From positions 1-64,000 of the forward strand of contig NZ_JAKZHX010000022.1 of NCBI RefSeq assembly GCF_022568815.1: 64,000 nucleotides of DNA, in the 5' to 3' direction. The translations under genes were made by a program, and so were the position numbers. Origin of the DNA: Undibacterium paludis. GTDB lineage: Bacteria; Pseudomonadota; Gammaproteobacteria; Burkholderiales; Burkholderiaceae_D. Numbering within the stretch: the first letter of the stretch is position 1; each line of letters begins with the position of its first letter. Of the stretch, positions 1-64,000 are shown piece by piece. The notes beneath the pieces were generated by a model, which saw only the letters and a program-made list of their open reading frames with translations, was not told the DNA's origin and searched no databases.

Positions 1-118
1 CATGAGGCAACGGAATTGATTATGATTTTTTTTCATCTTATATAACCTGATAAACAGCCACATAAAAAAGCGATAACAAGATCAAGCCCCCCCGAGTCTC
101 CATCTTGAAACGGCACGT

Positions 119-391
119 TCAAATTGGCATTGCCCTGTTCACCCAGGCAGAATTTGTCAGTATTCCCTCTGAGACGGAGAGCTTTTCCAAGTTGCCAGAA
201 TTTACTCTCTCGAACAGCTCATTAGCAATCGCCACCGTTGCTAAAAGCTGAGTTTTAAGAGCAGCATGGAGACTCTCTGCCTGAAACTTACATAACTTCG
301 CAATAAATACATTCAATAAATCTTCGTTTATGTCAAACATGCCCGAGGCTAGCTCTACAAACCTACTCTCCAGTTTCAGCACATTTTCCAT
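119..391 (-). CDS. Small helical protein, phasin-like hypothetical
   Basis: A 90-residue protein if the ATG at 391 is used; a TTG at 430 in the same frame would add 13 residues. No good ribosome binding site is visible for either. The sequence is almost entirely amphipathic helix, with alternating hydrophobic and charged residues and no signal peptide. That resembles short phasins, which coat polyhydroxyalkanoate granules, but I cannot point to a diagnostic motif. It lies 62-100 bases downstream of hipA on the same strand, so it may be the last gene of that transcript or have its own promoter. No function is assigned with confidence. Confidence 0.45.
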   Translation of the reverse strand: MENVLKLESRFVELASGMFDINEDLLNVFIAKLCKFQAESLHAALKTQLLATVAIANELFERVNSGNLEKLSVSEGILTNSAWVNRAMPI

Positions 392-491
392 TACTCTGAT
401 TTGGGCAATAAACAGTTTTCCTATCGTCAAACTTGGCTACCAAATTGGTTTTTCATTAATACCGATCCAGTACCCCAACATATTCCCCTCG

Positions 492-1835
492 TCATTCAGA
501 CTGACTTGTCATCTCAGACAAAAATCTCACCTGCTGTCTGAGCATACCGTCCCGGATACTGCTCCAGATCTGCCCAGGAAAACCCATTGGCAATTGACGC
601 TCAACCTGCGCCAAAGCATCTGGTACGTGTTGAACCAGTCGCTGCATCTGCGCAAAACAATCCACAACACCTGTCTGCGCTGCCAGGACCTGCCAATGCC
701 GCACCTGCATCTCACTCATTTTAAAGTGCACGTTCTTTGACCTCAGGCCCATCGCCATCTTGATTTTCTTTTCCTGCAATTGATTGGCACCACGTCCAAT
801 CACGGGCCATGCCGACAGAATGTCGTACATGGGTGTCAGGCGGTAATCACCACCGGCCAGCAGAGCAATTGAAAAATTCTTGGCATGACCATCCGTTGCT
901 GCCAGCAACCAGAATGCCAGATTCATCAATACAAAATTCAGCTTGTCTTTGCTTGCGTTGGCGCTACCTTCCAGTATGTGCAAGCATTGCGCCATGCCGG
1001 GCCCGCCATCAGTTTCATATTTATTGTCAGGCGCAACGCCGCTGGCCTGGCACAAATCTTCTTGTGGCAATCTGGCTATCCATTCCTGCCCCATCCATTT
1101 TCTGTCAAATCGCTCCACCACCAATACTTTTTGCGTACCAAATTGCGCGATGTCAGCCTTGGCCACTTCAAATCCCAATGCTGCCATGATACGCATGCAC
1201 AGCCATTCGTTTTCGATTGAACCAGACATATCGGCGCGCATGCCGCCAATCAGGCCCAAAGGCAATTTCAGGATATGTGTCGTTGGTGTTGTCCCATGCG
1301 GTACATGCCAATGCCCCTGATGCCATAGCAAGGCGGTTTTTTCTTGGGCACCCGCCAGTGAAATGCGAAAGTCGCTGATGATATTGCTGTCATCTTCATC
1401 GCTGGTTACATTCAACAATAATTTTTCGATTTCGCTGTCTGTCAGCCTGGTTGCGGTAATTTTATCGAAGCCTTCTGGCTTTACATCCGGCGGTAAAATT
1501 TGTACAGCGCCTATGCAATCACGCCCTACTGCTTCGAGTAAATCCGGCACAGTTGTGGAAGAGCGTTGATAGCGATGACTGATGCGCTGCCTGATCTTTT
1601 TATTGTCAGGTAAAAGATTGTCAAAGTAGTTTTTTACGGCCATACCGCGCAAGACATTCAGGCCTGCGGTAACAGGTAAAGAGAGTGACAGAGGACGAGC
1701 AGCAGTCGATTTGATCCAGCTTTCTGCATACTCAAATTGATGTGTGTCTGCGCGATCCCAACTCCAGATACCAACCAGTAAGCCGTTCATCCAGACATTG
1801 AGTGAGCGATGAATACGAGATTTGTTCATGATCAC
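492..1835 (-). CDS. hipA: HipA-family serine/threonine kinase toxin
   Basis: HipA kinases phosphorylate a tRNA synthetase (GltX in E. coli) and so halt translation; the partner HipB neutralises them. The protein is 447 residues from a GTG at 1835, or 445 from the ATG at 1829. The N-terminal HipA domain (about 10-115) carries the FDNLLPD region seen in the family. The kinase core has the ISLAGAQEKT loop (158-167, matching the ejectable phosphorylatable loop), the catalytic TDGHAKN loop (Asp315) and the metal-binding YD (Asp338), so it looks catalytically intact. The GTG start overlaps the hipB stop in the string GTGA, which suggests translational coupling. The length is typical for the family. 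The target in this organism is unknown. Confidence 0.93.
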   Translation of the reverse strand: MIMNKSRIHRSLNVWMNGLLVGIWSWDRADTHQFEYAESWIKSTAARPLSLSLPVTAGLNVLRGMAVKNYFDNLLPDNKKIRQRISHRYQRSSTTVPDLLEAVGRDCIGAVQILPPDVKPEGFDKITATRLTDSEIEKLLLNVTSDEDDSNIISDFRISLAGAQEKTALLWHQGHWHVPHGTTPTTHILKLPLGLIGGMRADMSGSIENEWLCMRIMAALGFEVAKADIAQFGTQKVLVVERFDRKWMGQEWIARLPQEDLCQASGVAPDNKYETDGGPGMAQCLHILEGSANASKDKLNFVLMNLAFWLLAATDGHAKNFSIALLAGGDYRLTPMYDILSAWPVIGRGANQLQEKKIKMAMGLRSKNVHFKMSEMQVRHWQVLAAQTGVVDCFAQMQRLVQHVPDALAQVERQLPMGFPGQIWSSIRDGMLRQQVRFLSEMTSQSE

Positions 1836-2101
1836 CAGTCAGGTTGAGTGTCGTTATCAGTTTTGCCAGCAGCAGCCTGCCTACCCTCGCGCTTGTAGAT
1901 AGACAAACCACAGCCAAGCAAATGCAGGATGCTCAGCATCTGGTCCAGGCTCACTGCGCCAGGGTTATTTTCTATATTGGCGACCCTGACCTGCCCCACA
2001 CCAAGCAGTTTGCCTAAGTCAGCCTGAGACAGTCCCTGTTCACGGCGCAAGGATTTGAGATGGCTACCAAGCTGCATTGCCAGACTGATTCTATAATCCA
2101 T
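1832..2101 (-). CDS. hipB: HipB-like antitoxin and autorepressor
   Basis: An Xre-type helix-turn-helix protein that should bind HipA and repress the operon. I chose the ATG at 2101 (89 residues) because AAGGAAGG lies seven bases upstream; a GTG at 2134 would add 11 residues. The HTH spans roughly residues 8-62, with the recognition segment in LSQADLGKLLGVGQVRVANIE. The C-terminal tail is short and charged (EGRQAAAGKTDNDTQPDW), like the flexible tail that makes HipB prone to proteolysis. The stop overlaps the hipA GTG by four bases. Two matching palindromes lie 39-115 bases upstream of the chosen start. Confidence 0.9.
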   Translation of the reverse strand: MDYRISLAMQLGSHLKSLRREQGLSQADLGKLLGVGQVRVANIENNPGAVSLDQMLSILHLLGCGLSIYKREGRQAAAGKTDNDTQPDW

Positions 2102-2139
2102 ATGTTCTGCCTTCCTTAAGTCAGGTATGATCACCTCAA

Positions 2140-2216
2140 AGTGACAATTTCAATTTATCACTCAAAAGAAATAAAATCAATATATTATCTTTAAGTGATA
2201 TTTCAGTATTATCACT
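2140..2216. promoter_or_regulatory. Paired HipB operators over the hipBA promoter
   Basis: Two 23-bp palindromes share the form AGTGAYA-N9-TATCACT, at 2140-2162 (AGTGACA left arm) and 2194-2216 (AGTGATA left arm). Their centres are 54 bp apart, close to five helical turns, so dimers would sit on one face. On the minus strand a TTGATT (2175-2180) and TAAATT (2152-2157) are separated by 17 bases and fit a sigma-70 promoter. One operator would cover the -10 and the other lie just upstream of the -35. The E. coli hip operators are TATCC-N8-GGATA, a similar layout with different bases. Assignment to HipB is inference from position. Confidence 0.75.
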
Positions 2217-2299
2217 AATAAGATATAAACTGATATTCAGTACTAGAGCCCACGACTACGGGTCAGTTCCTGACAAGCATCCTGAATTTTTTTCACCAA

Positions 2300-2336
2300 T
2301 TAACGTTTACGTAAACGTCAATTCCTGTGCTATTCT
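2300..2336 (+). promoter_or_regulatory. LiuR-like palindrome and -10 ahead of the valine operon
   Basis: A 16-bp perfect palindrome, ACGTTTACGTAAACGT, lies at 2303-2318 and extends to 22 bp (2300-2321) with one mismatched pair. It resembles operators I recall for LiuR-type MerR regulators of branched-chain amino acid catabolism. TATTCT at 2331-2336 could be the -10, placing the transcript start a few bases from the riboswitch. The regulator gene is not in this window, so the name is inference. Confidence 0.55.
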
Positions 2337-2342
2337 AAAAAT

Positions 2343-2555
2343 AACAGGTGCACACCCCAATTTCTTGGGCTGTGTTAAACGGGAAAGTGGTTGTCCTGAA
2401 CCATGTCGCCAGCAGGTGGCAGTCTGGGTTCAGGGCGCTAAGCCCCTGCTGCCTCCGCAACGGTAAGCGAGTGCGGTTACATCATCCACGCCACTGGTCA
2501 GGCCTGACTGGGAAGGCGATGTAACAAGTCTTGCAAGCCCGGATACCGGCCTGTT
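2343..2555 (+). ncRNA. Cobalamin (B12) riboswitch
   Basis: The closing stem is AACAGG (2343-2348) with CCTGTT (2550-2555). Conserved blocks follow in order: the AAACGGGAAAGTGG segment (about 2377-2390), the CTGCTGCCTCCGCAACGGTAA core (about 2446-2466), the CCACTGG and GGGAAGGCG segments (about 2491-2518), and the B12 box AGCCCGGATACCGGCCTG (2536-2553). This is the usual adenosylcobalamin-class layout. These elements normally lower downstream expression when cobalamin is plentiful. The first recognisable gene on the strand is mmsA, 298 bases further on, which is not a usual target. No T-run hairpin is obvious right after the aptamer, so control of translation is likelier than termination. Confidence 0.9.
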
Positions 2556-2599
2556 GATCGCTGAGAAAACACTGCGGAAGGCTGTGTTCGGGATGTGGC

Positions 2600-2857
2600 A
2601 TGGTGCGTCTGTTCTTTTCGGGTGGGCGGGTGCCGGTCTTCAACATGGATTCTTTTTGTTTTCCCAAGGTCTGGTCACGTACGGAAGGTGCGTGGCGGGT
2701 GTGCGTTCACACGGCGCATGCCCATGGTCAGGGCCATTGCTGCGGCTTGATTGTTGCGGTGGTTACCCTGTTTTTCAGGCATCAGTGCGGCTTTGTTGCG
2801 GGCGTGGCCCGCCGTCTGTCCGCGCGCAATCAGGAAAGTCCAGGCAAGACATCATGA
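2600..2857 (+). CDS. Possible Cys/His-rich leader ORF between riboswitch and mmsA
   Basis: An 85-codon ORF whose TGA stop overlaps the mmsA ATG as ATGA, an arrangement typical of translational coupling. It carries a dense Cys/His patch (Cys35, His37, His40, His42, His46, Cys47, Cys48) followed by a short hydrophobic stretch (49-60). A GGAAGG lies 18 bases upstream of the ATG, too far for a good ribosome binding site. The mmsA frame is also open through this stretch, so open frames alone are weak evidence here. I recognise no family. It may be a regulatory leader peptide, a metal-binding small protein, the remnant of a B12 or cobalt gene, or chance. Confidence 0.3.
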
Positions 2858-4365
2858 CATCTCTTACACAAGCCCCCAAGGTTAAACTGCTCGTCAATGG
2901 CGAATTGGTCGAATCGCAGACCACGCAATGGCGCAATGTGATCAACCCGGCCACCCAGCAGGTGCTGGCCCATGTGCCGTTTGCCACGTCCAGCGAGATG
3001 GAGGCCGCCGTGGCGGCCGCCAAGCATGCCTTCAAAACCTGGCGCAAGACCGCGATAGGCACACGCGCCCGCATCTTTTTGAAGTACCAGCAACTGATAC
3101 GTGAAAACATGGCCGAGCTGGCCGCACTGCTGACCGCCGAACAGGGCAAGACCCTGGCTGACGCCGAGGGCGACATCTTCCGTGGCCTGGAAGTGGTCGA
3201 GCACGCCGCCAATATCGGTAACCTGCAAATGGGCGAGATCGCCAACAATGTTGCCAGCGGCGTCGATACCTATACCCTGAACCAGCCACTCGGTGTGTGC
3301 GCTGGCATTACCCCTTTCAACTTCCCGGCGATGATACCGCTGTGGATGTTCCCCATGGCGATTGCCTGCGGCAATACCTTCATCCTGAAACCATCTGAGC
3401 AAGACCCTATGGTGACCATGCGTCTGGTCGAACTGGCGATGCAAGCCGGTATTCCGCCTGGTGTATTGAATGTCGTGCATGGCGGTGAAGAAGTTGTCAA
3501 TGCGATTTGCGATCACCCCGATATCAAGGCCGTGTCCTTCGTCGGCTCCACCCGCGTCGGCACGCATGTGTATAACCGTGCGACGCTGGCGGGCAAGCGT
3601 GCACAGTGCATGATGGGTGCGAAGAACCACGCGATTGTGCTGCCTGACGCGCATAAAGAACAAACCCTGAACAACCTCGCTGGTGCGGCCTTTGGTGCGG
3701 CTGGCCAGCGTTGCATGGCGCTGTCTGTCGTCATCCTCGTGGGTGAAGCCAATCAGTGGGTGCCAGAATTGCTGGACAAGGCGCGCAGCCTCAAGATCAA
3801 TGCCGGTGCAGAAGCTGGCACAGATATCGGCCCGGTCATCTCTTGCACAGCCAAAGAAAGGGTAGAAAGCCTGATTGCGCAAGGCATTGCAGAAGGTGCA
3901 AACCTGGTGCTGGATGGCCGTAAACCTGCAGTACCTGGCTATGAACACGGCAACTTCGTCGGCCCTACTGTCTTCACCCGCGTCAAGCCCGGCATGCGTG
4001 TGTATGAAGAAGAAATCTTTGGCCCCGTACTGTGCATCATGCAGGCAGATACGCTGGCAGATGCCATCGCCATCATCAACGCCAACCCTAACGGCAATGG
4101 CACTGCCCTGTTCACCCAGTCTGGCGCGGCTGCACGTACCTTTGAAGAAGATATTGACGTAGGCCAGATCGGCATCAACGTACCTATCCCTGTGCCTGTG
4201 CCACTGTTCTCATTTACGGGTTCACGCGCATCCAAACTCGGTGATCTGGGGCCATATGGCAAGCAGGTCATACAGTTCTATACCCAGACCAAGACCATCA
4301 CGGCGCGCTGGTTTGATGACAGCGTGACGGTGGGTAAGGTGAATACGACCATCTCGTTAAAGTAA
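2854..4365 (+). CDS. mmsA: CoA-acylating methylmalonate-semialdehyde dehydrogenase
   Basis: Oxidises methylmalonate semialdehyde to propionyl-CoA with NAD and CoA and loss of CO2, the last step of valine degradation in this cluster. The protein has 503 residues, the normal size. Visible marks are the substrate and cofactor segment [16 protein letters not shown], the ILKPSEQDP cofactor loop, and the catalytic Cys287 in [11 protein letters not shown] start at the ATG at 2854 because the conserved domain begins about 10 residues later; the frame stays open 100 codons upstream but that part is unlike any dehydrogenase. No strong ribosome binding site is seen, which fits coupling to the preceding ORF or riboswitch control of translation. 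Confidence 0.95.
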
Positions 4366-4392
4366 GGGAACATCCTAGCCACGGTGGTTGGA

Positions 4393-4518
4393 CAAGTGCA
4401 AGTGTGCATTTTTCCAGTTTCCTGGCTAGGCGTGACGACGACGCAGACTAGCGTCTGCTAGGAGGAACAACGACGGCAGGGAGCTGGGAAAGTGTGCAAT
4501 TGCACTTGTAGCGCTCTC
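4393..4518. repeat. Imperfect inverted-repeat element between mmsA and acyl-CoA dehydrogenase
   Basis: The outer arms begin CAAGTGCAAGTGTGC and end GCAATTGCACTTG, and continue inward as TTTTTCCAG-type against CTGGGAAAG-type sequence. In the middle is a perfect hairpin, GCAGAC-TAGC-GTCTGC (4443-4458). It looks like a small non-coding dispersed element in the operon rather than a terminator, since no T-run follows. Other copies in the genome cannot be seen from here. Confidence 0.6.
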
Positions 4519-4611
4519 CGCACGGTCATACCTTATTGAAAGCGAACGATGGTAAATACACTACTTCAACTATTGACTGCCAAAGCGGTCAACTACCGGG
4601 GCTAGGATGAT

Positions 4612-5772
4612 ATGGACTTCGAATTGAACGAAGACCAGCGCGCCTACCAACAATCTGCCCGCAGCTTTGCCGCCCATGAAATGGCGGCACAGGCAGCGCA
4701 TTGGGATGCCAATGCCCACTTCCCACTGGACGTGATTGCTCACGCCGGGGAATTGGGCTTTTGCGGCCTGTATGTGCCAGAAGAACTGGGCGGGCTGGGT
4801 TTGACGCGACTGGATGCAGCAATCGTGTTTGAAGAGCTGGCACGCGCCTGCCCTTCCACCACGGCTTACATCACCATCCACAATATGGCGAGCTGGATGA
4901 TCGCCCACTGGGCCACACCAGAAGTGCAGCAGGAATGGGTGCCCAGGCTGGCAGCAGGCAAAAAACTGGCGTCTTACTGCTTGACTGAGGCTGGCGCAGG
5001 TTCTGACGCAGCCTCGCTGCGCACTACCGCCATATTGGATGGCGACAGCTATGTCCTCAATGGCAGCAAAGCCTTTATCTCTGGCGCAGGCGCGACCAAT
5101 ATGCTGGTCGTAATGGCGCGCAGTGGCGGCGACGGCGCGGGCGGCATATCGGCCTTTGCCGTACCTGCCGACCTGCCCGGCATCAGCTATGGCAAGAAAG
5201 AAGACAAGATGGGCTGGAACAGCCAGCCCACCCGCACCGTCAACTTTGACCAGGTGCGGGTGCCGCGCAGCCACTTGCTCGGTGAAGAAGGCATGGGCTT
5301 TCGCATTGCCATGCGGGGTCTCGATGGGGGCCGCATCAACATCGCCACCTGCTCCATCGGCGCGGCGCAATCTGCCCTGAACAGCGCGCACAATTACATG
5401 AACGAGCGCATGCAGTTCCAGAAAAAACTGGCTGACTTCCAGGTGCTGCAATTCAAACTGGCCGACATGCAGACCGAGCTGGTCGCCGCCCGCCAGATGG
5501 TGCGCCTGGCCGCCAGCAAGCTAGACAGCAAGGCTGCCAATGCATCCGTGTATTGCGCCATGGCCAAGCGCCTGGCCACCGACACCGGCTTTGCCGTCTG
5601 CAATGAAGCGCTGCAAATCCACGGCGGTTACGGCTATATACGCGAATACCCGCTGGAGCGCTTCCTGCGCGATGTCAGGGTGCACCAGATACTCGAAGGC
5701 ACGAATGAAATCATGCGCGTCATCGTCGCCCGCCACATGTTAAGCCAAGACACTACCGAGGAGTTTTTATGA
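4612..5772 (+). CDS. Isobutyryl-CoA dehydrogenase (acyl-CoA dehydrogenase family)
   Basis: A FAD-dependent acyl-CoA dehydrogenase of 386 residues that should convert isobutyryl-CoA to methacrylyl-CoA, passing electrons to electron-transfer flavoprotein. The family segments YCLTEAGAGSDAASL and GYGYIREYPLERFLRD are present, and the catalytic base is Glu362 in ILEGTNEIMR. The specificity call rests on the neighbours: the next two genes and mmsA/mmsB make up the remaining valine steps. Its TGA overlaps the next ATG by four bases. Short- or branched-chain acyl-CoA dehydrogenases look alike, so isobutyryl-CoA is inferred from context. Confidence 0.9.
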   Translation: MDFELNEDQRAYQQSARSFAAHEMAAQAAHWDANAHFPLDVIAHAGELGFCGLYVPEELGGLGLTRLDAAIVFEELARACPSTTAYITIHNMASWMIAHWATPEVQQEWVPRLAAGKKLASYCLTEAGAGSDAASLRTTAILDGDSYVLNGSKAFISGAGATNMLVVMARSGGDGAGGISAFAVPADLPGISYGKKEDKMGWNSQPTRTVNFDQVRVPRSHLLGEEGMGFRIAMRGLDGGRINIATCSIGAAQSALNSAHNYMNERMQFQKKLADFQVLQFKLADMQTELVAARQMVRLAASKLDSKAANASVYCAMAKRLATDTGFAVCNEALQIHGGYGYIREYPLERFLRDVRVHQILEGTNEIMRVIVARHMLSQDTTEEFL

Positions 5773-6560
5773 GCAAGTACGCCAACTACACCAACCTGCA
5801 ATGCGAAATCATAGGCCACACCGCCCTGGTCACCATTGCCAACCCGCCTGCCAACACCTGGACCTCGGCGGGTTTACAATCGCTGACGCAACTGGTCAAT
5901 GATCTCAATGCCGATGCCAATATCTACAGCCTGGTCATCACAGGTTCAAGCCAGAAATTCTTTTCAGCAGGCGCAGATTTGAAGCTGTTTGCCGATGGCG
6001 ACAAGGCCGTGGCGCTCGACATGGCGCGCCGCTTTGGTGAAGCCTTTGAAACCCTGAGCCGCTTCCGTGGTGTCTCCATCGCTGCCATTAATGGCTATGC
6101 CATGGGCGGCGGTCTGGAATGCGCACTGGCCTGCGACCTGCGCATTGCCGAAACCCAGGCGCAACTGGCCCTGCCAGAAGCCGCCGTTGGCTTGCTGCCC
6201 TGCGCTGGCGGCACACAAAACCTTGCCTGGCTGGTCGGCGAAGGCTGGGCTAAGCGCCTGATTTTGTGTGGTGAACGCATCGATGCCGCCACGGCATTGC
6301 GCATAGGCCTGGTCGAAGAAGTCGTTGCCACCGGCGGTGCACTCGATCATGCACTGGCCCTGGCCAAACAGGTCGGCAAACAAAGCCCGACCAGCGTCAA
6401 GGCTTGCAAGCAACTGATACAGGGCGCACGCCATCAGCCGCTGAATACCGTCTTGCCACAAGAACGCGAAGCCTTTCTGGCGCTGTTTGATACAGCAGAT
6501 CAAAAAGAAGGTGTATCCGCCTTCCTGGAAAAACGTTCACCCGTGTGGAGTAATTCATGA
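5769..6560 (+). CDS. Enoyl-CoA hydratase (methacrylyl-CoA hydratase role)
   Basis: A crotonase-fold enzyme of 263 residues that should hydrate methacrylyl-CoA to 3-hydroxyisobutyryl-CoA. The oxyanion-hole segments are SAGADLKLFADGD and GYAMGGGLECALACDLRIA, and both catalytic acids appear to be present, in GGGLEC and in LALPEAAVGLLP. The start overlaps the upstream stop as ATGA, and its own stop overlaps the next start the same way, so three genes are tightly coupled. A general short-chain enoyl-CoA hydratase activity is equally possible from sequence alone. Confidence 0.92.
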   Translation: MSKYANYTNLQCEIIGHTALVTIANPPANTWTSAGLQSLTQLVNDLNADANIYSLVITGSSQKFFSAGADLKLFADGDKAVALDMARRFGEAFETLSRFRGVSIAAINGYAMGGGLECALACDLRIAETQAQLALPEAAVGLLPCAGGTQNLAWLVGEGWAKRLILCGERIDAATALRIGLVEEVVATGGALDHALALAKQVGKQSPTSVKACKQLIQGARHQPLNTVLPQEREAFLALFDTADQKEGVSAFLEKRSPVWSNS

Positions 6561-7750
6561 ACGCACCTACTCCCTCTTTCCTGTTCGAGACCCGGCCCAC
6601 TGCAGGCGGCATGCAGCTAGGCATCGCCACCCTCAATGCAGAAAAAACCCTGAACGCCCTCTCCAAAGACATGGTGCAATTGCTGGCTGCGCAATTGCAG
6701 GTATGGGATCAAGACGACAGCATCGCCCTGGTCGTCTTGCAGGCGGCCGGTGAAAAAGCATTCTGCGCCGGTGGCGACCTGCAAAACCTGTATGCCAGCA
6801 TGCGCGAGCATCATGCGTCGGACAAAAAAGATGATCTGCTCGGCAATGCCTATGCCCTCGATTTTTTTGAGCAGGAATACCGCCTCGATTACCAGATCCA
6901 CACTTACCGCAAACCCATACTGTGCTGGGGCCACGGCATCGTCATGGGAGGTGGCATAGGCTTGATGGCAGGCGCCAGCCACCGCGTCGTCACAGAAAAA
7001 TCCCGCCTGGCCATGCCTGAGATTGCGATTGGCCTCTTCCCCGACGTAGGCGGCACCTGGTTCCTGAATCGCATGCCGGGCAAGCTGGGTTTGTTTCTGG
7101 CATTGACGGGCGCGAACATCAATGCCAGTGATGCCGTATTTGTGAAGCTGGCCGACCTGCAATTGCCGCACGAGAGCAAGGCAGAACTGCTGGCACGCCT
7201 GCAAGCCTGTGCATGGAGCAAGCAGTCAGACAACAATCATCTGCGCCTGAGCCATATCCTGCATGAGCAGCAACGCAGTGCCAACGTAGTCGGCAGCGCC
7301 GGGCCATTACGCCAGCATTTTGACCTGATCAACCAACTGTGCAGCGCTGCTGACCTCGGTACGATAGTCAGCAATATCTGCCAGCTCGATGCAAGCGTCG
7401 TGAACGATGATGCATGGTTGCAAAAAGCCGTCACCAGCCTGCAAAAAGGTAGCCCGACATCTGCCTGGCTGGCGCATGCTTTGCAAGAACGCGGCAAGCA
7501 TTTGTCGCTGGCAGAAGTATTCCGTATGGAACTGGTGGCAGCGCTGGCCTGCGCGCAAGGGCATGATTTTGCGGAAGGCATACGGGCGCTGATTATCGAC
7601 AAGGACCAGAAGCCGCAATGGTTGCCGGGCAGCCTGGCGGAATTTGGGGTACAGGATGGTGCTGCCTACTTCAGCCAGCCATGGGCGGTGGGGCAGCATC
7701 CTTTGCGGGATTTGGGTGCGGTTGAGAATGTGCAAAAAAGAGCCGCATAA
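6557..7750 (+). CDS. 3-hydroxyisobutyryl-CoA hydrolase
   Basis: A crotonase-superfamily thioesterase of 397 residues, longer than hydratases because of the C-terminal ECH_2-type extension that marks this family. It should release 3-hydroxyisobutyrate from its CoA ester, keeping methacrylyl-CoA low. Visible segments are FCAGGDLQNLY, the GHGIVMGGGIGLMAGASHR oxyanion region, and RLAMPEIAIGLFPDVGGTW with the family's active-site acids. The ATG overlaps the upstream stop by four bases. The product is the substrate of MmsB, encoded next. Confidence 0.93.
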   Translation: MNAPTPSFLFETRPTAGGMQLGIATLNAEKTLNALSKDMVQLLAAQLQVWDQDDSIALVVLQAAGEKAFCAGGDLQNLYASMREHHASDKKDDLLGNAYALDFFEQEYRLDYQIHTYRKPILCWGHGIVMGGGIGLMAGASHRVVTEKSRLAMPEIAIGLFPDVGGTWFLNRMPGKLGLFLALTGANINASDAVFVKLADLQLPHESKAELLARLQACAWSKQSDNNHLRLSHILHEQQRSANVVGSAGPLRQHFDLINQLCSAADLGTIVSNICQLDASVVNDDAWLQKAVTSLQKGSPTSAWLAHALQERGKHLSLAEVFRMELVAALACAQGHDFAEGIRALIIDKDQKPQWLPGSLAEFGVQDGAAYFSQPWAVGQHPLRDLGAVENVQKRAA

Positions 7751-7783
7751 ATATAAAACGAAGCCCCCTACGGGTCGGGTTGC

Positions 7784-7920
7784 GTCGTAGGTTGGGCTAG
7801 GTTTTACCAGCCCAACACTGAGTCTCAACAAACGTATAAGTTATTTAGAGACCGAGTGTTGGGCCGGGCCTCGCTAGGCTGATACCCCGTAGCCTAGCGA
7901 GGCCCGGCCCAACCTACGAG
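7784..7920. repeat. Nested palindromic element (GTAGGTTGGGC family) between hydrolase and mmsB
   Basis: The outer arms are CGTAGGTTGGGC (7786-7797) and GCCCAACCTACG (about 7906-7917). Inside is a perfect 23-bp stem (7858-7880 with 7891-7913) around a 10-base loop, and a competing hairpin of CCCAACACT with AGTGTTGGG. Related short hairpins occur at 55648-55672 and 60737-60762. A T-run follows at about 7924-7930, so it could attenuate transcription into mmsB. The role is inference. Confidence 0.75.
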
Positions 7921-7982
7921 CTACGATTTTTTAAATCCCCTCCCCTTCAAGGGGAAGGAGCTAAAACCAAGGAGATCACATC

Positions 7983-8882
7983 ATGTCACACCAACCCAAA
8001 ATCGCCTTCATCGGCCTCGGCAATATGGGCGCGCCCATGGCACTCAACCTGCTCAAGGCTGATTACCAACTGACCGTTTTCGACCTCTCAGCCAGTGCCC
8101 TTAAAACCCTGACAGATGCAGGTGCAAAAGCCGCCAGCGATGCGCAGGCAGCCGTGCAAAGTGCCAACATCGTCATCAGCATGCTACCCGCCAGCCGCCA
8201 TGTAGAAAGCCTCTACCTCGGTGACACAGGCATTCTGCCGCATATCGCTGATGGCGCACTGATCATCGATTGCAGCACCATCGCCCCGCAATCGGCGCAA
8301 AAAGTCGCCCAGGCCGCTGCCGCACGCGGTCTGGCGATGATCGATGCGCCGGTGTCAGGCGGCACCGCCGGTGCAGCCGCAGGCACGCTGAGCTTCATCG
8401 TCGGCGGCAGCGCCGCCAATCTGGAACGCGCCCGCCCGCTGCTGGCGGCCATGGGCAAGAACATCTTCCACGCTGGCGACAATGGCGCAGGCCAGACCGC
8501 CAAAATCTGCAACAACATGCTGCTCGGCATATTGATGGCAGGCACGGCAGAGGCCCTGGCGCTGGGCGTGGCAAACGGGCTTGATCCCAAAGTATTGTCC
8601 GACATCATGAGCAAAAGCTCAGGCCGCAACTGGGCGCTGGAACTCTACAACCCCTACCCCGGCGTGATGGACAATGTACCCGCTTCACGCGGTTACACCG
8701 GTGGCTTTGGCACCGACCTGATGTTAAAAGACCTGGGTCTGGCGACAGGGGCCGCACTGGGCAGCAATGCCAGCATCCCGCTGGGTGAAGCAGTACGCAA
8801 TCTGTATGCTATACATAGCAAGGCGGGCGCGGGCGGGCTGGATTTTTCCAGTATTTTGAATTTGCTCAAACCAGCGGCATAG
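7983..8882 (+). CDS. mmsB: 3-hydroxyisobutyrate dehydrogenase
   Basis: An NAD-dependent beta-hydroxyacid dehydrogenase of 299 residues that oxidises 3-hydroxyisobutyrate to methylmalonate semialdehyde, the MmsA substrate. It has the N-terminal dinucleotide-binding loop FIGLGNMGAPMALNLL, the substrate-binding signature APVSGGTAGAAAGTL, and the catalytic Lys174 in GAGQTAKICNNM. AAGGAG precedes the ATG by about seven bases. It is separated from the three coupled genes by a large palindromic element, so it may be transcribed at a lower level or on its own. Confidence 0.95.
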   Translation: MSHQPKIAFIGLGNMGAPMALNLLKADYQLTVFDLSASALKTLTDAGAKAASDAQAAVQSANIVISMLPASRHVESLYLGDTGILPHIADGALIIDCSTIAPQSAQKVAQAAAARGLAMIDAPVSGGTAGAAAGTLSFIVGGSAANLERARPLLAAMGKNIFHAGDNGAGQTAKICNNMLLGILMAGTAEALALGVANGLDPKVLSDIMSKSSGRNWALELYNPYPGVMDNVPASRGYTGGFGTDLMLKDLGLATGAALGSNASIPLGEAVRNLYAIHSKAGAGGLDFSSILNLLKPAA

Positions 8883-8942
8883 TCAAACGAAAAGCAAGCG
8901 GCATGGGGAGAGCTTGACTGCACAGAATGGACAGGCAACGGT

Positions 8943-11693
8943 TCACCCCAGCTGCAACACCTGATAGTTATTCCGCCCCGCCTTCTTGGCCAGGTACAGG
9001 GCTTCGTCAGCTTTTTTGAGCAATTGTTCGGCGCTGGCCTGGTGTTCGGATGAAATAGATACGCCTATGCTGGTGGTCACCATCAGCGGGCTGCCTTCGA
9101 TGTCAAACGGCGTGGTCATGGCCTGCACGATCTTGGCGGCGACCGTCTGGGCCTCGCTCTGCATGTTGAGCCCTTCCAGCACGATCACGAATTCATCCCC
9201 GGCCAGTCGGCCTGCCATGTCAGTCTGGCGTATGCAATGGCGCAGGCGGCTGGCGAATTCCTTGAGCACTTCATCACCGGCATGGTGGCCCAGGGTATCG
9301 TTGATGGACTTGAACTTGTCCACGTCCAGGAACATCACTGCCATCAGGCGGCCGCTGCGTTGCGAGCGGGCGCTGGCCTGTTCCAGCCGTTCATTGATCT
9401 GGTTGCGGTTGGGCAGGCCGGTCAGGCTGTCAAACCTGGCCAGGGCCGTCAATTGTTTTTCTACCGCCTTGGCGTCGCTGATATCGTTGATCAGTGAATT
9501 GACACCGACCACCTGGCCATGGTCATCATATTGCGGCACATAGGTGGCATGGTAGTGGCCAATCTTGCCGGCGATACTGATCTCGGTTTCGAATTCGGTT
9601 TTTTCGCCCGCCATGGCCAGTTTGTAGTGCTCTTCATGCAGGGCTTGCAGTTCGTCTTTCAATAAAGACTGTACAGGCTGGCAGCGTATGTCTGCCAGCG
9701 GCCGGTTGAACCACGATTCATACGGGCGATTGACGAACTGGTAACGATTCTGCGCATCGATGAAGCTGACAAAAGCGGGGATATTGTCGGCAATGGTGCG
9801 CAACAAGCCCTCGCTGGCCTGCAATTTCAGTTCAGCCTCTTTACGGTCAGAGATGTCGATGACCAGCGAGTAATAACCGACCACCCGGCCCTCGCGGTTG
9901 ATGTCGGGCACGTAGTCATACTGCAGATGACTGTTGAGGCCGCGTTCTGACGTATAGCGTTCAAACGACATCCGCTCGCCACGCAGGGCACGGCTGATTT
10001 TTTCCTGCACGTCGTTGTACGACTCCTCATCAAAGATGTCGCGCACCTGCTTGCCGATGATCTCCGCCGGGTCGACGCCCGGTATCTGCCCGTAATTGCG
10101 GTTACAGAAGCGAAAACGCTGGTCAGCATCGACATAGGCGATCATGGCCGGCACGTTGTCGGTGATGGTGCGTATGCGTTTCTCACTGAGGCGCAATTCA
10201 TCCTGCACACGTTTGAACTCGGTGATGTCTTCCACCAGTACAAAAAAACCGTCCACCATGCCAGATTTGCTGAAGTCCGGCACATAGGTCACCCTGTCCC
10301 ACTCCCAATGACCATAGCGCTGCACACGCCGCTCAAAGCGCGTCCACTCCCCGTTCAACACCTGGGTGACGTAAGGTTTGGTCTGCTGATAAAACTCCGG
10401 CGGTGATATCTGCTTGATGGTCTTGCCGATGGCCTGCTGGGCTGACATGCCAAACAGGTGCTCTATGCGCTTGTTGACGAAGGTGTATCTCTCCTGGTAG
10501 TCGATATAGGCGATGAAGGCGGACATATTGTCGGCAATCAGGCGCAATTGCTTATCGCTGGCGGTCAGGGCCTGCTCGGCGTTACGCCGTTTCTTCATCG
10601 CGTCATCAAAGGCTTTGGCCAGGTCGCCGATTTCATCCCTGGGGTAGTCATGGTCGGTCCTGACCACATACATATTGACGTCGGCATTATTCACCTTGTC
10701 ACGCAGTTTTTGCAAAGGCGCCAGCTGCCAGTACATGAACCACCAGACCAGCAACAGCAGCACCAGCAGCAGGGCAATGCTGAGCAGCACAGCGTCCCTG
10801 CGCACTTCAGCGACGATGCTGAAGGCCTCGCGGGCCGGATACACACCGGCCACGATCCAGCCAACCGACTTCAGGCGGCGGTAAGACAGGATGGCTCCAT
10901 CGCGACTGCCGTCGCTGGTGGTGATATTGCCCTCCAGTGCAGCAGTGGCCGGTATCTGGTTTTTATCGGGGAAATCGCGGCTGTTTTTCATGATGCGCTG
11001 GTGATCAGGATGCGTCACGAATATGCCGTCACTGGTCTGCACATAAAAATATCCATGTTCACCTATCCGCGCCGTCGCCAGGTCGGCCAGAAAGCTGTCC
11101 TGCGTCAGCTCCATGGTACCGACCAGTACCAGCAGGATATTGCCGCGCGTATCAAACACCGGTACGCTGACCACAATCAATGGACGGCCTGAGATTCCGC
11201 TCTTCAAGGGGGCAGAAATCACGATCTTTTTCTCTTCTACGGTCTTCTTGAAATAGTCGCGCTTGCCGATATTGAGCTGGCCGCGTGTGGCCGGGTCATC
11301 CATATTGGCGATGATGTCGCCGTTGAGATCAAACACGGCCAGATTGTCGAACAAACCTTCGAGGCTGTGATGCTGCGAGAGAAAGCTCTGCACCTGCAGA
11401 GCCCCGGTATCGCCAGACCCCAGGTCGCTGGCCAGCCTGATCATGGCGTTTTTCCTGAGCTCGATTTTCTGGTCTATCTCATTGGCGGTATTGGTAATCA
11501 GGCTGGACTGGCGTGCGACGACCATTCTTTCCAGGGCGCGCTCAAACACCGATGTCGCCAGCCCATACAGCAAGGCCAGGGACAGCACAAAAAAGATCGC
11601 CACCGCCACGGTCAGGCGGGTTTTCAAGGTGACATTACGGATACGGAACAGCGGTGCTGAGGACATATCATTCGTCAAGGTGAATAGCTTCAC
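8943..11693 (-). CDS. Membrane diguanylate cyclase, Cache-PAS-PAS-PAS-GGDEF
   Basis: Makes cyclic di-GMP in response to a periplasmic ligand. The order over 916 residues is: transmembrane helix (about 27-47), periplasmic double-Cache region (about 50-290), second helix (about 300-322), a HAMP-like linker, three PAS domains (about 385-500, 508-625, 633-750), and GGDEF (about 755-916). The active-site motif is AGDEF (831-835), a common active variant. An RQTD inhibitory-site motif (822-825) sits the expected five residues upstream, so product feedback is likely. There is no EAL domain. The start is uncertain: GTG at 11693 or ATG at 11666, neither with a strong ribosome binding site. It is convergent with mmsB. 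Confidence 0.93.
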   Translation of the reverse strand: MKLFTLTNDMSSAPLFRIRNVTLKTRLTVAVAIFFVLSLALLYGLATSVFERALERMVVARQSSLITNTANEIDQKIELRKNAMIRLASDLGSGDTGALQVQSFLSQHHSLEGLFDNLAVFDLNGDIIANMDDPATRGQLNIGKRDYFKKTVEEKKIVISAPLKSGISGRPLIVVSVPVFDTRGNILLVLVGTMELTQDSFLADLATARIGEHGYFYVQTSDGIFVTHPDHQRIMKNSRDFPDKNQIPATAALEGNITTSDGSRDGAILSYRRLKSVGWIVAGVYPAREAFSIVAEVRRDAVLLSIALLLVLLLLVWWFMYWQLAPLQKLRDKVNNADVNMYVVRTDHDYPRDEIGDLAKAFDDAMKKRRNAEQALTASDKQLRLIADNMSAFIAYIDYQERYTFVNKRIEHLFGMSAQQAIGKTIKQISPPEFYQQTKPYVTQVLNGEWTRFERRVQRYGHWEWDRVTYVPDFSKSGMVDGFFVLVEDITEFKRVQDELRLSEKRIRTITDNVPAMIAYVDADQRFRFCNRNYGQIPGVDPAEIIGKQVRDIFDEESYNDVQEKISRALRGERMSFERYTSERGLNSHLQYDYVPDINREGRVVGYYSLVIDISDRKEAELKLQASEGLLRTIADNIPAFVSFIDAQNRYQFVNRPYESWFNRPLADIRCQPVQSLLKDELQALHEEHYKLAMAGEKTEFETEISIAGKIGHYHATYVPQYDDHGQVVGVNSLINDISDAKAVEKQLTALARFDSLTGLPNRNQINERLEQASARSQRSGRLMAVMFLDVDKFKSINDTLGHHAGDEVLKEFASRLRHCIRQTDMAGRLAGDEFVIVLEGLNMQSEAQTVAAKIVQAMTTPFDIEGSPLMVTTSIGVSISSEHQASAEQLLKKADEALYLAKKAGRNNYQVLQLG

Positions 11694-12278
11694 AATGATC
11701 TTAGCATCCGTGTATACCAGAGCAACATATTTTCAGGAATTACCGGCCAGTGAATTGCAAATCAAGGTGTCACCCGGCCTTGTCCCAGCGACAGTTAAAA
11801 ATTGCCCAGTGGAAAGCGATGCAAAAACGCGACAATGGCGCTGTGGCAGGATGTCATTGGAGGTTCTCAAAGCATGATTTGCGCGGACAGGATACCGGCC
11901 ACTGTACAGTTCACCAGCAAGCCGTTACGTCAAAACGATCCCGTCGGTGTCGGCCAGCCGGGATTTTTTGCATCGACCAAGCCTGCATATCAATGAACCA
12001 GATGCACCCAAAACCGTCATTCCCGCGTGCTTTTAGCGGGAATCCATGTTTGATCAGTCGCACAGACAGCAAGGCGGGCACGGTTGATCAAACATGGATA
12101 CCCGCCTGCGCGGGTATGACGAATTGGGAAGTACGGCAAGCCCAAGCTTTGGGGGCCGTATTGCGTAAGTCCTGTTGATGTATCCGTGAGTGCTGGTGCG
12201 CATGGCGCACCCTAGCAGCAGGAACAGATTACGGCAGATCACTATTCCAGGCAACAGGAGTGAGCACATCTCAACAAT
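11694..12278. other. Gene-free interval with dispersed repeats
   Basis: Open frames here are short and have no ribosome binding sites or family resemblance. The interval holds the inverted repeat at 12015-12121 and a small hairpin GGTGCGC-ATG-GCGCACC near 12198-12214. I see no convincing promoter or RNA gene. Confidence 0.6.
12015..12121. repeat. Inverted pair of CGTCATTCCCGCG-type repeats
   Basis: Each end carries a short hairpin of the widespread type TTCCCGCG...CGGGAATCCA or TACCCGCCTGCGCGGGTA. The inner arms ATCCATGTTTGATCA (12042-12056) and TGATCAAACATGGAT (12085-12099) are perfect complements. The whole 107 bp could fold into one long cruciform. Such units are typically scattered through intergenic DNA. 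Confidence 0.8.
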
Positions 12279-13154
12279 TCAGGAAAAACTGCCCAGGCTG
12301 TCATCCGTCAATATCGTTGCCGCCGCATCCGTACCCTGCTCCCGCAGAGACTGTACCTGATCAGACGCGCAGTCTGCAGCGGTATCCCTGGTGCGTGGTA
12401 CATCGTCACAATATGTGCTGTCGTCTGTCACATTGGCTGCGGTATCCGCGACAGCATCCAGGTCATTGATGCTACCCAGATATACCCAGGCGCGATGGTC
12501 GTCATACCTGTACGAGTAATAATCGTTGGTACTGACACTGTTTGAAGAATAGTCCGGTTCCGCCGTTGTTGCGCCGCCTTTCAGATAGCGCCTGGCCAGT
12601 TCGCGCGTCCTTGCCGCCAGTCGGGTGATGTCTTCTTGCAGGTCTGGCGGTATCACCGCTCCGCTGTCACGCAATCTTTCCAGCGACTGCAACAGGTTCT
12701 GGTTGGCAAAGCGCAGTTGCTCCGTTGCTTCTACCAGCTTACGGATAGCGGCAATCTCTTCATCAAGCACTTCAAATCCCTTGCCCTGGTGCCGCTCCAG
12801 GTAATAAGCGAGGCGCGTCTTCAGCACCACCAGCGCATGGCCGCTGCCAGAACGGGTGAACAGGCCCAGTATCTTGCGGTTTTCCCTGAAGGTTTCACGC
12901 ACCAGATCATCAACAAAACCAGGGCATTGCTGTTCCAGCGCCATCAGCGTCGTCGATGAAAAGTCCGGCAGCAGACTCTGCACCTGGCTGTCCACCAGCT
13001 GCCTGCGCTGGGCCTGGCGCGGTTCCAGCATTGCATTGCGTGCGGCAAGACTCTCCTTCATTGCCTGTATTGACAGCTTCAGGCCTGCAATGGCCACCTC
13101 AAGGTCTGACAGGTTGGGGTCTAGCAAGGCGGCATAATCGTAGTTTTCAGGCAT
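12279..13154 (-). CDS. Hypothetical protein with coiled coil, coupled to a glycosyltransferase
   Basis: A 291-residue protein starting at the ATG at 13154; longer open frame upstream runs inside the neighbouring gene. The ATG overlaps the upstream stop in the 8-base string ATGCCTGA, so the two genes are translated together. The first 210 residues are helical with heptad-like stretches (about 25-55 and 150-205). The last 80 are polar and rich in Asp, Ser, Thr and Tyr, probably disordered. No signal peptide or membrane segment. I recognise no family. Pairing with a glycosyltransferase suggests a role in surface glycan or glycoprotein work, but that is only context. Confidence 0.75.
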   Translation of the reverse strand: MPENYDYAALLDPNLSDLEVAIAGLKLSIQAMKESLAARNAMLEPRQAQRRQLVDSQVQSLLPDFSSTTLMALEQQCPGFVDDLVRETFRENRKILGLFTRSGSGHALVVLKTRLAYYLERHQGKGFEVLDEEIAAIRKLVEATEQLRFANQNLLQSLERLRDSGAVIPPDLQEDITRLAARTRELARRYLKGGATTAEPDYSSNSVSTNDYYSYRYDDHRAWVYLGSINDLDAVADTAANVTDDSTYCDDVPRTRDTAADCASDQVQSLREQGTDAAATILTDDSLGSFS

Positions 13155-14088
13155 AGCTGACTTTCTCTGTCTGGTCACCATCTTCACGGCGGGATTGGAA
13201 ATAATCGATAAAATACTGACGCAGGCCCGGCTTGCGCATATCGGCATGCCATGCCAGCGGCTGGCCTGGTTGACTGTGCAGATCAGTCCATGGGTTAAAG
13301 CCCAGATCGGTGATCTCATGCATGCGCAAGAAATAGCGACGGTGCTGCGCCTCGCCATGCCAGAGGTGACGGATTTCACCGCGCACCACACCCAGCCTGC
13401 CCTGCACCTGCTGATAAAAACGCTGGCCCCAGGCTTGCAGATGCCGTATCTGTGCGCGGTCATGCTTCAAGGCGTTCTGTATGCAAAAGTTATAGTCGCC
13501 ATAAATCGCATGCGCCATGAAATGATCAGCACTGCCAGAGATCGCCGCCTCATACAGGCCCACACTGTCAAACAGGCTGCGCCGCATGGCCCAACCATAA
13601 CCGGTATGACCATGCGTATCGTAACGCCCGCTGTCAAGCGACTGCGGCTGCGCCTGCATGGTGGCCGCAAACGACGTCACCCGGTCAGGCTGCGCCCCCA
13701 CACCGCCATCCTGCTGCAGGCGCAGGCAGCTTTGCCACACCTGCGCTATCGGGTACTGCTGCAATACCGCCACCAGCTCCCTCGCCCAATTGCGGTTATC
13801 AAAGACGATATCGCAATCGAGCCAGGCCACATACTTGCAATCCCCCGGCAACCACGACGCCGCCAGGTTCAGCAGCCGCTCTTTCTGCCACAGCAGCGTA
13901 TCAGAACGCACCTGCAAGACATCAAGCGCCGCTGGCAACTCAAACGCCGCATCACCAAACGCACACTCCACCGTGATGCAGTTCACCCCGGCCAAACGCA
14001 TCCCCCGCATGAAGACATCATAATTCTGCCGCCGCGTGGCATAGCGGCAGGGGTTGAAGTAAGTGGTGAGGACGACGAGTTCAGACAT
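13147..14088 (-). CDS. Glycosyltransferase-like protein, GT-A fold
   Basis: A 313-residue soluble protein. The N-terminal VVLTTYFNP strand and the WLDCDIVF segment (Asp91 and Asp93, a DxD-type nucleotide-sugar/metal site) mark a GT-A fold glycosyltransferase. HGHTGYGWAMRRSLFDSVGLYE and the RHLWHGEAQHRRY region fit the acceptor half seen in uncharacterised family 2-like enzymes. Donor and acceptor cannot be told. It shares eight bases with the next gene downstream. The divergent interval upstream (14089-14345) is without clear promoter marks. Confidence 0.75.
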   Translation of the reverse strand: MSELVVLTTYFNPCRYATRRQNYDVFMRGMRLAGVNCITVECAFGDAAFELPAALDVLQVRSDTLLWQKERLLNLAASWLPGDCKYVAWLDCDIVFDNRNWARELVAVLQQYPIAQVWQSCLRLQQDGGVGAQPDRVTSFAATMQAQPQSLDSGRYDTHGHTGYGWAMRRSLFDSVGLYEAAISGSADHFMAHAIYGDYNFCIQNALKHDRAQIRHLQAWGQRFYQQVQGRLGVVRGEIRHLWHGEAQHRRYFLRMHEITDLGFNPWTDLHSQPGQPLAWHADMRKPGLRQYFIDYFQSRREDGDQTEKVSYA

Positions 14089-14345
14089 GGAAACAAGTCA
14101 GACGGCTAGTTGAACAAACCGCGATCATAGCAAGCTTTGCGGGTGCCGTCGTCTTGATTTAAACTCAGTATTTCATTTCTTTGAAGTCATTTCTTTGAAG
14201 ATGCACCTGTTTCAGGCAACACTTGAATGGTCTTAAGGACAAGCTGCCGCCATCACCGTCAACACTACCCATATCGTCAGGCAGGAATACCCCTCAGCCG
14301 CCTGACGACACGTCCCTCTGAAGTTTGTCCGCAGTGTGTCGGATT

Positions 14346-14536
14346 AGAGGCTGTTGCTACATTAAGACCGCTAGGCTAACGCTATGGAAGCCCCCTTGCA
14401 AGGGGTGCCCGTTACGTCGGCAGACAATATATTGTCTGCCCCCCGACTACACCGTCGCCGACGCAGGCAGTACTTTAGTACCGGGTTCTACGTTCGGGAG
14501 GCGCAACAACGCCAGGTTAATTTCGCAACAGCCTCT
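14346..14536. repeat. MITE-like element with terminal inverted repeats and internal palindromes
   Basis: The ends are AGAGGCTGTTGC (14346-14357) and GCAACAGCCTCT (14525-14536), with similarity extending inward to ATTAA, about 20 bp with three mismatches. Inside are a perfect 22-bp palindrome (14419-14440, centre AATATATT), the perfect 14-bp CCCCTTGCAAGGGG (14392-14405), a GTAC-TTTA-GTAC hairpin and a GGCG-N6-CGCC hairpin. It encodes nothing recognisable. The size, ends and structure fit a non-autonomous mobile element. It lies 17 bases past the stop of the metallopeptidase gene. No flanking target duplication is evident. Confidence 0.65.
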
Positions 14537-14553
14537 TATTACACTTTTCCGCA

Positions 14554-15891
14554 TCAATTCTTGTACTCGCCCGGTTTGGGAGAACTGTTTCGCAAGGATT
14601 CGGAAACGCTGACCAGCATACGGCTCGATGGCAGGTCATCGCCCATCAGCAGGCGTTTTGGCGACGGCGATGCGGGGTCGTCAGGCTTCGCGTCTGATGT
14701 TGTTGCCTGCTTCAACTTGAGACCGCCGCCTGCCATGTCCTCGAAAGACTGTTTTGACACGGATGTGCTGCGCTGGGATGATTCGAGCCTCTCCAGATTC
14801 ATCGCATCCGGTTTCATCGCCATGAGTTCGGCACGGTAAGCGACCGGCTTATCTGGATGATCGATTTTCGCATTCGCCACCGGATTCAACAGCTTGGGCG
14901 TGTTGTTGCCGTCACTGGTGTCGACATAAGAGAAGGCTTTATGGTCGGCAAACTTGACATTCTGCTTGATCAGGTCCTCCTTCAAACCGATCTGTTTCAT
15001 GTCAAAATGGACTTCAGGTGCAGCGTATTTTTTGTCGGTTTTTTGATAAAAATCCTGATACGCTTTCTCGCGGTCGCCTGCGACATTCATCGCCCAGCTA
15101 CCGTAGTAGTTGGTGTAATCGAGATTGCCATGTGCTCCAAGCCTGGAGACGTCTGGAGCCTTGTTAAAGTAATATTCACCCATCGCGGCGACATTGTCCT
15201 TCGAGTAAGGCATGGTCATGTCGGCATTGAGCGTCAGGCCCGGTTTCATCGTATAGGTATAATTCGCGGCGTCGCCGGTTACGGTGATGAAATCATCCAT
15301 GCGTCCTGGGGCGGTTTTGTAGATGTCCTTGAGTGTCGCGTCGGGGTTCGCTTTTTTGGCTTGCGAGACTATCGCATTGAAGCCGCCGATATGGGCGGAC
15401 GCCTCGTCTTTACGTGACGCCTCGATAAAATCCCCAGTCAGCTTGGTATAGTCGTGCGGCCCCGCCTTGTTCTTTGCCACAGTCTCGACGCCGTCAAGGA
15501 AATCCTTTGTCGTTTTCTTGGTCTCCGCAGCATTGAAGGAATGCTGGATTTCATGTCCCATCACAAAAACCAGCTCGCCCTTTTTCTGTGCTTTCGTGTT
15601 GGCTTCCTTGAGCACGTCCATCGGTAAATTGATGGCTTTTGCGCCAGATTCATACGAACCACCCATGCCGGAATTGGGCGGCAGTGCCTTGAAATTGGTC
15701 AAAAAACCTTTATCGACCGAGTCGAGGATGCGCTTCTTCAAATCGGGCGAGTCGTCCAGGATTTTACGCAAATCCTCGCCAGGATTATTATCCGCAGTCT
15801 TATTGGTATCACCAAATTTCTTGAGGATTTTATCGAGCTTTTCTTCAGGAGTCGGCGGTACGGCCTTGGCTTTGTTGTCTGGTAATGGCAT
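14554..15891 (-). CDS. HExxH zinc metallopeptidase, candidate secreted effector
   Basis: A 445-residue protein with the zinc motif HEIQH (113-117) in VFVMGHEIQHSFN, and a likely third ligand Glu163 in KDEASAHIGGFNA, the gluzincin layout. There is no Sec signal. The N-terminus is lysine-rich and polar and the C-terminal 100 residues look unstructured, as in effectors exported by contact-dependent machines. Its first eight residues (MPLPDNK-x-K) match those of the next gene upstream, a lipoprotein. GAGG lies seven bases before the ATG, and only 12 bases separate it from that lipoprotein gene. Two tandem lipoproteins upstream suggest immunity to a periplasmic, perhaps cell-wall, target. The target and export route are inference. 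Confidence 0.72.
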   Translation of the reverse strand: MPLPDNKAKAVPPTPEEKLDKILKKFGDTNKTADNNPGEDLRKILDDSPDLKKRILDSVDKGFLTNFKALPPNSGMGGSYESGAKAINLPMDVLKEANTKAQKKGELVFVMGHEIQHSFNAAETKKTTKDFLDGVETVAKNKAGPHDYTKLTGDFIEASRKDEASAHIGGFNAIVSQAKKANPDATLKDIYKTAPGRMDDFITVTGDAANYTYTMKPGLTLNADMTMPYSKDNVAAMGEYYFNKAPDVSRLGAHGNLDYTNYYGSWAMNVAGDREKAYQDFYQKTDKKYAAPEVHFDMKQIGLKEDLIKQNVKFADHKAFSYVDTSDGNNTPKLLNPVANAKIDHPDKPVAYRAELMAMKPDAMNLERLESSQRSTSVSKQSFEDMAGGGLKLKQATTSDAKPDDPASPSPKRLLMGDDLPSSRMLVSVSESLRNSSPKPGEYKN

Positions 15892-15903
15892 AAATCGCCT
15901 CTC

Positions 15904-16644
15904 TTAGATGTCGATGACTATCATGGAGACGCAATCGTGGTTCACCTTGTCTCTGTTTTCACCACGAATGGAAATCTGGAGCGAGACTTTGCCACGCGTG
16001 AAATACCAGTAAATGAGCCGGTTGTGTTCGCCATAGTAAGGTCTGGCCTGAAAACCTAGTTCCGTCAACCGTTTTGAATAGGCATCAAAATCGACTTGGC
16101 AAATCGGCGTCATACTGGCGGAACTGTGGGTCTGATCGTCGAACGAAAATATAAGATTGCTGGGTTCGCCTTCTTTGACGCCCGCAGTCACCATGATTCT
16201 AACGGACCAGGTATCGGTAATTTTTGCACCCGCTGCATATTCGTTTGGATTTTTCGAGTCCACATACACCTTCAGACCTGTTGCAATTTCCAAATTTTTT
16301 GCTGAAATATCGTCAGGTGTTTTGAGATTGCCGATCAGATCAAGCATGCGGTGGCTGATTTCTTCGGCAGTCATCCGGGGAGCGGCAGGCGTTGTGTTGT
16401 TCTGTGTGGTTTCCATAAGCGGCTTGTTGGCATGAGAAGTGGAAGAAGAGGCCGTATCCGAAGAGTGCTGCGCCGGTACATCATGGCTTTGCGCGCAGGC
16501 AGTCGTCAATACCGTCAATAGCAGCGACGACAAGACCATGCGGATAGCGTTGCTACTGCGACGCTTGATGCAGCGACTGAGCGGCTCCACGTTTGAGAAA
16601 GTGGAAGATGATGCAGTCTTGCGTTTGTTGTCTGGTAAAGGCAT
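15904..16644 (-). CDS. Lipoprotein, candidate immunity protein (copy 1)
   Basis: A 246-residue protein with a lipoprotein signal ending in VLTTAC (Cys50). The signal is unusual in having about 35 residues before its hydrophobic core, starting with MPLPDNK-R-K as in the neighbouring metallopeptidase. The mature part has a Ser/Thr-rich linker and a compact domain (about 85-246) with two cysteines near FSFDDQTHSSASMTPICQVDF and CVSMIVID. It is a paralogue of the gene directly upstream, sharing most residues. GAGG lies eight bases from the ATG, and it is 12 bases from the genes on both sides. Immunity is inferred from the operon, not from a known family. Confidence 0.7.
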   Translation of the reverse strand: MPLPDNKRKTASSSTFSNVEPLSRCIKRRSSNAIRMVLSSLLLTVLTTACAQSHDVPAQHSSDTASSSTSHANKPLMETTQNNTTPAAPRMTAEEISHRMLDLIGNLKTPDDISAKNLEIATGLKVYVDSKNPNEYAAGAKITDTWSVRIMVTAGVKEGEPSNLIFSFDDQTHSSASMTPICQVDFDAYSKRLTELGFQARPYYGEHNRLIYWYFTRGKVSLQISIRGENRDKVNHDCVSMIVIDI

Positions 16645-16656
16645 AGAGTTTTCCTC

Positions 16657-17376
16657 TTAAATACTGAGGTCTATCGAAGAGACGCACTTGTGAGTCGCCT
16701 TTTCGCTGTTTTCACCGCGAATGTACATGAGGAAATTAACCTTATCTCGCGAAAATCTCCAGTAAATTTGGCGGCCATGTTCGCCATAGCCAGGTTTGGA
16801 TTCAAAGCCGAGTTCCGTCAGCCGTTTCGCATAGGCGTCAAAATCGACTTGGCAGATTTCCGTCATACTGGCGGAACTATGAGTCTGGTCATCGAACGAG
16901 AATAGCAGGCGGCTTCGTTCGCCTTCTTTAACACCCAAGATAACCGTAACGTTAAAGAACCAGGTATCGGTAATTTTTGCACCTGTCCCATATTCATTGG
17001 CATTTTTTTCATCCCGGTAAACCTTGAGGCCGAAGGCGGCTTCCAGGTTTTTGAAAGAAATATCGTCAGGTGTTTTGAGTTTGCCAATCAGATCGAGGAT
17101 GCGATGGCTGGCTTCCTCAGCACTCATGTGCGGTATAACGCGCGTTGTGTTGTTCTGAGTGGTTTCCATAAGCAGCTTGTTGGCATGAGAGGTAGAAGAT
17201 GAGGCCGTATCCGAAGGGTGCTGCGCCGGTAAATCATGGCTTTGCGCGCAGGCAGTCGTCAGTACCGTCAATAGCAGCGACGACAAGACCATACGGATAG
17301 CACTGCTATTGCGACGCCTGAGCGGCCCTGCGTTTGGGAAAGTGGGAGATGATGCGGCAATTTTTTTTGATGGCAC
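16657..17376 (-). CDS. Lipoprotein, candidate immunity protein (copy 2)
   Basis: A 239-residue paralogue of the previous gene, first in the operon. It starts at a GTG at 17376 with AAAGGA upstream. Lipobox VLTTAC at Cys43 follows a basic segment RRRNSSAIR. The domain from about 78 on repeats the same blocks: ILDLIGKLKTPDDISFKNLE, KITDTW, FSFDDQTHSSASMTEICQVDFDAY. DNA identity with copy 1 is highest over the signal-peptide region (about 16395-16600 against 17155-17330), which points to recent tandem duplication, while the C-terminal halves differ more. Two diverged immunity genes beside one toxin suggest cover against more than one toxin variant; this is inference. Confidence 0.7.
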   Translation of the reverse strand: MPSKKIAASSPTFPNAGPLRRRNSSAIRMVLSSLLLTVLTTACAQSHDLPAQHPSDTASSSTSHANKLLMETTQNNTTRVIPHMSAEEASHRILDLIGKLKTPDDISFKNLEAAFGLKVYRDEKNANEYGTGAKITDTWFFNVTVILGVKEGERSRLLFSFDDQTHSSASMTEICQVDFDAYAKRLTELGFESKPGYGEHGRQIYWRFSRDKVNFLMYIRGENSEKATHKCVSSIDLSI

Positions 17377-17924
17377 TACCAGATCCTTTCAAAAGTCTGG
17401 GGCTAAGGTAAATTGCCCCAAAACGTAGCAGCCGTTCATCGTGCTGCTTAAGTGACGATGTCAGTGACAGCGGCCAAAGATACCACCCGGTTTTACACCG
17501 TGCCATCATCCCGGCACGAGGCCGATTGTCCCGATTGCGCAGTTATTCCACAGTAAGTCAAATTAATATTATACTATTATTGTTGTATACTTCAATGAAC
17601 TCCTGAGCCTGCATCATACCGCAGGCGTCATTTGTCGAGATGTTCCCAATCCGCTCATCTGGCGTGATTTCAGTGGGGGGTTATCGTAGTCGTGTTTATA
17701 GTGTTTATCTAAGCGCGCACTATTTCATTTCTTCACGATGGGGATAGAATCCGCAAGGATACAACGGCCCTGAGCAAAAGTTGCTATCAAACCGTACGGC
17801 ACCGCATTTCAGACCATGCAGATGCAGATTGTTGTTCCAGTCAGTGCAGTCAAGGTCTGATCACGCCCGCAGTAGCACTCAGCAGTTTTGCGAAAGCACA
17901 GAAAACCAGGCCCTGAAGCCCTGG
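17377..17924. other. Gene-free interval upstream of the lipoprotein/peptidase operon
   Basis: Open frames here are short and unsupported. An AT-rich patch at about 17555-17595 could hold the promoter for the operon to the left. No repeat or RNA gene is seen. Confidence 0.5.
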
Positions 17925-18512
17925 TCAATATTCTATGTGCTGAAGCAAACCAGCGCTATTCCAGGTATCAATCATGCACTGGAATATCAATTTGCCACGC
18001 TCACTCAGATACAGCCCTTCACCCTTCTTGCCATAATCTGCGCGATAAATTTCCAGATAGCGCGCTGCGCAGGCACGCTGCGCCTGATTCAGCGCATTGT
18101 ATAAATCCACCCGGCCATGCGGAAAAACAGACCATGAACCATCGTAAGTCAATTCACTATCGATTTCGTCAAAATCAGCCACATCAGGATCAAGCGGCAA
18201 AAACAAGGCAGCGGCCACTTCGTAAGGATAATCATGACTTTCGCCACCATAATACAGAGAGAGTGCACCCAGCTTTAAAAACGCAGGCAGGTAATACACC
18301 GATGCAATCATGGGGAACAATTGCAGGTTATGCGACAGGCTGCAATCCAGGCGACGCAGGCTGAACCCGGGCATTTCTCGCCAGTTATATTCAGCAAAAA
18401 TTTCCTGCGCCTCGATCCCTATCCTGTCGCGCGGCCAGGCAAATTGGGGTCGCTCCAAAGGGAAGGCTGCATTGAGTTGCTTTTCAAAATTGACGTAGTC
18501 GGTAAAAGTCAT
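17925..18512 (-). CDS. DUF6714-like hypothetical protein
   Basis: A 195-residue soluble protein. The segment EYNWREMPGFSLRRLDCSLSHNLQLF followed by ASVYYLPAFLKLGAL resembles the DUF6714 pattern, in which a short motif around W-x-x-[ML]P precedes a YYLPA helix. Proteins of this type are common beside polymorphic toxin genes and some are suspected immunity proteins. It sits between the metallopeptidase/lipoprotein operon and the RHS genes, and reads away from the RHS genes. Function unknown; family match moderate. Confidence 0.65.
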   Translation of the reverse strand: MTFTDYVNFEKQLNAAFPLERPQFAWPRDRIGIEAQEIFAEYNWREMPGFSLRRLDCSLSHNLQLFPMIASVYYLPAFLKLGALSLYYGGESHDYPYEVAAALFLPLDPDVADFDEIDSELTYDGSWSVFPHGRVDLYNALNQAQRACAARYLEIYRADYGKKGEGLYLSERGKLIFQCMIDTWNSAGLLQHIEY

Positions 18513-18688
18513 TTTTTCATTCTTTGTTGATTTTCAAAAACTGCCGCCTGCATTGCACACCAGCACCGTTCGTCATCAAGTAGCCAAAAGCAAGGTGATA
18601 TTGCAAGTGAATACCCAATGGTGATACTTAATTCGACAATAGCATTAAAATAATAACAATTGTTTTATATCAAGTTTTTTGCACTAAT

Positions 18689-18717
18689 TTACAAAAAGTG
18701 TTTTCTTGCAATATAAT
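18689..18717 (+). promoter_or_regulatory. Sigma-70 promoter of the RHS operon
   Basis: TTACAA (18689-18694) and TATAAT (18712-18717) are 17 bases apart in an AT-rich stretch (18595-18720). The predicted transcript start, near 18724, lies after the first possible start codon of the long open frame, so it supports the later ATG at 18841. Confidence 0.6.
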
Positions 18718-18840
18718 GCAGCAACATTTTTAATCTCCACCCTTCCCCCTTTTTTTGCATATTACAAATCGTGTGACATCACGCGATGCAGTCTTTTTCT
18801 TGCAAAAAAAATACCCCAACCCCTGTTCAAGCCACTCTTT

Positions 18841-21054
18841 ATGATTTTAAATAAACGCGTCCCCCCCAAGAGACTGTTACGCAAAATACCCTATTTTTTC
18901 CTGGCGTTTGCTTCGTTTCAACAATCTGCAATGGCAGATACTCAGGCCAAATCGCCCATTCCTGCTACACATAAGATCGTTGCCTGGACTGGAGTGACTG
19001 GAAGAACTAGCTCTCCGGGAGAAACTTGTGCCCAATATCAAGCAATAAACACTGCGGCGTCACCCATTTGGGGTTGGCGTCTCTCTCGAGTAATACCAAA
19101 TGCAGGCAGCCGTCCAGATGCTGAGGTCTATGATTGTTATTACAAATATACCTATACTGACGGTCATACAGCTGAAGTGGCATTCATCTCTACGGAAGCA
19201 ATTTATGAATGGCGCTGCTCAAGCCCTTATACCCTGGCCGGCAATCAATGTGTTCTTCCACCCAAGAAAGAGCAGTGCCCAAAAACAAACGCAGGTAATC
19301 CAATTGACTTTTCGACAGGAACAAAAGAACAGGCAGAGACTGATTATAAAAGTGTTGATGGCGAACTGGAATTTGTACGCTACTACCGCAGTGACAGCGT
19401 AACGCAAAACGTCGGCAATACAACTGTCACAGTACCAGCTCCCGGTTTTGGCTGGCAGCATAATTTCCATCGGGCTCTGGTCTTGCATACGGCAGCCCCG
19501 GTCGTAACGATATCCCGTCATAACGGCACAGTCTATGCGTTTACCTTGTCCAATGGCGTCTGGACGGGGGACGCTGACGACAATGCCAGATTACAGCAAC
19601 TGACTGATGCTGACGGCAAACTGACTGGCTGGGTCTATACCTCATCCATGAACTATACCGAGACCTATGACGCCGATGGCCGTCTGACGTCAGTAAAAAC
19701 CCGCGCCGGCGCCCTGCAAACATTGACCTATGACGACACAACCAAATTGCTGACGCGTGTAGTTGATTCATTTGGCCGACAGTTGCAGTTTGCTTATGAC
19801 GACCAGTCACGCCTCAAGCAATTGACCACGCCAGATAGCAGAACTTACACCTATGCCTACGACACCAATGGCAACCTGGCGTCGGTAACCTACCCTGACA
19901 CCAAGACCCGTAGCTATGTCTATGAAAACGCCAGCTTCCCCCATGCATTGACAGGGATCATTGACGAAAACGGCGCCCGCTTTGCCACCTGGAAGTACGA
20001 TACACAAGGTCGGGGTTTCTCAAGCGAACATGCCGCTGGCATTGATAAGTACACCATCGACTACAGTGTTGGCGCCTATGGCAGAAACGTCACTGATCCG
20101 CTTGGTGCAACGAGGTCTTATACACTTTCACCACTGCTCGATACGGTTAAAATTCTTTACATCAATCAGCCCGGTGGTTCTGGCTGCAATGCTTCATTCA
20201 GCGGGCTCACTTATGATGGCAACGGCAATATAAAAAGCGGGACTGATTTCAACGGCAATGCAACGAACTATACCTATGACCTGACACGCAACCTGGAGAC
20301 CAAACGTGTTATCGCCAATGGCACTGCCCAGGCGCAAACCGTGTCGACCATCTGGCATCCGACACTGAATATACCAACTCAGGTCAATGAACCTTTGTTG
20401 CGAACTACGTATACTCATGACACCAACGGCAATATCCTGACAAAAACCTTGCAGGCAACCAGCGATGCAGATGGTAGCCAGGGTGCCAATGCCAGCCCTG
20501 TTGGCAGCCCCCGTGTCTGGACTTATACCTACAATAATCTGGGGCAAGTGCTGACTTTTACAGGCCCACGTACTGACGTGGTCAATAAAATGACCAACAC
20601 TTACGATGCACAGGGCAACCTGATCAGTACGAGTAATGGCGCTGGTCACGTGACAACGCTGACAAATTATGATGCCAATGGCAGACCAGGCCAGACCACC
20701 GACCCGAATGGTGTCGTCACCACATACACTTACACAGAGCGCGGCTGGTTAAAACAACGCGTCGTCACCGCGGGCGGTATATCTGAAACCACAACCTATG
20801 ATTATGACGGTGTAGGCCAGATGACCAAGGTGACACTGCCAGACAACAGCAGCATTAATTACACCTATGACGACGCCCACAGGCTCACAAAAGTCAGTGA
20901 CAGCCTGGGCAACAGTATCAACTACACCCTCGACAACATCGGCAACCGCATTAACGAAACCGTGACAGATGGTGGCGGCAATCTGAAACGCCAGGTCACC
21001 CGTATCTATGACGCGCTGAACCGTCTGCAACAAGTCACAGGGGCAGCACAATGA
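18841..21054 (+). CDS. Secreted RHS/YD-repeat protein, N-terminal component
   Basis: A 737-residue protein with a Sec signal peptide (basic RVPPKRLLRK, hydrophobic IPYFFLAFASF, cleavage near AMA-D). The first part (about 35-145) is Cys-containing and unrecognised. A DUF6531-type start, CPKTNAGNPIDFSTGTKEQ, follows, and then YD repeats run to the end (patterns such as YTYDLTRNL, YDANGRPGQTTDPNG, YDYDGVGQMTKV). It ends without the RHS core motif or a toxin tip, as if the shell were cut short and continued in the next gene. Start 18841 is chosen for the signal peptide and the promoter position. Its TGA overlaps the next ATG by four bases. Confidence 0.85.
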   Translation: MILNKRVPPKRLLRKIPYFFLAFASFQQSAMADTQAKSPIPATHKIVAWTGVTGRTSSPGETCAQYQAINTAASPIWGWRLSRVIPNAGSRPDAEVYDCYYKYTYTDGHTAEVAFISTEAIYEWRCSSPYTLAGNQCVLPPKKEQCPKTNAGNPIDFSTGTKEQAETDYKSVDGELEFVRYYRSDSVTQNVGNTTVTVPAPGFGWQHNFHRALVLHTAAPVVTISRHNGTVYAFTLSNGVWTGDADDNARLQQLTDADGKLTGWVYTSSMNYTETYDADGRLTSVKTRAGALQTLTYDDTTKLLTRVVDSFGRQLQFAYDDQSRLKQLTTPDSRTYTYAYDTNGNLASVTYPDTKTRSYVYENASFPHALTGIIDENGARFATWKYDTQGRGFSSEHAAGIDKYTIDYSVGAYGRNVTDPLGATRSYTLSPLLDTVKILYINQPGGSGCNASFSGLTYDGNGNIKSGTDFNGNATNYTYDLTRNLETKRVIANGTAQAQTVSTIWHPTLNIPTQVNEPLLRTTYTHDTNGNILTKTLQATSDADGSQGANASPVGSPRVWTYTYNNLGQVLTFTGPRTDVVNKMTNTYDAQGNLISTSNGAGHVTTLTNYDANGRPGQTTDPNGVVTTYTYTERGWLKQRVVTAGGISETTTYDYDGVGQMTKVTLPDNSSINYTYDDAHRLTKVSDSLGNSINYTLDNIGNRINETVTDGGGNLKRQVTRIYDALNRLQQVTGAAQ

Positions 21055-22472
21055 ACTATTCTATGAAACAGACATTCCGCAACACCCTGCTGGCCGTGGC
21101 CATCACTGCCCTGTTTGCCCAGGCACAAGCACAATCGACTGTGTACCAATATGAATATGATGCGGGTGGAAATCTCACCAAAATCACCAACGGCAATAAT
21201 GCCGTCACGCGCCAAAAGTACGATGCGCTAAACCGCCTGCAAACACAGACAGACGCCAATAACCAGGTCACCAGTTTTGAGTACGATGGCCAAAACCACC
21301 TCACCAAAGTGACGGATGCACGCAACCTGAGCACTCTTTACACAGTGGACGGTCTTGGCAATCAGCTCGGTTTGAATAGTCCCGACACCGGTGTGACCAC
21401 AACAACGGTAGACGCCGCTGGCAATGTATTGACTAAAACCGATGCCAAAGGCCAGACCACCAGCTATGCCTATGATGTGATTGACCGCATCATCCGTATC
21501 AGCTATAGCGATGGCAATGTCGCCACTTACACCTATGACCAGGGTGCCAACGCCAAAGGCCGGCTGACACAGATCAGCGACAACAATGGCAGCATCGCTT
21601 ACACCTATGATGAACGTGGCCGCATCCTGACAGAGACGCGCACCATCGCTGGCACAAACAACGTGACAGCCTACCAGTATGACAATGCAGGCCGCCTGAG
21701 CAAGCTCACCTACCCCAATGGCCGCCAGATCAGCTACACCCGCGATGCCTTGGGCCGCATTACCCAGATCGACACCAGCAAAGACGGTATTACAACGACC
21801 ATCCTGAGCCAGGCTACCTATCGCCCGTTTGGCAGCATACAAAGCTATCGCAATAGTGCCGGCCAAACCAATAGTCGTGGCTTCGACAATGAAGAACGTA
21901 TCGCCAGCTTCACGCTCAATGACAAGGTGCAAGCCGTCACCTATGATGCTGCCAGCCGTATCACAGCGATTAATGAAACCAATAACCCTGCCCGTCAGGC
22001 AGGCTATGGCTATGACAACCTGGACCGTCTGACCAGCTACACGACACCGCAAACCAGCCAGAGCTTCACGTATGACGCTGTCGGCAACCGCAATACCAAA
22101 ACCAATGGCGCGGCCAACACCAGCTATACCTATGCCGCCAACAGCAACCGCCTGACCCAGGTCAGCGACAGCCAGAGCACGGCTATCGCCATGGACGCCA
22201 ACGGCAGCACGACCAATAACGGCAAGGCGCAATTCAACTATGACGCCCGTGGCCGCATGGTTTCCGTCGTAACCAGCATAGGCACGGTGCAGTACCTGAT
22301 TAACGCCCTGGGCCAGCGCGTACAAAAGAGCGTGCCCGCCAATGGCGGCAACCCGGCGACCAGTACCATCTACCACTACGACCTGAATGGGAAAATCATC
22401 AGTGAGCGCAGCGGACAAAATGGCGTGGATTATATCTACCTCGATAACCTGCTGGTCGCCGTGATCAAGTAA
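21051..22472 (+). CDS. Secreted RHS/YD-repeat protein, middle component
   Basis: A 473-residue protein with its own Sec signal (MKQTFRNTLLAVAITALFAQAQA, two codons in). The rest is YD repeats from residue 28 on, for example YQYEYDAGGNLTKITNG, YDALNRLQTQTDANN and YDYDNAGRL-type units, ending in YHYDLNGKIISERSGQNGVDYIYLDNLLVAVIK, the segment that normally runs straight into the RHS core. No core motif or tip is present. It overlaps the upstream gene by four bases. A single RHS shell split between separately exported chains is the simplest reading. Confidence 0.85.
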   Translation: MNYSMKQTFRNTLLAVAITALFAQAQAQSTVYQYEYDAGGNLTKITNGNNAVTRQKYDALNRLQTQTDANNQVTSFEYDGQNHLTKVTDARNLSTLYTVDGLGNQLGLNSPDTGVTTTTVDAAGNVLTKTDAKGQTTSYAYDVIDRIIRISYSDGNVATYTYDQGANAKGRLTQISDNNGSIAYTYDERGRILTETRTIAGTNNVTAYQYDNAGRLSKLTYPNGRQISYTRDALGRITQIDTSKDGITTTILSQATYRPFGSIQSYRNSAGQTNSRGFDNEERIASFTLNDKVQAVTYDAASRITAINETNNPARQAGYGYDNLDRLTSYTTPQTSQSFTYDAVGNRNTKTNGAANTSYTYAANSNRLTQVSDSQSTAIAMDANGSTTNNGKAQFNYDARGRMVSVVTSIGTVQYLINALGQRVQKSVPANGGNPATSTIYHYDLNGKIISERSGQNGVDYIYLDNLLVAVIK

Positions 22473-22555
22473 GTCTGCATTCAAAGCACACAGACAAAAC
22501 ACGGATTAAACCCATTACGAAAACCGCCATCAGATCACCCACGAGAGCAGGTCTG

Positions 22556-24940
22556 ATGGCAAGGGAGAGAAATTTGTTTCAACCAAGATCAAACATCATC
22601 GCGACCAGCGTCGCCCTGATCTGCCTGACTGGCCTCGCCATCAGCAGCCCGGCCTTCGCCGTCGCACCCACAGTCAGTTTGACCGCACCGGCAGCCAATG
22701 CCCGCTATGGCGCACCGGCAGCCATTACCCTGACAGCCAGCGCCGTTAACAGCGGCGACACCATCAGCAAGGTCGAGTTCTACCAGGGCGCGACCCTGAT
22801 TGGTACCGTCACCAGCGCACCGTATACCTACAACTGGAGCAATGTCGCGACAGGTAGCTACAGCCTCACCGCCAAAGCCACCAACAGCCATAATGAAAGC
22901 AAGACTTCGGCTGCTGTTGCCGTTGTCGTCAACAATGCCCCGACAGTCAGCCTCACCGCCCCGGCTGCCAATACCAGTGTGGCTGGCAAAGCCAGCATCA
23001 CCATCACCGCCAATGCCAGCGATGCCGACGGCAGCATCAGCAAAGTCGAGTTCTACAATGGCGCCACCCTGCTGGGCAGCGACACCACTGCACCGTACAG
23101 CTATAGCTGGACCAATGTCGCACCAGGCACGTACAGCATCACCGCCAAGGCGACTGACAACCTCAGCGGCACAACGACCAGCAGCCCGGTCAGCGTCACG
23201 GTCACTAACCCGATCACGGTCAACCTGACTGCACCGGCCAATAATGCCAGTGTGACAGTGGGCACACCGATTGCCATCACAGCGACAGCGGCAGACAGCA
23301 AGGGCAGCATCTCAAAGGTTGAGTTCTACAATGGCACCACCTTACTGGGCAGTGCAACCGCCAGCCCCTACAGCTACAACTGGACCAATGCAGCAGTGGG
23401 CACTTATAGCCTTACCGCCAAAGTGACTGACAGCCAGAGCCTGACGCAGACCAGTACGGCTGTCAGTGTGCAGGTCAAGGCGGCAGCAACGACACCGCCC
23501 ACCGTCAACCTAACACCCGCAGTCAAACAAGGCACACAGACTGCACCAGCCAATGGCAGTTTCGTTGCCCCGGCAGGCATCAGCCTGACAGCGACAGCCA
23601 CGCCGGCATCCGGCAGTACGATTAGCAAGGTGGAGTTTTACCAGGGTGCAACGCTGATCGGCACCGCCACCGCACCAACGATAGCGAACGGCAACAACTA
23701 CAGCGTCAACTGGAACAATGTCACTGCCAACAGCTACAGCATCACTGCCAAGGCAACCGACAACAAAAACGCCACGGCCACCACCGCGCCAGTCACGGTC
23801 AACGTCATCAACAACACGCCGCCAACAGTAAGCCTGACAGCCAATCCTGCCAACGCTACCGCACCGGCAACCATCATCTTGAATGCCACTGCGGCAGACA
23901 GCGATGGCACGATCACGCAGGTAGAATTTTTGAATGGCACGAACAGTATTGCAACAGTTACACAGGCACCGTATACCAGCAACTGGGCGAATGTGACACA
24001 GGGCAATTACAGCCTGACGGCCAAGGCCACAGACAACCTGGGGGCAACCACGACCTCAGCAGTTGTGCCGGTGATAGTGGCAGCATACCAACCCAAAGTG
24101 TATGACGTTAGTAACGACCAATTGGGTACACCACGTGTCGTCACTGATAGCACAGGAACTGAAGTATGGCGCTGGGATTCAGCCCCGTTTGGGGAAACAC
24201 TTGCGAATGAGCAACCTGCGAGTCAGCAAACCAGGTTCAACTTTAACATGCGTTTTCCGGGGCAATATTTTGATCAAGAGACCAATCTGCACTATAACTA
24301 CTTTAGAGATTACGATCCGCAGGCAGGCAGGTATGTCCAAAGTGACCCCATTGGGTTGAGGGGTGGAATAAATACCTATGCATACGTTAGCGGAGATCCT
24401 GTCACTAAAGTCGACCCGAGAGGACTACAAGATGGCCCAGGAATTCGCACTTACTTAAGACCTGATATGCTGCGACAAGAGGAAAAAGAGATAGAACAGA
24501 GTAAGCAGGGTAAGCAATGTAAGTGTAAAAAACCAGAATTCGGCGGGTACGCACAGGGCGGAGTTGGTGCATCTGGTCATTTCGTTATGGCAGGTGCAAG
24601 CGCAAGTTATAGTGCAGCAATTAGTACAAGTGGTCAAATTTGCAAAATCAAAACCATTTGTGTCAGGATTGGACCTGGAATGTACGCTGGTGCCGGTGGT
24701 AGTGTGGGTGCCGGAGCAGTAATGGGCGATACCGACTCTTTGGGTGGACTAAGTATTGGAGTAGGAGCAGACATAGGATTTGGTGTATCTGTAGGTGGGC
24801 AAGCTACTGTTGGATTCAATAAAGATTGGAGTGTAAGCTCGGCAGGTGGCGCCAAAGGAAAGGGCGGCGGCGGGTACGGTGTTAATATTGGCGTAGATTT
24901 TTGTTATTCATTTCCAGTTTGCCAGGAATGCAAAGAATGA
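22556..24940 (+). CDS. Ig-like repeats fused to RHS core and variable tip, candidate polymorphic toxin
   Basis: A 794-residue protein. A signal peptide (cleavage near AFA-V, about residue 36) precedes five bacterial Ig-like domains of about 90 residues each (about 38-510), recognised by repeated SKVEFY-x-G-x-T-L-x-G and YSLTAKATDN segments. Next is the RHS-associated core (about 515-625): DQLGTPRVVTDSTG, RFPGQYFDQETNLHYNYFRDYDPQAGRYVQSDPIGL, closed by VDPRGL near residue 620. The last 170 residues are variable: a CKCKKPEF motif and long glycine-rich stretches with four Cys near the end. Base composition shifts to lower GC from about 24100. The tip matches no toxin family I know. The stop overlaps the next start by four bases. 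Confidence 0.85.
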   Translation: MARERNLFQPRSNIIATSVALICLTGLAISSPAFAVAPTVSLTAPAANARYGAPAAITLTASAVNSGDTISKVEFYQGATLIGTVTSAPYTYNWSNVATGSYSLTAKATNSHNESKTSAAVAVVVNNAPTVSLTAPAANTSVAGKASITITANASDADGSISKVEFYNGATLLGSDTTAPYSYSWTNVAPGTYSITAKATDNLSGTTTSSPVSVTVTNPITVNLTAPANNASVTVGTPIAITATAADSKGSISKVEFYNGTTLLGSATASPYSYNWTNAAVGTYSLTAKVTDSQSLTQTSTAVSVQVKAAATTPPTVNLTPAVKQGTQTAPANGSFVAPAGISLTATATPASGSTISKVEFYQGATLIGTATAPTIANGNNYSVNWNNVTANSYSITAKATDNKNATATTAPVTVNVINNTPPTVSLTANPANATAPATIILNATAADSDGTITQVEFLNGTNSIATVTQAPYTSNWANVTQGNYSLTAKATDNLGATTTSAVVPVIVAAYQPKVYDVSNDQLGTPRVVTDSTGTEVWRWDSAPFGETLANEQPASQQTRFNFNMRFPGQYFDQETNLHYNYFRDYDPQAGRYVQSDPIGLRGGINTYAYVSGDPVTKVDPRGLQDGPGIRTYLRPDMLRQEEKEIEQSKQGKQCKCKKPEFGGYAQGGVGASGHFVMAGASASYSAAISTSGQICKIKTICVRIGPGMYAGAGGSVGAGAVMGDTDSLGGLSIGVGADIGFGVSVGGQATVGFNKDWSVSSAGGAKGKGGGGYGVNIGVDFCYSFPVCQECKE

Positions 24941-25161
24941 AAGCACATTGGCGCGGTACAATTTTAATTTTGATTTGCTTATTAGGATACAACATAGTGT
25001 CAGATAATGACATTTTCAGTGACTACGACACTCGACAGATTTTTCTCTGTTTGTTTGTACTCGGAGCAATAGCTGGTGGAGTAGTATCAGTCGTTGATTC
25101 AATAGCTGAGATGCGATCACACAAGCGTCGCAATGACACGGATAAAGATGACTCCAACTAA
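24937..25161 (+). CDS. Two-helix membrane protein, candidate immunity protein
   Basis: A 74-residue protein starting at the ATG that overlaps the RHS stop as ATGA. Two hydrophobic helices (about 7-21 GTILILICLLGYNIV and 36-56 IFLCLFVLGAIAGGVVSVV) are joined by an acidic loop, and the tail is charged (RSHKRRNDTDKDDSN). Position directly after a variable RHS tip is where cognate immunity genes are found, and an inner-membrane immunity protein would fit a tip that acts on membranes. I recognise no family. Confidence 0.65.
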   Translation: MKAHWRGTILILICLLGYNIVSDNDIFSDYDTRQIFLCLFVLGAIAGGVVSVVDSIAEMRSHKRRNDTDKDDSN

Positions 25162-25250
25162 AGTCCGATTGCTGTAAAAGCATTGAGCTTTGTTGTTGTT
25201 TTAATTTTGGAAAGCGTCAAATAGCTTTGTACTGAAATGCTTTCAATTTA

Positions 25251-25288
25251 AGCCACTCGTACCCTGTCGGATACGAGTGGCTTTTTAT
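25251..25288 (+). terminator. Rho-independent terminator of the RHS operon
   Basis: A perfect 11-bp stem, AGCCACTCGTA (25251-25261) with TACGAGTGGCT (25272-25282), is followed by a T-run ending near 25286. It closes the four-gene RHS transcript. Confidence 0.92.
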
Positions 25289-25377
25289 TGTGCGTCATGC
25301 CAGTTGATCCCGACACCTCACACACGAGCAGTATCAGATACAGCGTCGTCAACACCACCCGTGTTTGTTGTTACCTG

Positions 25378-26613
25378 CTACTCCGCAAACCTGTACCTGA
25401 CCATATACCGATTCGCCGCCATGTCGCAGGGTTGGCCGGCGACGCTGTTGGGGATCAGGCCGAAGTAGATGTCGTACTGGTTGCCGCCTACTGCCTGTAC
25501 ACCGGGGGCGACGGTGCCGCAGTACGGTGCGCCAGCGTTCAGGATGATGGCTTGCGGGACTGACTGGGTAAAGTCAGTGTTGTTCTGCGAAGTGACCTTG
25601 TAGATGTTGGCGGTCGTTGTGTAGGCTTCGCCACTGGGGTAATGGCCGGCGTTATACACATTGGCAAACAGGTGCCACTGGTTATTGAAGTAGCGTACTT
25701 CAGGGTTGGCGACTGTCGCACCGGGGACGTTGAGAACTGTCTTGTAGTTTGTCGATGCTGCCCGCCTCTCGCCAGTGACGCTCACCATTTTGACCTTGCC
25801 TTTTTCTGGCTCGTTCCTGTCGTCAAAATAGACCTTCCAGTACGTGCCGTCAGGCTGCGGGTCGAAGATGGCGGAAGGTTCGGATGCGGCGACGGTCGGG
25901 CCAGAGATCAGGGCTTGCGGATAAAACCAGTTGATGCCGTCGGCCGACACCATGGACCATATTTCATTGCCAGTTTGTACGTCACAAAGATTGGGGCTGC
26001 ACATGGTAAAAAACATGGTGTACTGGACCAGCCCGTTGGCGGCGTTAAGATGCCTGGTCACGGACGGGTCGGTGACGTGGTTGATGTACACATTCCTGAA
26101 GGCGTTGCCGTCGGTCACAAAGCCGCTCTGGTTGGCCGTGAAGGTGGTCCCGACATTATTGTTGGGTGCACCCAGGTAGACAAAAGAAAAAGCACCGGGG
26201 CTGCCTGGGGTGACGATGGTGTAGCGCTGGCCCTGGATGAACTGTCCAGAGAATGTATTGGGGCCGGGGTGCAGCATCATCGCCAGCCTGTTCGGAGTCA
26301 GCACGGGGATGGGGGCGCTCCAGTTGACGTTGTCGGTTGATTCGCGATAATAAATCGTATCTTCCATATTGGTGCTACTGTCTTGCCAGGCGCTGTGCCA
26401 CATTTTGTATTTGCCATCGACCAGTATGGTGGCGCCATAGACATTGGTGCCGGGAAACACGATTTGCCCGTCTACATAGGTGTCTGATCTGGCCGGCATG
26501 GACATCATCAGCGCCAGCATTGCCAGCAGACAGGTCAGCCAGCCTGTCAGGGTGCTTTTGTATTGTTTCAGTTCTGGATGTAATTTCAAATTCAGTCTCG
26601 CATTGACTCTCAT
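25378..26613 (-). CDS. Secreted beta-propeller protein (glycosidase-like fold)
   Basis: A 411-residue protein from the ATG at 26613, which has GGAG six bases upstream; an earlier frame start lacks one. A signal peptide with a basic start and a hydrophobic core (GWLTCLLAMLALMMSMPARS) ends near residue 43. The mature part has repeated W-S-x-D and D-x-x-W segments (YKMWHSAW, YYRESTDNVNWSAPI, EIWSMVSADGINWFYPQ, YWKVYFDDRNE, NPEVRYFNNQWHLFANVY) typical of five-bladed propellers of the GH32/GH43 type. Clear catalytic carboxylates cannot be assigned, so it may be a glycosidase or only a glycan binder. It is convergent with the RHS operon. Confidence 0.6.
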   Translation of the reverse strand: MRVNARLNLKLHPELKQYKSTLTGWLTCLLAMLALMMSMPARSDTYVDGQIVFPGTNVYGATILVDGKYKMWHSAWQDSSTNMEDTIYYRESTDNVNWSAPIPVLTPNRLAMMLHPGPNTFSGQFIQGQRYTIVTPGSPGAFSFVYLGAPNNNVGTTFTANQSGFVTDGNAFRNVYINHVTDPSVTRHLNAANGLVQYTMFFTMCSPNLCDVQTGNEIWSMVSADGINWFYPQALISGPTVAASEPSAIFDPQPDGTYWKVYFDDRNEPEKGKVKMVSVTGERRAASTNYKTVLNVPGATVANPEVRYFNNQWHLFANVYNAGHYPSGEAYTTTANIYKVTSQNNTDFTQSVPQAIILNAGAPYCGTVAPGVQAVGGNQYDIYFGLIPNSVAGQPCDMAANRYMVRYRFAE

Positions 26614-26969
26614 ACTTTTCTCCGGCAAATGATCAAATGAAAAAACCTGGTGATGCGGCGAGGGCGGCAAAGAGCGGATAATATTTGCCCTGCCGTGCAG
26701 ATGCTTCAGTGCAGGTACTTCAATAGCAATACGTCGATGTTGATCTGTAAAAGGAAGGATGTGGAAAACAAGCTAACCTGCCTGGGATGTCTGGTTAGTA
26801 CGCCTGCTGTGTTCGTGACGACGTTATGCGTCGCAGGACACTTGGTATTTATACCATACTTATAATGGCAAAATAGCCATTACCACCATAATATTTTTAC
26901 ATGTAGTGGCGATGCACCCTGTGCTGCTGCGGCCGCTATACTATAAAACCCGCCACGAGCCTGTACACC
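26614..26969. other. Divergent intergenic interval
   Basis: Lies between the secreted propeller and the phosphoesterase. AT-rich stretches near 26845-26900 and a TATACTATAAAA at about 26937-26948 are plausible promoter parts for the phosphoesterase. A 71-codon ORF at 26650-26865 has no support. Confidence 0.45.
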
Positions 26970-27749
26970 ATGCGCCTGCAAATCCTGTCTGACCTGCATC
27001 TTGATATCTGGGGTGACAGCGTCCCTATTTATGACACCTCCATCAGCAAACCCGATGCCGTGGTGCTGGCCGGTGATATCCACAAGGGTGACAAGGCGGT
27101 GGCCTGGGCGGAGCGGCAGTTTGCCGGCATCCCTGTGCTGTATGTGCATGGCAATCATGAAGCCTATGGCAAAAACCTGGAAGACATGCAGGCAGACATT
27201 GCACGTGCCTGCAAGGCCAGCAGCAATGTGCATTTTCTCGATAGCGGTGAATTCAAGCTTGGTGACATACGCTTTGTCGGCGCAACGCTGTGGACAGATT
27301 TTTGCCTGTTCGGCGAAGAGCAACGCTACCTTGCCATGCAGGAAGCGGCAGAGGTGATGGCCGACTATGAACGCATCTGCCTGGCCAGTGATGGCTATCG
27401 CAAATTGCAACCGGCGGACACGGCGCTGATGCACGCCCGGCAAAAGTCCTGGCTGTGCAAGCAACTCGACAGCCCATTCCATGGCAAGACTGTGGTCATC
27501 ACGCACATGGCCCCGTCCATGCAGTCTGTTGCACTGCGTTATGCCGAGGATTTGAGTTCCGCCGCCTTTGCCTCCAACCTGGAACAGCTGGCCGCCAGGG
27601 CTGACCTGTGGATACACGGCCACATGCATGACAGTTTTGATTACCGGCTCGGCACATGCCGCGTGATCTGCAACCCTTGCGGTTATCCCCTGCGCAATGG
27701 CAGGATGGAAAACGCCAGCTTTGATCCCAATCTGGTGGTGACGCTGTAG
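26970..27749 (+). CDS. Calcineurin-like metallophosphoesterase
   Basis: A 259-residue cytoplasmic enzyme with the full set of dimetal phosphoesterase motifs: SDLHLD (7-12), GDIHKGD (about 35), GNHEAYG (about 61), a later ITHMAPS and the closing HGHMHDS. These coordinate two metal ions and hydrolyse phosphomono- or diesters. The substrate is not evident. It stands alone, with a likely terminator 77 bases after its stop. Confidence 0.9.
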   Translation: MRLQILSDLHLDIWGDSVPIYDTSISKPDAVVLAGDIHKGDKAVAWAERQFAGIPVLYVHGNHEAYGKNLEDMQADIARACKASSNVHFLDSGEFKLGDIRFVGATLWTDFCLFGEEQRYLAMQEAAEVMADYERICLASDGYRKLQPADTALMHARQKSWLCKQLDSPFHGKTVVITHMAPSMQSVALRYAEDLSSAAFASNLEQLAARADLWIHGHMHDSFDYRLGTCRVICNPCGYPLRNGRMENASFDPNLVVTL

Positions 27750-27825
27750 TAACCTATGTAGGACAACAAGTAGGGAAAACAAGCCCGTAAAACCCATTTG
27801 CAACATGCCCGCGCATATCCAAAGC

Positions 27826-27869
27826 AAAGCCTGCAGACTGATGCGATAATAAACGTGCAGGGCTTTTTT
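27826..27869 (+). terminator. Probable terminator after the metallophosphoesterase
   Basis: AAAGCCTGCA (27826-27835) pairs with TGCAGGGCTTT (27856-27866) with one bulged base, followed by a run of six T. It lies between the phosphoesterase and the DUF6434 gene, whose start is only 18 bases further on. Confidence 0.5.
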
Positions 27870-27886
27870 ATCACTAGGTGGCGTAC

Positions 27887-28099
27887 ATGGACTTCGACTG
27901 GCATAGCGATCCCATCACAAGAGAAACAGAAGTCGACCTCAATTACAGGAACACGCAAAACGTGCGGCGCTTCCTGCTTGAGCATTGCGGTGAAGACTTC
28001 AAGTTTGACCAGGAGTTCATGGCCTGGATACGTGACGACAGCTATAAGACCATGGGTGACGTTGCCGATGAATGGCTGAGGCGGCAGGCTGAAGACTGA
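27887..28099 (+). CDS. DUF6434 protein
   Basis: A 70-residue protein. DWHSDPITRETEVDLNYRNTQNVRRFL and the later EFMAWIRD and WLRRQ segments match DUF6434, a small domain also found next to SAP DNA-binding domains. I chose the ATG at 27887, with AGGTGG six bases upstream, over a GTG nine bases earlier. No signal peptide. The molecular role is unknown; a nucleic-acid-linked role is only suggested by its fusions in other bacteria. Confidence 0.8.
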   Translation: MDFDWHSDPITRETEVDLNYRNTQNVRRFLLEHCGEDFKFDQEFMAWIRDDSYKTMGDVADEWLRRQAED

Positions 28100-28182
28100 T
28101 CCCCCGCCCGTCTTCTGACACGGGTGATGCCGTGACGCCGTCACCCGGACATGAAACGCAACGCCCTCCCGAGCAAGCAGCA

Positions 28183-28208
28183 AAAAACCCGGCTAAAAAA
28201 CCGGGTTT
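28183..28208 (-). terminator. Terminator of the RTX/DUF4214 gene
   Basis: AAACCCGG (28185-28192) pairs with CCGGGTTT (28201-28208). Read on the minus strand the stem is followed by a run of six T, so it best serves the gene at 28262-29752; it may act weakly for the plus strand too. Confidence 0.75.
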
Positions 28209-28261
28209 CCCTGAGATCATTCAGCTATGCCTGAATGACAGGCAAGGCTATCTTGTCGCTC

Positions 28262-29752
28262 TCACCCCTGCCACAGCTTGAATTCTATGCCGTTCTGTAT
28301 CGTGCCGATCACCTGTGCCTGGTTTTCGGTACTTTCACAGAAGCTGGCCAGTGCGCCCGCTGCGGTGATTTTGCCTGTGCTTAATTGATTGTTCCAGTAA
28401 TCAAAACCGGCCTGGTCAGGTGCGCGGTGCAATACGTTTTGATAGAAGTTGGTGATCAGGGTCGTGGTCGATGGATTGGCGCCATACAGCTTCTGGAATT
28501 CTGGTGACTGGAAGAAACCGGCCGCCACGGTGGTCAGGCTGGAGCCTTTATCCATGTCCTTGATCCAGTAACCAAGACCTTCGAGATCAGGCTTGCGGCC
28601 AAAGGCTGCCTGGTACAGGCGGTAGGCCTGGCCAGCGGTGCCATTGATATCCAGGGCGACGCTCTTGTCGGCAAATTGCAGGCGCTCTACATTGACCAGG
28701 CTGTCGACGTCGCCGCTGGCGTTGACGCGCACCTGATAGCCGCCACCTGTCTTGCTGACGTTAAACCCGGCTGCAACGCCGTTGAAAATGGCGGTATCCA
28801 TGCCGGTGCCGCCGTCAATATTGTGGTTGCCCGTGCCAACATTGATCGCGTCATTACCGCTGCCGGCGTTGACGTGCAGGCGGCCACCGCCGCCGTTGAT
28901 GGTGATCAGGTCTGCCCCGGCGCCAGAGGCGATCAGGTAGTCTGAATACAAGGTCGACGGCAAATCGACATTGATGACATCGGCGTCGCCAAACAGTGAT
29001 TCATTGGCCAGCAGCTTTTCATCGATGACCTGGTTGGCGGCTATCGGTGCAGATACACCGCTGATGCGCATATAGCTGCCATCGCGGTATTCGGTGGAGG
29101 TGGCTGTCATCGTGCCGGTCACGACTGACTTGGACAGGCCCTGGCCTATCGACAGAGTGTTGCCAGACAAGCTGAAGTTACCATCTATGCTGCTGGAAGT
29201 CATGAACTTGTCTGCCGTCGTCGAAATACGGGTGACGGTGCCGCTGCTGTTGCCGCTGGTATCCCCCTTGATGGACCCCTGCACGGTGATCGCCACGTTA
29301 CCGACAACCGGGTCATAGGACGGGCTGTTGGTCGGCAACAGAGTAGAGACAAAAAAGCTCGATGCCTGTACACCGGTACTGTTGATGGACAAGGTGTTGT
29401 TGCCGCTGATGCTGTAGTCAAAGCTGAAACGGCCTGTCTCGGTGATGGACATGAAGCCGTTCTTGTACATCTGCACGCTGGTCGCGGTGGCAGAACCTTG
29501 CGTGGCGTTCGGGTTATCCAGCACCACGCCGTTATAGATCATCGTGGCGCCATCAGGAAAGCCGAACTGCACCCGGCTGCCGCTGAAGTCAAACGAGGAA
29601 TAATACTGGTGATCTTTGGACCAGGCCGCACCGAGCTTGGCAAAGGCATCAAACAAGCTGCCCAGTGAACCATTAGTGGGGGGATTTTTTTGTGCGCTCT
29701 GGTAATTGGTGTTGATGACGTTTTGTGACTGTTTGATATTGATGGTTGCCAT
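28262..29752 (-). CDS. RTX-like calcium-binding protein with C-terminal DUF4214
   Basis: A 496-residue protein without a Sec signal. The first 270 residues are Ser/Thr/Asn/Gly-rich beta structure. RTX-type glycine-aspartate repeats follow (ADLITINGGGGRLHVNAGSGND and HNIDGGTGMDTAIF, about 280-330), then a DUF4214 domain (about 375-470: AYRLYQAAFGRKPDLEGLGYW, FFQSPEFQKLYG, FYQNVLHRAPDQAGFDYW). DUF4214 with RTX repeats is typical of proteins exported by type I systems and of surface-layer or adhesive proteins. A second such protein lies at 55791-57530 with the domains in the opposite order. No type I secretion genes are in this window. Confidence 0.82.
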   Translation of the reverse strand: MATINIKQSQNVINTNYQSAQKNPPTNGSLGSLFDAFAKLGAAWSKDHQYYSSFDFSGSRVQFGFPDGATMIYNGVVLDNPNATQGSATATSVQMYKNGFMSITETGRFSFDYSISGNNTLSINSTGVQASSFFVSTLLPTNSPSYDPVVGNVAITVQGSIKGDTSGNSSGTVTRISTTADKFMTSSSIDGNFSLSGNTLSIGQGLSKSVVTGTMTATSTEYRDGSYMRISGVSAPIAANQVIDEKLLANESLFGDADVINVDLPSTLYSDYLIASGAGADLITINGGGGRLHVNAGSGNDAINVGTGNHNIDGGTGMDTAIFNGVAAGFNVSKTGGGYQVRVNASGDVDSLVNVERLQFADKSVALDINGTAGQAYRLYQAAFGRKPDLEGLGYWIKDMDKGSSLTTVAAGFFQSPEFQKLYGANPSTTTLITNFYQNVLHRAPDQAGFDYWNNQLSTGKITAAGALASFCESTENQAQVIGTIQNGIEFKLWQG

Positions 29753-30199
29753 AAGGAAGATATATTTGTGTGCTGACTGGGGTGGTAATAAGGCGATTAC
29801 TGTTTTGGTGACCAGGCTACCGACACTGCGCCCCGGTCTGCCGGTATTGACTGCTTTTAATAACGGAATACCCTGCCGGATGCATTCAGTAATGGGTTAA
29901 TTAAACGCAAATAAACGCAAAAATATTTACGCGGCGATTGTAACAGACTGTTTCATGCCATTTATGACAACACTGGTTTGTCAACTTATTTAACAATTAC
30001 AGAAATACAGCTGTTGGATGCCACTCTGGCTATCGTAGAAGGCACAATGCTTGCTTGTTAGCATTAAAAGCAGATTAATAACAAATTTAGTTGCAATTTC
30101 AATAATGATCATTTATATTTTTAGAATAACAATCTAGCAAATATATTTTCATTTTCCCCTGAGCCTTGAGGTCTCGGCTGACAATTTCCTGGAGTAGGC
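29753..30199. other. Divergent intergenic interval
   Basis: AT-rich DNA between the RTX/DUF4214 gene and the small lipoprotein, long enough for both promoters. A short direct repeat, AAACGCAAA, occurs at about 29903-29920. No gene is seen. Confidence 0.5.
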
Positions 30200-30508
30200 A
30201 TGAAAGAACTGCGTATCCTGTTGACCATACTGGTGTTATTCACCCTGTCGGCCTGTGAAGGGAGCTGGTCCAGTCCGCGTTATCAACTAGTGACGGCGTC
30301 GGACGGCAAGGTCTATAGAATCGACTCGCAATCGGGCACGGTGCACTATGTCACCGCTGAAAAAATGCAAGCCCTCAATGACGGCCTGCCCACCCTGCAT
30401 GTGGGCGAGTATTACCAGATGGCAGACGCCGACGGCAACAGCAAATACCTGAAGTATCTGGGCAATGCGCAGTTTGAAAAAAGCCCCGCCACGACCCAGA
30501 AGCAATAA
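30200..30508 (+). CDS. Small lipoprotein, hypothetical
   Basis: A 102-residue protein with a lipoprotein signal (lipobox LSAC, Cys19) and GGAG seven bases before the ATG. The mature part is small and polar, with YQLVTASDGKVYRIDSQSGTVHYV and a repeat-like GEYYQMADADGNSKYLKY. It should be anchored to the outer or inner membrane. I recognise no family. It is followed ten bases later by a mobile-looking repeat. Confidence 0.75.
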   Translation: MKELRILLTILVLFTLSACEGSWSSPRYQLVTASDGKVYRIDSQSGTVHYVTAEKMQALNDGLPTLHVGEYYQMADADGNSKYLKYLGNAQFEKSPATTQKQ

Positions 30509-30517
30509 ATCAATTTA

Positions 30518-30669
30518 AGAACCTGTTCACGATCTTACTGCGCGGGCGTGATCGAGGTTCATGCGCTGCTCAACATGCTCATGTACTCAAGTACATTCCG
30601 CTTTTTGCGCTGCGCTTTTGTTACACCTACCCCGCTGACATCCGCGCAGTAAGATCGTAAACAGGTTCT
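30518..30669. repeat. MITE-like element, copy A
   Basis: A 152-bp element with 28-bp terminal inverted repeats that differ at one base. The ends begin AGAACCTGTT and run inward to ACTGCGCGG. A second copy lies at 36204-36367 in the opposite orientation, matching through the interior, for example around GCGGAATGTACTTGAG read from the opposite strand. The right end (30627-30669) supplies the last codons and the stop of the ChrB-C-domain gene. Confidence 0.85.
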
Positions 30670-31118
30670 AACACCGGCGGCCAGTTATGCGCCTCTGCCT
30701 GACCATGCTGACACCAGGCATACAGGGCGTCATACATCACCATGCCATGGCTGAGCATCTCATGGTCATCGGCAAAATTACGCGACAGGCCCAGCGACAG
30801 GGCATACAGGCCGGCGGACTGCGGCGTCAGGTCCAGGCGGCTGGTGTCAGCACCGCGCACGATGTTGGCCAGCATGGCCAGTGCAGGGTCGGTCAGTGCA
30901 TATTTCTCCAGGAAAGCATCAAAGCTGCATAAGTCACCGACATGGCTCAATTCCACACCGGGGATGTCATAGGGCACGGCGCCCGTCTCGGCGGCAATGC
31001 GCATGATGTCGGCATGCGGTACATACAAAAACTCTGCATCGGCATCTATGAAATGGCGTATCAGCCAGGGGCAGGCAATACGGTCTATCTTGGGTCGTTC
31101 ACGGGTAATCCATTGCAT
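30627..31118 (-). CDS. ChrB C-terminal-domain protein (chromate resistance)
   Basis: A 163-residue protein from an ATG at 31118 preceded by AGGAGGAA. WITRERPKIDRIACPWLIRHFIDADAEFLYVP and FDAFLEKYAL match the C-terminal half of ChrB, the chromate-sensing partner of ChrA; the full-length chrB at 32856 carries the same segment (LWVDRVACAWLIRRFID). Stand-alone copies are common in chromate operons and their exact role is unsettled. The last 13 residues (EPVYDLTARMSAG) and the stop are encoded by the end of a MITE-like element, so the original C-terminus has been replaced. The substitution may or may not affect function. Confidence 0.85.
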   Translation of the reverse strand: MQWITRERPKIDRIACPWLIRHFIDADAEFLYVPHADIMRIAAETGAVPYDIPGVELSHVGDLCSFDAFLEKYALTDPALAMLANIVRGADTSRLDLTPQSAGLYALSLGLSRNFADDHEMLSHGMVMYDALYAWCQHGQAEAHNWPPVLEPVYDLTARMSAG

Positions 31119-31209
31119 GATCAGTTCCTCCTGTCGGCACATCACGGCCTTGCACCGGTATCACCAGACAAGGCCTCAATCAATCGTTCGTCATCAAGTC
31201 AATCAGATT

Positions 31210-31617
31210 TCAGTTTGGCGCACCATGTCCGCCATATCCACCATCATAAGCAGCGCCACGTTTGGCCAGCATGCCGCCAGCCCGTTTGTAGGCCTCAATG
31301 CCCCCTTCCAGATAACGGGCGGCAACCCCGGCCTCGGCGAGTGCCCTGGCGCAATTGACGCCCACCTCAGCACCCTTGATGCAATACACGACCACATTCT
31401 GCTGCCCCGTCAAGGCACTGGCCCAGCCACTGACCTGTTCAGGGTCGAGCCAGACTGCACCGACGATCTGATGCGTATCAGCCTCAAAGGCCGGGCGCTT
31501 GCGCACATCAATGAGTGCCGGCGGGCAGGCCGAACTCAGTTCACGCATGAGCTGGTCAACGCTGACGATGGACGAATCCAGGGACGCACCTGCGGACAAA
31601 GCTGTATTTGTATTCAT
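31210..31617 (-). CDS. Rhodanese-domain protein of the chromate cluster
   Basis: A 135-residue single rhodanese domain. The active-site loop is YCIKGAEVG, with the Cys nucleophile, preceded by PALIDVRKRPAF. It may transfer sulfur or reduce oxyanions such as chromate or arsenate; the substrate is not known. AAGGAAG lies six bases from the ATG. It begins ten bases after the chrA stop and ends 91 bases before the ChrB-C gene. Its glycine-rich tail (YDGGYGGHGAPN) is unremarkable for the family. Confidence 0.85.
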   Translation of the reverse strand: MNTNTALSAGASLDSSIVSVDQLMRELSSACPPALIDVRKRPAFEADTHQIVGAVWLDPEQVSGWASALTGQQNVVVYCIKGAEVGVNCARALAEAGVAARYLEGGIEAYKRAGGMLAKRGAAYDGGYGGHGAPN

Positions 31618-31627
31618 GACACTTCCT

Positions 31628-32845
31628 TCAATGTAATAAGGGGTAAATCAACAATCCCAGAATCGCTGCGGCCGCAACAAGCAAGGGTTCCTGCAATTTC
31701 TTGAATTTCCATAAGAGGGCGATGCTGACGATGGCAATGACAGCCGTCGGCACGTCGAGTATCGAACGCCTGGCGATGACCAGCACGGAACCGGCAATGG
31801 CCCCTATCGCCGCTGCGGTAATGCCATCAACAAAGGCCACCACGCCGGGCAGCTTGCCGTACTTCTTGAAATACGGCGCCGGGATGACCGTGAACAGATA
31901 GCAGGGCAAAAACGTCGCCAGCGCCGCCACACAGGCGCCCGGCAAACCCGCCACCAGGTAACCGATGAAACCGACCGTAATCACCACCGGCCCCGGCGTG
32001 ATCATCGCCACCGCAACGGCATCGACAAACTGCTTGTCGTTCAACCAGTGATGCTCGGTCACCACGCCGCCATACAGAAAGGGCACAATCGCCAGGCCAG
32101 AACCAAACACAAACGCCCCGGCCTTGGCAAAGAAAATGCCGATCTGCATCAGCAGCGATGCATCCTGCGCACCCAGCAGGCTACCCAGCACAGGGATTTG
32201 CGCCAGCGCCAGGCTGGGCGCATTGCCCCGGCCACCACGCAGCCATGTTGGCGGTGCCCGCAACAACCAGACCAGCACACCGGCGGCGATGAACAGCCAG
32301 GCGATTTCTGTCTCTGTCACAAAGGTCAGCGCGGCCAGCAGCAGGTAAATCGCCCACAGCAATTTGTCCTTGCCTATGCTTTTTTGCGTGAGCTTTTTTG
32401 TGCTCATGACGATGATGCCGACCACTGCCGCACCGACGCCATAAAACACCGATTGCATCCAGACCAGTCCGCCATAACTGACATAGGCCCAGCCCAGCAA
32501 TACCACCATAAAAAATGACGGCAGCACAAAGGCAATACCAGCCAGCGTAGCCCCGGCAATACGGTAATGGACATAGCCCAGGTAGATGCCAAGCTGCGCC
32601 GCCAGCGGCCCCGGCGCCAGTTGCGCCAGCGCCAGCCCTTCCTTGTAGTCAGCCTCGCTGATCCAGCCACGCTGCTCCACCAGGTCGCGATGCATATAAC
32701 CGACCAGGGCCACCGGCCCGCCAAAACCCAGCGCACCAAGACGCAGCATGTACATGATCATCTGCCACAGGCTATAGGCTGGCTGCGCTGGCAAGGCCGG
32801 CGCTGCTGCTTGTGGCAACTGCTGATTTTGTCCATCCCCGCTCAT
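31628..32845 (-). CDS. chrA: Chromate transporter ChrA, long-chain form
   Basis: A 405-residue inner-membrane chromate efflux protein made of two homologous halves (about 25-195 and 225-400), each starting with the FGxGGP-type loop (LGFGGPVALVGYMHRDLV; FGSGLAIVPFLYGG) and a PGP segment (LAPGPLAAQLG; ITPGPVVITVG). About ten hydrophobic helices are visible. The ATG at 32845 follows AGGG; an open frame extends further into chrB. It starts ten bases after the chrB stop, so the two are one transcript. Confidence 0.93.
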   Translation of the reverse strand: MSGDGQNQQLPQAAAPALPAQPAYSLWQMIMYMLRLGALGFGGPVALVGYMHRDLVEQRGWISEADYKEGLALAQLAPGPLAAQLGIYLGYVHYRIAGATLAGIAFVLPSFFMVVLLGWAYVSYGGLVWMQSVFYGVGAAVVGIIVMSTKKLTQKSIGKDKLLWAIYLLLAALTFVTETEIAWLFIAAGVLVWLLRAPPTWLRGGRGNAPSLALAQIPVLGSLLGAQDASLLMQIGIFFAKAGAFVFGSGLAIVPFLYGGVVTEHHWLNDKQFVDAVAVAMITPGPVVITVGFIGYLVAGLPGACVAALATFLPCYLFTVIPAPYFKKYGKLPGVVAFVDGITAAAIGAIAGSVLVIARRSILDVPTAVIAIVSIALLWKFKKLQEPLLVAAAAILGLLIYPLLH

Positions 32846-32855
32846 GATGTATCCC

Positions 32856-33842
32856 TCATTTTGCAGCCCCCTGTTCCACAGAAAAATGCTGGTAAAACGC
32901 ATCGAGCACCATGCTCATTTTGTCCAGCAATTCATCATCGTCACGCGCACTTTGCCTGGCGCCGGTCAGCATGGCTTCAAAGCCGCTGGCCTCGGGCACA
33001 AAGCCGCTGCCCACATCCAGCACATGCACCATCGCCCCCAGTCTTTGCAGGCCGCGATCGGCTTCCAGATCAAAGCTGGCGAGCAAGACTTCAAAACTGA
33101 CGCGCTCACCCACATGGGTAAAACGTGCCCCGTCAAAATCAAAGCCCAGCGCATCAGGCGGGCAATCTGCGGGCGAAGCCAGCCACAAAAAACGCGCCTG
33201 CCTGTCGATGAAACGCCGTATCAGCCAGGCGCAGGCCACCCTGTCCACCCACAACTTCTGGCGTGTGGCCCAGGTGCACCCCTGGTATTGGGCTATATCG
33301 AGCAACGGGATCTGCGCACTGACTGCCTGCGGCTCACCGGGTGACAACAGGCTTTCTGCCACCTGCACAAAATCCATCCAGGCTGCTTCTGCCGTCTTGC
33401 TGCTCTCACCGGGGAAATAATCTATCGCCCGCAAGCCCTCATAGTCACGCCGCAACTTGCGCAAGAGCTTGCCAATCTCAGGCGCTTTCATGACTACCAG
33501 ACCGGCGCGCACATCCGCCAGGTTGCCCAGCCACACAGCATGTTCATCACTGCGGTCAAACAGCGCCTTAAAAGCCCGGGCCTCGTCCGCTGTCTGCGTG
33601 CCCACCTGCAAAAGCCAGGCACTGCCGCCTTCGCGCCGGGTTTCTTCCGACAAATCCTGCAGAGCCTGCTGCTGTGCCCCGCCGGATGGCAACAGGTAAA
33701 CCCCGTCCCGCAAAGAACCGCAACCCAGCGATTTCAGGTTACGCCAGATACGCATGCGCCCGGTCGCACTATTGGTCGGCAGGCTGATGACCAGCAGCAA
33801 CCAGTGGGCGGAGGTATCTAAAGTGTTGGATTCGGTTTTCAT
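32856..33842 (-). CDS. chrB: Chromate-responsive regulator/resistance protein ChrB
   Basis: A 328-residue ChrB. The N-terminal half holds HWLLLVISLPTNSATGRMRIWRNLKSLG and LRDGVYLLP, the DNA-binding part; the C-terminal half holds RQKLWVDRVACAWLIRRFIDRQARFLWL and RFTHVGERVSFEVLL. ChrB senses chromate and represses chrA in other bacteria. I chose the ATG at 33842 because the conserved part begins 13 residues later; no good ribosome binding site is seen. A 15-bp palindrome lies 30 bases upstream and could be its operator. It heads a minus-strand cluster of chrB, chrA, rhodanese and a second ChrB-C domain. Confidence 0.92.
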   Translation of the reverse strand: MKTESNTLDTSAHWLLLVISLPTNSATGRMRIWRNLKSLGCGSLRDGVYLLPSGGAQQQALQDLSEETRREGGSAWLLQVGTQTADEARAFKALFDRSDEHAVWLGNLADVRAGLVVMKAPEIGKLLRKLRRDYEGLRAIDYFPGESSKTAEAAWMDFVQVAESLLSPGEPQAVSAQIPLLDIAQYQGCTWATRQKLWVDRVACAWLIRRFIDRQARFLWLASPADCPPDALGFDFDGARFTHVGERVSFEVLLASFDLEADRGLQRLGAMVHVLDVGSGFVPEASGFEAMLTGARQSARDDDELLDKMSMVLDAFYQHFSVEQGAAK

Positions 33843-33871
33843 GGGGTCAATATATACGAAATAAACGTTTA

Positions 33872-33886
33872 CTACAAATTTTGTAG
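33872..33886. promoter_or_regulatory. Palindrome between chrB and the FCP1-like gene
   Basis: A perfect 15-bp palindrome, CTACAAA-T-TTTGTAG, sits 30 bases before the chrB start in AT-rich DNA with flanking TATATAC repeats. It is placed to control chrB and perhaps the divergent gene at 33971. Binding by ChrB is inference. Confidence 0.5.
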
Positions 33887-33970
33887 AGATATATACATAA
33901 ATTAAATCACATGCCTGCATGCCTTGCAATTTGCTAACATCTGTTCATGTACAAATAGAAAGTTTCTCTG

Positions 33971-34450
33971 ATGCAGCGCCGGCTTGTGGTTTTTGATCTT
34001 GATGAAACATTGGTTCACGCCACTGAACACGCCCTGTCGCGACCAGCTGAGTTTGAGATAACACCCTACCTCATCTACCAGCGACCATTTGTCGCCGACA
34101 TGCTGGCGGAACTCGCCACGGATTTTGATCTGGCCGTCTGGTCTTCATCGTCACAAGTCTATGTCGATGCCATCGTGAGCCGGATTTTCAGACATCCACT
34201 CAAATTTGCCTGGTCAGTCAAACGTTGCATACAGCGAGTTGATGTCAGAACCAATAGTTATGTCTATATCAAGGACCTGAGAAAAATCCGGGGCTATACC
34301 CTGGAACACATCATCATGGTCGACGATTCACCAGAAAAAATCGCCCGACAGCCACGTAATCACTTGCACATTAGCCCCTATCTGGGCCAGGCAGATGATA
34401 ATGTGCTACTTGCACTCCCCCAAAGACTGCACTCCTTTAAACCCTATTGA
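33971..34450 (+). CDS. FCP1/NLI-like HAD phosphatase
   Basis: A 159-residue HAD-family phosphatase. The nucleophile motif is [10 protein letters not shown] (Asp9, Asp11), the second motif VWSSSSQ and the last [10 protein letters not shown], the pattern of FCP1/small CTD phosphatases, which are best known from eukaryotes. Bacterial versions are of unknown target. TTTCTCTG precedes the ATG, with no strong ribosome binding site. It ends eight bases before the macro-domain gene, so the two are probably co-transcribed. Confidence 0.85.
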
Positions 34451-34458
34451 TCTGCACC

Positions 34459-34977
34459 ATGCCACTGATACACGCCCAGCGCGCCGACATCACCAGACTG
34501 CAAGTTGACGCCATCGTCAACGCCGCCAATTCATCACTGCTCGGTGGTGGTGGCGTCGATGGGGCGATACATCGTGCAGCCGGCCCAGACCTGGTATATG
34601 AATGTCGTCTACTGGGTGGTTGCAAGACAGGCGAAGCCAAGCTGAGCAAGGGATATAAGCTGCCCGCCCGCTTCATCATCCACACCGTCGGCCCGGTATG
34701 GCGCGGCGGCACAACCGGTGAACCAGACCTGCTGGCATCGTGCTACACCAACGCCCTGCGCATCGCCGCCGACAGGCAAGTGACCAGCATCGCCTTTCCC
34801 AGCATCAGCACCGGCATTTATGGCTACCCCATCACCCAGGCAGCCGAAGTCGCCGTCAGCAGCGTGCGAGCGGCATTAAAAGATTACCCGGAGATTGAAG
34901 AAGTGATTTTCTGCTGCTTTTCAGAGGATGACCTCAATATCTATCTGGCTGTGCTGGACAACAACAAAGAGGCTTGA
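34459..34977 (+). CDS. Macro-domain protein, O-acetyl-ADP-ribose deacetylase type
   Basis: A 172-residue macro domain covering the whole protein. It has [26 protein letters not shown], the loop that binds and hydrolyses ADP-ribose derivatives, and [14 protein letters not shown], as in E. coli YmdB. It removes acetyl or ADP-ribosyl groups. I start at the ATG at 34459 because a TTG 12 bases earlier overlaps the upstream gene. Pairing with an FCP1-like phosphatase suggests a small repair or signalling unit. It is convergent with aqpS. Confidence 0.92.
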
Positions 34978-35024
34978 ACAGAACTGATTCCCGGTCCGCC
35001 TTGACGGACCAGGTTGCCAGTCCT

Positions 35025-35702
35025 TCAGGACTGATGTGCTCTGCCCGGTGCAGGATACAGCCAGCCAAACACCAGCGTCGCCACAGCCGCCCCCAGTAAC
35101 TGGGCAACGATAAAACCCGGCGCATCTGCCGGGCGTATGCCGGCAAAAGTATTCGTCGCCGCCCTCGCCAGTGTCACTGCCGGGTTGGCAAATGAGGTCG
35201 AAGACGTAAACCAGTAAGCCGCCGTGATATAGGCCGCCACCGCAAACGGCGTCACTGTCGGGCGGCTGCGTGAACAGCTGATGATGACGGCAATCAGGCC
35301 AAAGCTGGCGACAAATTCACTCCACCATTGCGACAGCCCCGTACGCACGTGTTCAGACGCAGCGAACAAGGGCAAGTCAAACATGCCATGCGCCGCAGCG
35401 ACACCGGCAAAAGCGCCCAGCACCTGCACCAGCAGATACGGCAATACATCCCTGCCGGGCAAATTCTTTTGAACCGCTTCTGACAAGGTGACCACAGGGT
35501 TGAAATGCGCCCCCGATACCGGACCAAACATCAAAATCAGGGCGATCAGGCCGGCACCAGTGGCAATCGCATTGGCCAGCAGCGCAATGGCGACATTGCC
35601 ACCAGCCAGGCGCTCTGCCATGATGCCAGAGCCCACCACCACAGCCAGCAGCATGGCCGTACCCAGCCCTTCGGCCACCAGGCGTCGCGCCAAGCCCGTC
35701 AT
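35025..35702 (-). CDS. aqpS: Arsenic-operon aquaglyceroporin
   Basis: A 225-residue channel with six membrane helices. The first pore motif is NPV (68-70) instead of NPA, the second is NPA (173-175), and the pattern matches AqpS of rhizobial ars operons. There AqpS lets arsenite made by ArsC flow out down its gradient, replacing an ArsB pump. The start overlaps the arsC stop by four bases, so the pair is coupled. No arsB or acr3 gene is in this window, which supports AqpS as the exit route. Confidence 0.92.
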   Translation of the reverse strand: MTGLARRLVAEGLGTAMLLAVVVGSGIMAERLAGGNVAIALLANAIATGAGLIALILMFGPVSGAHFNPVVTLSEAVQKNLPGRDVLPYLLVQVLGAFAGVAAAHGMFDLPLFAASEHVRTGLSQWWSEFVASFGLIAVIISCSRSRPTVTPFAVAAYITAAYWFTSSTSFANPAVTLARAATNTFAGIRPADAPGFIVAQLLGAAVATLVFGWLYPAPGRAHQS

Positions 35703-36175
35703 TTGAGTTTGCCTATCTGGTCCAGCGCCTGCTTGAACTGCTGGCGGTCCTGCGCCAGCGTCGCCAGTGGCAAGGCCAGCATGGCTTCGATGCGCGTGCG
35801 CAAGACCAGGTAGGCTTTCATGAAGGCAGCATCAATTTCTGTATCGGTACCCGTGGCATGGGCAGGGTCTTCCACACCCCAGTGCGTGCGCAAGACAGGC
35901 CCCAGATAGGCCGGGCAGGTTTCACCGGCAGCGCTGGCGCACACCGTAATGACAATATCCGGCGTCACCGGCAAGTGATCCCAGGACTTGCTGAAATAAC
36001 CGTCTGTCGCGATCCCTTCCCTGTCCAGCAAAGCCAGCGAACGTGGATGCACCTGCCCGGTGGGCTGGCTGCCCGCACTCATGGCCCGCCAGCCGGCAGG
36101 CGCAAGATGATTGAAGGTGGCCTCAGCCAGAATGGAACGGCAAGAATTGCCCGTGCACAGAAAAAGTATGTTCAT
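35699..36175 (-). CDS. arsC: Arsenate reductase, low-molecular-weight phosphatase type
   Basis: A 158-residue enzyme that reduces arsenate to arsenite. The phosphate loop LCTGNSCRS gives the nucleophile Cys7 and Arg13. Two further cysteines, Cys79 and Cys87 in TVCASAAGETCP, correspond to the redox pair of the thioredoxin-coupled S. aureus type, though spaced one residue wider. It is 28 bases from a repeat element that separates it from arsR and overlaps aqpS by four bases. Confidence 0.92.
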   Translation of the reverse strand: MNILFLCTGNSCRSILAEATFNHLAPAGWRAMSAGSQPTGQVHPRSLALLDREGIATDGYFSKSWDHLPVTPDIVITVCASAAGETCPAYLGPVLRTHWGVEDPAHATGTDTEIDAAFMKAYLVLRTRIEAMLALPLATLAQDRQQFKQALDQIGKLK

Positions 36176-36203
36176 GATGATAAGGTGATGAAATGAATTG
36201 CTC

Positions 36204-36367
36204 AGAACCTGCTGACGATCTGTAGCGAGCGTGCGTCAGCGGGGTCGGTGTAATAAAAGCGCAGTGCAAAAAGCGGAATGTACTTGAGTACATGAGCATG
36301 TTGAGCAGCGCATGCGCCCCGCATGACTTCCGATTGCGCAGGCACAGCAAGATCGTCAACAGGCGCT
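36204..36367. repeat. MITE-like element, copy B
   Basis: A 164-bp copy of the 30518-30669 element in reverse orientation. It begins AGAACCTG and ends at the first base of the arsR stop. The terminal repeats are more diverged than in copy A, but the interior matches closely (GCGGAATGTACTTGAGTACA and GAGCATGTTGAGCAGCGCAT). It sits inside the ars operon between arsR and arsC. Confidence 0.85.
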
Positions 36368-36717
36368 CAGACATCGGCAGCCGCAGGCTTGAGCGGCGCA
36401 GCCACACATGACAGGGAAACAGGCGAGCAGGGATTGCCGCCACAGCAACTGTCAGTCAAAAAAACCAGCAGACCATTCATGGTCTCAAAATGCGCTGCAT
36501 AAATCACAAACCGCCCCGCCTGCCTGCCACTGACCAGTCCGGCATGACTCAGCTCCTTGAGATGAAAAGACAGGGACGAAGGCGCAATCCCCAGTTCTTC
36601 ACTGATCTTGCTGGCAACCATCCCCGCCGGCCCGGCCCTGACCAGCAGACGAAAAATCGCCAGTCGCGATTCCTGCGCAAGCGCCGCCAGAGCGGCAATG
36701 GCTTGTTTGGTTTCCAT
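36367..36717 (-). CDS. arsR: ArsR-family arsenic repressor, first operon
   Basis: A 116-residue winged-helix repressor. The recognition helix is in IAPSSLSFHLKELSHAG and the wing follows. The metalloid-sensing cysteines lie in the C-terminal tail (Cys91 and Cys92 in SCCGG, then Cys97 and Cys104), the layout of tail-sensing ArsR proteins rather than the classic helix site. The stop codon sits at the edge of a MITE-like element, so the tail end may have been altered. GGGGA is eight bases before the ATG, and a strong palindrome lies 20 bases upstream. Confidence 0.9.
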   Translation of the reverse strand: METKQAIAALAALAQESRLAIFRLLVRAGPAGMVASKISEELGIAPSSLSFHLKELSHAGLVSGRQAGRFVIYAAHFETMNGLLVFLTDSCCGGNPCSPVSLSCVAAPLKPAAADV

Positions 36718-36736
36718 GTCTTGAATCCCCGATTAA

Positions 36737-36762
36737 TTTCAATAATTCTATAATTATTGAAA
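36737..36762 (-). promoter_or_regulatory. ArsR operator of the arsR-arsC-aqpS operon
   Basis: A perfect inverted repeat, TTTCAATAATT-CTAT-AATTATTGAAA, with 11-bp arms. On the minus strand a TATAGAAT falls within it, so the operator would cover the -10. AT-rich palindromes of this kind are typical ArsR sites. Confidence 0.8.
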
Positions 36763-37142
36763 TATAGAAGTAAAGGTATTTTTAAGAAAGTTGCATCTGA
36801 GAACCCGTCATACTCAAAGTCAATTCTTCTGTTGTTATTTGAACGCGCGACTTCATACTCATTCAGTTGTCATCGTTCGTCCAGACGTGCACTGTCACTC
36901 CAAGGCACTGAAGGGTGACAGAGATGCGATCCGACTAACGGAAAGAAACTGCGGCGCAATACAATCACCGCATGGAATAACTGAATCTGACCTGGCAAAC
37001 GCCGTCTGCAAACCGGGTCGCTGCCAGATCAGGCCGCGACCGCTACACGCTTCCAATAAAGCTCACTTGGTCCGATTGTACTTTTACAACCACCACCTGT
37101 AGTTATCCATCAAGATGGGTTTGGCTGGCCTCAAAACTGACA
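36763..37142. other. Gene-free interval
   Basis: A 103-codon open frame at 36791-37102 has no ribosome binding site and no family resemblance. I see no repeat or RNA gene. Confidence 0.5.
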
Positions 37143-37529
37143 TTATTGATTCGGGTAGCAGGTCGTAGGAGATTTAACATTAGGTCCCGGAGCAGCAGTA
37201 CCAGGGTGTTGATAAACATGACATGTATAGCTCGCTTTTTTTGATTTCGCATACCAAATTGTCACATGGTCGCTGTTAATCGAAATTTGTGAGCCCGTTC
37301 CATCGTCACCTCTATGCACACCTTTCTTATATTTACACTCTCCCTCGCTGTAAGCTTTTGCCAAACCGGCATGGTCAGTGTATTTAATTCGCTCCTCCCA
37401 TACGCTGTCTATGCCGCCTTCTTTTTTCCAGGTGGTTGTATTTCCTGAGCAAGCGGCTGACGCCAATCCAGGTGCCAGCATCATGGCGACCACAGCAGCA
37501 AGACTCCATATAAGGTTCGATTTTTTCAT
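37143..37529 (-). CDS. Small secreted Cys-containing protein, hypothetical
   Basis: A 128-residue protein with a clear Sec signal (KKSNLIWSLAAVVAMMLAPGLASA, cleavage near residue 25) and GGAG six bases before the ATG. The mature 103 residues contain four cysteines, enough for two disulfides, and a Gly/Pro/Asn-rich tail. No family recognised. It is last in a run of three minus-strand genes with the two long helical proteins, although 186 bases separate it from them. Confidence 0.75.
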   Translation of the reverse strand: MKKSNLIWSLAAVVAMMLAPGLASAACSGNTTTWKKEGGIDSVWEERIKYTDHAGLAKAYSEGECKYKKGVHRGDDGTGSQISINSDHVTIWYAKSKKASYTCHVYQHPGTAAPGPNVKSPTTCYPNQ

Positions 37530-37715
37530 TTACTTCTCCACAAAAAAAGTGACTGGGGTCTGTGATGGATAAAGCCCCATATCTCTGTCAATTCCAATTA
37601 CATAAAAATCATTCACGATCAATGTCCTGCCTGCTACAGAATTGATATTCCCTCGCAAGGAAACGACATCATTCATCACCAAAGAGAGGTGTCGATCAGC
37701 AGGTACTGATGATCT

Positions 37716-38783
37716 CTACAGACAACTGATTCCAAACACTGGGCCAGCCTCTTTAAGTTGATCGCATTGCATACTATCCTTTACTTTAAATAATGAAATT
37801 TCCTCCTTTAGCTTTTTTAACTCATCATTCATGCTGGAAAAATAGGTCTCCAAAAAACGACTGTCAACGACGTCGCCTTCCAACATTTGATTCCTGTTCT
37901 TCGCCTTCATTTTCAGATAGGCCTCATACCTGAATTCCAGCTCAGATTTCAAATCCAGCTTAAAGTCTGCACTGCTAACAAAAAATTTCAGACTAGTCAT
38001 CAGATCGTTAAACGACTGATTGGAGTCAAACAGGCCCTGACGAACCTCGTCGAGTAAATTCATCAATCCATAGATGCGTTCAATCGTGATTTGCCTTTGC
38101 GATTTACTTGCATGTAAAACACGTAGATTCTCTTCCTGCTCAATGCGCTTGAATTCAAGATCATTGAGTCGTTTAGCCAAATCATCGATTTCTGCCGCCA
38201 GTTGATTACGCAGGGATATTTCTGCCTGGCTTAGCAGATTCAACTGCCCCAGTAGACTGGTGTTAATACGCCCTATACGTTCTTTGCGACTATTAATAGA
38301 GGCTCGATTGGTTTGAGCATCAAGGTCAATCTGCCGCAACTTATCAATAGCCACTTCAATTTCAGCTTCCAGATCCTTGATGGCTCCCTCGGATGATTTT
38401 CTGGACTTGTACTTTTTAAGCTCAACATTGTTTGTATGAGCGATTGCATCGAGCAGCCTTTTTTGCCGAAAAACATTCACCTTGTTAATGGCATTGAGCG
38501 TTGTCTGCAAACTCCACAAGCGACTCTCAACACCGGTCTGTTCAATTGAACAGTTAGAAAAATCCACATAAGTGGGCGACTGCTGCATGCATACTTTCAG
38601 GGCATCTACACGAACAGTCAGTTGGTCAATTTCTTCCTCTGTTAATTTAAAGATTTCAGGATGCATTTTCTGCACCAATACAACGATACGTTCTTGTGCA
38701 CTTGCCAGTGACCAGGTCGAGAAAAATACAAAGATGCTTACCCACTTCAGTTGTTTCATCAAAGACATTGGAATTTTCCGCAA
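37716..38783 (-). CDS. Exported coiled-coil protein, candidate toxin component B
   Basis: A 355-residue protein with a signal peptide (LKWVSIFVFFSTWSLASA, cleavage near residue 29). The mature part is nearly all helix, with heptad stretches at about 120-155, 165-235 and 295-340, and two Cys pairs (CMQQSPTYVDFSNC near the start; CDQLKEAGPVFGISC at the end). The size and fold type resemble the B subunits of XaxAB/YaxAB-like bicomponent toxins, but I find no diagnostic motif. It lies 113 bases downstream of the larger helical protein on the same strand. Confidence 0.6.
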   Translation of the reverse strand: MRKIPMSLMKQLKWVSIFVFFSTWSLASAQERIVVLVQKMHPEIFKLTEEEIDQLTVRVDALKVCMQQSPTYVDFSNCSIEQTGVESRLWSLQTTLNAINKVNVFRQKRLLDAIAHTNNVELKKYKSRKSSEGAIKDLEAEIEVAIDKLRQIDLDAQTNRASINSRKERIGRINTSLLGQLNLLSQAEISLRNQLAAEIDDLAKRLNDLEFKRIEQEENLRVLHASKSQRQITIERIYGLMNLLDEVRQGLFDSNQSFNDLMTSLKFFVSSADFKLDLKSELEFRYEAYLKMKAKNRNQMLEGDVVDSRFLETYFSSMNDELKKLKEEISLFKVKDSMQCDQLKEAGPVFGISCL

Positions 38784-38896
38784 TTACACATGGCATCAGG
38801 GATACATTTCAACCACGCGAGATATGACATCAGCAAAGTCAGACATGTTTGTCAGAAAGTATCTGTTGACGCCATGTTGATTAGGCTAATACTGCA

Positions 38897-40873
38897 TTAA
38901 TTGACGAGACCAATTTCTTTTTCTGAAATCGCATCGCTCTCGTTTTCATTTTTCAATTTGGATGCGTAGTCTTTATTGTTCTCGAGCAGATTATCAAGCT
39001 TACCGCCTATTTTCTTGCTATCTGCAATGGCGAGTGCACGACGTTTTTCTATGGAAAGGACTGTCTTGAAATCACGGTGGACCTGCTTTTCAGTCCTGGC
39101 GGATTTTTCACCGAGATCAAAGCAGATCTTCTGCACTGCCACCCAATTGCAATACAGGTTGACCACACCTTTTTGAAAGCCATGGTCGTCTTCCATCGCA
39201 GCACGCACGTTTTCGTTTGTGTACGTTACATATTCATCGTTGACAATGCTTAATGTTTCAGAGGCAGACAATTTTTCACATTGCGCTTCCATGACGCGCC
39301 AAAATTTTTCCATTTCTCTCAAACAGACCGTGATATTCTTTAAAGCAAACTGCGCAACCAAAAGTGCAGAGCGAGCAAAACCAATGTCATCAACTGCTAT
39401 GTTGTAGTTCTGCATGCTTGCGGCTGATCGCTTGAGGATCGCTATCTGCTGTGCCTTGTTTTCTTGAAGTTCATCAATCTTCTTGTCGTAGTCACTGACT
39501 CTTTGGTTGTATTGTTCTACCAGAGAAAACAGGTCTTTCTTGACATTCTCAGCGCTGCGTTTTGCGGCTTCCGCCGCGGCGGCGATGGCGTGTGCTGCAG
39601 CTGTCTTTTTAATATCTGCTTCTATCTGATCGAGTTTTTTCTTGACGTCTTCCAGTTCCTGACGTTTGGTCTCAAGCTGATCAGTAATTTCCTTGCCGTC
39701 ACCGTCGTCGCTATCATCGTCACGGTCGTCACGGTCATCACTATCGCCATCACCGTCATCATCGCTGTCATCATTGTCATGAGCAGACTTGGTCTTTTTT
39801 ATTGATTTTGACGCAGAACCGCTTTCTTCGCCATCCTCATCGCCCTCGTCTTCATCCTCCTCTTTACGCCCCGCTTTTCCGGATTCTTTTTCCGCGATCT
39901 TCTTATCCTTTTCCTTGCCATCACCCGGCTGCCTGGATTTGAAGTCTTCAAGCTGCTCTTCCAATTTGCTGATATCCGTCGACAGTTTTTTCTTTTGTGC
40001 TTCCAGCTTCGCCTGTTCGGCCTTTGCAGTATTGATGGCCGTTTGCAATTCGGTGGCAGATTCGCCCGGTTTCGGTGTGCCGCCACCTTGATCATCGACC
40101 TTCCCGACAGAACCAATCGCCTTGATTGATGAAGTCAATGCACCGCCACTGTAGACTGCGCAAAATGCCCCTACGCCCTCGCTGATTGGCCCCATTATTG
40201 CGGAAATCATCGACATTCTGATGGCTTGATTTTCCACACGATCAAGTTTGGCGACGATTTCCGCACGCGCCTTTTGCTTATCTTTTAGCATTTCTTCATA
40301 GCTTTTTGACAGAGATTCTGCTCCCGCCATGACGCTATTCAATTCGTTCATGTCACTTTCAATCTTCTTCAGCAATTTGCGCTGTTGTGCGTCCGTGACA
40401 CCAACATCGCCTGCCAGATCTCTTGATTTGTGAGCCAAAGCCTGGAATTCTTTCGTTAACTCCACTGCGGTCTTATGCAGCATGTTGGCGAATTTTTTGA
40501 TGTTGTTTACCTGCACAAGCGCCAGGTTAATTTTATTTGCATAAAGATGTCCAACCAGACGCAGCAGGCAACTCTGGACACTGGTTGCTACATTCGAAAA
40601 CTTCGTCATGCCGACATGCGATTCCATGCACGCATGACCAAATTGTTCATGTAGAACCAGCATGGGTTTTTCCAGTTCTTCAAAACCTGCAACACCGTTA
40701 TAAGCAAGCTTCAGCAACGCCCCGACCAACTCAAGATTGGTGCTCAATTCATCCAGATTCAAATGTCCCAGAATTTTACTGATGCTGTCTTTTACGATTT
40801 CACTCTCTATGGCCGGCATCTCCTCAAGTGAGTAAGTTTCACCAGGACCGTAGTGCAATACAATTGCTGACAT
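38897..40873 (-). CDS. Large helical protein with central hydrophobic hairpin, candidate alpha-pore-forming toxin
   Basis: A 658-residue protein from an ATG at 40873 with GGAGA six bases upstream; the longer frame adds 39 unsupported residues. There is no signal peptide. The N-terminal half is a helical bundle. A hydrophobic segment at about 219-254 (MSMISAIMGPISEGVGAFCAVYSGG...) is framed by long coiled coils (about 180-215 and 270-315), the architecture of ClyA/HBL/XaxA-type toxins whose tongue inserts into membranes. Residues about 339-394 are an Asp/Glu-rich linker with dozens of acidic residues, unusual for that class. A further coiled coil follows. Function is inference from architecture only. 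Confidence 0.6.
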   Translation of the reverse strand: MSAIVLHYGPGETYSLEEMPAIESEIVKDSISKILGHLNLDELSTNLELVGALLKLAYNGVAGFEELEKPMLVLHEQFGHACMESHVGMTKFSNVATSVQSCLLRLVGHLYANKINLALVQVNNIKKFANMLHKTAVELTKEFQALAHKSRDLAGDVGVTDAQQRKLLKKIESDMNELNSVMAGAESLSKSYEEMLKDKQKARAEIVAKLDRVENQAIRMSMISAIMGPISEGVGAFCAVYSGGALTSSIKAIGSVGKVDDQGGGTPKPGESATELQTAINTAKAEQAKLEAQKKKLSTDISKLEEQLEDFKSRQPGDGKEKDKKIAEKESGKAGRKEEDEDEGDEDGEESGSASKSIKKTKSAHDNDDSDDDGDGDSDDRDDRDDDSDDGDGKEITDQLETKRQELEDVKKKLDQIEADIKKTAAAHAIAAAAEAAKRSAENVKKDLFSLVEQYNQRVSDYDKKIDELQENKAQQIAILKRSAASMQNYNIAVDDIGFARSALLVAQFALKNITVCLREMEKFWRVMEAQCEKLSASETLSIVNDEYVTYTNENVRAAMEDDHGFQKGVVNLYCNWVAVQKICFDLGEKSARTEKQVHRDFKTVLSIEKRRALAIADSKKIGGKLDNLLENNKDYASKLKNENESDAISEKEIGLVN

Positions 40874-41298
40874 AAGAATCTCCAAAATCAGATAGCTGCG
40901 TCTATAAGCCCGCAGAAATATATAAAATGACATTATTTCATGTTGTCGTAAGAACAACGTAAGAGAAGCCAAGATTGTCGATTTGAGCAAATAGAACCGT
41001 CAGACAAACTGTCAGGCATACAGGCGCATGAGGATTGCAGTGTCCGGGTACACGAGGACAATCCGGCTTACTGAAACAAGAACTGACGGCTCGGCAATAC
41101 ACCATCAAAAACATCTTGAATAGCAGCAGAACTATCTGGGGAGCTGCGTTGAACCAGCTCAATTTGAGAAGTGAAATTTGGCCTGCAGGCCATGGCAAGC
41201 TACCAATACTCTGTATGCAGCGCCTCCGGTGGACCATGACTTCGACCAGAAAAACAGGGCAAGTCAGTCCTCTCACTGTTTGTCACTTCAAGTTCTAC
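40874..41298. other. Divergent intergenic interval
   Basis: Lies between the helical protein and the second arsenic operon. Open frames on both strands are short and unsupported. An AT-rich patch at about 40910-40940 may hold the promoter for the helical-protein pair. Confidence 0.45.
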
Positions 41299-41351
41299 TT
41301 GACACCTCACCTTCAGTTGCTTATCCTTAATTCGTTAAATGACGAATTAAG
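41299..41351 (+). promoter_or_regulatory. Promoter and ArsR operator of the second arsenic operon
   Basis: TTGACA (41299-41304) and TATCCT (41322-41327) are 17 bases apart. Starting at the last bases of the -10 is a perfect inverted repeat, CTTAATTCGT-N6-ACGAATTAAG (41326-41351), so a bound repressor would block the transcript start. The same core recurs before the next gene at 41846-41863. Confidence 0.8.
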
Positions 41352-41389
41352 CCTTGCGCCAGCCAAACCAATTGAACAAACCCAGCAAA

Positions 41390-41704
41390 ATGAGCAAAAC
41401 CTGTTGCACGCCCGGAAATGGCGGAGCTGCCGGTGAAGTGGATGCAGAAGATATTGCCGCCCTGTGCAAGGCGCTTGGGCATCCGGCGCGGGTGCGTCTG
41501 TTAAAGCATCTGGCCGATTATGGTGCGTGCTTCTTTGGTAATTTGACGGATATATTGCCGCTGGCGCCGAGCACTATCTCCCAGCATGTAACGATCTTGA
41601 AGGAAGCTGGCCTGATACTGGGTTCGTCAGATGAGCAGCGGGTTTGCTATTGCGTGAACCCTGAGCGTATCAGGCAGTTGAAGCAGCTTGTCGCAGGCCT
41701 TTGA
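41390..41704 (+). CDS. arsR: ArsR-family repressor, second operon
   Basis: A 104-residue winged-helix repressor. The recognition region is FGNLTDILPLAPSTISQHVTILKEAGLI. Possible metalloid ligands are Cys5 and Cys6 at the N-terminus, with further cysteines at 26 and 48 and a CYC near the end, a different layout from the first operon's ArsR. I start at the ATG at 41390; no strong ribosome binding site is seen. Its operator overlaps the promoter, and a second copy precedes the following gene, so it probably controls itself and the four genes downstream. Confidence 0.88.
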   Translation: MSKTCCTPGNGGAAGEVDAEDIAALCKALGHPARVRLLKHLADYGACFFGNLTDILPLAPSTISQHVTILKEAGLILGSSDEQRVCYCVNPERIRQLKQLVAGL

Positions 41705-41845
41705 TTTTTATCAGACTTACGCAAAGCCGCCCCAGCTGCGTTGTAATTCCTGGTGGACTGTAACAATAGTCGTACTAAAGTACTGCCTTCGTCATTGCGC
41801 CTTGCCGGGACAATTTTGCAGAAGCTCTACTTTTTTTAATTTTTT

Positions 41846-41863
41846 ATTCGTTATTCGACGAAT
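41846..41863 (+). promoter_or_regulatory. Second ArsR operator, before the flavoprotein gene
   Basis: ATTCGT-N6-ACGAAT (41846-41863) repeats the core and spacing of the operator at 41326-41351. It lies 15 bases from the next ATG, overlapping the likely transcript leader. The 173-base gap between arsR and this gene therefore probably has its own regulated promoter. Confidence 0.78.
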
Positions 41864-41877
41864 TACAGGAGAGTAAG

Positions 41878-43338
41878 ATGAATACACAAACAAGGGGCTT
41901 ACCCGTCGCCATCATCGGTGCCGGGCCGGTCGGGCTGGCCGCAGCAGCAGAGCTGGTGCAACGTGGTTTTACACCGCTGATACTGGAAGCGGACCACAGC
42001 ATTGCAGCCAATCTGCTCAGTTATCACCATGTGCGCTTGTTCTCCCCCTGGCGCTACAACATGGCGCATGCGGCACGCAAGCTACTGGAAGAATCCGGCT
42101 GGCAATCGCCCGAGCCGGAAGCCTTGCCAACCGCCGGGGAAATCATCACCGCTTACCTGCAACCCTTGGCAGAGTTACCGTCTATTGCGCCCCACCTGCA
42201 TCTTGATCACCGCGTAGTGAGCATCACCCGGCAAGGCATGGACAAGCTGAAAACCAAGGGACGCGAAAGCGCATCGTTTGTCTTGCGCGTACGCACACCA
42301 GATGGTGAATGCGACATGCTGGCCCAGGCGGTCATTGATGCCGCCGGCACCTGGTCCCAGCCCAATCCCCTGGGGGCCAATGGCCTGCCCGCCCTCGGTG
42401 AGGCCGCGATGGCAGCCCACATTGCTTATGGCATGCCCGACATACTGGGTGCAGAACGTGTGCGCTATGCCGGCAAGCGGGTACTGGTGGTCGGTGCCGG
42501 GCATTCCGCAGTTGGCAATCTGATTGCGCTTGGTGAACTGACGGCGCAAGAACCTGCGACGTCGATCGCCTGGGCGCTGCGAGGCAATGACTTGAGCAAG
42601 GTCTTTGGCGGCGGCGATGCCGATCAATTGCCTGCACGCGGGCAGCTTGGCAAGCGCTTGCGCGCCCTGCAGCAAGATGGCCGCCTGGAAGTCCATCCGG
42701 GTTTTCATGTGCACAGCTTGCAGACATCCGCTGTGGCGCCAGGCAAAATCCGCGTTACCGACAACAACGGCAGAGATGCGCATACCGCCATCGACCAGCT
42801 TGATGAAATCATCGTAGCAACCGGCGCCCGCCCCGATTTATCCATGACGCGCGAATTGCGTCTGCAACTGGACCCCTGGCTGGAAAGCGCCGCCGCCATC
42901 GGCCCCCTGATCGATCCCAACCTGCATAGCTGTGGCACGGTGCGCCCGCATGGGCATCGTGAACTGGCGCACCCTGAACCCGGCTATTACACCGTGGGGG
43001 CAAAGAGTTATGGTCGCGCTCCTAATTTTTTGATGGCGACAGGTTATGAACAGGTGCGCTCAGTGGTTGCAGCTCTGGCCAATGATATGGCCGCGGCAGA
43101 CAAAGTGGAACTGGCGCTGCCTGAAACCGGCATCTGCAGTGTGTCATCGGTACTGGGCACGGCGCCAGCAACGACCGGCTGCTGTGGCGGTGCTGCGCAA
43201 AAAGACGCCAGCGCCTGCTGCCTGCTTGACGAGCAGGAAAAAGACAAAGGTAACAGCGGTTGTGGCTGTGCAAAACCGACTGCGACTGTGACTCCAGCAA
43301 TGGCAAAGCCGAAGGAGGCGACAGGCTGCTGCGGCTGA
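41878..43338 (+). CDS. arsO: Flavin-dependent monooxygenase-like protein of ars operons, Cys-rich tail
   Basis: A 486-residue FAD/NAD(P)-binding protein. The FAD loop is VAIIGAGPVGLAAAAEL (9-25), a second dinucleotide loop is VLVVGAGHSAVGNL, and IVATGARPD is the usual later motif. It resembles the ArsO proteins found in ars operons. The last 80 residues carry four Cys clusters (GCCGG, ACCLL, GCGCAK and the terminal GCCG), which could bind arsenite or a metal. AGGAGAG lies six bases from the ATG. The reaction is unknown; oxidation of an organoarsenical or of trivalent arsenic is plausible from context. Confidence 0.8.
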   Translation: MNTQTRGLPVAIIGAGPVGLAAAAELVQRGFTPLILEADHSIAANLLSYHHVRLFSPWRYNMAHAARKLLEESGWQSPEPEALPTAGEIITAYLQPLAELPSIAPHLHLDHRVVSITRQGMDKLKTKGRESASFVLRVRTPDGECDMLAQAVIDAAGTWSQPNPLGANGLPALGEAAMAAHIAYGMPDILGAERVRYAGKRVLVVGAGHSAVGNLIALGELTAQEPATSIAWALRGNDLSKVFGGGDADQLPARGQLGKRLRALQQDGRLEVHPGFHVHSLQTSAVAPGKIRVTDNNGRDAHTAIDQLDEIIVATGARPDLSMTRELRLQLDPWLESAAAIGPLIDPNLHSCGTVRPHGHRELAHPEPGYYTVGAKSYGRAPNFLMATGYEQVRSVVAALANDMAAADKVELALPETGICSVSSVLGTAPATTGCCGGAAQKDASACCLLDEQEKDKGNSGCGCAKPTATVTPAMAKPKEATGCCG

Positions 43339-43386
43339 GTATCTTGTTTTCAACGACGAAACTTCTGACTACCCATGAGGGCTGAC

Positions 43387-44268
43387 ATGCGCTACCTGAT
43401 ATCGAGAACTTTTTTCCCTGCCGCCGTGCTCGGCAGTTTTTTACTGTTCCTACATGTGCGGGCACAAGGGGGCAATGCCGAGCTGGCGATACTGCTGTCT
43501 GGCGTCATCATCGTGGCCTTGAGTTCATTACTGGAACGTTGGATGCCCTACAAGGCAAGCTGGAATCTTGCCCAGGGCGACCTGGCAACAGACATTGCCA
43601 GCACAGGCATCCTGGTCGGCATTATTGAACCCTTGCTGAAGTGGGCCGGGCCAGTACTCGTTCTGTCCCTGTACGGCTGGCTGCAACTGCCCGCAGGACT
43701 GCATTTATTCCCGGTCTCACTGCCTTTTACGGTACAGGTCATACTGGCAGGCCTCGCGGTGGAACTGGGCAGTTACTGGTCGCATCGCTGGCATCATACG
43801 GCGCGGCGCTTGTGGTGGCTGCATGCCATGCACCACAGCAGCGAACGTCTGTATACGATCAATAATTTCCGCTTTCATCCGCTGAACCACCTGGTGAACT
43901 ACCTTCTGGCCGTCTTCCCCCTGATGCTGATCGGCACACCTGCGGAGGTGTTGCTCGCCTATGTCGCCTTGAGCCAACCGGTGCTGATGCTGCAACACGC
44001 CAATCTGCCGCTCCAGAACGGGATATGGAATTATGTCTTCAGCACCAATGAAGTGCATCGCTGGCACCATTCCAGCCAGACTACAGAAGCCAATCATAAC
44101 TATGGCCGCGCCTTCCTGATCTGGGACTGGGTGTTTGGCACCTTTTATTTCCCGACAAGGCAGGCTGGACCCCGGCAGATAGGCTTGTTTGCCAGCAGCC
44201 GCTATCCTGGTTCATACTCTTATGCCAGGCAGATCGCGTCGATGTTTGCGCCACACTGCTGCAAATGA
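43387..44268 (+). CDS. Sterol desaturase/fatty acid hydroxylase-family di-iron membrane protein
   Basis: A 293-residue membrane protein. I choose the ATG at 43387, since GAGG lies six bases upstream; an ATG 12 bases earlier lacks one. Four or five hydrophobic helices surround the histidine boxes SHRWHH, LHAMHHSS and VHRWHHSSQ, which bind two irons for oxygen activation. The family hydroxylates or desaturates lipids. Here it sits between an ArsO-like flavoprotein and an exporter, so a role on an arsenic-containing lipid or other organoarsenical can be imagined, but nothing in the sequence proves it. Confidence 0.85.
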   Translation: MRYLISRTFFPAAVLGSFLLFLHVRAQGGNAELAILLSGVIIVALSSLLERWMPYKASWNLAQGDLATDIASTGILVGIIEPLLKWAGPVLVLSLYGWLQLPAGLHLFPVSLPFTVQVILAGLAVELGSYWSHRWHHTARRLWWLHAMHHSSERLYTINNFRFHPLNHLVNYLLAVFPLMLIGTPAEVLLAYVALSQPVLMLQHANLPLQNGIWNYVFSTNEVHRWHHSSQTTEANHNYGRAFLIWDWVFGTFYFPTRQAGPRQIGLFASSRYPGSYSYARQIASMFAPHCCK

Positions 44269-44304
44269 ACAAACCCAAGGTACAAGAATATATCGCTCTT
44301 CAAG

Positions 44305-45519
44305 ATGCAGACAACACCATCAGGCTGGCGCACCATAGGCATACTGGCGACGACGCAAGTCATGTCCTGGGGATCGCTTTACTATGCCTTTGCCATTCTC
44401 GCGCCAGAAATCCGCAGTGAACTCGGCTGGCGTGCAGAATCAGTATTTGGTGCATTTTCGTGGAGCCTGCTGGTGGCAGGTTTCGCTTCGACGCCCACAG
44501 GTATCCTGCTTGACCGCTACGGCGGCAGGCTGGTCATGGGTACAGGCTCCCTGACCTGTGGCGTCGGCTTGATACTGCTCAGCCAGAGCCATGGCTTGCT
44601 CACCTATGTCCTGGCCTGGACCCTGCTGGGCCTGGCCATGGCCCTGACTTTGTACGAAGCCGCCTTTGCAACGATCAACAAAGAGTTTGGTCTTGCTGGC
44701 CGCAAGGCAATTTCCACCCTGACCCTGTTTGGCGGCTTTGCCAGCACCGTCTTCTGGCCACTGACCCAGCTATTCAATGCACACTGGGGCTGGCGCACGA
44801 CTTACCTGGTGTATGGCCTGGCGCAACTGCTGGTCTGCCTGCCCTTGCACCTGCTGCTCCCCTCCCCCAGGAGCAAGCATGATAACCCGGTATCGCCCCA
44901 TGCAAAGGCGGTACAGCACTACAGCCTGCGCGAAGCGGTCAGCCACCCGGCCTTCTGGAAGCTGGCCCTGGCATTTTCTGCCAACAGCTTTGTTTTTTCG
45001 GCGATGTCAGTACACCTGATTCCGCTGCTCAAACAGCTTGGCCACAAACTGGATTTTGCCGTCATGATGGCCGCGCTGATAGGCCCTGCGCAAGTGCTGG
45101 GCCGCATCGGTGAAATGACATTCGCCAAACGCGCCTCACCACAAACGACAGGCCTGTTTTGCTTTACTCTCTTGCCGCTGGCCATGCTGGCCCTGATGCT
45201 GCTGGGATCATATAGCGCGATGGTGGCCCTGTTTTGCCTGATGTACGGGCTCAGCAATGGCATTGTGACCATCGTGCGCGGCACCATTCCGCAAGCCCTG
45301 TTTGGCAGTCAGAACTACGGCGCCATCTCGGGTGCACTCGCCGGCCCCGCCCTGCTGTCCAAAGCTGCCGGGCCACTGGTGATCGCTGCCCTGGTCCAGT
45401 TTTCCCCCACGCCCGGCCCGGTACTTGGCCTGCTTCTTGCATTTGCCGTGCTGTCCCTGTGTTTTTACCTGGCCGCCGTCAACCATGACCAAACCGCAGC
45501 ACAGGCCAAACCCAGTTAA
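44305..45519 (+). CDS. MFS transporter of the second arsenic operon
   Basis: A 404-residue major facilitator with about twelve hydrophobic helices in two halves. The loop LLDRYGGRLVMGTGSL matches the family's motif A region. It follows the di-iron protein by 36 bases and precedes the acetyltransferase by 18. The natural guess is export of a modified arsenical, replacing the absent ArsB, Acr3 or ArsP. It is not obviously ArsJ, since no GAPDH gene is adjacent. Confidence 0.88.
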   Translation: MQTTPSGWRTIGILATTQVMSWGSLYYAFAILAPEIRSELGWRAESVFGAFSWSLLVAGFASTPTGILLDRYGGRLVMGTGSLTCGVGLILLSQSHGLLTYVLAWTLLGLAMALTLYEAAFATINKEFGLAGRKAISTLTLFGGFASTVFWPLTQLFNAHWGWRTTYLVYGLAQLLVCLPLHLLLPSPRSKHDNPVSPHAKAVQHYSLREAVSHPAFWKLALAFSANSFVFSAMSVHLIPLLKQLGHKLDFAVMMAALIGPAQVLGRIGEMTFAKRASPQTTGLFCFTLLPLAMLALMLLGSYSAMVALFCLMYGLSNGIVTIVRGTIPQALFGSQNYGAISGALAGPALLSKAAGPLVIAALVQFSPTPGPVLGLLLAFAVLSLCFYLAAVNHDQTAAQAKPS

Positions 45520-45537
45520 ATTGAAGAAAGAACCTGC

Positions 45538-46023
45538 ATGATACGACCCGCCACCCCCAGCGATGCCGCAGCCATCATCGCCATCTACAACCACTACATC
45601 ACCAATACCACCATCACGTTTGAAGAAATCCCGGTGACAGAAGAAGAAATGGCCAGGCGCATCAGCGAAGTCAGCGCCAGCCTGGCCTGGTACGTCGAAG
45701 AACTCGATGGCGAAGTAGTCGGCTATGCCTATGCCACACCATGGCGTGCACGCAGCGCCTACCGGTTTTCCGTTGAAAGCACGGTCTATGTATCGCCGCA
45801 ACATCCACGCAAGGGAATCGGCAAACGCCTGTACCAGGCCCTGCTGGACGATTTGCGCCAGCGCAGCATCCATGTCGTGATAGGCGGCATCGCCCAGCCC
45901 AATACAGCCAGCGTCGCCCTGCATGAACACTTCGGCTTTGAAAAGGTCGCACACTTTAAACAGGTTGGTCGCAAGTTTGAGCAATGGGTGGATGTGGCCT
46001 ACTGGGAGCTGCTGCTACCTTGA
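45538..46023 (+). CDS. arsN1: GNAT acetyltransferase, ArsN1/phosphinothricin acetyltransferase-like
   Basis: A 161-residue GNAT enzyme. It starts IRPATPSDAAAIIAIYNHYI, carries TFEEIPVTEEEMARRI, has the acetyl-CoA loop VSPQHPRKGIGKRLYQALL, and ends WVDVAYWELLL, the pattern of the Pat/Bar and ArsN1 group. ArsN1 acetylates the amino group of arsinothricin, an arsenic-containing antibiotic that mimics glutamate; Pat does the same to phosphinothricin. Location in an ArsR-controlled operon favours ArsN1. The split between the two activities cannot be made by eye. Confidence 0.8.
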   Translation: MIRPATPSDAAAIIAIYNHYITNTTITFEEIPVTEEEMARRISEVSASLAWYVEELDGEVVGYAYATPWRARSAYRFSVESTVYVSPQHPRKGIGKRLYQALLDDLRQRSIHVVIGGIAQPNTASVALHEHFGFEKVAHFKQVGRKFEQWVDVAYWELLLP

Positions 46024-46098
46024 ATTGAATCGAATCAGGGTAACCGGGCCAACTGCACTACAATACTACCTTCGCTTACCTTCACCAACAGGCTCCCC

Positions 46099-46494
46099 AT
46101 GCGCAATCTCCTGTACAAAATCACCAGCTTCATCACCCTGGCCTGCGCCAGCCAGTTCGCCCTTGCCCTTGATTGCAGCAAGGCGTCCAACACCATCGAA
46201 ATCAATGAGTGCGCCTCCATCGAGCAAAAGAAGGTAGAAGCAAAACTCAACGCCGTCTACCAGCGCGTGATGAAGATGCTCGACAAAGAGATCGCCGCCG
46301 GTGACCTCGACAAGGCATCCAAGACCACCCTGATCGAAGCCCAGCGCGCCTGGCTCAAGTTCCGCGAAGCCGACTGCAACGCCGTCTACCAGTACCACAT
46401 CAGCGGCACCATACGCGGCGTGATGTACATAGGTTGCATGCAAACCCATACTGAACGACGTATCAAGGATCTGGAGGAGTATGAGAAGAACTGA
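46099..46494 (+). CDS. LprI/DUF1311 secreted protein
   Basis: A 131-residue protein with a signal peptide (cleavage near residue 24, after FALA). The mature part has LDCSKASNTIEINECAS, KKVEAKLNAVYQRVMKML, TLIEAQRAWLKFREADC and IGCMQTHTERRIKDLE, the conserved blocks of the LprI/DUF1311 family with four cysteines. LprI of Mycobacterium inhibits lysozyme; most members are uncharacterised. The stop overlaps the next ORF by 14 bases. Confidence 0.9.
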   Translation: MRNLLYKITSFITLACASQFALALDCSKASNTIEINECASIEQKKVEAKLNAVYQRVMKMLDKEIAAGDLDKASKTTLIEAQRAWLKFREADCNAVYQYHISGTIRGVMYIGCMQTHTERRIKDLEEYEKN

Positions 46495-46798
46495 GGCGGA
46501 ATATATAGCGGCAGGTAAAAACCGTTCAAACTACGTCGACATCCTGACACTGGCGTCTGAACTGTCAGAAGATGAATTTCATTGCATGACCTATGTCTTT
46601 CATTCGCCGGTGGCCACCATTACACTGATTGATGATATCAATGATGCCGATGTCACCGTAAGCGTCACTGTGCCCGGCCAGCTTGCACCGTTATTCCATA
46701 CGGAGATACTCGATTGCAAAGACATCGTTCCCGTGAATGACAAACGCGGCCAATATCTCGAATTCACAGGGAAGATATTGAATGAAGAATGCACATAG
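46481..46798 (+). CDS. Hypothetical protein
   Basis: A 105-residue protein beginning inside the end of the LprI-like gene, with GGAGG three bases from the ATG. It is acidic with alternating beta-strand-like stretches (VATITLIDDINDADVTVSVTVPG) and no signal peptide or membrane segment. No family recognised. The overlap suggests coupling with the upstream gene. Confidence 0.65.
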   Translation: MRRTEAEYIAAGKNRSNYVDILTLASELSEDEFHCMTYVFHSPVATITLIDDINDADVTVSVTVPGQLAPLFHTEILDCKDIVPVNDKRGQYLEFTGKILNEECT

Positions 46799-46887
46799 CA
46801 AAATGCCAGACAATTTTTTGAGAATCCGGGTCCACATCAAACCAGACCTGCGAGTAGAAATTTCTTTTGTAACAGGCAATTGAGTTG

Positions 46888-47400
46888 ATGATTGTGACAA
46901 AAAAATTCTCTGACATTGAACGCATCAAAAACAAAAGGCAGAAAAATGTGCAGGAACAAAATGCCCTGACCGAACATGGCATCAGGGTTGAGGCCAGCTA
47001 CTGGCGCAGCCGTCTGCTGCCACCAGCACTGTATGAAGTGGGAATGTCACATGGCGTAGACTGGGACAAAAGTATCATCATAGATCTCGACATGGACTTG
47101 CCATGGATGCCGGACATGCTGCTTGGCACATTGCTGACGCAGGAAGAAAAATTCATCGATTTTGAAATAGAAACTGACAAGCAAGGTCAGACAGCTGTCA
47201 CCATAGAGGCCTGGCTTGACGTCACTGCGCAGATAAACACCTGCGAACATAATCGCGGCATCGGTGTAGGTATGGGAGTACTGGCTCTCAAGATACGCAA
47301 GGAGTTATGTGGAATTACAGAACCACAGCTTGCAAATGGTCCTGACAACAAGGGCAAGCCTGATTTGATAAAAACAGATTGCACTAATCCTGCTTTTTAG
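46888..47400 (+). CDS. Hypothetical protein
   Basis: A 170-residue soluble protein; an ATG three bases earlier is also possible. It is helical at the N-terminus (about 1-30, basic) and mixed afterwards, with acidic DLDMDLPWMPD. No family recognised. It lies 89 bases after the previous hypothetical and its end overlaps the convergent zinc-ribbon gene by 17 bases. Confidence 0.65.
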   Translation: MIVTKKFSDIERIKNKRQKNVQEQNALTEHGIRVEASYWRSRLLPPALYEVGMSHGVDWDKSIIIDLDMDLPWMPDMLLGTLLTQEEKFIDFEIETDKQGQTAVTIEAWLDVTAQINTCEHNRGIGVGMGVLALKIRKELCGITEPQLANGPDNKGKPDLIKTDCTNPAF

Positions 47401-47707
47401 CCAGTACATACACAGAACAAAAACGCCCCGCGAGCAACCTCAGACCGAACATCAGCATCACTGCCAGCAATAACGGCTTGCCCGGTCCCCACATCGCGCC
47501 AGCCATGCCTACAGTAAAGGCTGTTGCAAAGCCCAGGTCAATATCGAGGAAACGGCGCTCCAGCCGTGTCCTGCAAGACGGGCAGTCGACGCACACCCGT
47601 CTGACCAGTTTATACCAGCGATGCCTGGTTGGTACTGGTGGTGTCAACCGCAAGTCGGCGAGGCATTGCGGACAAAGATGGCGCTTGAAAACAGTATGCA
47701 TCAGCAT
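47384..47707 (-). CDS. Small zinc-ribbon membrane protein, hypothetical
   Basis: A 107-residue protein. Two Cys pairs, CPQC near residue 12 and CPSC near residue 42, form a likely zinc ribbon, and two hydrophobic segments follow (about 58-75 and 76-95). The basic stretch between the pairs (PVPTRHRWYKLVRR) faces the cytoplasm. Function unknown. The 3' end overlaps the convergent gene by 17 bases. Confidence 0.7.
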   Translation of the reverse strand: MLMHTVFKRHLCPQCLADLRLTPPVPTRHRWYKLVRRVCVDCPSCRTRLERRFLDIDLGFATAFTVGMAGAMWGPGKPLLLAVMLMFGLRLLAGRFCSVYVLAKKQD

Positions 47708-47850
47708 GGTATATCAATGCGGTGCGCAGCACGTTCATGAGAATTCTTTATTGTACGCTGATGCCAGTCTGACAGCCCAGCTTTTGCGGAAGCCAATGCA
47801 TGTCCACATCCAGCAAAGATAACTTGCTGATATCATCTCAGGATGCATAA

Positions 47851-48660
47851 ATGATCATGAGCAATGACACATCCCCAATGACAGAACACTGGATAACAAC
47901 CGATGCAGGCCGCCTGTACGCCCGCAACTGGCAAGCCGCAGACAGGCAGGGTCATTGCAAGTCGCCCATTCTGCTACTGCATGACTCGCTGGGCTGCGTT
48001 GCCCTGTGGCGCACTTTTCCTGCCCTGCTGGCCGCGCAGACCGGCAGGCAGGTGATTGCCTATGACAGGCTGGGTTTTGGTCAGTCTGATGCACGCAGCG
48101 ATGTGCTGGGCATGGATTTTATCGCGCAAGAGGCGACCGGCAATTTCCCGGCATTGCAGGCGCATTTTGGCTTTGAACGCTTCGTGGTGATGGGCCACAG
48201 CGTCGGCGGCGGCATGGCCGTGCATGTTGCCGCCCGCCATGCCAACACCTGTGACGCATTGATCACCGAATCAGCCCAGGCTTTTGTCGAGGACAAAACG
48301 CGCGCCGGCATCATCGAGGCGCAGCAGCAATTCCGGGAACCGGGCGCACTGGACCGTCTGCGCCGCTACCATGGCGACAAGGCGGAATGGGTGCTCCACG
48401 CCTGGATCACTACCTGGCTATCGCCCGCCTTTGCCAACTGGTCATTGCGTGAAGTGCTGCCGCTGGTGACCTGCCCGGCCCTGGTGCTGCATGGTGAACA
48501 TGACGAGTACGGATCAAGCCTGCACCCGCAACAGATAGCCACCCTCACCAGCGGCCCCGCGCAGCTGGACATCATCGCCGGCGCACAGCATGTGCCGCAC
48601 AAGGAACAAGAAGACTGGGTAGTCAGCAGGGTCGGCCGGTTCCTCGACAGCAATTCTTGA
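47851..48660 (+). CDS. Alpha/beta-hydrolase fold esterase
   Basis: A 269-residue enzyme with the full catalytic set: nucleophile Ser in MGHSVGGGM, acid in LHGEHDEYGS and His in AGAQHVPHKE. The HDSLGCVALWR segment after the first strand gives the oxyanion hole. It resembles general esterases and haloperoxidase-like hydrolases; the substrate is unknown. Two ATGs in frame, at 47851 and 47857, are both possible, with AGGA eight bases before the first. Confidence 0.88.
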   Translation: MIMSNDTSPMTEHWITTDAGRLYARNWQAADRQGHCKSPILLLHDSLGCVALWRTFPALLAAQTGRQVIAYDRLGFGQSDARSDVLGMDFIAQEATGNFPALQAHFGFERFVVMGHSVGGGMAVHVAARHANTCDALITESAQAFVEDKTRAGIIEAQQQFREPGALDRLRRYHGDKAEWVLHAWITTWLSPAFANWSLREVLPLVTCPALVLHGEHDEYGSSLHPQQIATLTSGPAQLDIIAGAQHVPHKEQEDWVVSRVGRFLDSNS

Positions 48661-49002
48661 AAGCAAGTCAGCAGCGTTGACCAACAGCGCTGGTGCGGTG
48701 CAAGCATCGCATGCCACTAATCCTGATGGCCGCCAGTACGCAGCTCGCCATCTGGTCGCGTCCCCAATCTTGTCATCCGACAAGAAATCCGCCTGTTTTT
48801 ACAACACTTCTTTAAATATTGAAAAAGCTAGTCATATTAACAACCACCCAAAAGGGGCAACGCGGTAGTATCGCAAATACTGTTATCAATTTTTTATCAT
48901 TCATATTGGATAAGCGCATCTGAAATAACAGGAATTGCGGCGACCGCACCAAAAAAGCAGCATGAGGTTTGATCTTGACAATCAAAAAATAAAGAGGTTC
49001 CC
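48661..49002. other. Gene-free interval
   Basis: No supported ORF. The right half (about 48800-48920) is AT-rich and probably holds the promoter for the patatin-like gene. Confidence 0.5.
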
Positions 49003-52000
49003 ATGACCAGCGACAATGCATCAACAGACGACAAACAGGGTTCAGGAGAAAACGCACAAGATGCGGTTTATTTTGCAACGGTGCAGTCGTCCGAACAAAC
49101 ATCTCTGGGCTTGGACGAATCCACATTCTTCCTGGGAAAAAAACCACAATCTGTTGGCTTGGCCCTATCAGGCGGCGGGATTCGCAGCGCCACATTTAAC
49201 CTCGGCATTCTTCAGGCACTGGCCTCCAAAGGCAAGCTAGCTTCGTTTGACTATCTGTCGACGGTATCTGGGGGCGGCTATATCGGTTCGTGGCTGACGG
49301 CGTGGATACATCGCTCCAGTCTGGCAAATGTACAGGCAGAGCTGACGAAAGTGGGAAGCAGTCATGAGAAATCACTTTCAAATCAGGAACCTCCCCAAGT
49401 CAACTGGTTAAGGCGTTACAGCAATTACCTGACGCCGCAAGTCGGCCTCTTGTCAGCAGATTCATTGACCATGATCAGCATCTGGTTGCGCAATGTCACT
49501 CTCAACCTCATCATCATTCTGGCTTTTTTTTCTTTTCTTTTTTTGTTGCCCAAGTTGATGATGCCTGTCGTTGAGGCACTGGTGAAGGACTACCGCCCGG
49601 CGCTGGGCATTGCCGCTGCATGGGGTGGGATTTTTTTCATGCCGACTGTCATGATGCTTAATTTCCAGTATGCAGAAAATACTTCAGGTGAAAAGAAATC
49701 CTGGTTTACCACGACAAATGGAGTGGCGTTAACCGTTTTGCTGCCTGCTACCTTTGCAGGACTAGCCGGAAGTATATGGCTTTTTGGTACCGCAGGTTCG
49801 CCACCGGAAACCAGGTTATTCATCTGTTTGCTTGCTACTTTTTTCTTGCTGATGTGGGCGATCTGGCTGCTTATTGTCATCTATAAATTTTTTCCTAAGT
49901 GCCCCAGTTGGAAGGAAATCCGGCAATATGTTTTTGAAGCTTTCATCTTCGTCATGGCTGGTGGCATATCACTGGCCGTTGCCGCTGGTGTTCTGGCTTA
50001 TGCAAAAGATCTCTTTATCTTCGCTGACGACACACATCTGTACGCTGCCCTGATCACTTTTGGACCAACCGCTTTTCTGGTGACATTCGGTTTCACCGGT
50101 TCTATCTTTGTCGGACTGGTAGGGCGGGTCTATTTTGAGCGAACACGTGAATGGTGGAGCAGGATGAATGCGTGGCTGATAACGATAGGGCTGGTATGGT
50201 TTGTGCTGACATCATGCTCTTTCTATGTTGCAGCGCTGGCAGAGTGGCTTGTTCTTGAAATTGGGATATGGGGTAAAACTGCTCTCAGTGCAGGATGGCT
50301 GGCAAGTTTATATGGCGTCTTCTTCAGTCCCAAGAAAGAACCAGGTTCGGAGTCTGATCGCATGCGGGTCAAACTACTGAGCAGCGTGGCTGGCGTCATT
50401 TTTTCAGTAGGTCTGGTCATCGCCATCGCGTTCCTGACTGAGCTTGCACTCACAAAATCCGCAGGCATAGAAAAATCACACGTCCCTACCTCACACGGGA
50501 CCAGCAAGATCAATGTCGACTTGTCTGGCCAGCACATTACTATCAACAGTCAGATAAAAGCAAATGAGGAAAAAAATACGTCTCCCACGGTTTTCGTGAA
50601 TGCTCACTTTGATGAGTTGAAACAACTTCTGGAATTGAAACTGGGCCCGACAAATTATCTGCCCATAGCAGCATTATTCTCACTTCTTGTACTGCTCCTG
50701 TTTGGCTGGCGTGTCGATGTTAACAAGTTTTCCCTGCATAACATGTATAAAAACCGCCTGATACGTTGTTATCTGGGCGCCAGCAACCCAAGTCGCCATG
50801 CGCACCCATTTACCGGACTGGATGACAAGGACGACATAGCATTGACAGCGATGATAAAAAAAGAGGGCGACCAACAAAAAGAGGTCATCCAGCGCCCAAT
50901 TCACATTATCAATACCACACTGAATCTCACGCAGGGTGACAACATGGCCTGGCAAGAGAGAAAAGCTGCCTCTTTTTTCCTGACCCCAGCCTATTGCGGA
51001 TATGAACTGGGGAAAACCCAGGGCGAAACGACGCATCCCAGTAACAGCACAAGCCAGCCTCATCCCGGCTTCAGGACAACAAATGGTTATGCCAAAGCCG
51101 ACTTGGAAGAACATGGCTTCAGCCTGGGCATGGCGATGGCAACTTCAGGAGCAGCTGCAAGCCCCAACATGGGTAAAGCCTCAAGCCCGGTACTGGCGTT
51201 TGTCATGACTTTGCTCAATATCCGCTTGGGAAGATGGAGCCCCAATCCGGCAAAAAACAAATGGAAACACCCTGGCCCACGCTTTGGCTTGTTCTCTCTG
51301 TTACAAGAATTGTTTGGCTACTCGAACGAAGAATCGAGCTTCGTCTGTCTTTCCGACGGCGGACATTTTGACAATACCGGCATCTACGAACTGGTGCGAA
51401 GACGATGCGCCGTTATCTGGATTGTAGATGCAGCAGCAGATCCTGACCGCGGATTCGAAGTCCTTGCCAAGGCAATTCGTCAATGCAGGATAGACTTCGG
51501 TGTCGAGATTTCTCTCAATCTGACCACACTCAGAGGCACAGATAAAAACCTGCCTGAAACAGCTTTCTGCAAAGGAGATATCATCTATGGAGGGGGTTGG
51601 GAAAATGGTCAGATCATTTACATCAAACCCACGGTTTGCCACCAGCAAACCGAGCCCGTCGACATTCTCGATTATAAACAACGTAATCCAAGCTTTCCGC
51701 AAGAAACAACGGTGGACCAGTTCTTTGGTGAAAGCCAGTTTGAAAGTTACCGCAGGCTGGGTTTGCATATAGGTACAAACTGTATCTCTGCATTTGGCAA
51801 CACACTCCCTGATGTCGCCCTCAAGGCATACACGGAGGAAAATAAGACCGACAAAGCAGCCCAAAATAGCACCACAAAGTTTTCATGGACCTCGTTCTGG
51901 CGCGAAATCAAAAGCAAAATCAAAAGCCAAATCAAAATCAAAACCAAAACCGAAAATTCTTCCTGGACTTGGTTTTGGCGGTTTGCGAGCGCCACGCTGG

Positions 52001-52527
52001 CTTTGATGTTATCCCTGGCTCTGTTCAAATCCTGGGCGCTTCCTGAACTGCCATTCAAGGGTGGAGATACATCAACCTGTATCACATTACTTTATGCCAA
52101 AACACTTCAACCTGTATGCGATGGCCCCACCCCCTCACAGGTAATGGAGCCACAAGAAAAAAACGCAAAAACCTTCGTATTGGCCTACCTCATTGCCGAC
52201 AATCTCTTCATTATCGCTTACACGGGTTTGTTCATTTCAGGTTTTCTGCTGATACGGAATATACTGATTGCAGACCAAAGCCAGCTCAGGGCTTGGTTCA
52301 CGCCTGTAATGTGCTTAGTCCCTCTCGCGGGTGCAGCGATTGACTATGCTGAAAATTTCATATTGATGATCGCCGTGGATAATCCTGTTGAAAAGATCAG
52401 CTACCACATCATGCTGGCGCACCCGTTTGCCGCACTCAAGTTCCAGGTCGCTGGAGTAAATGCAGCCATACTGCTCTCCCTGGGTCTGATCACCTGGATT
52501 ATGGTGTATAGAGAAAAAAAGAAGTAG
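49003..52527 (+). CDS. Polytopic membrane patatin-like phospholipase
   Basis: A 1174-residue protein. The N-terminal patatin half has the glycine-rich oxyanion loop GGGIRSA (57-63) and the nucleophile elbow STVSGGGYIG (Ser89, with Thr where the first Gly of GxSxG is usual). About ten transmembrane helices follow (about 155-480), then a soluble part, another helix (about 555), and the second patatin half with the catalytic Asp785 in SDGGHFDNTG. Four more helices close the protein (about 1000-1165), after a Lys-rich segment from a short DNA repeat. The dyad is thus separated by almost 700 residues. It should cleave membrane lipids. GAGG precedes the ATG. Confidence 0.85.
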   Translation: MTSDNASTDDKQGSGENAQDAVYFATVQSSEQTSLGLDESTFFLGKKPQSVGLALSGGGIRSATFNLGILQALASKGKLASFDYLSTVSGGGYIGSWLTAWIHRSSLANVQAELTKVGSSHEKSLSNQEPPQVNWLRRYSNYLTPQVGLLSADSLTMISIWLRNVTLNLIIILAFFSFLFLLPKLMMPVVEALVKDYRPALGIAAAWGGIFFMPTVMMLNFQYAENTSGEKKSWFTTTNGVALTVLLPATFAGLAGSIWLFGTAGSPPETRLFICLLATFFLLMWAIWLLIVIYKFFPKCPSWKEIRQYVFEAFIFVMAGGISLAVAAGVLAYAKDLFIFADDTHLYAALITFGPTAFLVTFGFTGSIFVGLVGRVYFERTREWWSRMNAWLITIGLVWFVLTSCSFYVAALAEWLVLEIGIWGKTALSAGWLASLYGVFFSPKKEPGSESDRMRVKLLSSVAGVIFSVGLVIAIAFLTELALTKSAGIEKSHVPTSHGTSKINVDLSGQHITINSQIKANEEKNTSPTVFVNAHFDELKQLLELKLGPTNYLPIAALFSLLVLLLFGWRVDVNKFSLHNMYKNRLIRCYLGASNPSRHAHPFTGLDDKDDIALTAMIKKEGDQQKEVIQRPIHIINTTLNLTQGDNMAWQERKAASFFLTPAYCGYELGKTQGETTHPSNSTSQPHPGFRTTNGYAKADLEEHGFSLGMAMATSGAAASPNMGKASSPVLAFVMTLLNIRLGRWSPNPAKNKWKHPGPRFGLFSLLQELFGYSNEESSFVCLSDGGHFDNTGIYELVRRRCAVIWIVDAAADPDRGFEVLAKAIRQCRIDFGVEISLNLTTLRGTDKNLPETAFCKGDIIYGGGWENGQIIYIKPTVCHQQTEPVDILDYKQRNPSFPQETTVDQFFGESQFESYRRLGLHIGTNCISAFGNTLPDVALKAYTEENKTDKAAQNSTTKFSWTSFWREIKSKIKSQIKIKTKTENSSWTWFWRFASATLALMLSLALFKSWALPELPFKGGDTSTCITLLYAKTLQPVCDGPTPSQVMEPQEKNAKTFVLAYLIADNLFIIAYTGLFISGFLLIRNILIADQSQLRAWFTPVMCLVPLAGAAIDYAENFILMIAVDNPVEKISYHIMLAHPFAALKFQVAGVNAAILLSLGLITWIMVYREKKK

Positions 52528-52575
52528 ATTGAACTGACGTCACGTACTGAACAGATGTGACGGCCAGAAAAACAC

Positions 52576-52606
52576 GCGGAGTCCGCCGCCCCAAAGCGGA
52601 CTCCGC
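52576..52606. terminator. Hairpin between convergent patatin and chemoreceptor genes
   Basis: A perfect 11-bp stem, GCGGAGTCCGC (52576-52586) with GCGGACTCCGC (52596-52606), and a nine-base loop. No T-run follows on either strand, so it may stall transcription or protect mRNA ends rather than act as a classic terminator. Confidence 0.55.
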
Positions 52607-52664
52607 ACTAACTGCGTCATCAGGAAAATAGGCCAGCCTCCTAAAAAAAGATCATCGGCGGATG

Positions 52665-54617
52665 TTAAAACTCATCCCACTCATCATCCGCCTTGCTGGC
52701 CGCCTTGGGTGCCGCTACTCGCGGAGCTGGTTTTGATACAGGCTTGGGAACAGGTTTAGGGGCTGGTGCAATCCGTGTTGTGCTTGGCTGGGGTTTGCTG
52801 GCGGCAGCCTGGGCATCATCAAGCTTGAACATGCTGATGATCTGCGACAGGTGTTCTGCCTGTTCCTGCAGGCTTTCGGCAGCAGCGGCGGCCTGTTCGA
52901 CCAGGGCGGCGTTTTGCTGGGTCATTTCGTCCATCTGGGTGACGGCGTGATTGACTTCTTCTATGCCTGAGCTTTGTTCCTGGCTGGCGGCGGTGATTTC
53001 GCTCATGATGTCGGCCACCTGTTTGACCGAGGTGACGATCTGGTCCATGGTCTGCCCGGCATCGTCAACCAGTCTGGCGCCGGAATCGACCTTGACGACG
53101 GAATCATCAATCAGCGCCTTGATTTCTTTGGCGGCCGTGGCCGAGCGTTGCGCCAGGTTGCGTACTTCGCTGGCGACGACGGCAAAGCCGCGCCCCTGCT
53201 CACCAGCCCTGGCAGCTTCGACGGCGGCATTCAGGGCCAGGATATTGGTCTGGAAGGCGATACCGTCGATGACGCTGATGATGTCGACGATCTTGCGTGA
53301 ACTATCCTTGATCGAATCCATGGTGGTGACGACCTGCGACACCACTTCGCCACCCTTGCCCGCCACGGTGGCGGCAGAGGCCGCAAGCTGGTTGGCCTGG
53401 CGTGCATTGTCAGCATTTTGCCTGACGGTAGAGGTCAGTTCTTCCATCGAGCTGGCGGTTTCTTCCAGTGAGCTGGCCTGGCTCTCGGTGCGAGCAGAGA
53501 GGTCGGCATTGCCGGCGGCAATCTCGCCTGATGCCAGCCTGACAGAACCGCTGGTGGCGCGTATATCGACCAGCACCGAGGCGATCTTGTCGACAAAGCG
53601 GTTGAAGGCGGCGCTGATCTGCGCCAGTTCGTCACTGCCGTCACCGGCCAGGCGGCGCGTCAGGTCGCCTTCGCCGGTGGCGATATCGGCCATGGCGTCG
53701 CGCACCAGTTGCAGCCGCTTGAGTGCCTGCGACACCAGTGCGGTCAGTACAACAGCGGCCAGGGCCACCACCAGGATGGCGGTGACGGCGGATGCGGTCA
53801 GCATGGCCGTCAGCGCCTGGGTGGCTTCTGCCCTGTCAAGCACGGTGGCGAGCAGCCAGTCAGTGCCGCTGATTTTGGTGACGAACAGCATGCCTTCGCG
53901 CCCGCCCAGGTGCACGGTGCTGCTTTGCTTGGATGCTTCTGTGCTACTCAGCAACTGCGTGGTCAGGCTGGCGTCGAGGTCACTCAGGGGTTTCAGAGTC
54001 AACTTTTGGTCAGGGTGGGCGATGATCTTGCCGCTGCCATCGAGCAAAAAGGCATAACTGGCCGGGGTCGGCTTGATCGAGGCGACATTGCTGGTAACCG
54101 CATCAAGCATGACGTCGGCCGCCGCTACGGCGCTGATGCTGCCCTTGGCGCCGATGGGGTCAGCAAAGGTGACCACCAGCTTGCCGGTGCTGGCGCCGAT
54201 ATACGGTGCGGTGATGATGGGGCCGCCCGCTTCGCTGGCCTTGATATACCAGGGCCTGGCGGTCGGGTCATAGTCTGCCGCCCGTTTGCGGTCTTGTGAA
54301 AAGACTGCATGCTTGTCGGCAAACCCGATATAGGCCATGTCAAAGCTGCCAGCCACTTCACCGGCCTTGATGGCGCCCAGCGGCTCTGGCAATTCTGCCG
54401 CCAGCTTTAACGAAGCCACCGCCGCCTGCTTGGACTTGACCCACTCGGTAATCGCGCTGGCATGGCTTTCAGACAGCTGGAACAACTGGCTGTTGAGCGC
54501 CTCCATGGTGCGCGAGCGGGTAGTAAAGAAGTTCGCCACCACCATGGCCAGCATGGCGATCACGACGATGGAGACACAAATACTGATCAGCTTCCTGCGT
54601 AGCGACGAAAAAAACAT
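52665..54617 (-). CDS. Methyl-accepting chemotaxis receptor with CheR-docking-like tail
   Basis: A 650-residue receptor from the ATG at 54617, preceded by GGGAG. Order: transmembrane helix (about 10-32), periplasmic Cache domain (about 35-270), second helix (about 278-300), HAMP (about 300-355), and the cytoplasmic signalling domain with methylation helices and the hairpin tip [38 protein letters not shown] Pro/Ala/Lys-rich linker of about 40 residues ends in DEWDEF, like the NWETF pentapeptide that tethers CheR and CheB. The ligand is unknown; Cache domains often bind amino or organic acids. Confidence 0.93.
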
Positions 54618-54964
54618 ACCAGTTCTCCCATGCTTGGTCAAAGGTGGAAAATGTAGCAGTAAAGTCTGGAACGGCGGACGACAGCAAACAACGGCAAAAT
54701 CATTATACGGGCGAGAAATCAGGCCAGGAGTTGCAAATTAGCCACAATTTCCCCTTCCCTTTTGCGTTACTGCGCGCATTTTCGTTGTTTGGCGATTACG
54801 CTTGCACCATTCTGCCTGATGACTGTGCTGTCACCCAAAAAAATCTACCCCTGCGCCATGATGCCACCAGGCAAGTGCGGGCATTTGTAAAATGTTGAAA
54901 CATCCTTACAAGAATTTGGTTCGCTCGTGCACTATGATTAAAATTATCCTTATCTATCAATGAC
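54618..54964. other. Divergent promoter interval
   Basis: Lies between the chemoreceptor and the RDD gene. AT-rich sequence near 54930-54960 is a plausible promoter for the RDD gene. No gene or hairpin of note. Confidence 0.45.
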
Positions 54965-55012
54965 TTGAACCGTCGAACCACCGAACCCTCGAACCATTAA
55001 ATCATCGAACCA
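54965..55012. repeat. Six octamer repeats abutting a start codon
   Basis: Six consecutive 8-base units with consensus TCGAACCA run from 54965 to 55012; units 2, 4 and 6 are exact, units 1 and 3 differ at two bases each and unit 5 at three. The A of the final unit is the first base of the next gene's ATG. The repeats occupy the place where a ribosome binding site should be, and none is visible. Confidence 0.8.
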
Positions 55013-55590
55013 TGAATGCACTGACTGCCCCCATGCCGCAAAGCTATCTCGCCAAAGAGACAGCGGAACTGCTCCGTATAGGCATACAGCCAACCCTGGG
55101 TGATGAGGACTATGCCGAGATCGAGGACATCCTGTCCCGACGCGGCGTCGACCTGACCGCCTTGCGGGCGCAACGTGAGCAGTATGCGAAGCTGCTTGCT
55201 CATGGCGTCGACAAGGCCAGGGCCGGCCTGTACCGCCGCGCCATGGCGGCGCTGATTGACACCATCGGCATTGCCGTCATCCTGGCGGTGTCGGCCCTGG
55301 TGATCACGGTGTTCATGCCCACTCTGTTCAAGCAGACCAATCGCGTGCTGGTCATCCTGCTCTTCACTTACCTCCTGCTCAAGGATGGCTTTAGCGGCCA
55401 GAGCCTGGGCAAGCACATCATGCATATCCGCGTGGTGGACGCCCAGACCGAACAGCCATGCAACCTGCCGCAATCACTGTTGCGCAATCTGATGGTGCTG
55501 ACGATGATAGACTGGATCTTCCTCCTCGGTCGCAGCCAGCTGCGCATGGGCGACATGCTGGCCAAGACCAAGGTCGTGCGGGTGATGTAA
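55012..55590 (+). CDS. RDD-family membrane protein
   Basis: A 192-residue protein. The first 75 residues are soluble and charged. The RDD domain follows (about 75-190): LYRRAMAALIDTIGIAVIL with the Arg and the Asp that name the family, a second helix VLVILLFTYLLLKDG, then SGQSLGKHIMHIRVVD and a last helix-like stretch with RMGDMLAKTKVV. The function of RDD proteins is mostly unknown; some are linked to ion transport. The octamer repeat ends in its start codon. Confidence 0.85.
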   Translation: MNALTAPMPQSYLAKETAELLRIGIQPTLGDEDYAEIEDILSRRGVDLTALRAQREQYAKLLAHGVDKARAGLYRRAMAALIDTIGIAVILAVSALVITVFMPTLFKQTNRVLVILLFTYLLLKDGFSGQSLGKHIMHIRVVDAQTEQPCNLPQSLLRNLMVLTMIDWIFLLGRSQLRMGDMLAKTKVVRVM

Positions 55591-55644
55591 GGTTAAGCGC
55601 AATCCCACCGCCATTCATCATCACCCCGTTCATTATCATCTCGT

Positions 55645-55751
55645 AGCTTGGGCTAAAGCTTTATCAGCCCAACCCCAGGCGCAGGCGCAGGCGCATCCAC
55701 ATCATTGTACGATTGAATCCTTATTGCGCAAGCCTTCGCGGCTAAAGCCGC
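55645..55751. repeat. Cluster of short dispersed repeats
   Basis: A TTGGGCT-N11-AGCCCAA hairpin (55648-55672) belongs to the element family at 7784. It is followed by short GGCGCA tandem units (about 55678-55695) and a GCGGCTAAAGCCGC hairpin (55738-55751). The cluster lies between the RDD gene and the convergent DUF4214 gene. Confidence 0.65.
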
Positions 55752-55790
55752 TCCTGCATGGGTATTACCGGGGCCTGCCCGCCGCCACTG

Positions 55791-57530
55791 TTACAGGAAA
55801 TTGGTCGCATCAAAGCCAACGAGGCTCAGGTTGTTGACGTTTTTGAGTGTCCCCACCAGCACCACTTCATCGGGCGTGATGTTGGTCACGTCCAACTGAT
55901 TGATGACATACCAGATGCTGGCGTCACCGATGATGTCCGCCGTGATCACCACCATCTTGCTGGCCACCGTGGGCGCAGCAAACGCCTTGCCCGCGCCAAA
56001 CAGCGCCGCGATCTTGGTCGTGTCCAGGTTATTGCCCTGCACGGTCAGCACGTCGCCATTGGTCCAGGCCTTGGGCGTCGTGGCAGCGGCATTGACGGCG
56101 GCGATATGGGTCGTGCCGGTCTTGTTCAGAAAGGCAGAAAAATTCAGCACGTCGCCGCCCTTGCCTATGGTGTAGCCATAGATGGTGTCGAGGCCGTTGG
56201 CTACCGGCGTCATGCCAAAGACAAAGGTATCGACGGCGCTGCCGCCCTGCATGGTATCGTTGCCGCCACCGCCATCAAAAAAATTCGGGTAGGACGAACC
56301 GATCAGCATATTGTTGGCCGCATCGCCCTTGATGGTGGTCGTCACCGTCACCTTGCTGCCGCCGGTTGTGGTGGTCGATGTCGTCGCCGGTGCGACCGAG
56401 CTCAGGTCCACATGGTCCACCTGCTTGATGTCGCCACTGAGCAGGGCCAGCGGCTTGCTGTCCAGGGTCAGCAAATCACTGTTCAGGTCCACCAGCAGCG
56501 GTGTGGTCAGTGCGCCCTTGCCGCCCAGCACATGGCCGGTTTCATTGAGGGGGATGTCAATATAGTTGATCTGCAAGTCTGATTTGGTGGCATTGAGAAT
56601 ATTGGCCGCCTTGCCGCCGGTAAAGGCCGTGTTGTCCAGCGTCACCGTCAGGTTGCTGACATTGTTGGCGCTGGCATGGGCCGTGGCGGTGCCGATCAGT
56701 GTCAGCGTCGCCGTCGTATCGGTAGTCTTGGTCAGGCTGGCGGTCAGACCGGTGGGGGTATTGGTGATCTTGCCCAGGGTCGCACCGACATTGCCCTTGA
56801 AGGTGTCGCCAGTCAGGGTCAGCACGATGTTGTTGGCGATGGTGCCGTCGTTCAACTGCTTTTCATTGAAGGACGGCGCTGAATAAGAAATGTTGCCAAA
56901 GGTCTGGGTCACTTCTGACGCTGCCGCCACCTTGAGCACCAGTTGCTCGACATTGGTGGGCGCTGCCGCTGCTTCGGCGGCGGTGGGCATGCGCCCCAGC
57001 AGCGTGGTATAGACCACGCTGGCATAGACCTTGGTGGAAGCAGATATCTTGAATTCCGGCGACTGGGCAAACTGGTTGACGATCTCGCCGCGCGCCATGC
57101 CGTTGTTCATCTGCTCTACCCAGTAATCACGGCCCGCTGTGTCAGCAGCACGGCCAAGCACGTTTTTATAGATCAGGTCCAGAAACTGGGTATTGCTGAG
57201 ATTGGCCCCATACTTGGAGACAAATTCCTCCGACTGGGCAAACACCTGGGCAATCTGGCTGTTGCTGCCACCGTTCCTGTGCACGCCCATCCAGAAGGTG
57301 AAGCCGTCGGTGTCGGGGATGCGGTTAAAGGCAGCCAAGTAGAGGCGCACAATCTGCTCTGCCACCGGGCTGTATTCAGGGGCAATCAGAAAACTGTATT
57401 CGACACCAGCGCGTGTCAGCAGACCAGAGTCGATGCGGGACGCATACTGGTCCACCAACTGCTGGTCGGGTTGCCTGTCCCATAATATCTGGAACAGGCC
57501 AGTGACAAATTCCTTGTTCGTTTTAGCCAT
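55791..57530 (-). CDS. DUF4214 protein with C-terminal RTX-like repeats
   Basis: A 579-residue protein from the ATG at 57530, with AGGTG six bases upstream. No Sec signal. Two DUF4214-type units come first (about 1-185: FQILWDRQPDQQLVDQYASR, FNRIPDTDGFTFWMGV, LIYKNVLGRAADTAGRDYW, QFAQSPEFKISA). A Thr-rich beta region (about 215-420) follows, then one RTX-type segment (NNMLIGSSYPNFFDGGGGNDTMQGGSAVDTFVF) and a C-terminal DUF-like part. Domain order is the reverse of the relative at 28262-29752. Export by a type I system and a surface role are likely but not shown here. Confidence 0.8.
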   Translation of the reverse strand: MAKTNKEFVTGLFQILWDRQPDQQLVDQYASRIDSGLLTRAGVEYSFLIAPEYSPVAEQIVRLYLAAFNRIPDTDGFTFWMGVHRNGGSNSQIAQVFAQSEEFVSKYGANLSNTQFLDLIYKNVLGRAADTAGRDYWVEQMNNGMARGEIVNQFAQSPEFKISASTKVYASVVYTTLLGRMPTAAEAAAAPTNVEQLVLKVAAASEVTQTFGNISYSAPSFNEKQLNDGTIANNIVLTLTGDTFKGNVGATLGKITNTPTGLTASLTKTTDTTATLTLIGTATAHASANNVSNLTVTLDNTAFTGGKAANILNATKSDLQINYIDIPLNETGHVLGGKGALTTPLLVDLNSDLLTLDSKPLALLSGDIKQVDHVDLSSVAPATTSTTTTGGSKVTVTTTIKGDAANNMLIGSSYPNFFDGGGGNDTMQGGSAVDTFVFGMTPVANGLDTIYGYTIGKGGDVLNFSAFLNKTGTTHIAAVNAAATTPKAWTNGDVLTVQGNNLDTTKIAALFGAGKAFAAPTVASKMVVITADIIGDASIWYVINQLDVTNITPDEVVLVGTLKNVNNLSLVGFDATNFL

Positions 57531-57891
57531 TATTACACCTGCGCTGGTTTGCGGCACACATTGCAGCAAATGTTCATAGAGGAAACATCAAGCCTGCCTT
57601 GGTTTACGGCAAATTTTCTCAAAGTTTCAGTCTCACGGCGACCAATTAGCTGCCAATATGCCTTGATAAGCCCCACCAATACATGCCCTTCCCGGCACTT
57701 GACCAATAGCAAATACCTGACTTGCCAGACGGCAAAAGCCTGATTGAAGCAGTATATGCCAAAACATTTGCACACAATTCACACAACAGGGGCGAAAAAG
57801 CCCGTCAATTCTATTTAGTTATGATCTGACAATTGATAAAATAAAAACTATGCATTATCCAGGCTTTTTCATTCACCATGAAGGAGGCAAC
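57531..57891. other. Divergent intergenic interval
   Basis: An 80-codon minus-strand ORF (57533-57775) abuts the DUF4214 gene but has no family resemblance. The stretch near 57800-57860 is AT-rich and likely a promoter for the plus-strand gene. Confidence 0.45.
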
Positions 57892-58413
57892 ATGCAGCAA
57901 AGCAACAGGCTGACGTTCAAACCGGCAGCTGACTTCATTGCCCGCACCATCTTGCTGCATGTCCTCAGCTACCTGGTCATCGGCGCCATCTCTTATCGCC
58001 CGTATGCCTACCGCATGTGGGAAGGTGATCATGCCGTGCCGGGTCTGCGCGATCCGCGCGGCCAGTTTGTCCAGACCTGGATTTTACCGGCCCAGCTATT
58101 GCGTGGCATACTGCATGGCCTTGTCTTCCTGCCGTTGCGGCAAAGTCTGCTCAAGCAGGGCAAATGGGGCGGCCTGATCCTGGCCGCCACCCTGGTCTTT
58201 ATCGGTGCGGTCGGCGGCATCAATGGCGCGATGGAAGCCCTGGTTTACACCACTGGCTTCAATCTTGAATTATTCTTCACGCACTTTCCTGAAATTGTCG
58301 TCCAGACCCTGCTGTTTGCCTGCCTGCTGCTGGCCTGGGAAGCGCGCATAGACAGGAAGAACCTGCAAGCTCAGTCTGCCACTCCTGCGCAGGCTGCAAT
58401 GAATAAAAGCTGA
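57892..58413 (+). CDS. Hypothetical inner-membrane protein
   Basis: A 173-residue protein; the ATG at 57892 has AAGGAGG five bases upstream, better than the one 42 bases earlier. About four hydrophobic segments are visible (about 15-35, 65-85, 93-118 and 128-150). No family recognised. It ends 13 bases before the nucleosidase gene and is probably in the same transcript. Confidence 0.7.
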   Translation: MQQSNRLTFKPAADFIARTILLHVLSYLVIGAISYRPYAYRMWEGDHAVPGLRDPRGQFVQTWILPAQLLRGILHGLVFLPLRQSLLKQGKWGGLILAATLVFIGAVGGINGAMEALVYTTGFNLELFFTHFPEIVVQTLLFACLLLAWEARIDRKNLQAQSATPAQAAMNKS

Positions 58414-58426
58414 TTTGGACCCTATC

Positions 58427-59059
58427 ATGAAAATCGTCGTCCTCTTTCCTACCCAGACTGAAGCCAGGCTGTTCCAGCGTGATGATGTCATCAGCATCAT
58501 CTGCGGTGTCGGCCTCACGGCTGCGGCCCACGCCACCCTCAGCGCCATCTACGAGCATGAGCCGGACATGCTCATCATGGCCGGCATTGCCGGCGCCTAC
58601 CCGCATTCCAGCTTCAAGATCGGTGACGTGGCCCTGGTAGAAAGCGAAGTCGAAGGCGACCTCGGTTTTTTCACCCCCGATGGTTTCACCCACCTGGCCC
58701 ACCTGCCCATCGATATGGAATTTGAACGCAGGCATACACTCACCTGTCCCTGGCTGCCCGCCGACAACACCGGCACCGGCCTGCGACTGGCGCGCAGCAT
58801 GAGCCTCAACGCCGCCATGGCCCACTACGTCGACACCGAATTTGTCGACCTGGAAAACATGGAAGGCGCCGCCTTCTTCTACACCTGCCTCAAAGAAGAC
58901 CAGCCCTTCCTGGAACTGCGCGCCGTCTCCAATTTCGTCAATGTCGACAATGACGAATGGGACATGCAAGGCTCCATCAAAGCCATGACAACCGCCCTGA
59001 ATGACTTGATAGACCAGTTGATGACAGCTGATGAGCTGATTGACGAAGCCAATCAATAA
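58427..59059 (+). CDS. Nucleoside phosphorylase-family nucleosidase (MTAN/futalosine hydrolase-like)
   Basis: A 210-residue protein starting at the ATG at 58427. It has the family's CGVGLTAAAHATL loop, MAGIAGAYP and the ribose-binding VDLENMEGAAFF, where Met-Glu contacts the sugar. This marks hydrolases that release the base from adenosine-derived nucleosides. The VDLENMEGAAFF context is closest to futalosine hydrolase (MqnB), but no other menaquinone gene is nearby, so the substrate is open. The ribosome binding site is weak. Confidence 0.8.
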   Translation: MKIVVLFPTQTEARLFQRDDVISIICGVGLTAAAHATLSAIYEHEPDMLIMAGIAGAYPHSSFKIGDVALVESEVEGDLGFFTPDGFTHLAHLPIDMEFERRHTLTCPWLPADNTGTGLRLARSMSLNAAMAHYVDTEFVDLENMEGAAFFYTCLKEDQPFLELRAVSNFVNVDNDEWDMQGSIKAMTTALNDLIDQLMTADELIDEANQ

Positions 59060-59199
59060 AGCAACAATCACCCGTCAGCAATCACTCATTGACAATCACT
59101 CATGAACAATCACAGGCAGCACGCACCAGACGCCAACTTCGCATAGAACACCCTCATGCCCGGCAACTGATTTTTTTTAAAACGCATCTCACTTATTTC

Positions 59200-59832
59200 A
59201 TGAACGGCCCAGACCCAGGTAACAAACACCCCATGCAAGGCTTCCCGCAAGTCTGCTATATCAAAAACACCGTCAGCAATCCCAACATCATCATTGGCGA
59301 CTACACCTATTACGACGACCCCGAAGATGCAGAAAATTTCGAGCGCAATGTGCTCTACCATTTCCCCTTCATCGGCGACAAACTCATCATCGGCAAATTC
59401 TGCGCCATCGCCCGTGGCGCAAAATTCATCATGAACGGCGCCAACCACAGCATGTCCGGCATCTCCACCTACCCTTTCCAGATCTTCGGCAACGGCTGGG
59501 AAAAAATACCGATGGACTTCGACACCCTGCCCTACAAAGGCGACACCGTCATCGGCAACGATGTCTGGATAGGCTACGAAGCCCTCATCATGCCCGGCGT
59601 CAACATCGGCAACGGCGCCATCATCTCCTCACGCGCCGTCGTCACCAGCGACGTCCCACCCTACACCATCGTCGGCGGCAACCCCGCCAAGCCACTACGC
59701 AAACGCTTTACCGACGACATCATAGAAACCCTGGAACAAATCGCCTGGTGGGATTGGCCGGTAGAAAAGATATCACAGCATATCGGTGTGATTATTGCAG
59801 GGGATGTGGGGGCGTTGAAGGCTTGTGGGTAG
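59200..59832 (+). CDS. Vat-like xenobiotic O-acetyltransferase
   Basis: A 210-residue left-handed beta-helix acetyltransferase from the MNGPDP start; a TTG at 59089 would add 37 residues unlike the family. It matches Vat/CatB-type enzymes: NPNIIIGDYTYYDDPEDAENFE, FIGDKLIIGKFCAIARGAKFIMNGANHSMSG with catalytic His83, and hexapeptide repeats TVIGNDVWIGYEALIMPGVNIGNGAIISSRAVV. Such enzymes acetylate streptogramin A or chloramphenicol, but chromosomal members often have no proven drug target. Confidence 0.9.
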   Translation: MNGPDPGNKHPMQGFPQVCYIKNTVSNPNIIIGDYTYYDDPEDAENFERNVLYHFPFIGDKLIIGKFCAIARGAKFIMNGANHSMSGISTYPFQIFGNGWEKIPMDFDTLPYKGDTVIGNDVWIGYEALIMPGVNIGNGAIISSRAVVTSDVPPYTIVGGNPAKPLRKRFTDDIIETLEQIAWWDWPVEKISQHIGVIIAGDVGALKACG

Positions 59833-60046
59833 AAAAAAATGTGTTCGTCCGTAATCCGTAGATGCGATGAGCGAGGTGCAATCGCACGCATGGCAAGCGC
59901 TGATGACAGTTGCTATTTGTAACCGTTAAAAGCTGCGATTCAAAATTTTGCAAGCAGATGCGATTTGTCTTTCTGCTGTTGTTGATGATAGGTCCACTAT
60001 TATGGGGGTGCTTGTATGTTCTTTTTTACCTACAAACGTTGATTGG

Positions 60047-60666
60047 CGACTACAGGTCGGGGGTAGCCCGACAGCTACTCACTTTTCTTGTCTCGCCAAG
60101 AAAAGTAAGCCAAAGAAGGCGCCCCAGGCGTAGCCGCCCCCTAAAGGGGGTTCCCGGTTGTGCAGTACAAAAAATGGGAAGATCCGAAAACTCGCTGCGC
60201 TCAAACATCGGCTCTTCTTGATCCATTTTCTGTACCGCACAACCGGCGTCTACACATGGGAACAGCGAAAGTCAAAGACAACTGCAACTGCAACTGCAAC
60301 TGCAACTGCAACTGCAACTGCAACTGCAACTGCAACTGCAGAGTCTCGTTGATTAACCTTATCCAAGGCAATTTGAATCGCCGCTGTAGTGACGTTGCTT
60401 TTGACTTTGGGGCTGTTTTTGAATTTGGGGTCGCTTTTGATCTTTGCCCTTCCGATGTGTCGATGCCTTTGCTGCTAGGCAGAAAATGGAAAAAGAAAGG
60501 CCGATGTTTGAGCCGCAGGCGAGTTTTCGGACTTTCCCATTTTTTGACTTGCTGCAAAGGGAACCCCCGCAGGGGGCAGCGACGCCTCGGTCGCCTTCTT
60601 TGGCTTACTTTTCTTGGCGAGACAAGAAAAGTGAGTAGCTGTCGGGCTACCCCCGACCTGTAGTCG
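60047..60666. repeat. Large inverted repeat with 75-bp identical arms
   Basis: The left arm (60047-60121) and right arm (60592-60666) are exact complements over 75 bases, with weaker similarity further in and out. Each arm itself contains an ACTTTTCTTG-N6-CAAGAAAAGT-type hairpin. Segments of this kind are scattered in many Burkholderiales and Xanthomonadales genomes. No transposase is encoded. Confidence 0.88.
60279..60338. repeat. Tandem hexamer (CAACTG)x10
   Basis: Ten perfect CAACTG units without a mismatch, inside the large inverted repeat. Being a multiple of three, changes in copy number would not shift any frame. No gene runs through it with other support. Confidence 0.95.
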
Positions 60667-60736
60667 TCAAATAACGTATGCAGGTAAAAAAAGACTTAAC
60701 ATGCACAATACCGGTAAGGCAATTTTCAGGCCAAAA

Positions 60737-60762
60737 GTTGGGCTGATGATGCCTAGCCCAAC
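60737..60762. repeat. GTTGGGCT hairpin
   Basis: GTTGGGCT (60737-60744) pairs with AGCCCAAC (60755-60762), followed by CTACGA, as in the elements near 7784 and 55648. Confidence 0.75.
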
Positions 60763-60772
60763 CTACGAAGCT

Positions 60773-61142
60773 GATTAACCTTATCCAAAGTAATTTGAAT
60801 CGCCGCTGTAGTGACGTTGCTTTTGACTTTGGGGTTGCTCTTGATCTTTGTCGTTACGATGTGTCGATGCCTTTGCTGCTAGGCAAAAAATGGAAAAAGA
60901 AAGGCCGATGTTTGAGGTGTAGCAGGGGTTTCGTGGTGCATGCACCACGCCTGCGTAACGGTAATCGCTTGCAAGCGATTGTGCGCCCTGCAAGGGTAGC
61001 GAGTTTTCGGACTTTCCCATTTTTTGACTTGCAGCAAAGGCCCCCCCGCAGGGCGCAAGACGCCTCGGTCGCCTTCTTTGGCTCACTTTTCTTGGCGAGA
61101 CAAGAAAAGTGAGTAGCTGTCGGGCTACCCCCGACCTGTACT
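60773..61142. repeat. Partial direct copy of the large repeat unit
   Basis: Repeats 60351 onward (GATTAACCTTATCCAA, then TTTGAATCGCCGCTGTAGTG) with small differences and an insertion of about 60 bases near 60925-60995. It ends in a third copy of the 75-bp arm (61070 to about 61142) in the same orientation as the right arm. Together with the first unit it forms a one-and-a-half-unit array. Confidence 0.8.
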
Positions 61143-61373
61143 CATCAATCAACGTATGCGGGTAAAAAACACTCATACCATGCAGGACACTTATTATCGA
61201 TAGCATCAGGAAGAGACAGATCACGTCTGCTCGAAAATTTTTGACCCATCGCTTTTTACGATACGAATAGCAACCGTCATGTCAGCGCTTGCATCTGTCA
61301 GTTACGACGTTTTTTCAAAATCAGTTTGAGTGAAAAATAGTACACTTGGCACATTCAATTTTTAAGAAATCAA

Positions 61374-61748
61374 ATGTCAAATAAAAAACACAGACGTATT
61401 TCCAAATATTTCCTTTTGGGCGTGGTGATCACTGCGGTGACTTATTTCGCAGGTTACTACTTTTCCAGTACAAGTGAAGCATTTGGAGCGGCAAAAGATT
61501 TTATTCTTCAATCTGCGATCATTCAAAAAGAAGTCGGCGAAATTACTGAAATGAGATTGTCTCCTTTTGGATATGAGCTGGAGTCAACTGGTGATCAGGG
61601 ATCTGCCGAATTTGAATGCAGAATAACTGGCACAGCAAAAAGTGGAAAGGTTTATGTTACCCTGAAAAAAAATTCAGCTGCATGGCGGGTAATTCAGGCA
61701 AAATTACAAATCGACAAATCTGAAATTCCATTGATTCAGACCCCATAG
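61374..61748 (+). CDS. Small single-helix membrane protein, Coa1-like hypothetical
   Basis: A 124-residue protein with one N-terminal membrane helix (KYFLLGVVITAVTYFAGYYF, about 12-31) and an exported or matrix-side domain. FECRITGTAKSGKVYVTLKKNSAAWRV resembles the C-terminal part of the Coa1 family, whose bacterial members have no known role. The upstream region is AT-rich with no clear ribosome binding site. Family match is weak. Confidence 0.6.
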   Translation: MSNKKHRRISKYFLLGVVITAVTYFAGYYFSSTSEAFGAAKDFILQSAIIQKEVGEITEMRLSPFGYELESTGDQGSAEFECRITGTAKSGKVYVTLKKNSAAWRVIQAKLQIDKSEIPLIQTP

Positions 61749-61837
61749 GTGCAACCCACAAAGACCAGTCAGGTTGATAAGCACTGCGAAATCGTTGGCA
61801 CAATAATCCTGTTATGCTTCATTAACCCAAGCCCGTA

Positions 61838-61865
61838 GGTGCGATTAGCGCAGCGTAATCGCACC
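61838..61865. repeat. GGTGCGATTA hairpin
   Basis: A perfect 10-bp stem, GGTGCGATTA-N8-TAATCGCACC, flanked by GTA and CAC. Degenerate relatives occur at about 59870-59895 and 61974-61995. It lies between the Coa1-like gene and the convergent secreted protein, where it could help end transcripts, though no T-run follows. Confidence 0.75.
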
Positions 61866-62045
61866 CACGTCAACCGCCTACCGCTGACCTTGTCCCACAT
61901 CGCTTAACAAAAAAATCCAATCATAAACATGTGCCAAAACCAGACTTGCCTTCATTCTAAGGGCATCATACATGCGATTACGCTACGCAAATCGTACATA
62001 CAGGCCGTTTCGAGGCCAAATCAAACGAGGCATGCAAACAGCTAC

Positions 62046-62975
62046 TCAATGCACCACGCTATACAACTGCCGCATTGAATCCTTGACGTTCTGCAATGAC
62101 CCGACGATGACATAAGACCTGAAGTGATAGCTGCCGGATGGATTGTAGATGCGGAATACATTATTCCATTTGACGGTATCCGCGAACCTGAAGCGGCCAT
62201 AGCCTATGCCAGGGAAAGAGGTTTGTGGTGAATCCGGTGAATAGATTCCCATTGCCCATCCGCCGTCTGGTGTGGCAAAAATGATGGGCAGGTTTTGTTC
62301 GCCCGGGCCGTCGCTTAATGGCGCCTCCATGACGGCATTGTTTTTGACGTCAAATGTATAGAATTTGGAAAACTCCGGCGGCATGTAACCTGTCAACACT
62401 TCAAATGTACCGAAAGAATGCGTTTCATTGCTGGGGATGGTAAATTGGGTCAGGTACTCAATCACATGCGCCATGTTGGGCAGGCCGATGGTGATTTGCT
62501 TGTTGAGGATATGGTTTGATACCTGGTTTCCGCCAACCGGGTTCCAGAATGCCATTTTTGTCTGTGTCGCCAGGACATTGCTGGTTGCCCATGCGCCTTG
62601 CAGGATACTGCTGCTCGGACTTGGGTTGACGCCATTGTAGGGTACCGCTGCCCCGGCTTCCGTCGGATTGAACGCTTCTCCCAGATTATCAAATGACGAA
62701 GCAGATTGCAGTTGCCGGCCATGGTCATAGTCGTTGATAAACTCCTTCCCTCGCCATGTCAGGGAACAGACAGCGCCCGCATCGTAGGAGCATGTCCGGA
62801 TGGTGATGGGCCATGGCCCTGCCATCGCCGATATGACCTGATCGGCATGCGCCTGGGCCTGGAAAAACAGATTGCTGCAAAGTGCTAAAAGTACTGAGGC
62901 AAAGTAGATTTTGCGACCAGTTTTTTTCAACTTCATTTCAGATACCGTTTTGAGTGGAGTTGCTATTGAAGTCAT
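62046..62975 (-). CDS. Secreted protein, hypothetical
   Basis: A 309-residue protein. The ATG at 62975 has AGGGA about six bases upstream; a second ATG 13 codons later has none. The signal peptide has a long start and a core ASVLLALCSNLFF ending near QAHA-D (about residue 44). The mature part is rich in aromatic and beta-strand segments (GPWPITIRTCSYDAGAVCSLTWRGKEFINDYDHG) with one Cys pair. It resembles secreted carbohydrate-active or lectin-like proteins in feel, but I cannot name a family. A long AT-rich upstream region suggests regulated expression. Confidence 0.7.
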   Translation of the reverse strand: MTSIATPLKTVSEMKLKKTGRKIYFASVLLALCSNLFFQAQAHADQVISAMAGPWPITIRTCSYDAGAVCSLTWRGKEFINDYDHGRQLQSASSFDNLGEAFNPTEAGAAVPYNGVNPSPSSSILQGAWATSNVLATQTKMAFWNPVGGNQVSNHILNKQITIGLPNMAHVIEYLTQFTIPSNETHSFGTFEVLTGYMPPEFSKFYTFDVKNNAVMEAPLSDGPGEQNLPIIFATPDGGWAMGIYSPDSPQTSFPGIGYGRFRFADTVKWNNVFRIYNPSGSYHFRSYVIVGSLQNVKDSMRQLYSVVH

Positions 62976-63376
62976 TACATTCCCTTTTTCAGTGATAGAT
63001 TGACATTGTTGACAATAATATTTGCGCCTTTGATTGCATAAAAATATAGCATTTATGTTAAATATATTAATATAAGTTTAATTTTGTTACATTTGCAACG
63101 CTTCGTGCAAATCAAATCGATGTGAAATCAATAGCCAGACAGGTCTGCTGAACTGCCCACAGAGATGATGACTACGTGCCTGCAATAGCCGCAGACTTGT
63201 CATTGATCATTGATGTAGCAAGGCCCCCTGCATCAATATGCTGCGCAAGGCATTATCATGATTGATTGAAAACCTGTGCAGGAACCTTGCCAAGCCCTCT
63301 CTGCATCTCTTCCATCTCGGCAGGACATGATCTGGATTACAATGCCGTCACAATAAATAAGCAGAACGTCGCCTCC
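62976..63376. other. Divergent intergenic interval
   Basis: The left half (about 62990-63110) is very AT-rich and probably holds the promoter of the secreted protein. The right half leads into the DUF4240 gene. No gene seen. Confidence 0.5.
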
Positions 63377-63982
63377 ATGAATGAACAGGAATTCTGGCGC
63401 ATTGTCGCCGAAGTCAACCGCCTTGCACGTTATCAGCGTTACCGCGCAGAAGAACTGACAAACCACCTCGGCAATTTGTCACGTGAGCACATCGTTGACT
63501 TCTATATTCATTTCAACAGGTTCATCAACCAAGCCCATATTGGCGACGTATATGGCGCGGGTAGCCTGTTGGGGCAGCACTATATGTCTGACGATGGTTT
63601 TGAATACTTTCGCTACTGGTTGATTTCCATGGGGCAAAACGCCTATCAACAGGCGCTAATCAATCCGGACAGTATGGCTCAGCTGGAGCTTACCCACGAC
63701 AGGGAAGGCTATCCGCGCGTCTATGATGAATCCTACTGTTACGCCATTTATGACGCCTATGAAAAAGTCACTGGTGAAAAAATCCACAAAGAAGCCAAAG
63801 TGCAGGAATCCTGGCTTCATTTGCCAGAGCGTGCCGACTTCAACTGGATGGATTACAACCATGTCACCCTGGCGGAAAAATTCCCGCTGCTGTGGGCTAC
63901 CTACCTGGCCAATAACCTCGATCATGATGCCGCTCGCAAGAGATTCACCATCAATAGTGAAGGTATCTCAGGAGATGACTGA
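63377..63982 (+). CDS. DUF4240 protein
   Basis: A 201-residue cytoplasmic protein. It begins MNEQEFWRIVAEVNR, and has FYIHFNRFINQAHIGDVYGAG, MSDDGFEYFRYWLISMGQNAYQQAL and a long acidic helix region, the DUF4240 pattern. I choose the ATG at 63377, since the open frame before it is unlike the family. Some DUF4240 proteins sit beside polymorphic toxins; function is unknown. Confidence 0.85.
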   Translation: MNEQEFWRIVAEVNRLARYQRYRAEELTNHLGNLSREHIVDFYIHFNRFINQAHIGDVYGAGSLLGQHYMSDDGFEYFRYWLISMGQNAYQQALINPDSMAQLELTHDREGYPRVYDESYCYAIYDAYEKVTGEKIHKEAKVQESWLHLPERADFNWMDYNHVTLAEKFPLLWATYLANNLDHDAARKRFTINSEGISGDD

Positions 63983-64000
63983 TGCAGCATGAGCGCGCGG
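63982..64000 (+). CDS. Start of a further gene, cut by the window end
   Basis: An ATG at 63982 overlaps the DUF4240 stop as TGATG and has GGAG seven bases upstream, a good start signal. Only six codons (MQHERA) are in the window, so no product can be named. Confidence 0.4.

Follow-up and report, generated by a model that had tools for sequence, protein, structure and literature searches.

Within the window, a stretch of 64,000 nucleotides from Undibacterium paludis, three adjacent forward-strand genes, a small gene and a terminator occupy positions 18841-25290. As judged by domain matches and alignment, the three encoded chains (the first with an N-plug and YD repeats, the second with YD repeats, and the third with Ig-like domains, a C-plug and a tip) together cover one RHS shell. 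They probably constitute a polymorphic toxin of the RHS type, in which three chains exported separately through Sec would make up a closed shell, with the tip caged and the particle released by a type II route. A sequence-only reading of this DNA had proposed that the shell is split across chains. That view was borne out. Relatives retain the arrangement, suggesting that cage assembly follows export.

Architecture of the gene set

The chain 1 gene extends from 18841 to 21054 and, on the basis of Pfam, NCBIfam and alignment to a single-chain relative, specifies the N-plug and the initial portion of the YD shell. Its signal-peptide-like segment (about 18841-18936, by eye), with predicted cleavage after SAMA, is separated by an N-terminal part of ~120 residues from the DUF6531 N-plug (Pfam; residues 152-234, 19294-19542). 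Eight RHS_repeat stretches complete the Pfam matches. When translated from the upstream TTG that the ORF caller had selected, chain 1 was not scored as signal-like by a heuristic script; taken from the ATG at 18841, the N-terminus looks signal-peptide-like. A promoter-like site, TTTACA-18-TATAAT, lies 5' of the gene at 18688-18717. It is a consensus match only (11 of 12 positions), and the scan returned 8 sites against a shuffle mean of 6.3, making it weak evidence.

Chain 2 (21051-22472), delineated by its ORF, Pfam and the same alignment, provides the second part of the YD shell and is without a core. It begins with a signal-peptide-like segment (about 21051-21131, by eye; predicted cleavage after AQAQA) and displays 11 RHS_repeat stretches, with no other convincing Pfam match.

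Chain 3 (22574-24940; ORF, Pfam and NCBIfam) carries a signal-peptide-like segment to about 22660 (by eye; predicted cleavage after PAFA), followed by five Big_7 Ig-like domains (PF17957, five stretches, E 1.4e-76) at 22664-24076. The RHS core, or C-plug, lies at 24089-24427 as located by NCBIfam, motif and alignment, and contains two autoprotease-motif aspartates. The last 170 residues (24428-24937), set apart by comparison of relatives, form a variable tip that is the predicted cargo. Neither DUF6531 nor RHS_repeat was matched in chain 3 by Pfam. The preferred start is the TTG at 22574, with the ATG at 22556 as the alternative, because a Shine-Dalgarno-like AAGGGAGAG precedes it and the closest relative starts at TTG. 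The gap between chains 2 and 3 is thus 101 bp, or 83 bp from the ATG. The three adjacent genes with their own signal-peptide-like starts, and the domain layout of each chain, accordingly agree with the sequence-only reading.

The two ATGA overlaps that had been described were found at 21051, between chains 1 and 2, and at 24937, between chain 3 and the small gene. The latter (24937-25161), recognized by its ORF and hydrophobicity, encodes a membrane protein of 74 residues and is a candidate immunity gene; its hydrophobic stretch is strong, with a 17-residue mean of 2.58 as measured on a longer ORF of 86 residues. An intrinsic terminator, an inverted repeat with a T-rich tail, closes the set at 25250-25290. 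Its description as perfect holds for a 12-bp stem with a 10-nt loop as read directly, but the full 15-nt arms (25250-25264 and 25269-25283) are only 93% complementary. It was not listed by an automatic scan allowing loops of 3-8.

One shell tiled over three chains

When aligned to a single-chain relative of 1533 residues, chain 1 (142-735) corresponds to residues 177-787, chain 2 (17-473) to 777-1241, and the chain 3 core (514-623) to 1250-1360. The same order is seen against the solved structure of RhsA (7q97), in which chain 2 maps to 737-1166 and the core to 1180-1289. Both cuts fall between YD hairpins. The shell-forming YD repeats of RHS/YD toxins are thus recognized both by the repeats and by the tiling. 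The usual single continuous chain, which the TcB/TcC pair shows not to be strictly required, is replaced here by three ORFs. Monomer structure models were poor, with pLDDT values of 43 for chain 1 and 59 for chain 2.

Conservation of the split

The search for the same gene order that the sequence-only reading had suggested yielded 20 three-gene loci in 13 genomes of four genera, with all chains whole in 14, and 28 two-gene loci having the first cut only. In the six incomplete loci, chain 1 lies in two ORFs (L036), was not picked by the ORF filter (L153) or is partial (L164); chain 3 is in two pieces (L149) or cut by a contig end (L161); and L159 combines a chain 2 missed by the filter, though matched in the search, with a chain 3 cut by a contig end. 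Chain 1 adjoins chain 2 in 26 of the 28 two-gene loci, the exceptions being L167 and L186, and L201 was relabelled from two-gene to single-chain. Of 44 loci, 35 join chains 1 and 2 by a four-base ATGA overlap (raw count).

The heuristic script scored chain 2 as starting with a signal-peptide-like segment in 45 of the 48 split proteins (18/20 three-gene, 27/28 two-gene). At the corresponding position it occurs in none of 23 single-chain relatives, and an internal-segment control gave 43 of 2000. For this test and for the tree, the 20 three-gene rows hold L154, in which chain 2 ends without a core and the contig stops before chain 3, instead of L159; L156 and L159 were left out. In the tree the three-gene rows group with three two-gene rows in a single supported set of 23 (98/97), and fused forms reappear there among the three-gene rows. 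The tree shows three label changes. The dN/dS values against the nearest relative, 0.25 for chain 1, 0.14 for chain 2 and 0.09 for the Ig part, show these regions to be under purifying selection; the ratio was not computable for the core and tip.

Ig arm, protease, tip and downstream gene

The number of Ig copies per locus ranges from 1 to 10 in the loci scored, and in six of eight Undibacterium relatives scanned only two Ig domains lie behind a different N-terminal stretch. Modules related to this array occur in secreted carbohydrate-active enzymes, although the NCBIfam match is weak. All 28 two-gene loci lack the arm and have the core fused directly to chain 2, and relatives contain orphan Ig+core cassettes away from shell genes. 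The proposal that the arm replaces the usual delivery module does not fit this variable element beside the C-plug and protease. In RHS effectors the region N-terminal to the N-plug sets the mode of secretion (PMC8636562), and that end belongs to chain 1, whereas the arm sits at the C-plug end.

Residues 544-624 of chain 3 match the NCBIfam model Rhs_assc_core (86.9 bits), and the core contains the two-aspartate autoprotease motif, DPIGL...PVTKVDPRGL, with Asp 597 and Asp 620 (P0003 numbering). The spacing of 23 is that of D1141 and D1164 in Tse5 (PMC10684867). Among Ig+core ORFs with a full-length core, the only ones counted, both aspartates are present in 20 of 20 (8 by strict motif, 12 by eye).

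Tip identity over five relatives is 22-39% as compared with 60-72% for the core; by these alignments the tips are replaced between loci, and with the orphan cassettes they give the set two further traits of RHS/YD toxins. The window tip is Gly/Ala-rich with seven cysteines by eye, has no Pfam toxin match, and has one weak relative, in a single other genome of 294. DUF4329, listed as Tox-JAB-2 (PMC3482391), was found in one of nine tips scanned. Small genes lie directly downstream in most loci. The hydrophobicity cut was reached by 8 of 16 such genes in three-gene loci and 7 of 23 in two-gene loci, versus 104 of 253 background ORFs; the downstream genes follow no membrane or periplasm rule.

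Route of export

Sec signal peptides are a trait of type II substrates, and signal-peptide-like segments were recognized here by eye and with the heuristic script. GspD scored above the cut-off in all nine genomes tested. The T6SS sheath protein TssC was matched in three of nine split-RHS genomes tested; those without a match comprise five of the eight others and the U. paludis genome itself, which is rated 100% complete.

A T2SS-like cluster, composed of gspG-gspF-gspE, pilN/pilO-like genes, a secretin with a cohesin domain, and pseudopilins, adjoins a YD gene in 8 of the 19 genomes having both (1.6 expected; P about 1e-5). The adjacency flags were assigned by hand, with G010 counted via a long ORF and G009 via a chain-1 match, and the per-locus chance figure was computed on the assumption of 1.5 clusters in each genome and a target of 23 kb. 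Cluster genes lie within the fetched stretch at only 4 of 48 split loci; weak single-gene pilin matches at L176 and L180 were not counted. No such cluster lies beside the window set, that of U. paludis lying on a different contig (C5), where no RHS gene adjoins it. The cluster secretin was not matched at E<=1e-20 in one three-gene genome (G012) and one two-gene genome (G005), and thus the cluster cannot be obligatory. The above-chance placement of the cluster beside RHS/YD genes and the lack of a sheath gene match here suggest release through a type II, or type II-like, machine.

Alternative explanations

Chains 1 and 2 might form an open shell, with chain 3 a separate adhesin or toxin sharing only core ancestry and no joint cage. 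Such a separation, which we consider unlikely, would accommodate the signal-peptide-like segment of chain 3, its variable arm and the orphan cassettes. Two-gene relatives, however, fuse the core to chain 2 without the arm, such fusions recur within the three-gene set of the tree, and the protease aspartates are kept even though a plug without a shell has no known use. An adhesive or structural role as a surface particle, rather than a toxin, is quite unlikely for the product: the kinship of the Ig array to carbohydrate-active enzyme modules and a window tip with no toxin match and a single weak relative would suit this role, but the tips are replaced, one of them is DUF4329, small genes directly follow most loci, and polymorphic toxins typically have orphan cassettes and a release protease.

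Delivery by a T6SS is highly improbable despite most rhs genes having been reported in T6SS or hcp-vgrG clusters (PMC8636562), given that chain 1 lacks a PAAR match, all chains have signal-peptide-like segments, and TssC is unmatched in the organism's own genome, rated 100% complete, and in most of the split-RHS genomes tested. The chance that the split reflects gene decay, a frameshift or an assembly error is practically negligible, and for the window set conservation refutes it. Relatives with one continuous gene, which the sequence-only reading would have taken as proof of error, do exist, and chain 1 of L036 and chain 3 of L149 are each in two ORFs. Nevertheless, 20 three-gene and 28 two-gene loci are incompatible with sequencing error, their signal-peptide-like segments occur at the same cut, the ATGA overlap is frequent, and dN/dS is low.

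Relationship to known RHS proteins and implications

Splitting of an RHS shell has a precedent in the Tc toxins, whose TcB and TcC build a shell from two chains (PMC11067744). Compared with these BC shells (YenB/YenC, TcdB2/TccC3), the present set has three chains, Sec-type signals and an Ig arm on the C-plug chain. SpvB and a β-propeller are features of the Tc toxin B chain; neither was matched in chain 1 by Pfam at E<=1. With T6SS RHS effectors (RhsA, Rhs1, Tse5) the set shares the DUF6531 N-plug, YD barrel, two-aspartate C-plug protease and variable tip. Those effectors are single chains with an N-terminal T6SS module, whereas here there are three exported chains, no sheath gene was found, and Pfam revealed neither PAAR nor another T6SS N-terminal module in chain 1.

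Bacterial teneurin-like proteins are RHS/YD proteins that have a signal peptide, further adhesion domains and a C-terminus that is toxic (PMC13018210). The present set shares this layout, its toxic C-terminus being predicted. They differ in being single chains with TTR, FN-plug and TIP domains; in our chains Pfam gave no TTR match, and TEN_YD-shell scored 17.3 bits, below the cut-off of 50. Sec/T2SS is among the routes given for RHS toxins in the 2012 survey of Zhang et al., which also notes bacterial Ig domains occasionally beside an inactive transglutaminase domain behind a signal peptide (PMC3482391). A split shell, Ig domains inserted before the core and a dedicated secretion cluster are not described in the portions of that survey available to us.

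Because each chain has its own signal-peptide-like segment, any assembly would take place past the inner membrane, and the exported pieces most likely assemble into one cage outside the cytoplasm. Following separate Sec export, the chains would join side by side in the periplasm or beyond, through hairpin contacts of the type in single-chain RHS proteins and TcB/TcC. The tip would be enclosed and then cut off by the C-plug aspartyl autoprotease, the Ig arm would extend away from the cage at the C-plug end and bind surfaces, and the small membrane protein would protect the producer. The assembled particle would exit through a type II machine, for which some relatives may use the neighbouring T2SS-like cluster. 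A broader proposal is doubtful: a self-assembling three-piece cage closing outside the cytoplasm, serving as the substrate of a dedicated type II/type IV-pilus-like machine and using a length-variable Ig arm for target binding, would be an RHS export class apart from T6SS, T7SS and Tc.

The solved RHS shells compared are single chains or the two-chain TcB/TcC. If the proposed arrangement is true, a conserved three-piece, Sec-exported shell could be built from parts outside the cytoplasm, so that caging of the toxin would not have to precede export. Mixing purified pieces would then allow tests of shell assembly, plug docking and autoprotease timing, and relatives with one, two or three genes, all from a single bacterial family, provide natural fused controls. 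The statistical link to the T2SS-like cluster provides a concrete candidate machine for Burkholderiales RHS proteins, and the system as a whole would open a new approach to the construction and release of such toxins.

Organization of the Gene Set

Encoded head to tail on the forward strand at 18841-25161 of the window are four genes. Chain 1 (737 amino acids) displays a signal-peptide-like start, DUF6531, and eight RHS_repeat stretches, and chain 2 (473 amino acids) a signal-peptide-like start followed by 11 such stretches. Chain 3, which probably begins at TTG 22574, preceded by AAGGGAGAG, rather than at ATG 22556, opens with a signal-peptide-like segment and continues with five Big_7 Ig domains (the arm), the RHS core, and a 170-residue variable tip. 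Positioned directly 3' of it is the gene for a 74-residue small membrane protein, and a terminator follows. ATGA overlaps occur at the chain 1/chain 2 and chain 3/small gene joins. The domain content of the three chains, the two ATGA junctions, and the presence of a closing terminator agree with the sequence-only reading.

Elsewhere in the window, a cobalamin riboswitch (RF00174, 86.5 bits) at 2329-2568 (+) lies just 5' of, and overlaps, a 603-residue open reading frame at 2554-4365. Three tandem genes at 14554-17376 (-), two with an identical MPLPDNK start, encode a 445-residue protein with a metalloprotease-like HEIQH motif by eye and then two proteins that are alike and exported-looking. 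None of the three matched Pfam; they could be a second toxin/immunity group. Also present are a 496-residue protein with DUF4214 at 28262-29752 (-), a 1174-residue protein with an N-terminal patatin-like match at 49003-52527 (+), and, at 60160-60663, an open reading frame with a long Asn-Cys dipeptide run, a simple repeat in the DNA.

Conservation of the Split

Sixty relatives and 392 genomes of the family were searched, and open reading frames were scored in chosen loci. The same three-gene order, which the sequence-only reading had proposed to look for in related genomes, was observed at 20 loci in 13 genomes of four genera, with all three chains whole in 14. At 28 two-gene loci chain 2 is fused to a core without the Ig arm. 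Single-chain forms were also found, 23 of which were read. The first join shows a 4-base overlap in 35 of the 44 loci with both genes identified. A signal-peptide-like segment lies directly ahead of the YD part of chain 2 in 18 of the 20 proteins from three-gene loci, in 27 of the 28 from two-gene loci, and in none of the 23 single-chain proteins. By the same heuristic, which scores 43 of 2000 random internal segments, signal-like starts are present in 48 of 58 open reading frames containing chain 1 and 20 of 24 containing Ig domains and core. The dN/dS values versus the nearest relative, L035, are 0.25 for chain 1, 0.14 for chain 2, and 0.09 for the Ig part (not computable for the core and tip).

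It had been proposed that continuous relatives would mark the split as a frameshift or assembly error. Such relatives do exist, but the error explanation was rejected on the basis of the 20 three-gene and 28 two-gene loci, the signal-like segments at the conserved cut, and the low dN/dS values. A tree was built from 71 chain-2 segments, with no root inferred. It places the three-gene rows, together with three two-gene rows, in a single supported set (23 rows in all; 98/97). The gene-number label requires three changes on this tree, consistent with a single gain and two reversions, the direction being a reading of an unrooted tree.

A Probable Single Shell over Three Chains

Residues 142-735 of chain 1 align to 177-787 of L049, a single-chain relative of 1533 amino acids, residues 17-473 of chain 2 to 777-1241, and the core of chain 3 to 1250-1360. 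Chains 1 and 2 align in the same order on two more single-chain relatives, L045 and L050, where the cores come next at 1248-1356 and 1302-1409, respectively. On the solved structure of RhsA (7q97), chain 2 aligns to 737-1166 and the core to 1180-1289; the best match for chain 1, 696-809, overlaps that of chain 2, which is put down to the repeats. Both cuts fall between YD repeats. Chain 1 ends after YDALNRLQQVTGAAQ, and the YD part of chain 2 opens with VYQYEYDAGGNLT. Chain 2 ends after LLVAVIK (PVAVIK-like in its relatives), a point from which the single chains examined continue into the core, mostly within 1-12 residues.

According to excerpts of PMC10684867, Tse5 is plugged at its N-terminal end by DUF6531 and at its C-terminal end by the DPxG...DPxG region, which is also the aspartyl protease; excerpts of PMC8765631 and PMC8636562 describe the plugs and protease likewise. 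The core in the window retains both aspartates, at the 23-residue spacing of Tse5. From the alignment order, the Tse5 plug assignments, and the retained aspartates, the three chains therefore carry, in turn, the N-terminal plug, the middle of the shell, and the C-terminal plug with cargo, and a joint cage is predicted. Structure prediction, performed on monomers with two-sequence alignments, was of low confidence. The low-confidence chain 2 model has RHS shells as its nearest solved structures and follows the TcC chain of YenBC, which suggests that the first cut corresponds roughly to that between TcB and TcC.

Ig Arm, Tip, and Downstream Gene

The proposal that the Ig arm replaces the usual delivery module was not borne out, since the arm is located at the C-plug end, away from the site of delivery modules, and is missing from two-gene relatives. 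Ig copies adjoining the core number 1 to 10 among the loci scored. In L036-L040 and L042 just two were found, and the first ~350 residues of chain 3 form a different stretch with no Pfam match and, for L042, no convincing PDB relative. L149 and L040 contain orphan Ig-core cassettes that lack signal-like starts, so the Ig repeats may double as a recombination sequence for cassette exchange. In L149 (G322), transposase-like genes (by eye) separate the orphan Ig-core-tip cassettes (2810-7334 and 11784-14185) from the main set, whose chain 3 is in two pieces.

Over five relatives, the tips are 22-39% identical and the cores 60-72%. Pfam gave no toxin family for the window tip, and a search of 294 genomes found a single weak relative beyond the genome of the window, located in an orphan cassette of L149 (42% over 57 residues). 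One of nine tips scanned with Pfam is DUF4329, the toxin Tox-JAB-2 in the list of Zhang et al. (PMC3482391, in excerpt). The gene 3' of the tip encodes a small membrane protein in the window and is of mixed kinds at other loci. Elsewhere in the window's genome, further RHS core genes (L052 and L053, on contigs C29 and C11) have very similar 98-residue neighbors (MTIYWNKTSIPALKGL...), possible repeated immunity genes.

Export Route

Chain 1 has no PAAR match in Pfam, and TssC had no match in the window's own genome or in five of eight others tested. Canonical GspD was above the cut-off in all nine genomes tested. In U. hunanense (G004, L054), a T2SS-like cluster runs directly into the three-gene set. 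It contains gspG, gspF, gspE, a PilO-like gene, a weakly PilN-like gene, and a secretin with a cohesin domain (P0005), along with three further proteins, two of them carrying the pilin methylation motif and one pseudopilin-like by eye. A similar cluster runs into the two-gene set of G047 (L055), the three-gene sets of G332 and G156 are divergent from gspG at ~200 and ~240 bp, and in G009 a chain-1-like gene lies 3' of the cluster, followed by the contig end. The cluster adjoins a YD gene in 8 of the 19 genomes having both (the window's own and 18 of the 60 relatives), against 1.6 expected if placement were random (P about 1e-5). Counted by locus, the fetched stretch includes cluster genes in 4 of the 48 split cases and in none of the 23 single-chain ones.

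There are exceptions. The cluster is often found without RHS, as at L085:2968-12164 (G000:C5) in the window's own genome, where the secretin is 75% identical to P0005 and no third pseudopilin was detected. Split sets are also present in G012 and G005, two genomes in which no such secretin was found. Given the missing PAAR and TssC matches, the presence of GspD, and an adjacency above chance, set against these exceptions, T2SS-type release is likely, predicted as a type of route and not as a particular machine. Giant proteins adjoin T2SS-like clusters at L086:13414-20000 (G032:C12) and L101:1858-11556 (G031:C30), one matching CarboxypepD_reg, teneurin TTR-like, and FG-GAP, and one SpvB plus RHS, which suggests that the cluster may serve several teneurin/Tc-like proteins.

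Comparison with Known Systems

TcB/TcC provides the mechanistic precedent for a shell of several chains (PMC11067744, in excerpt), and the T6SS RHS effectors provide one for the plugs and protease. The precedent for RHS proteins that combine a signal with adhesive domains is the teneurin-like group (PMC13018210, in excerpt). Searches of an open-access library found no paper describing an RHS shell that is both split and Sec-exported. The three-chain set is rated as a novel variation on the RHS toxin architecture, for which joint assembly into a closed cage, secretion, and toxicity are predicted.
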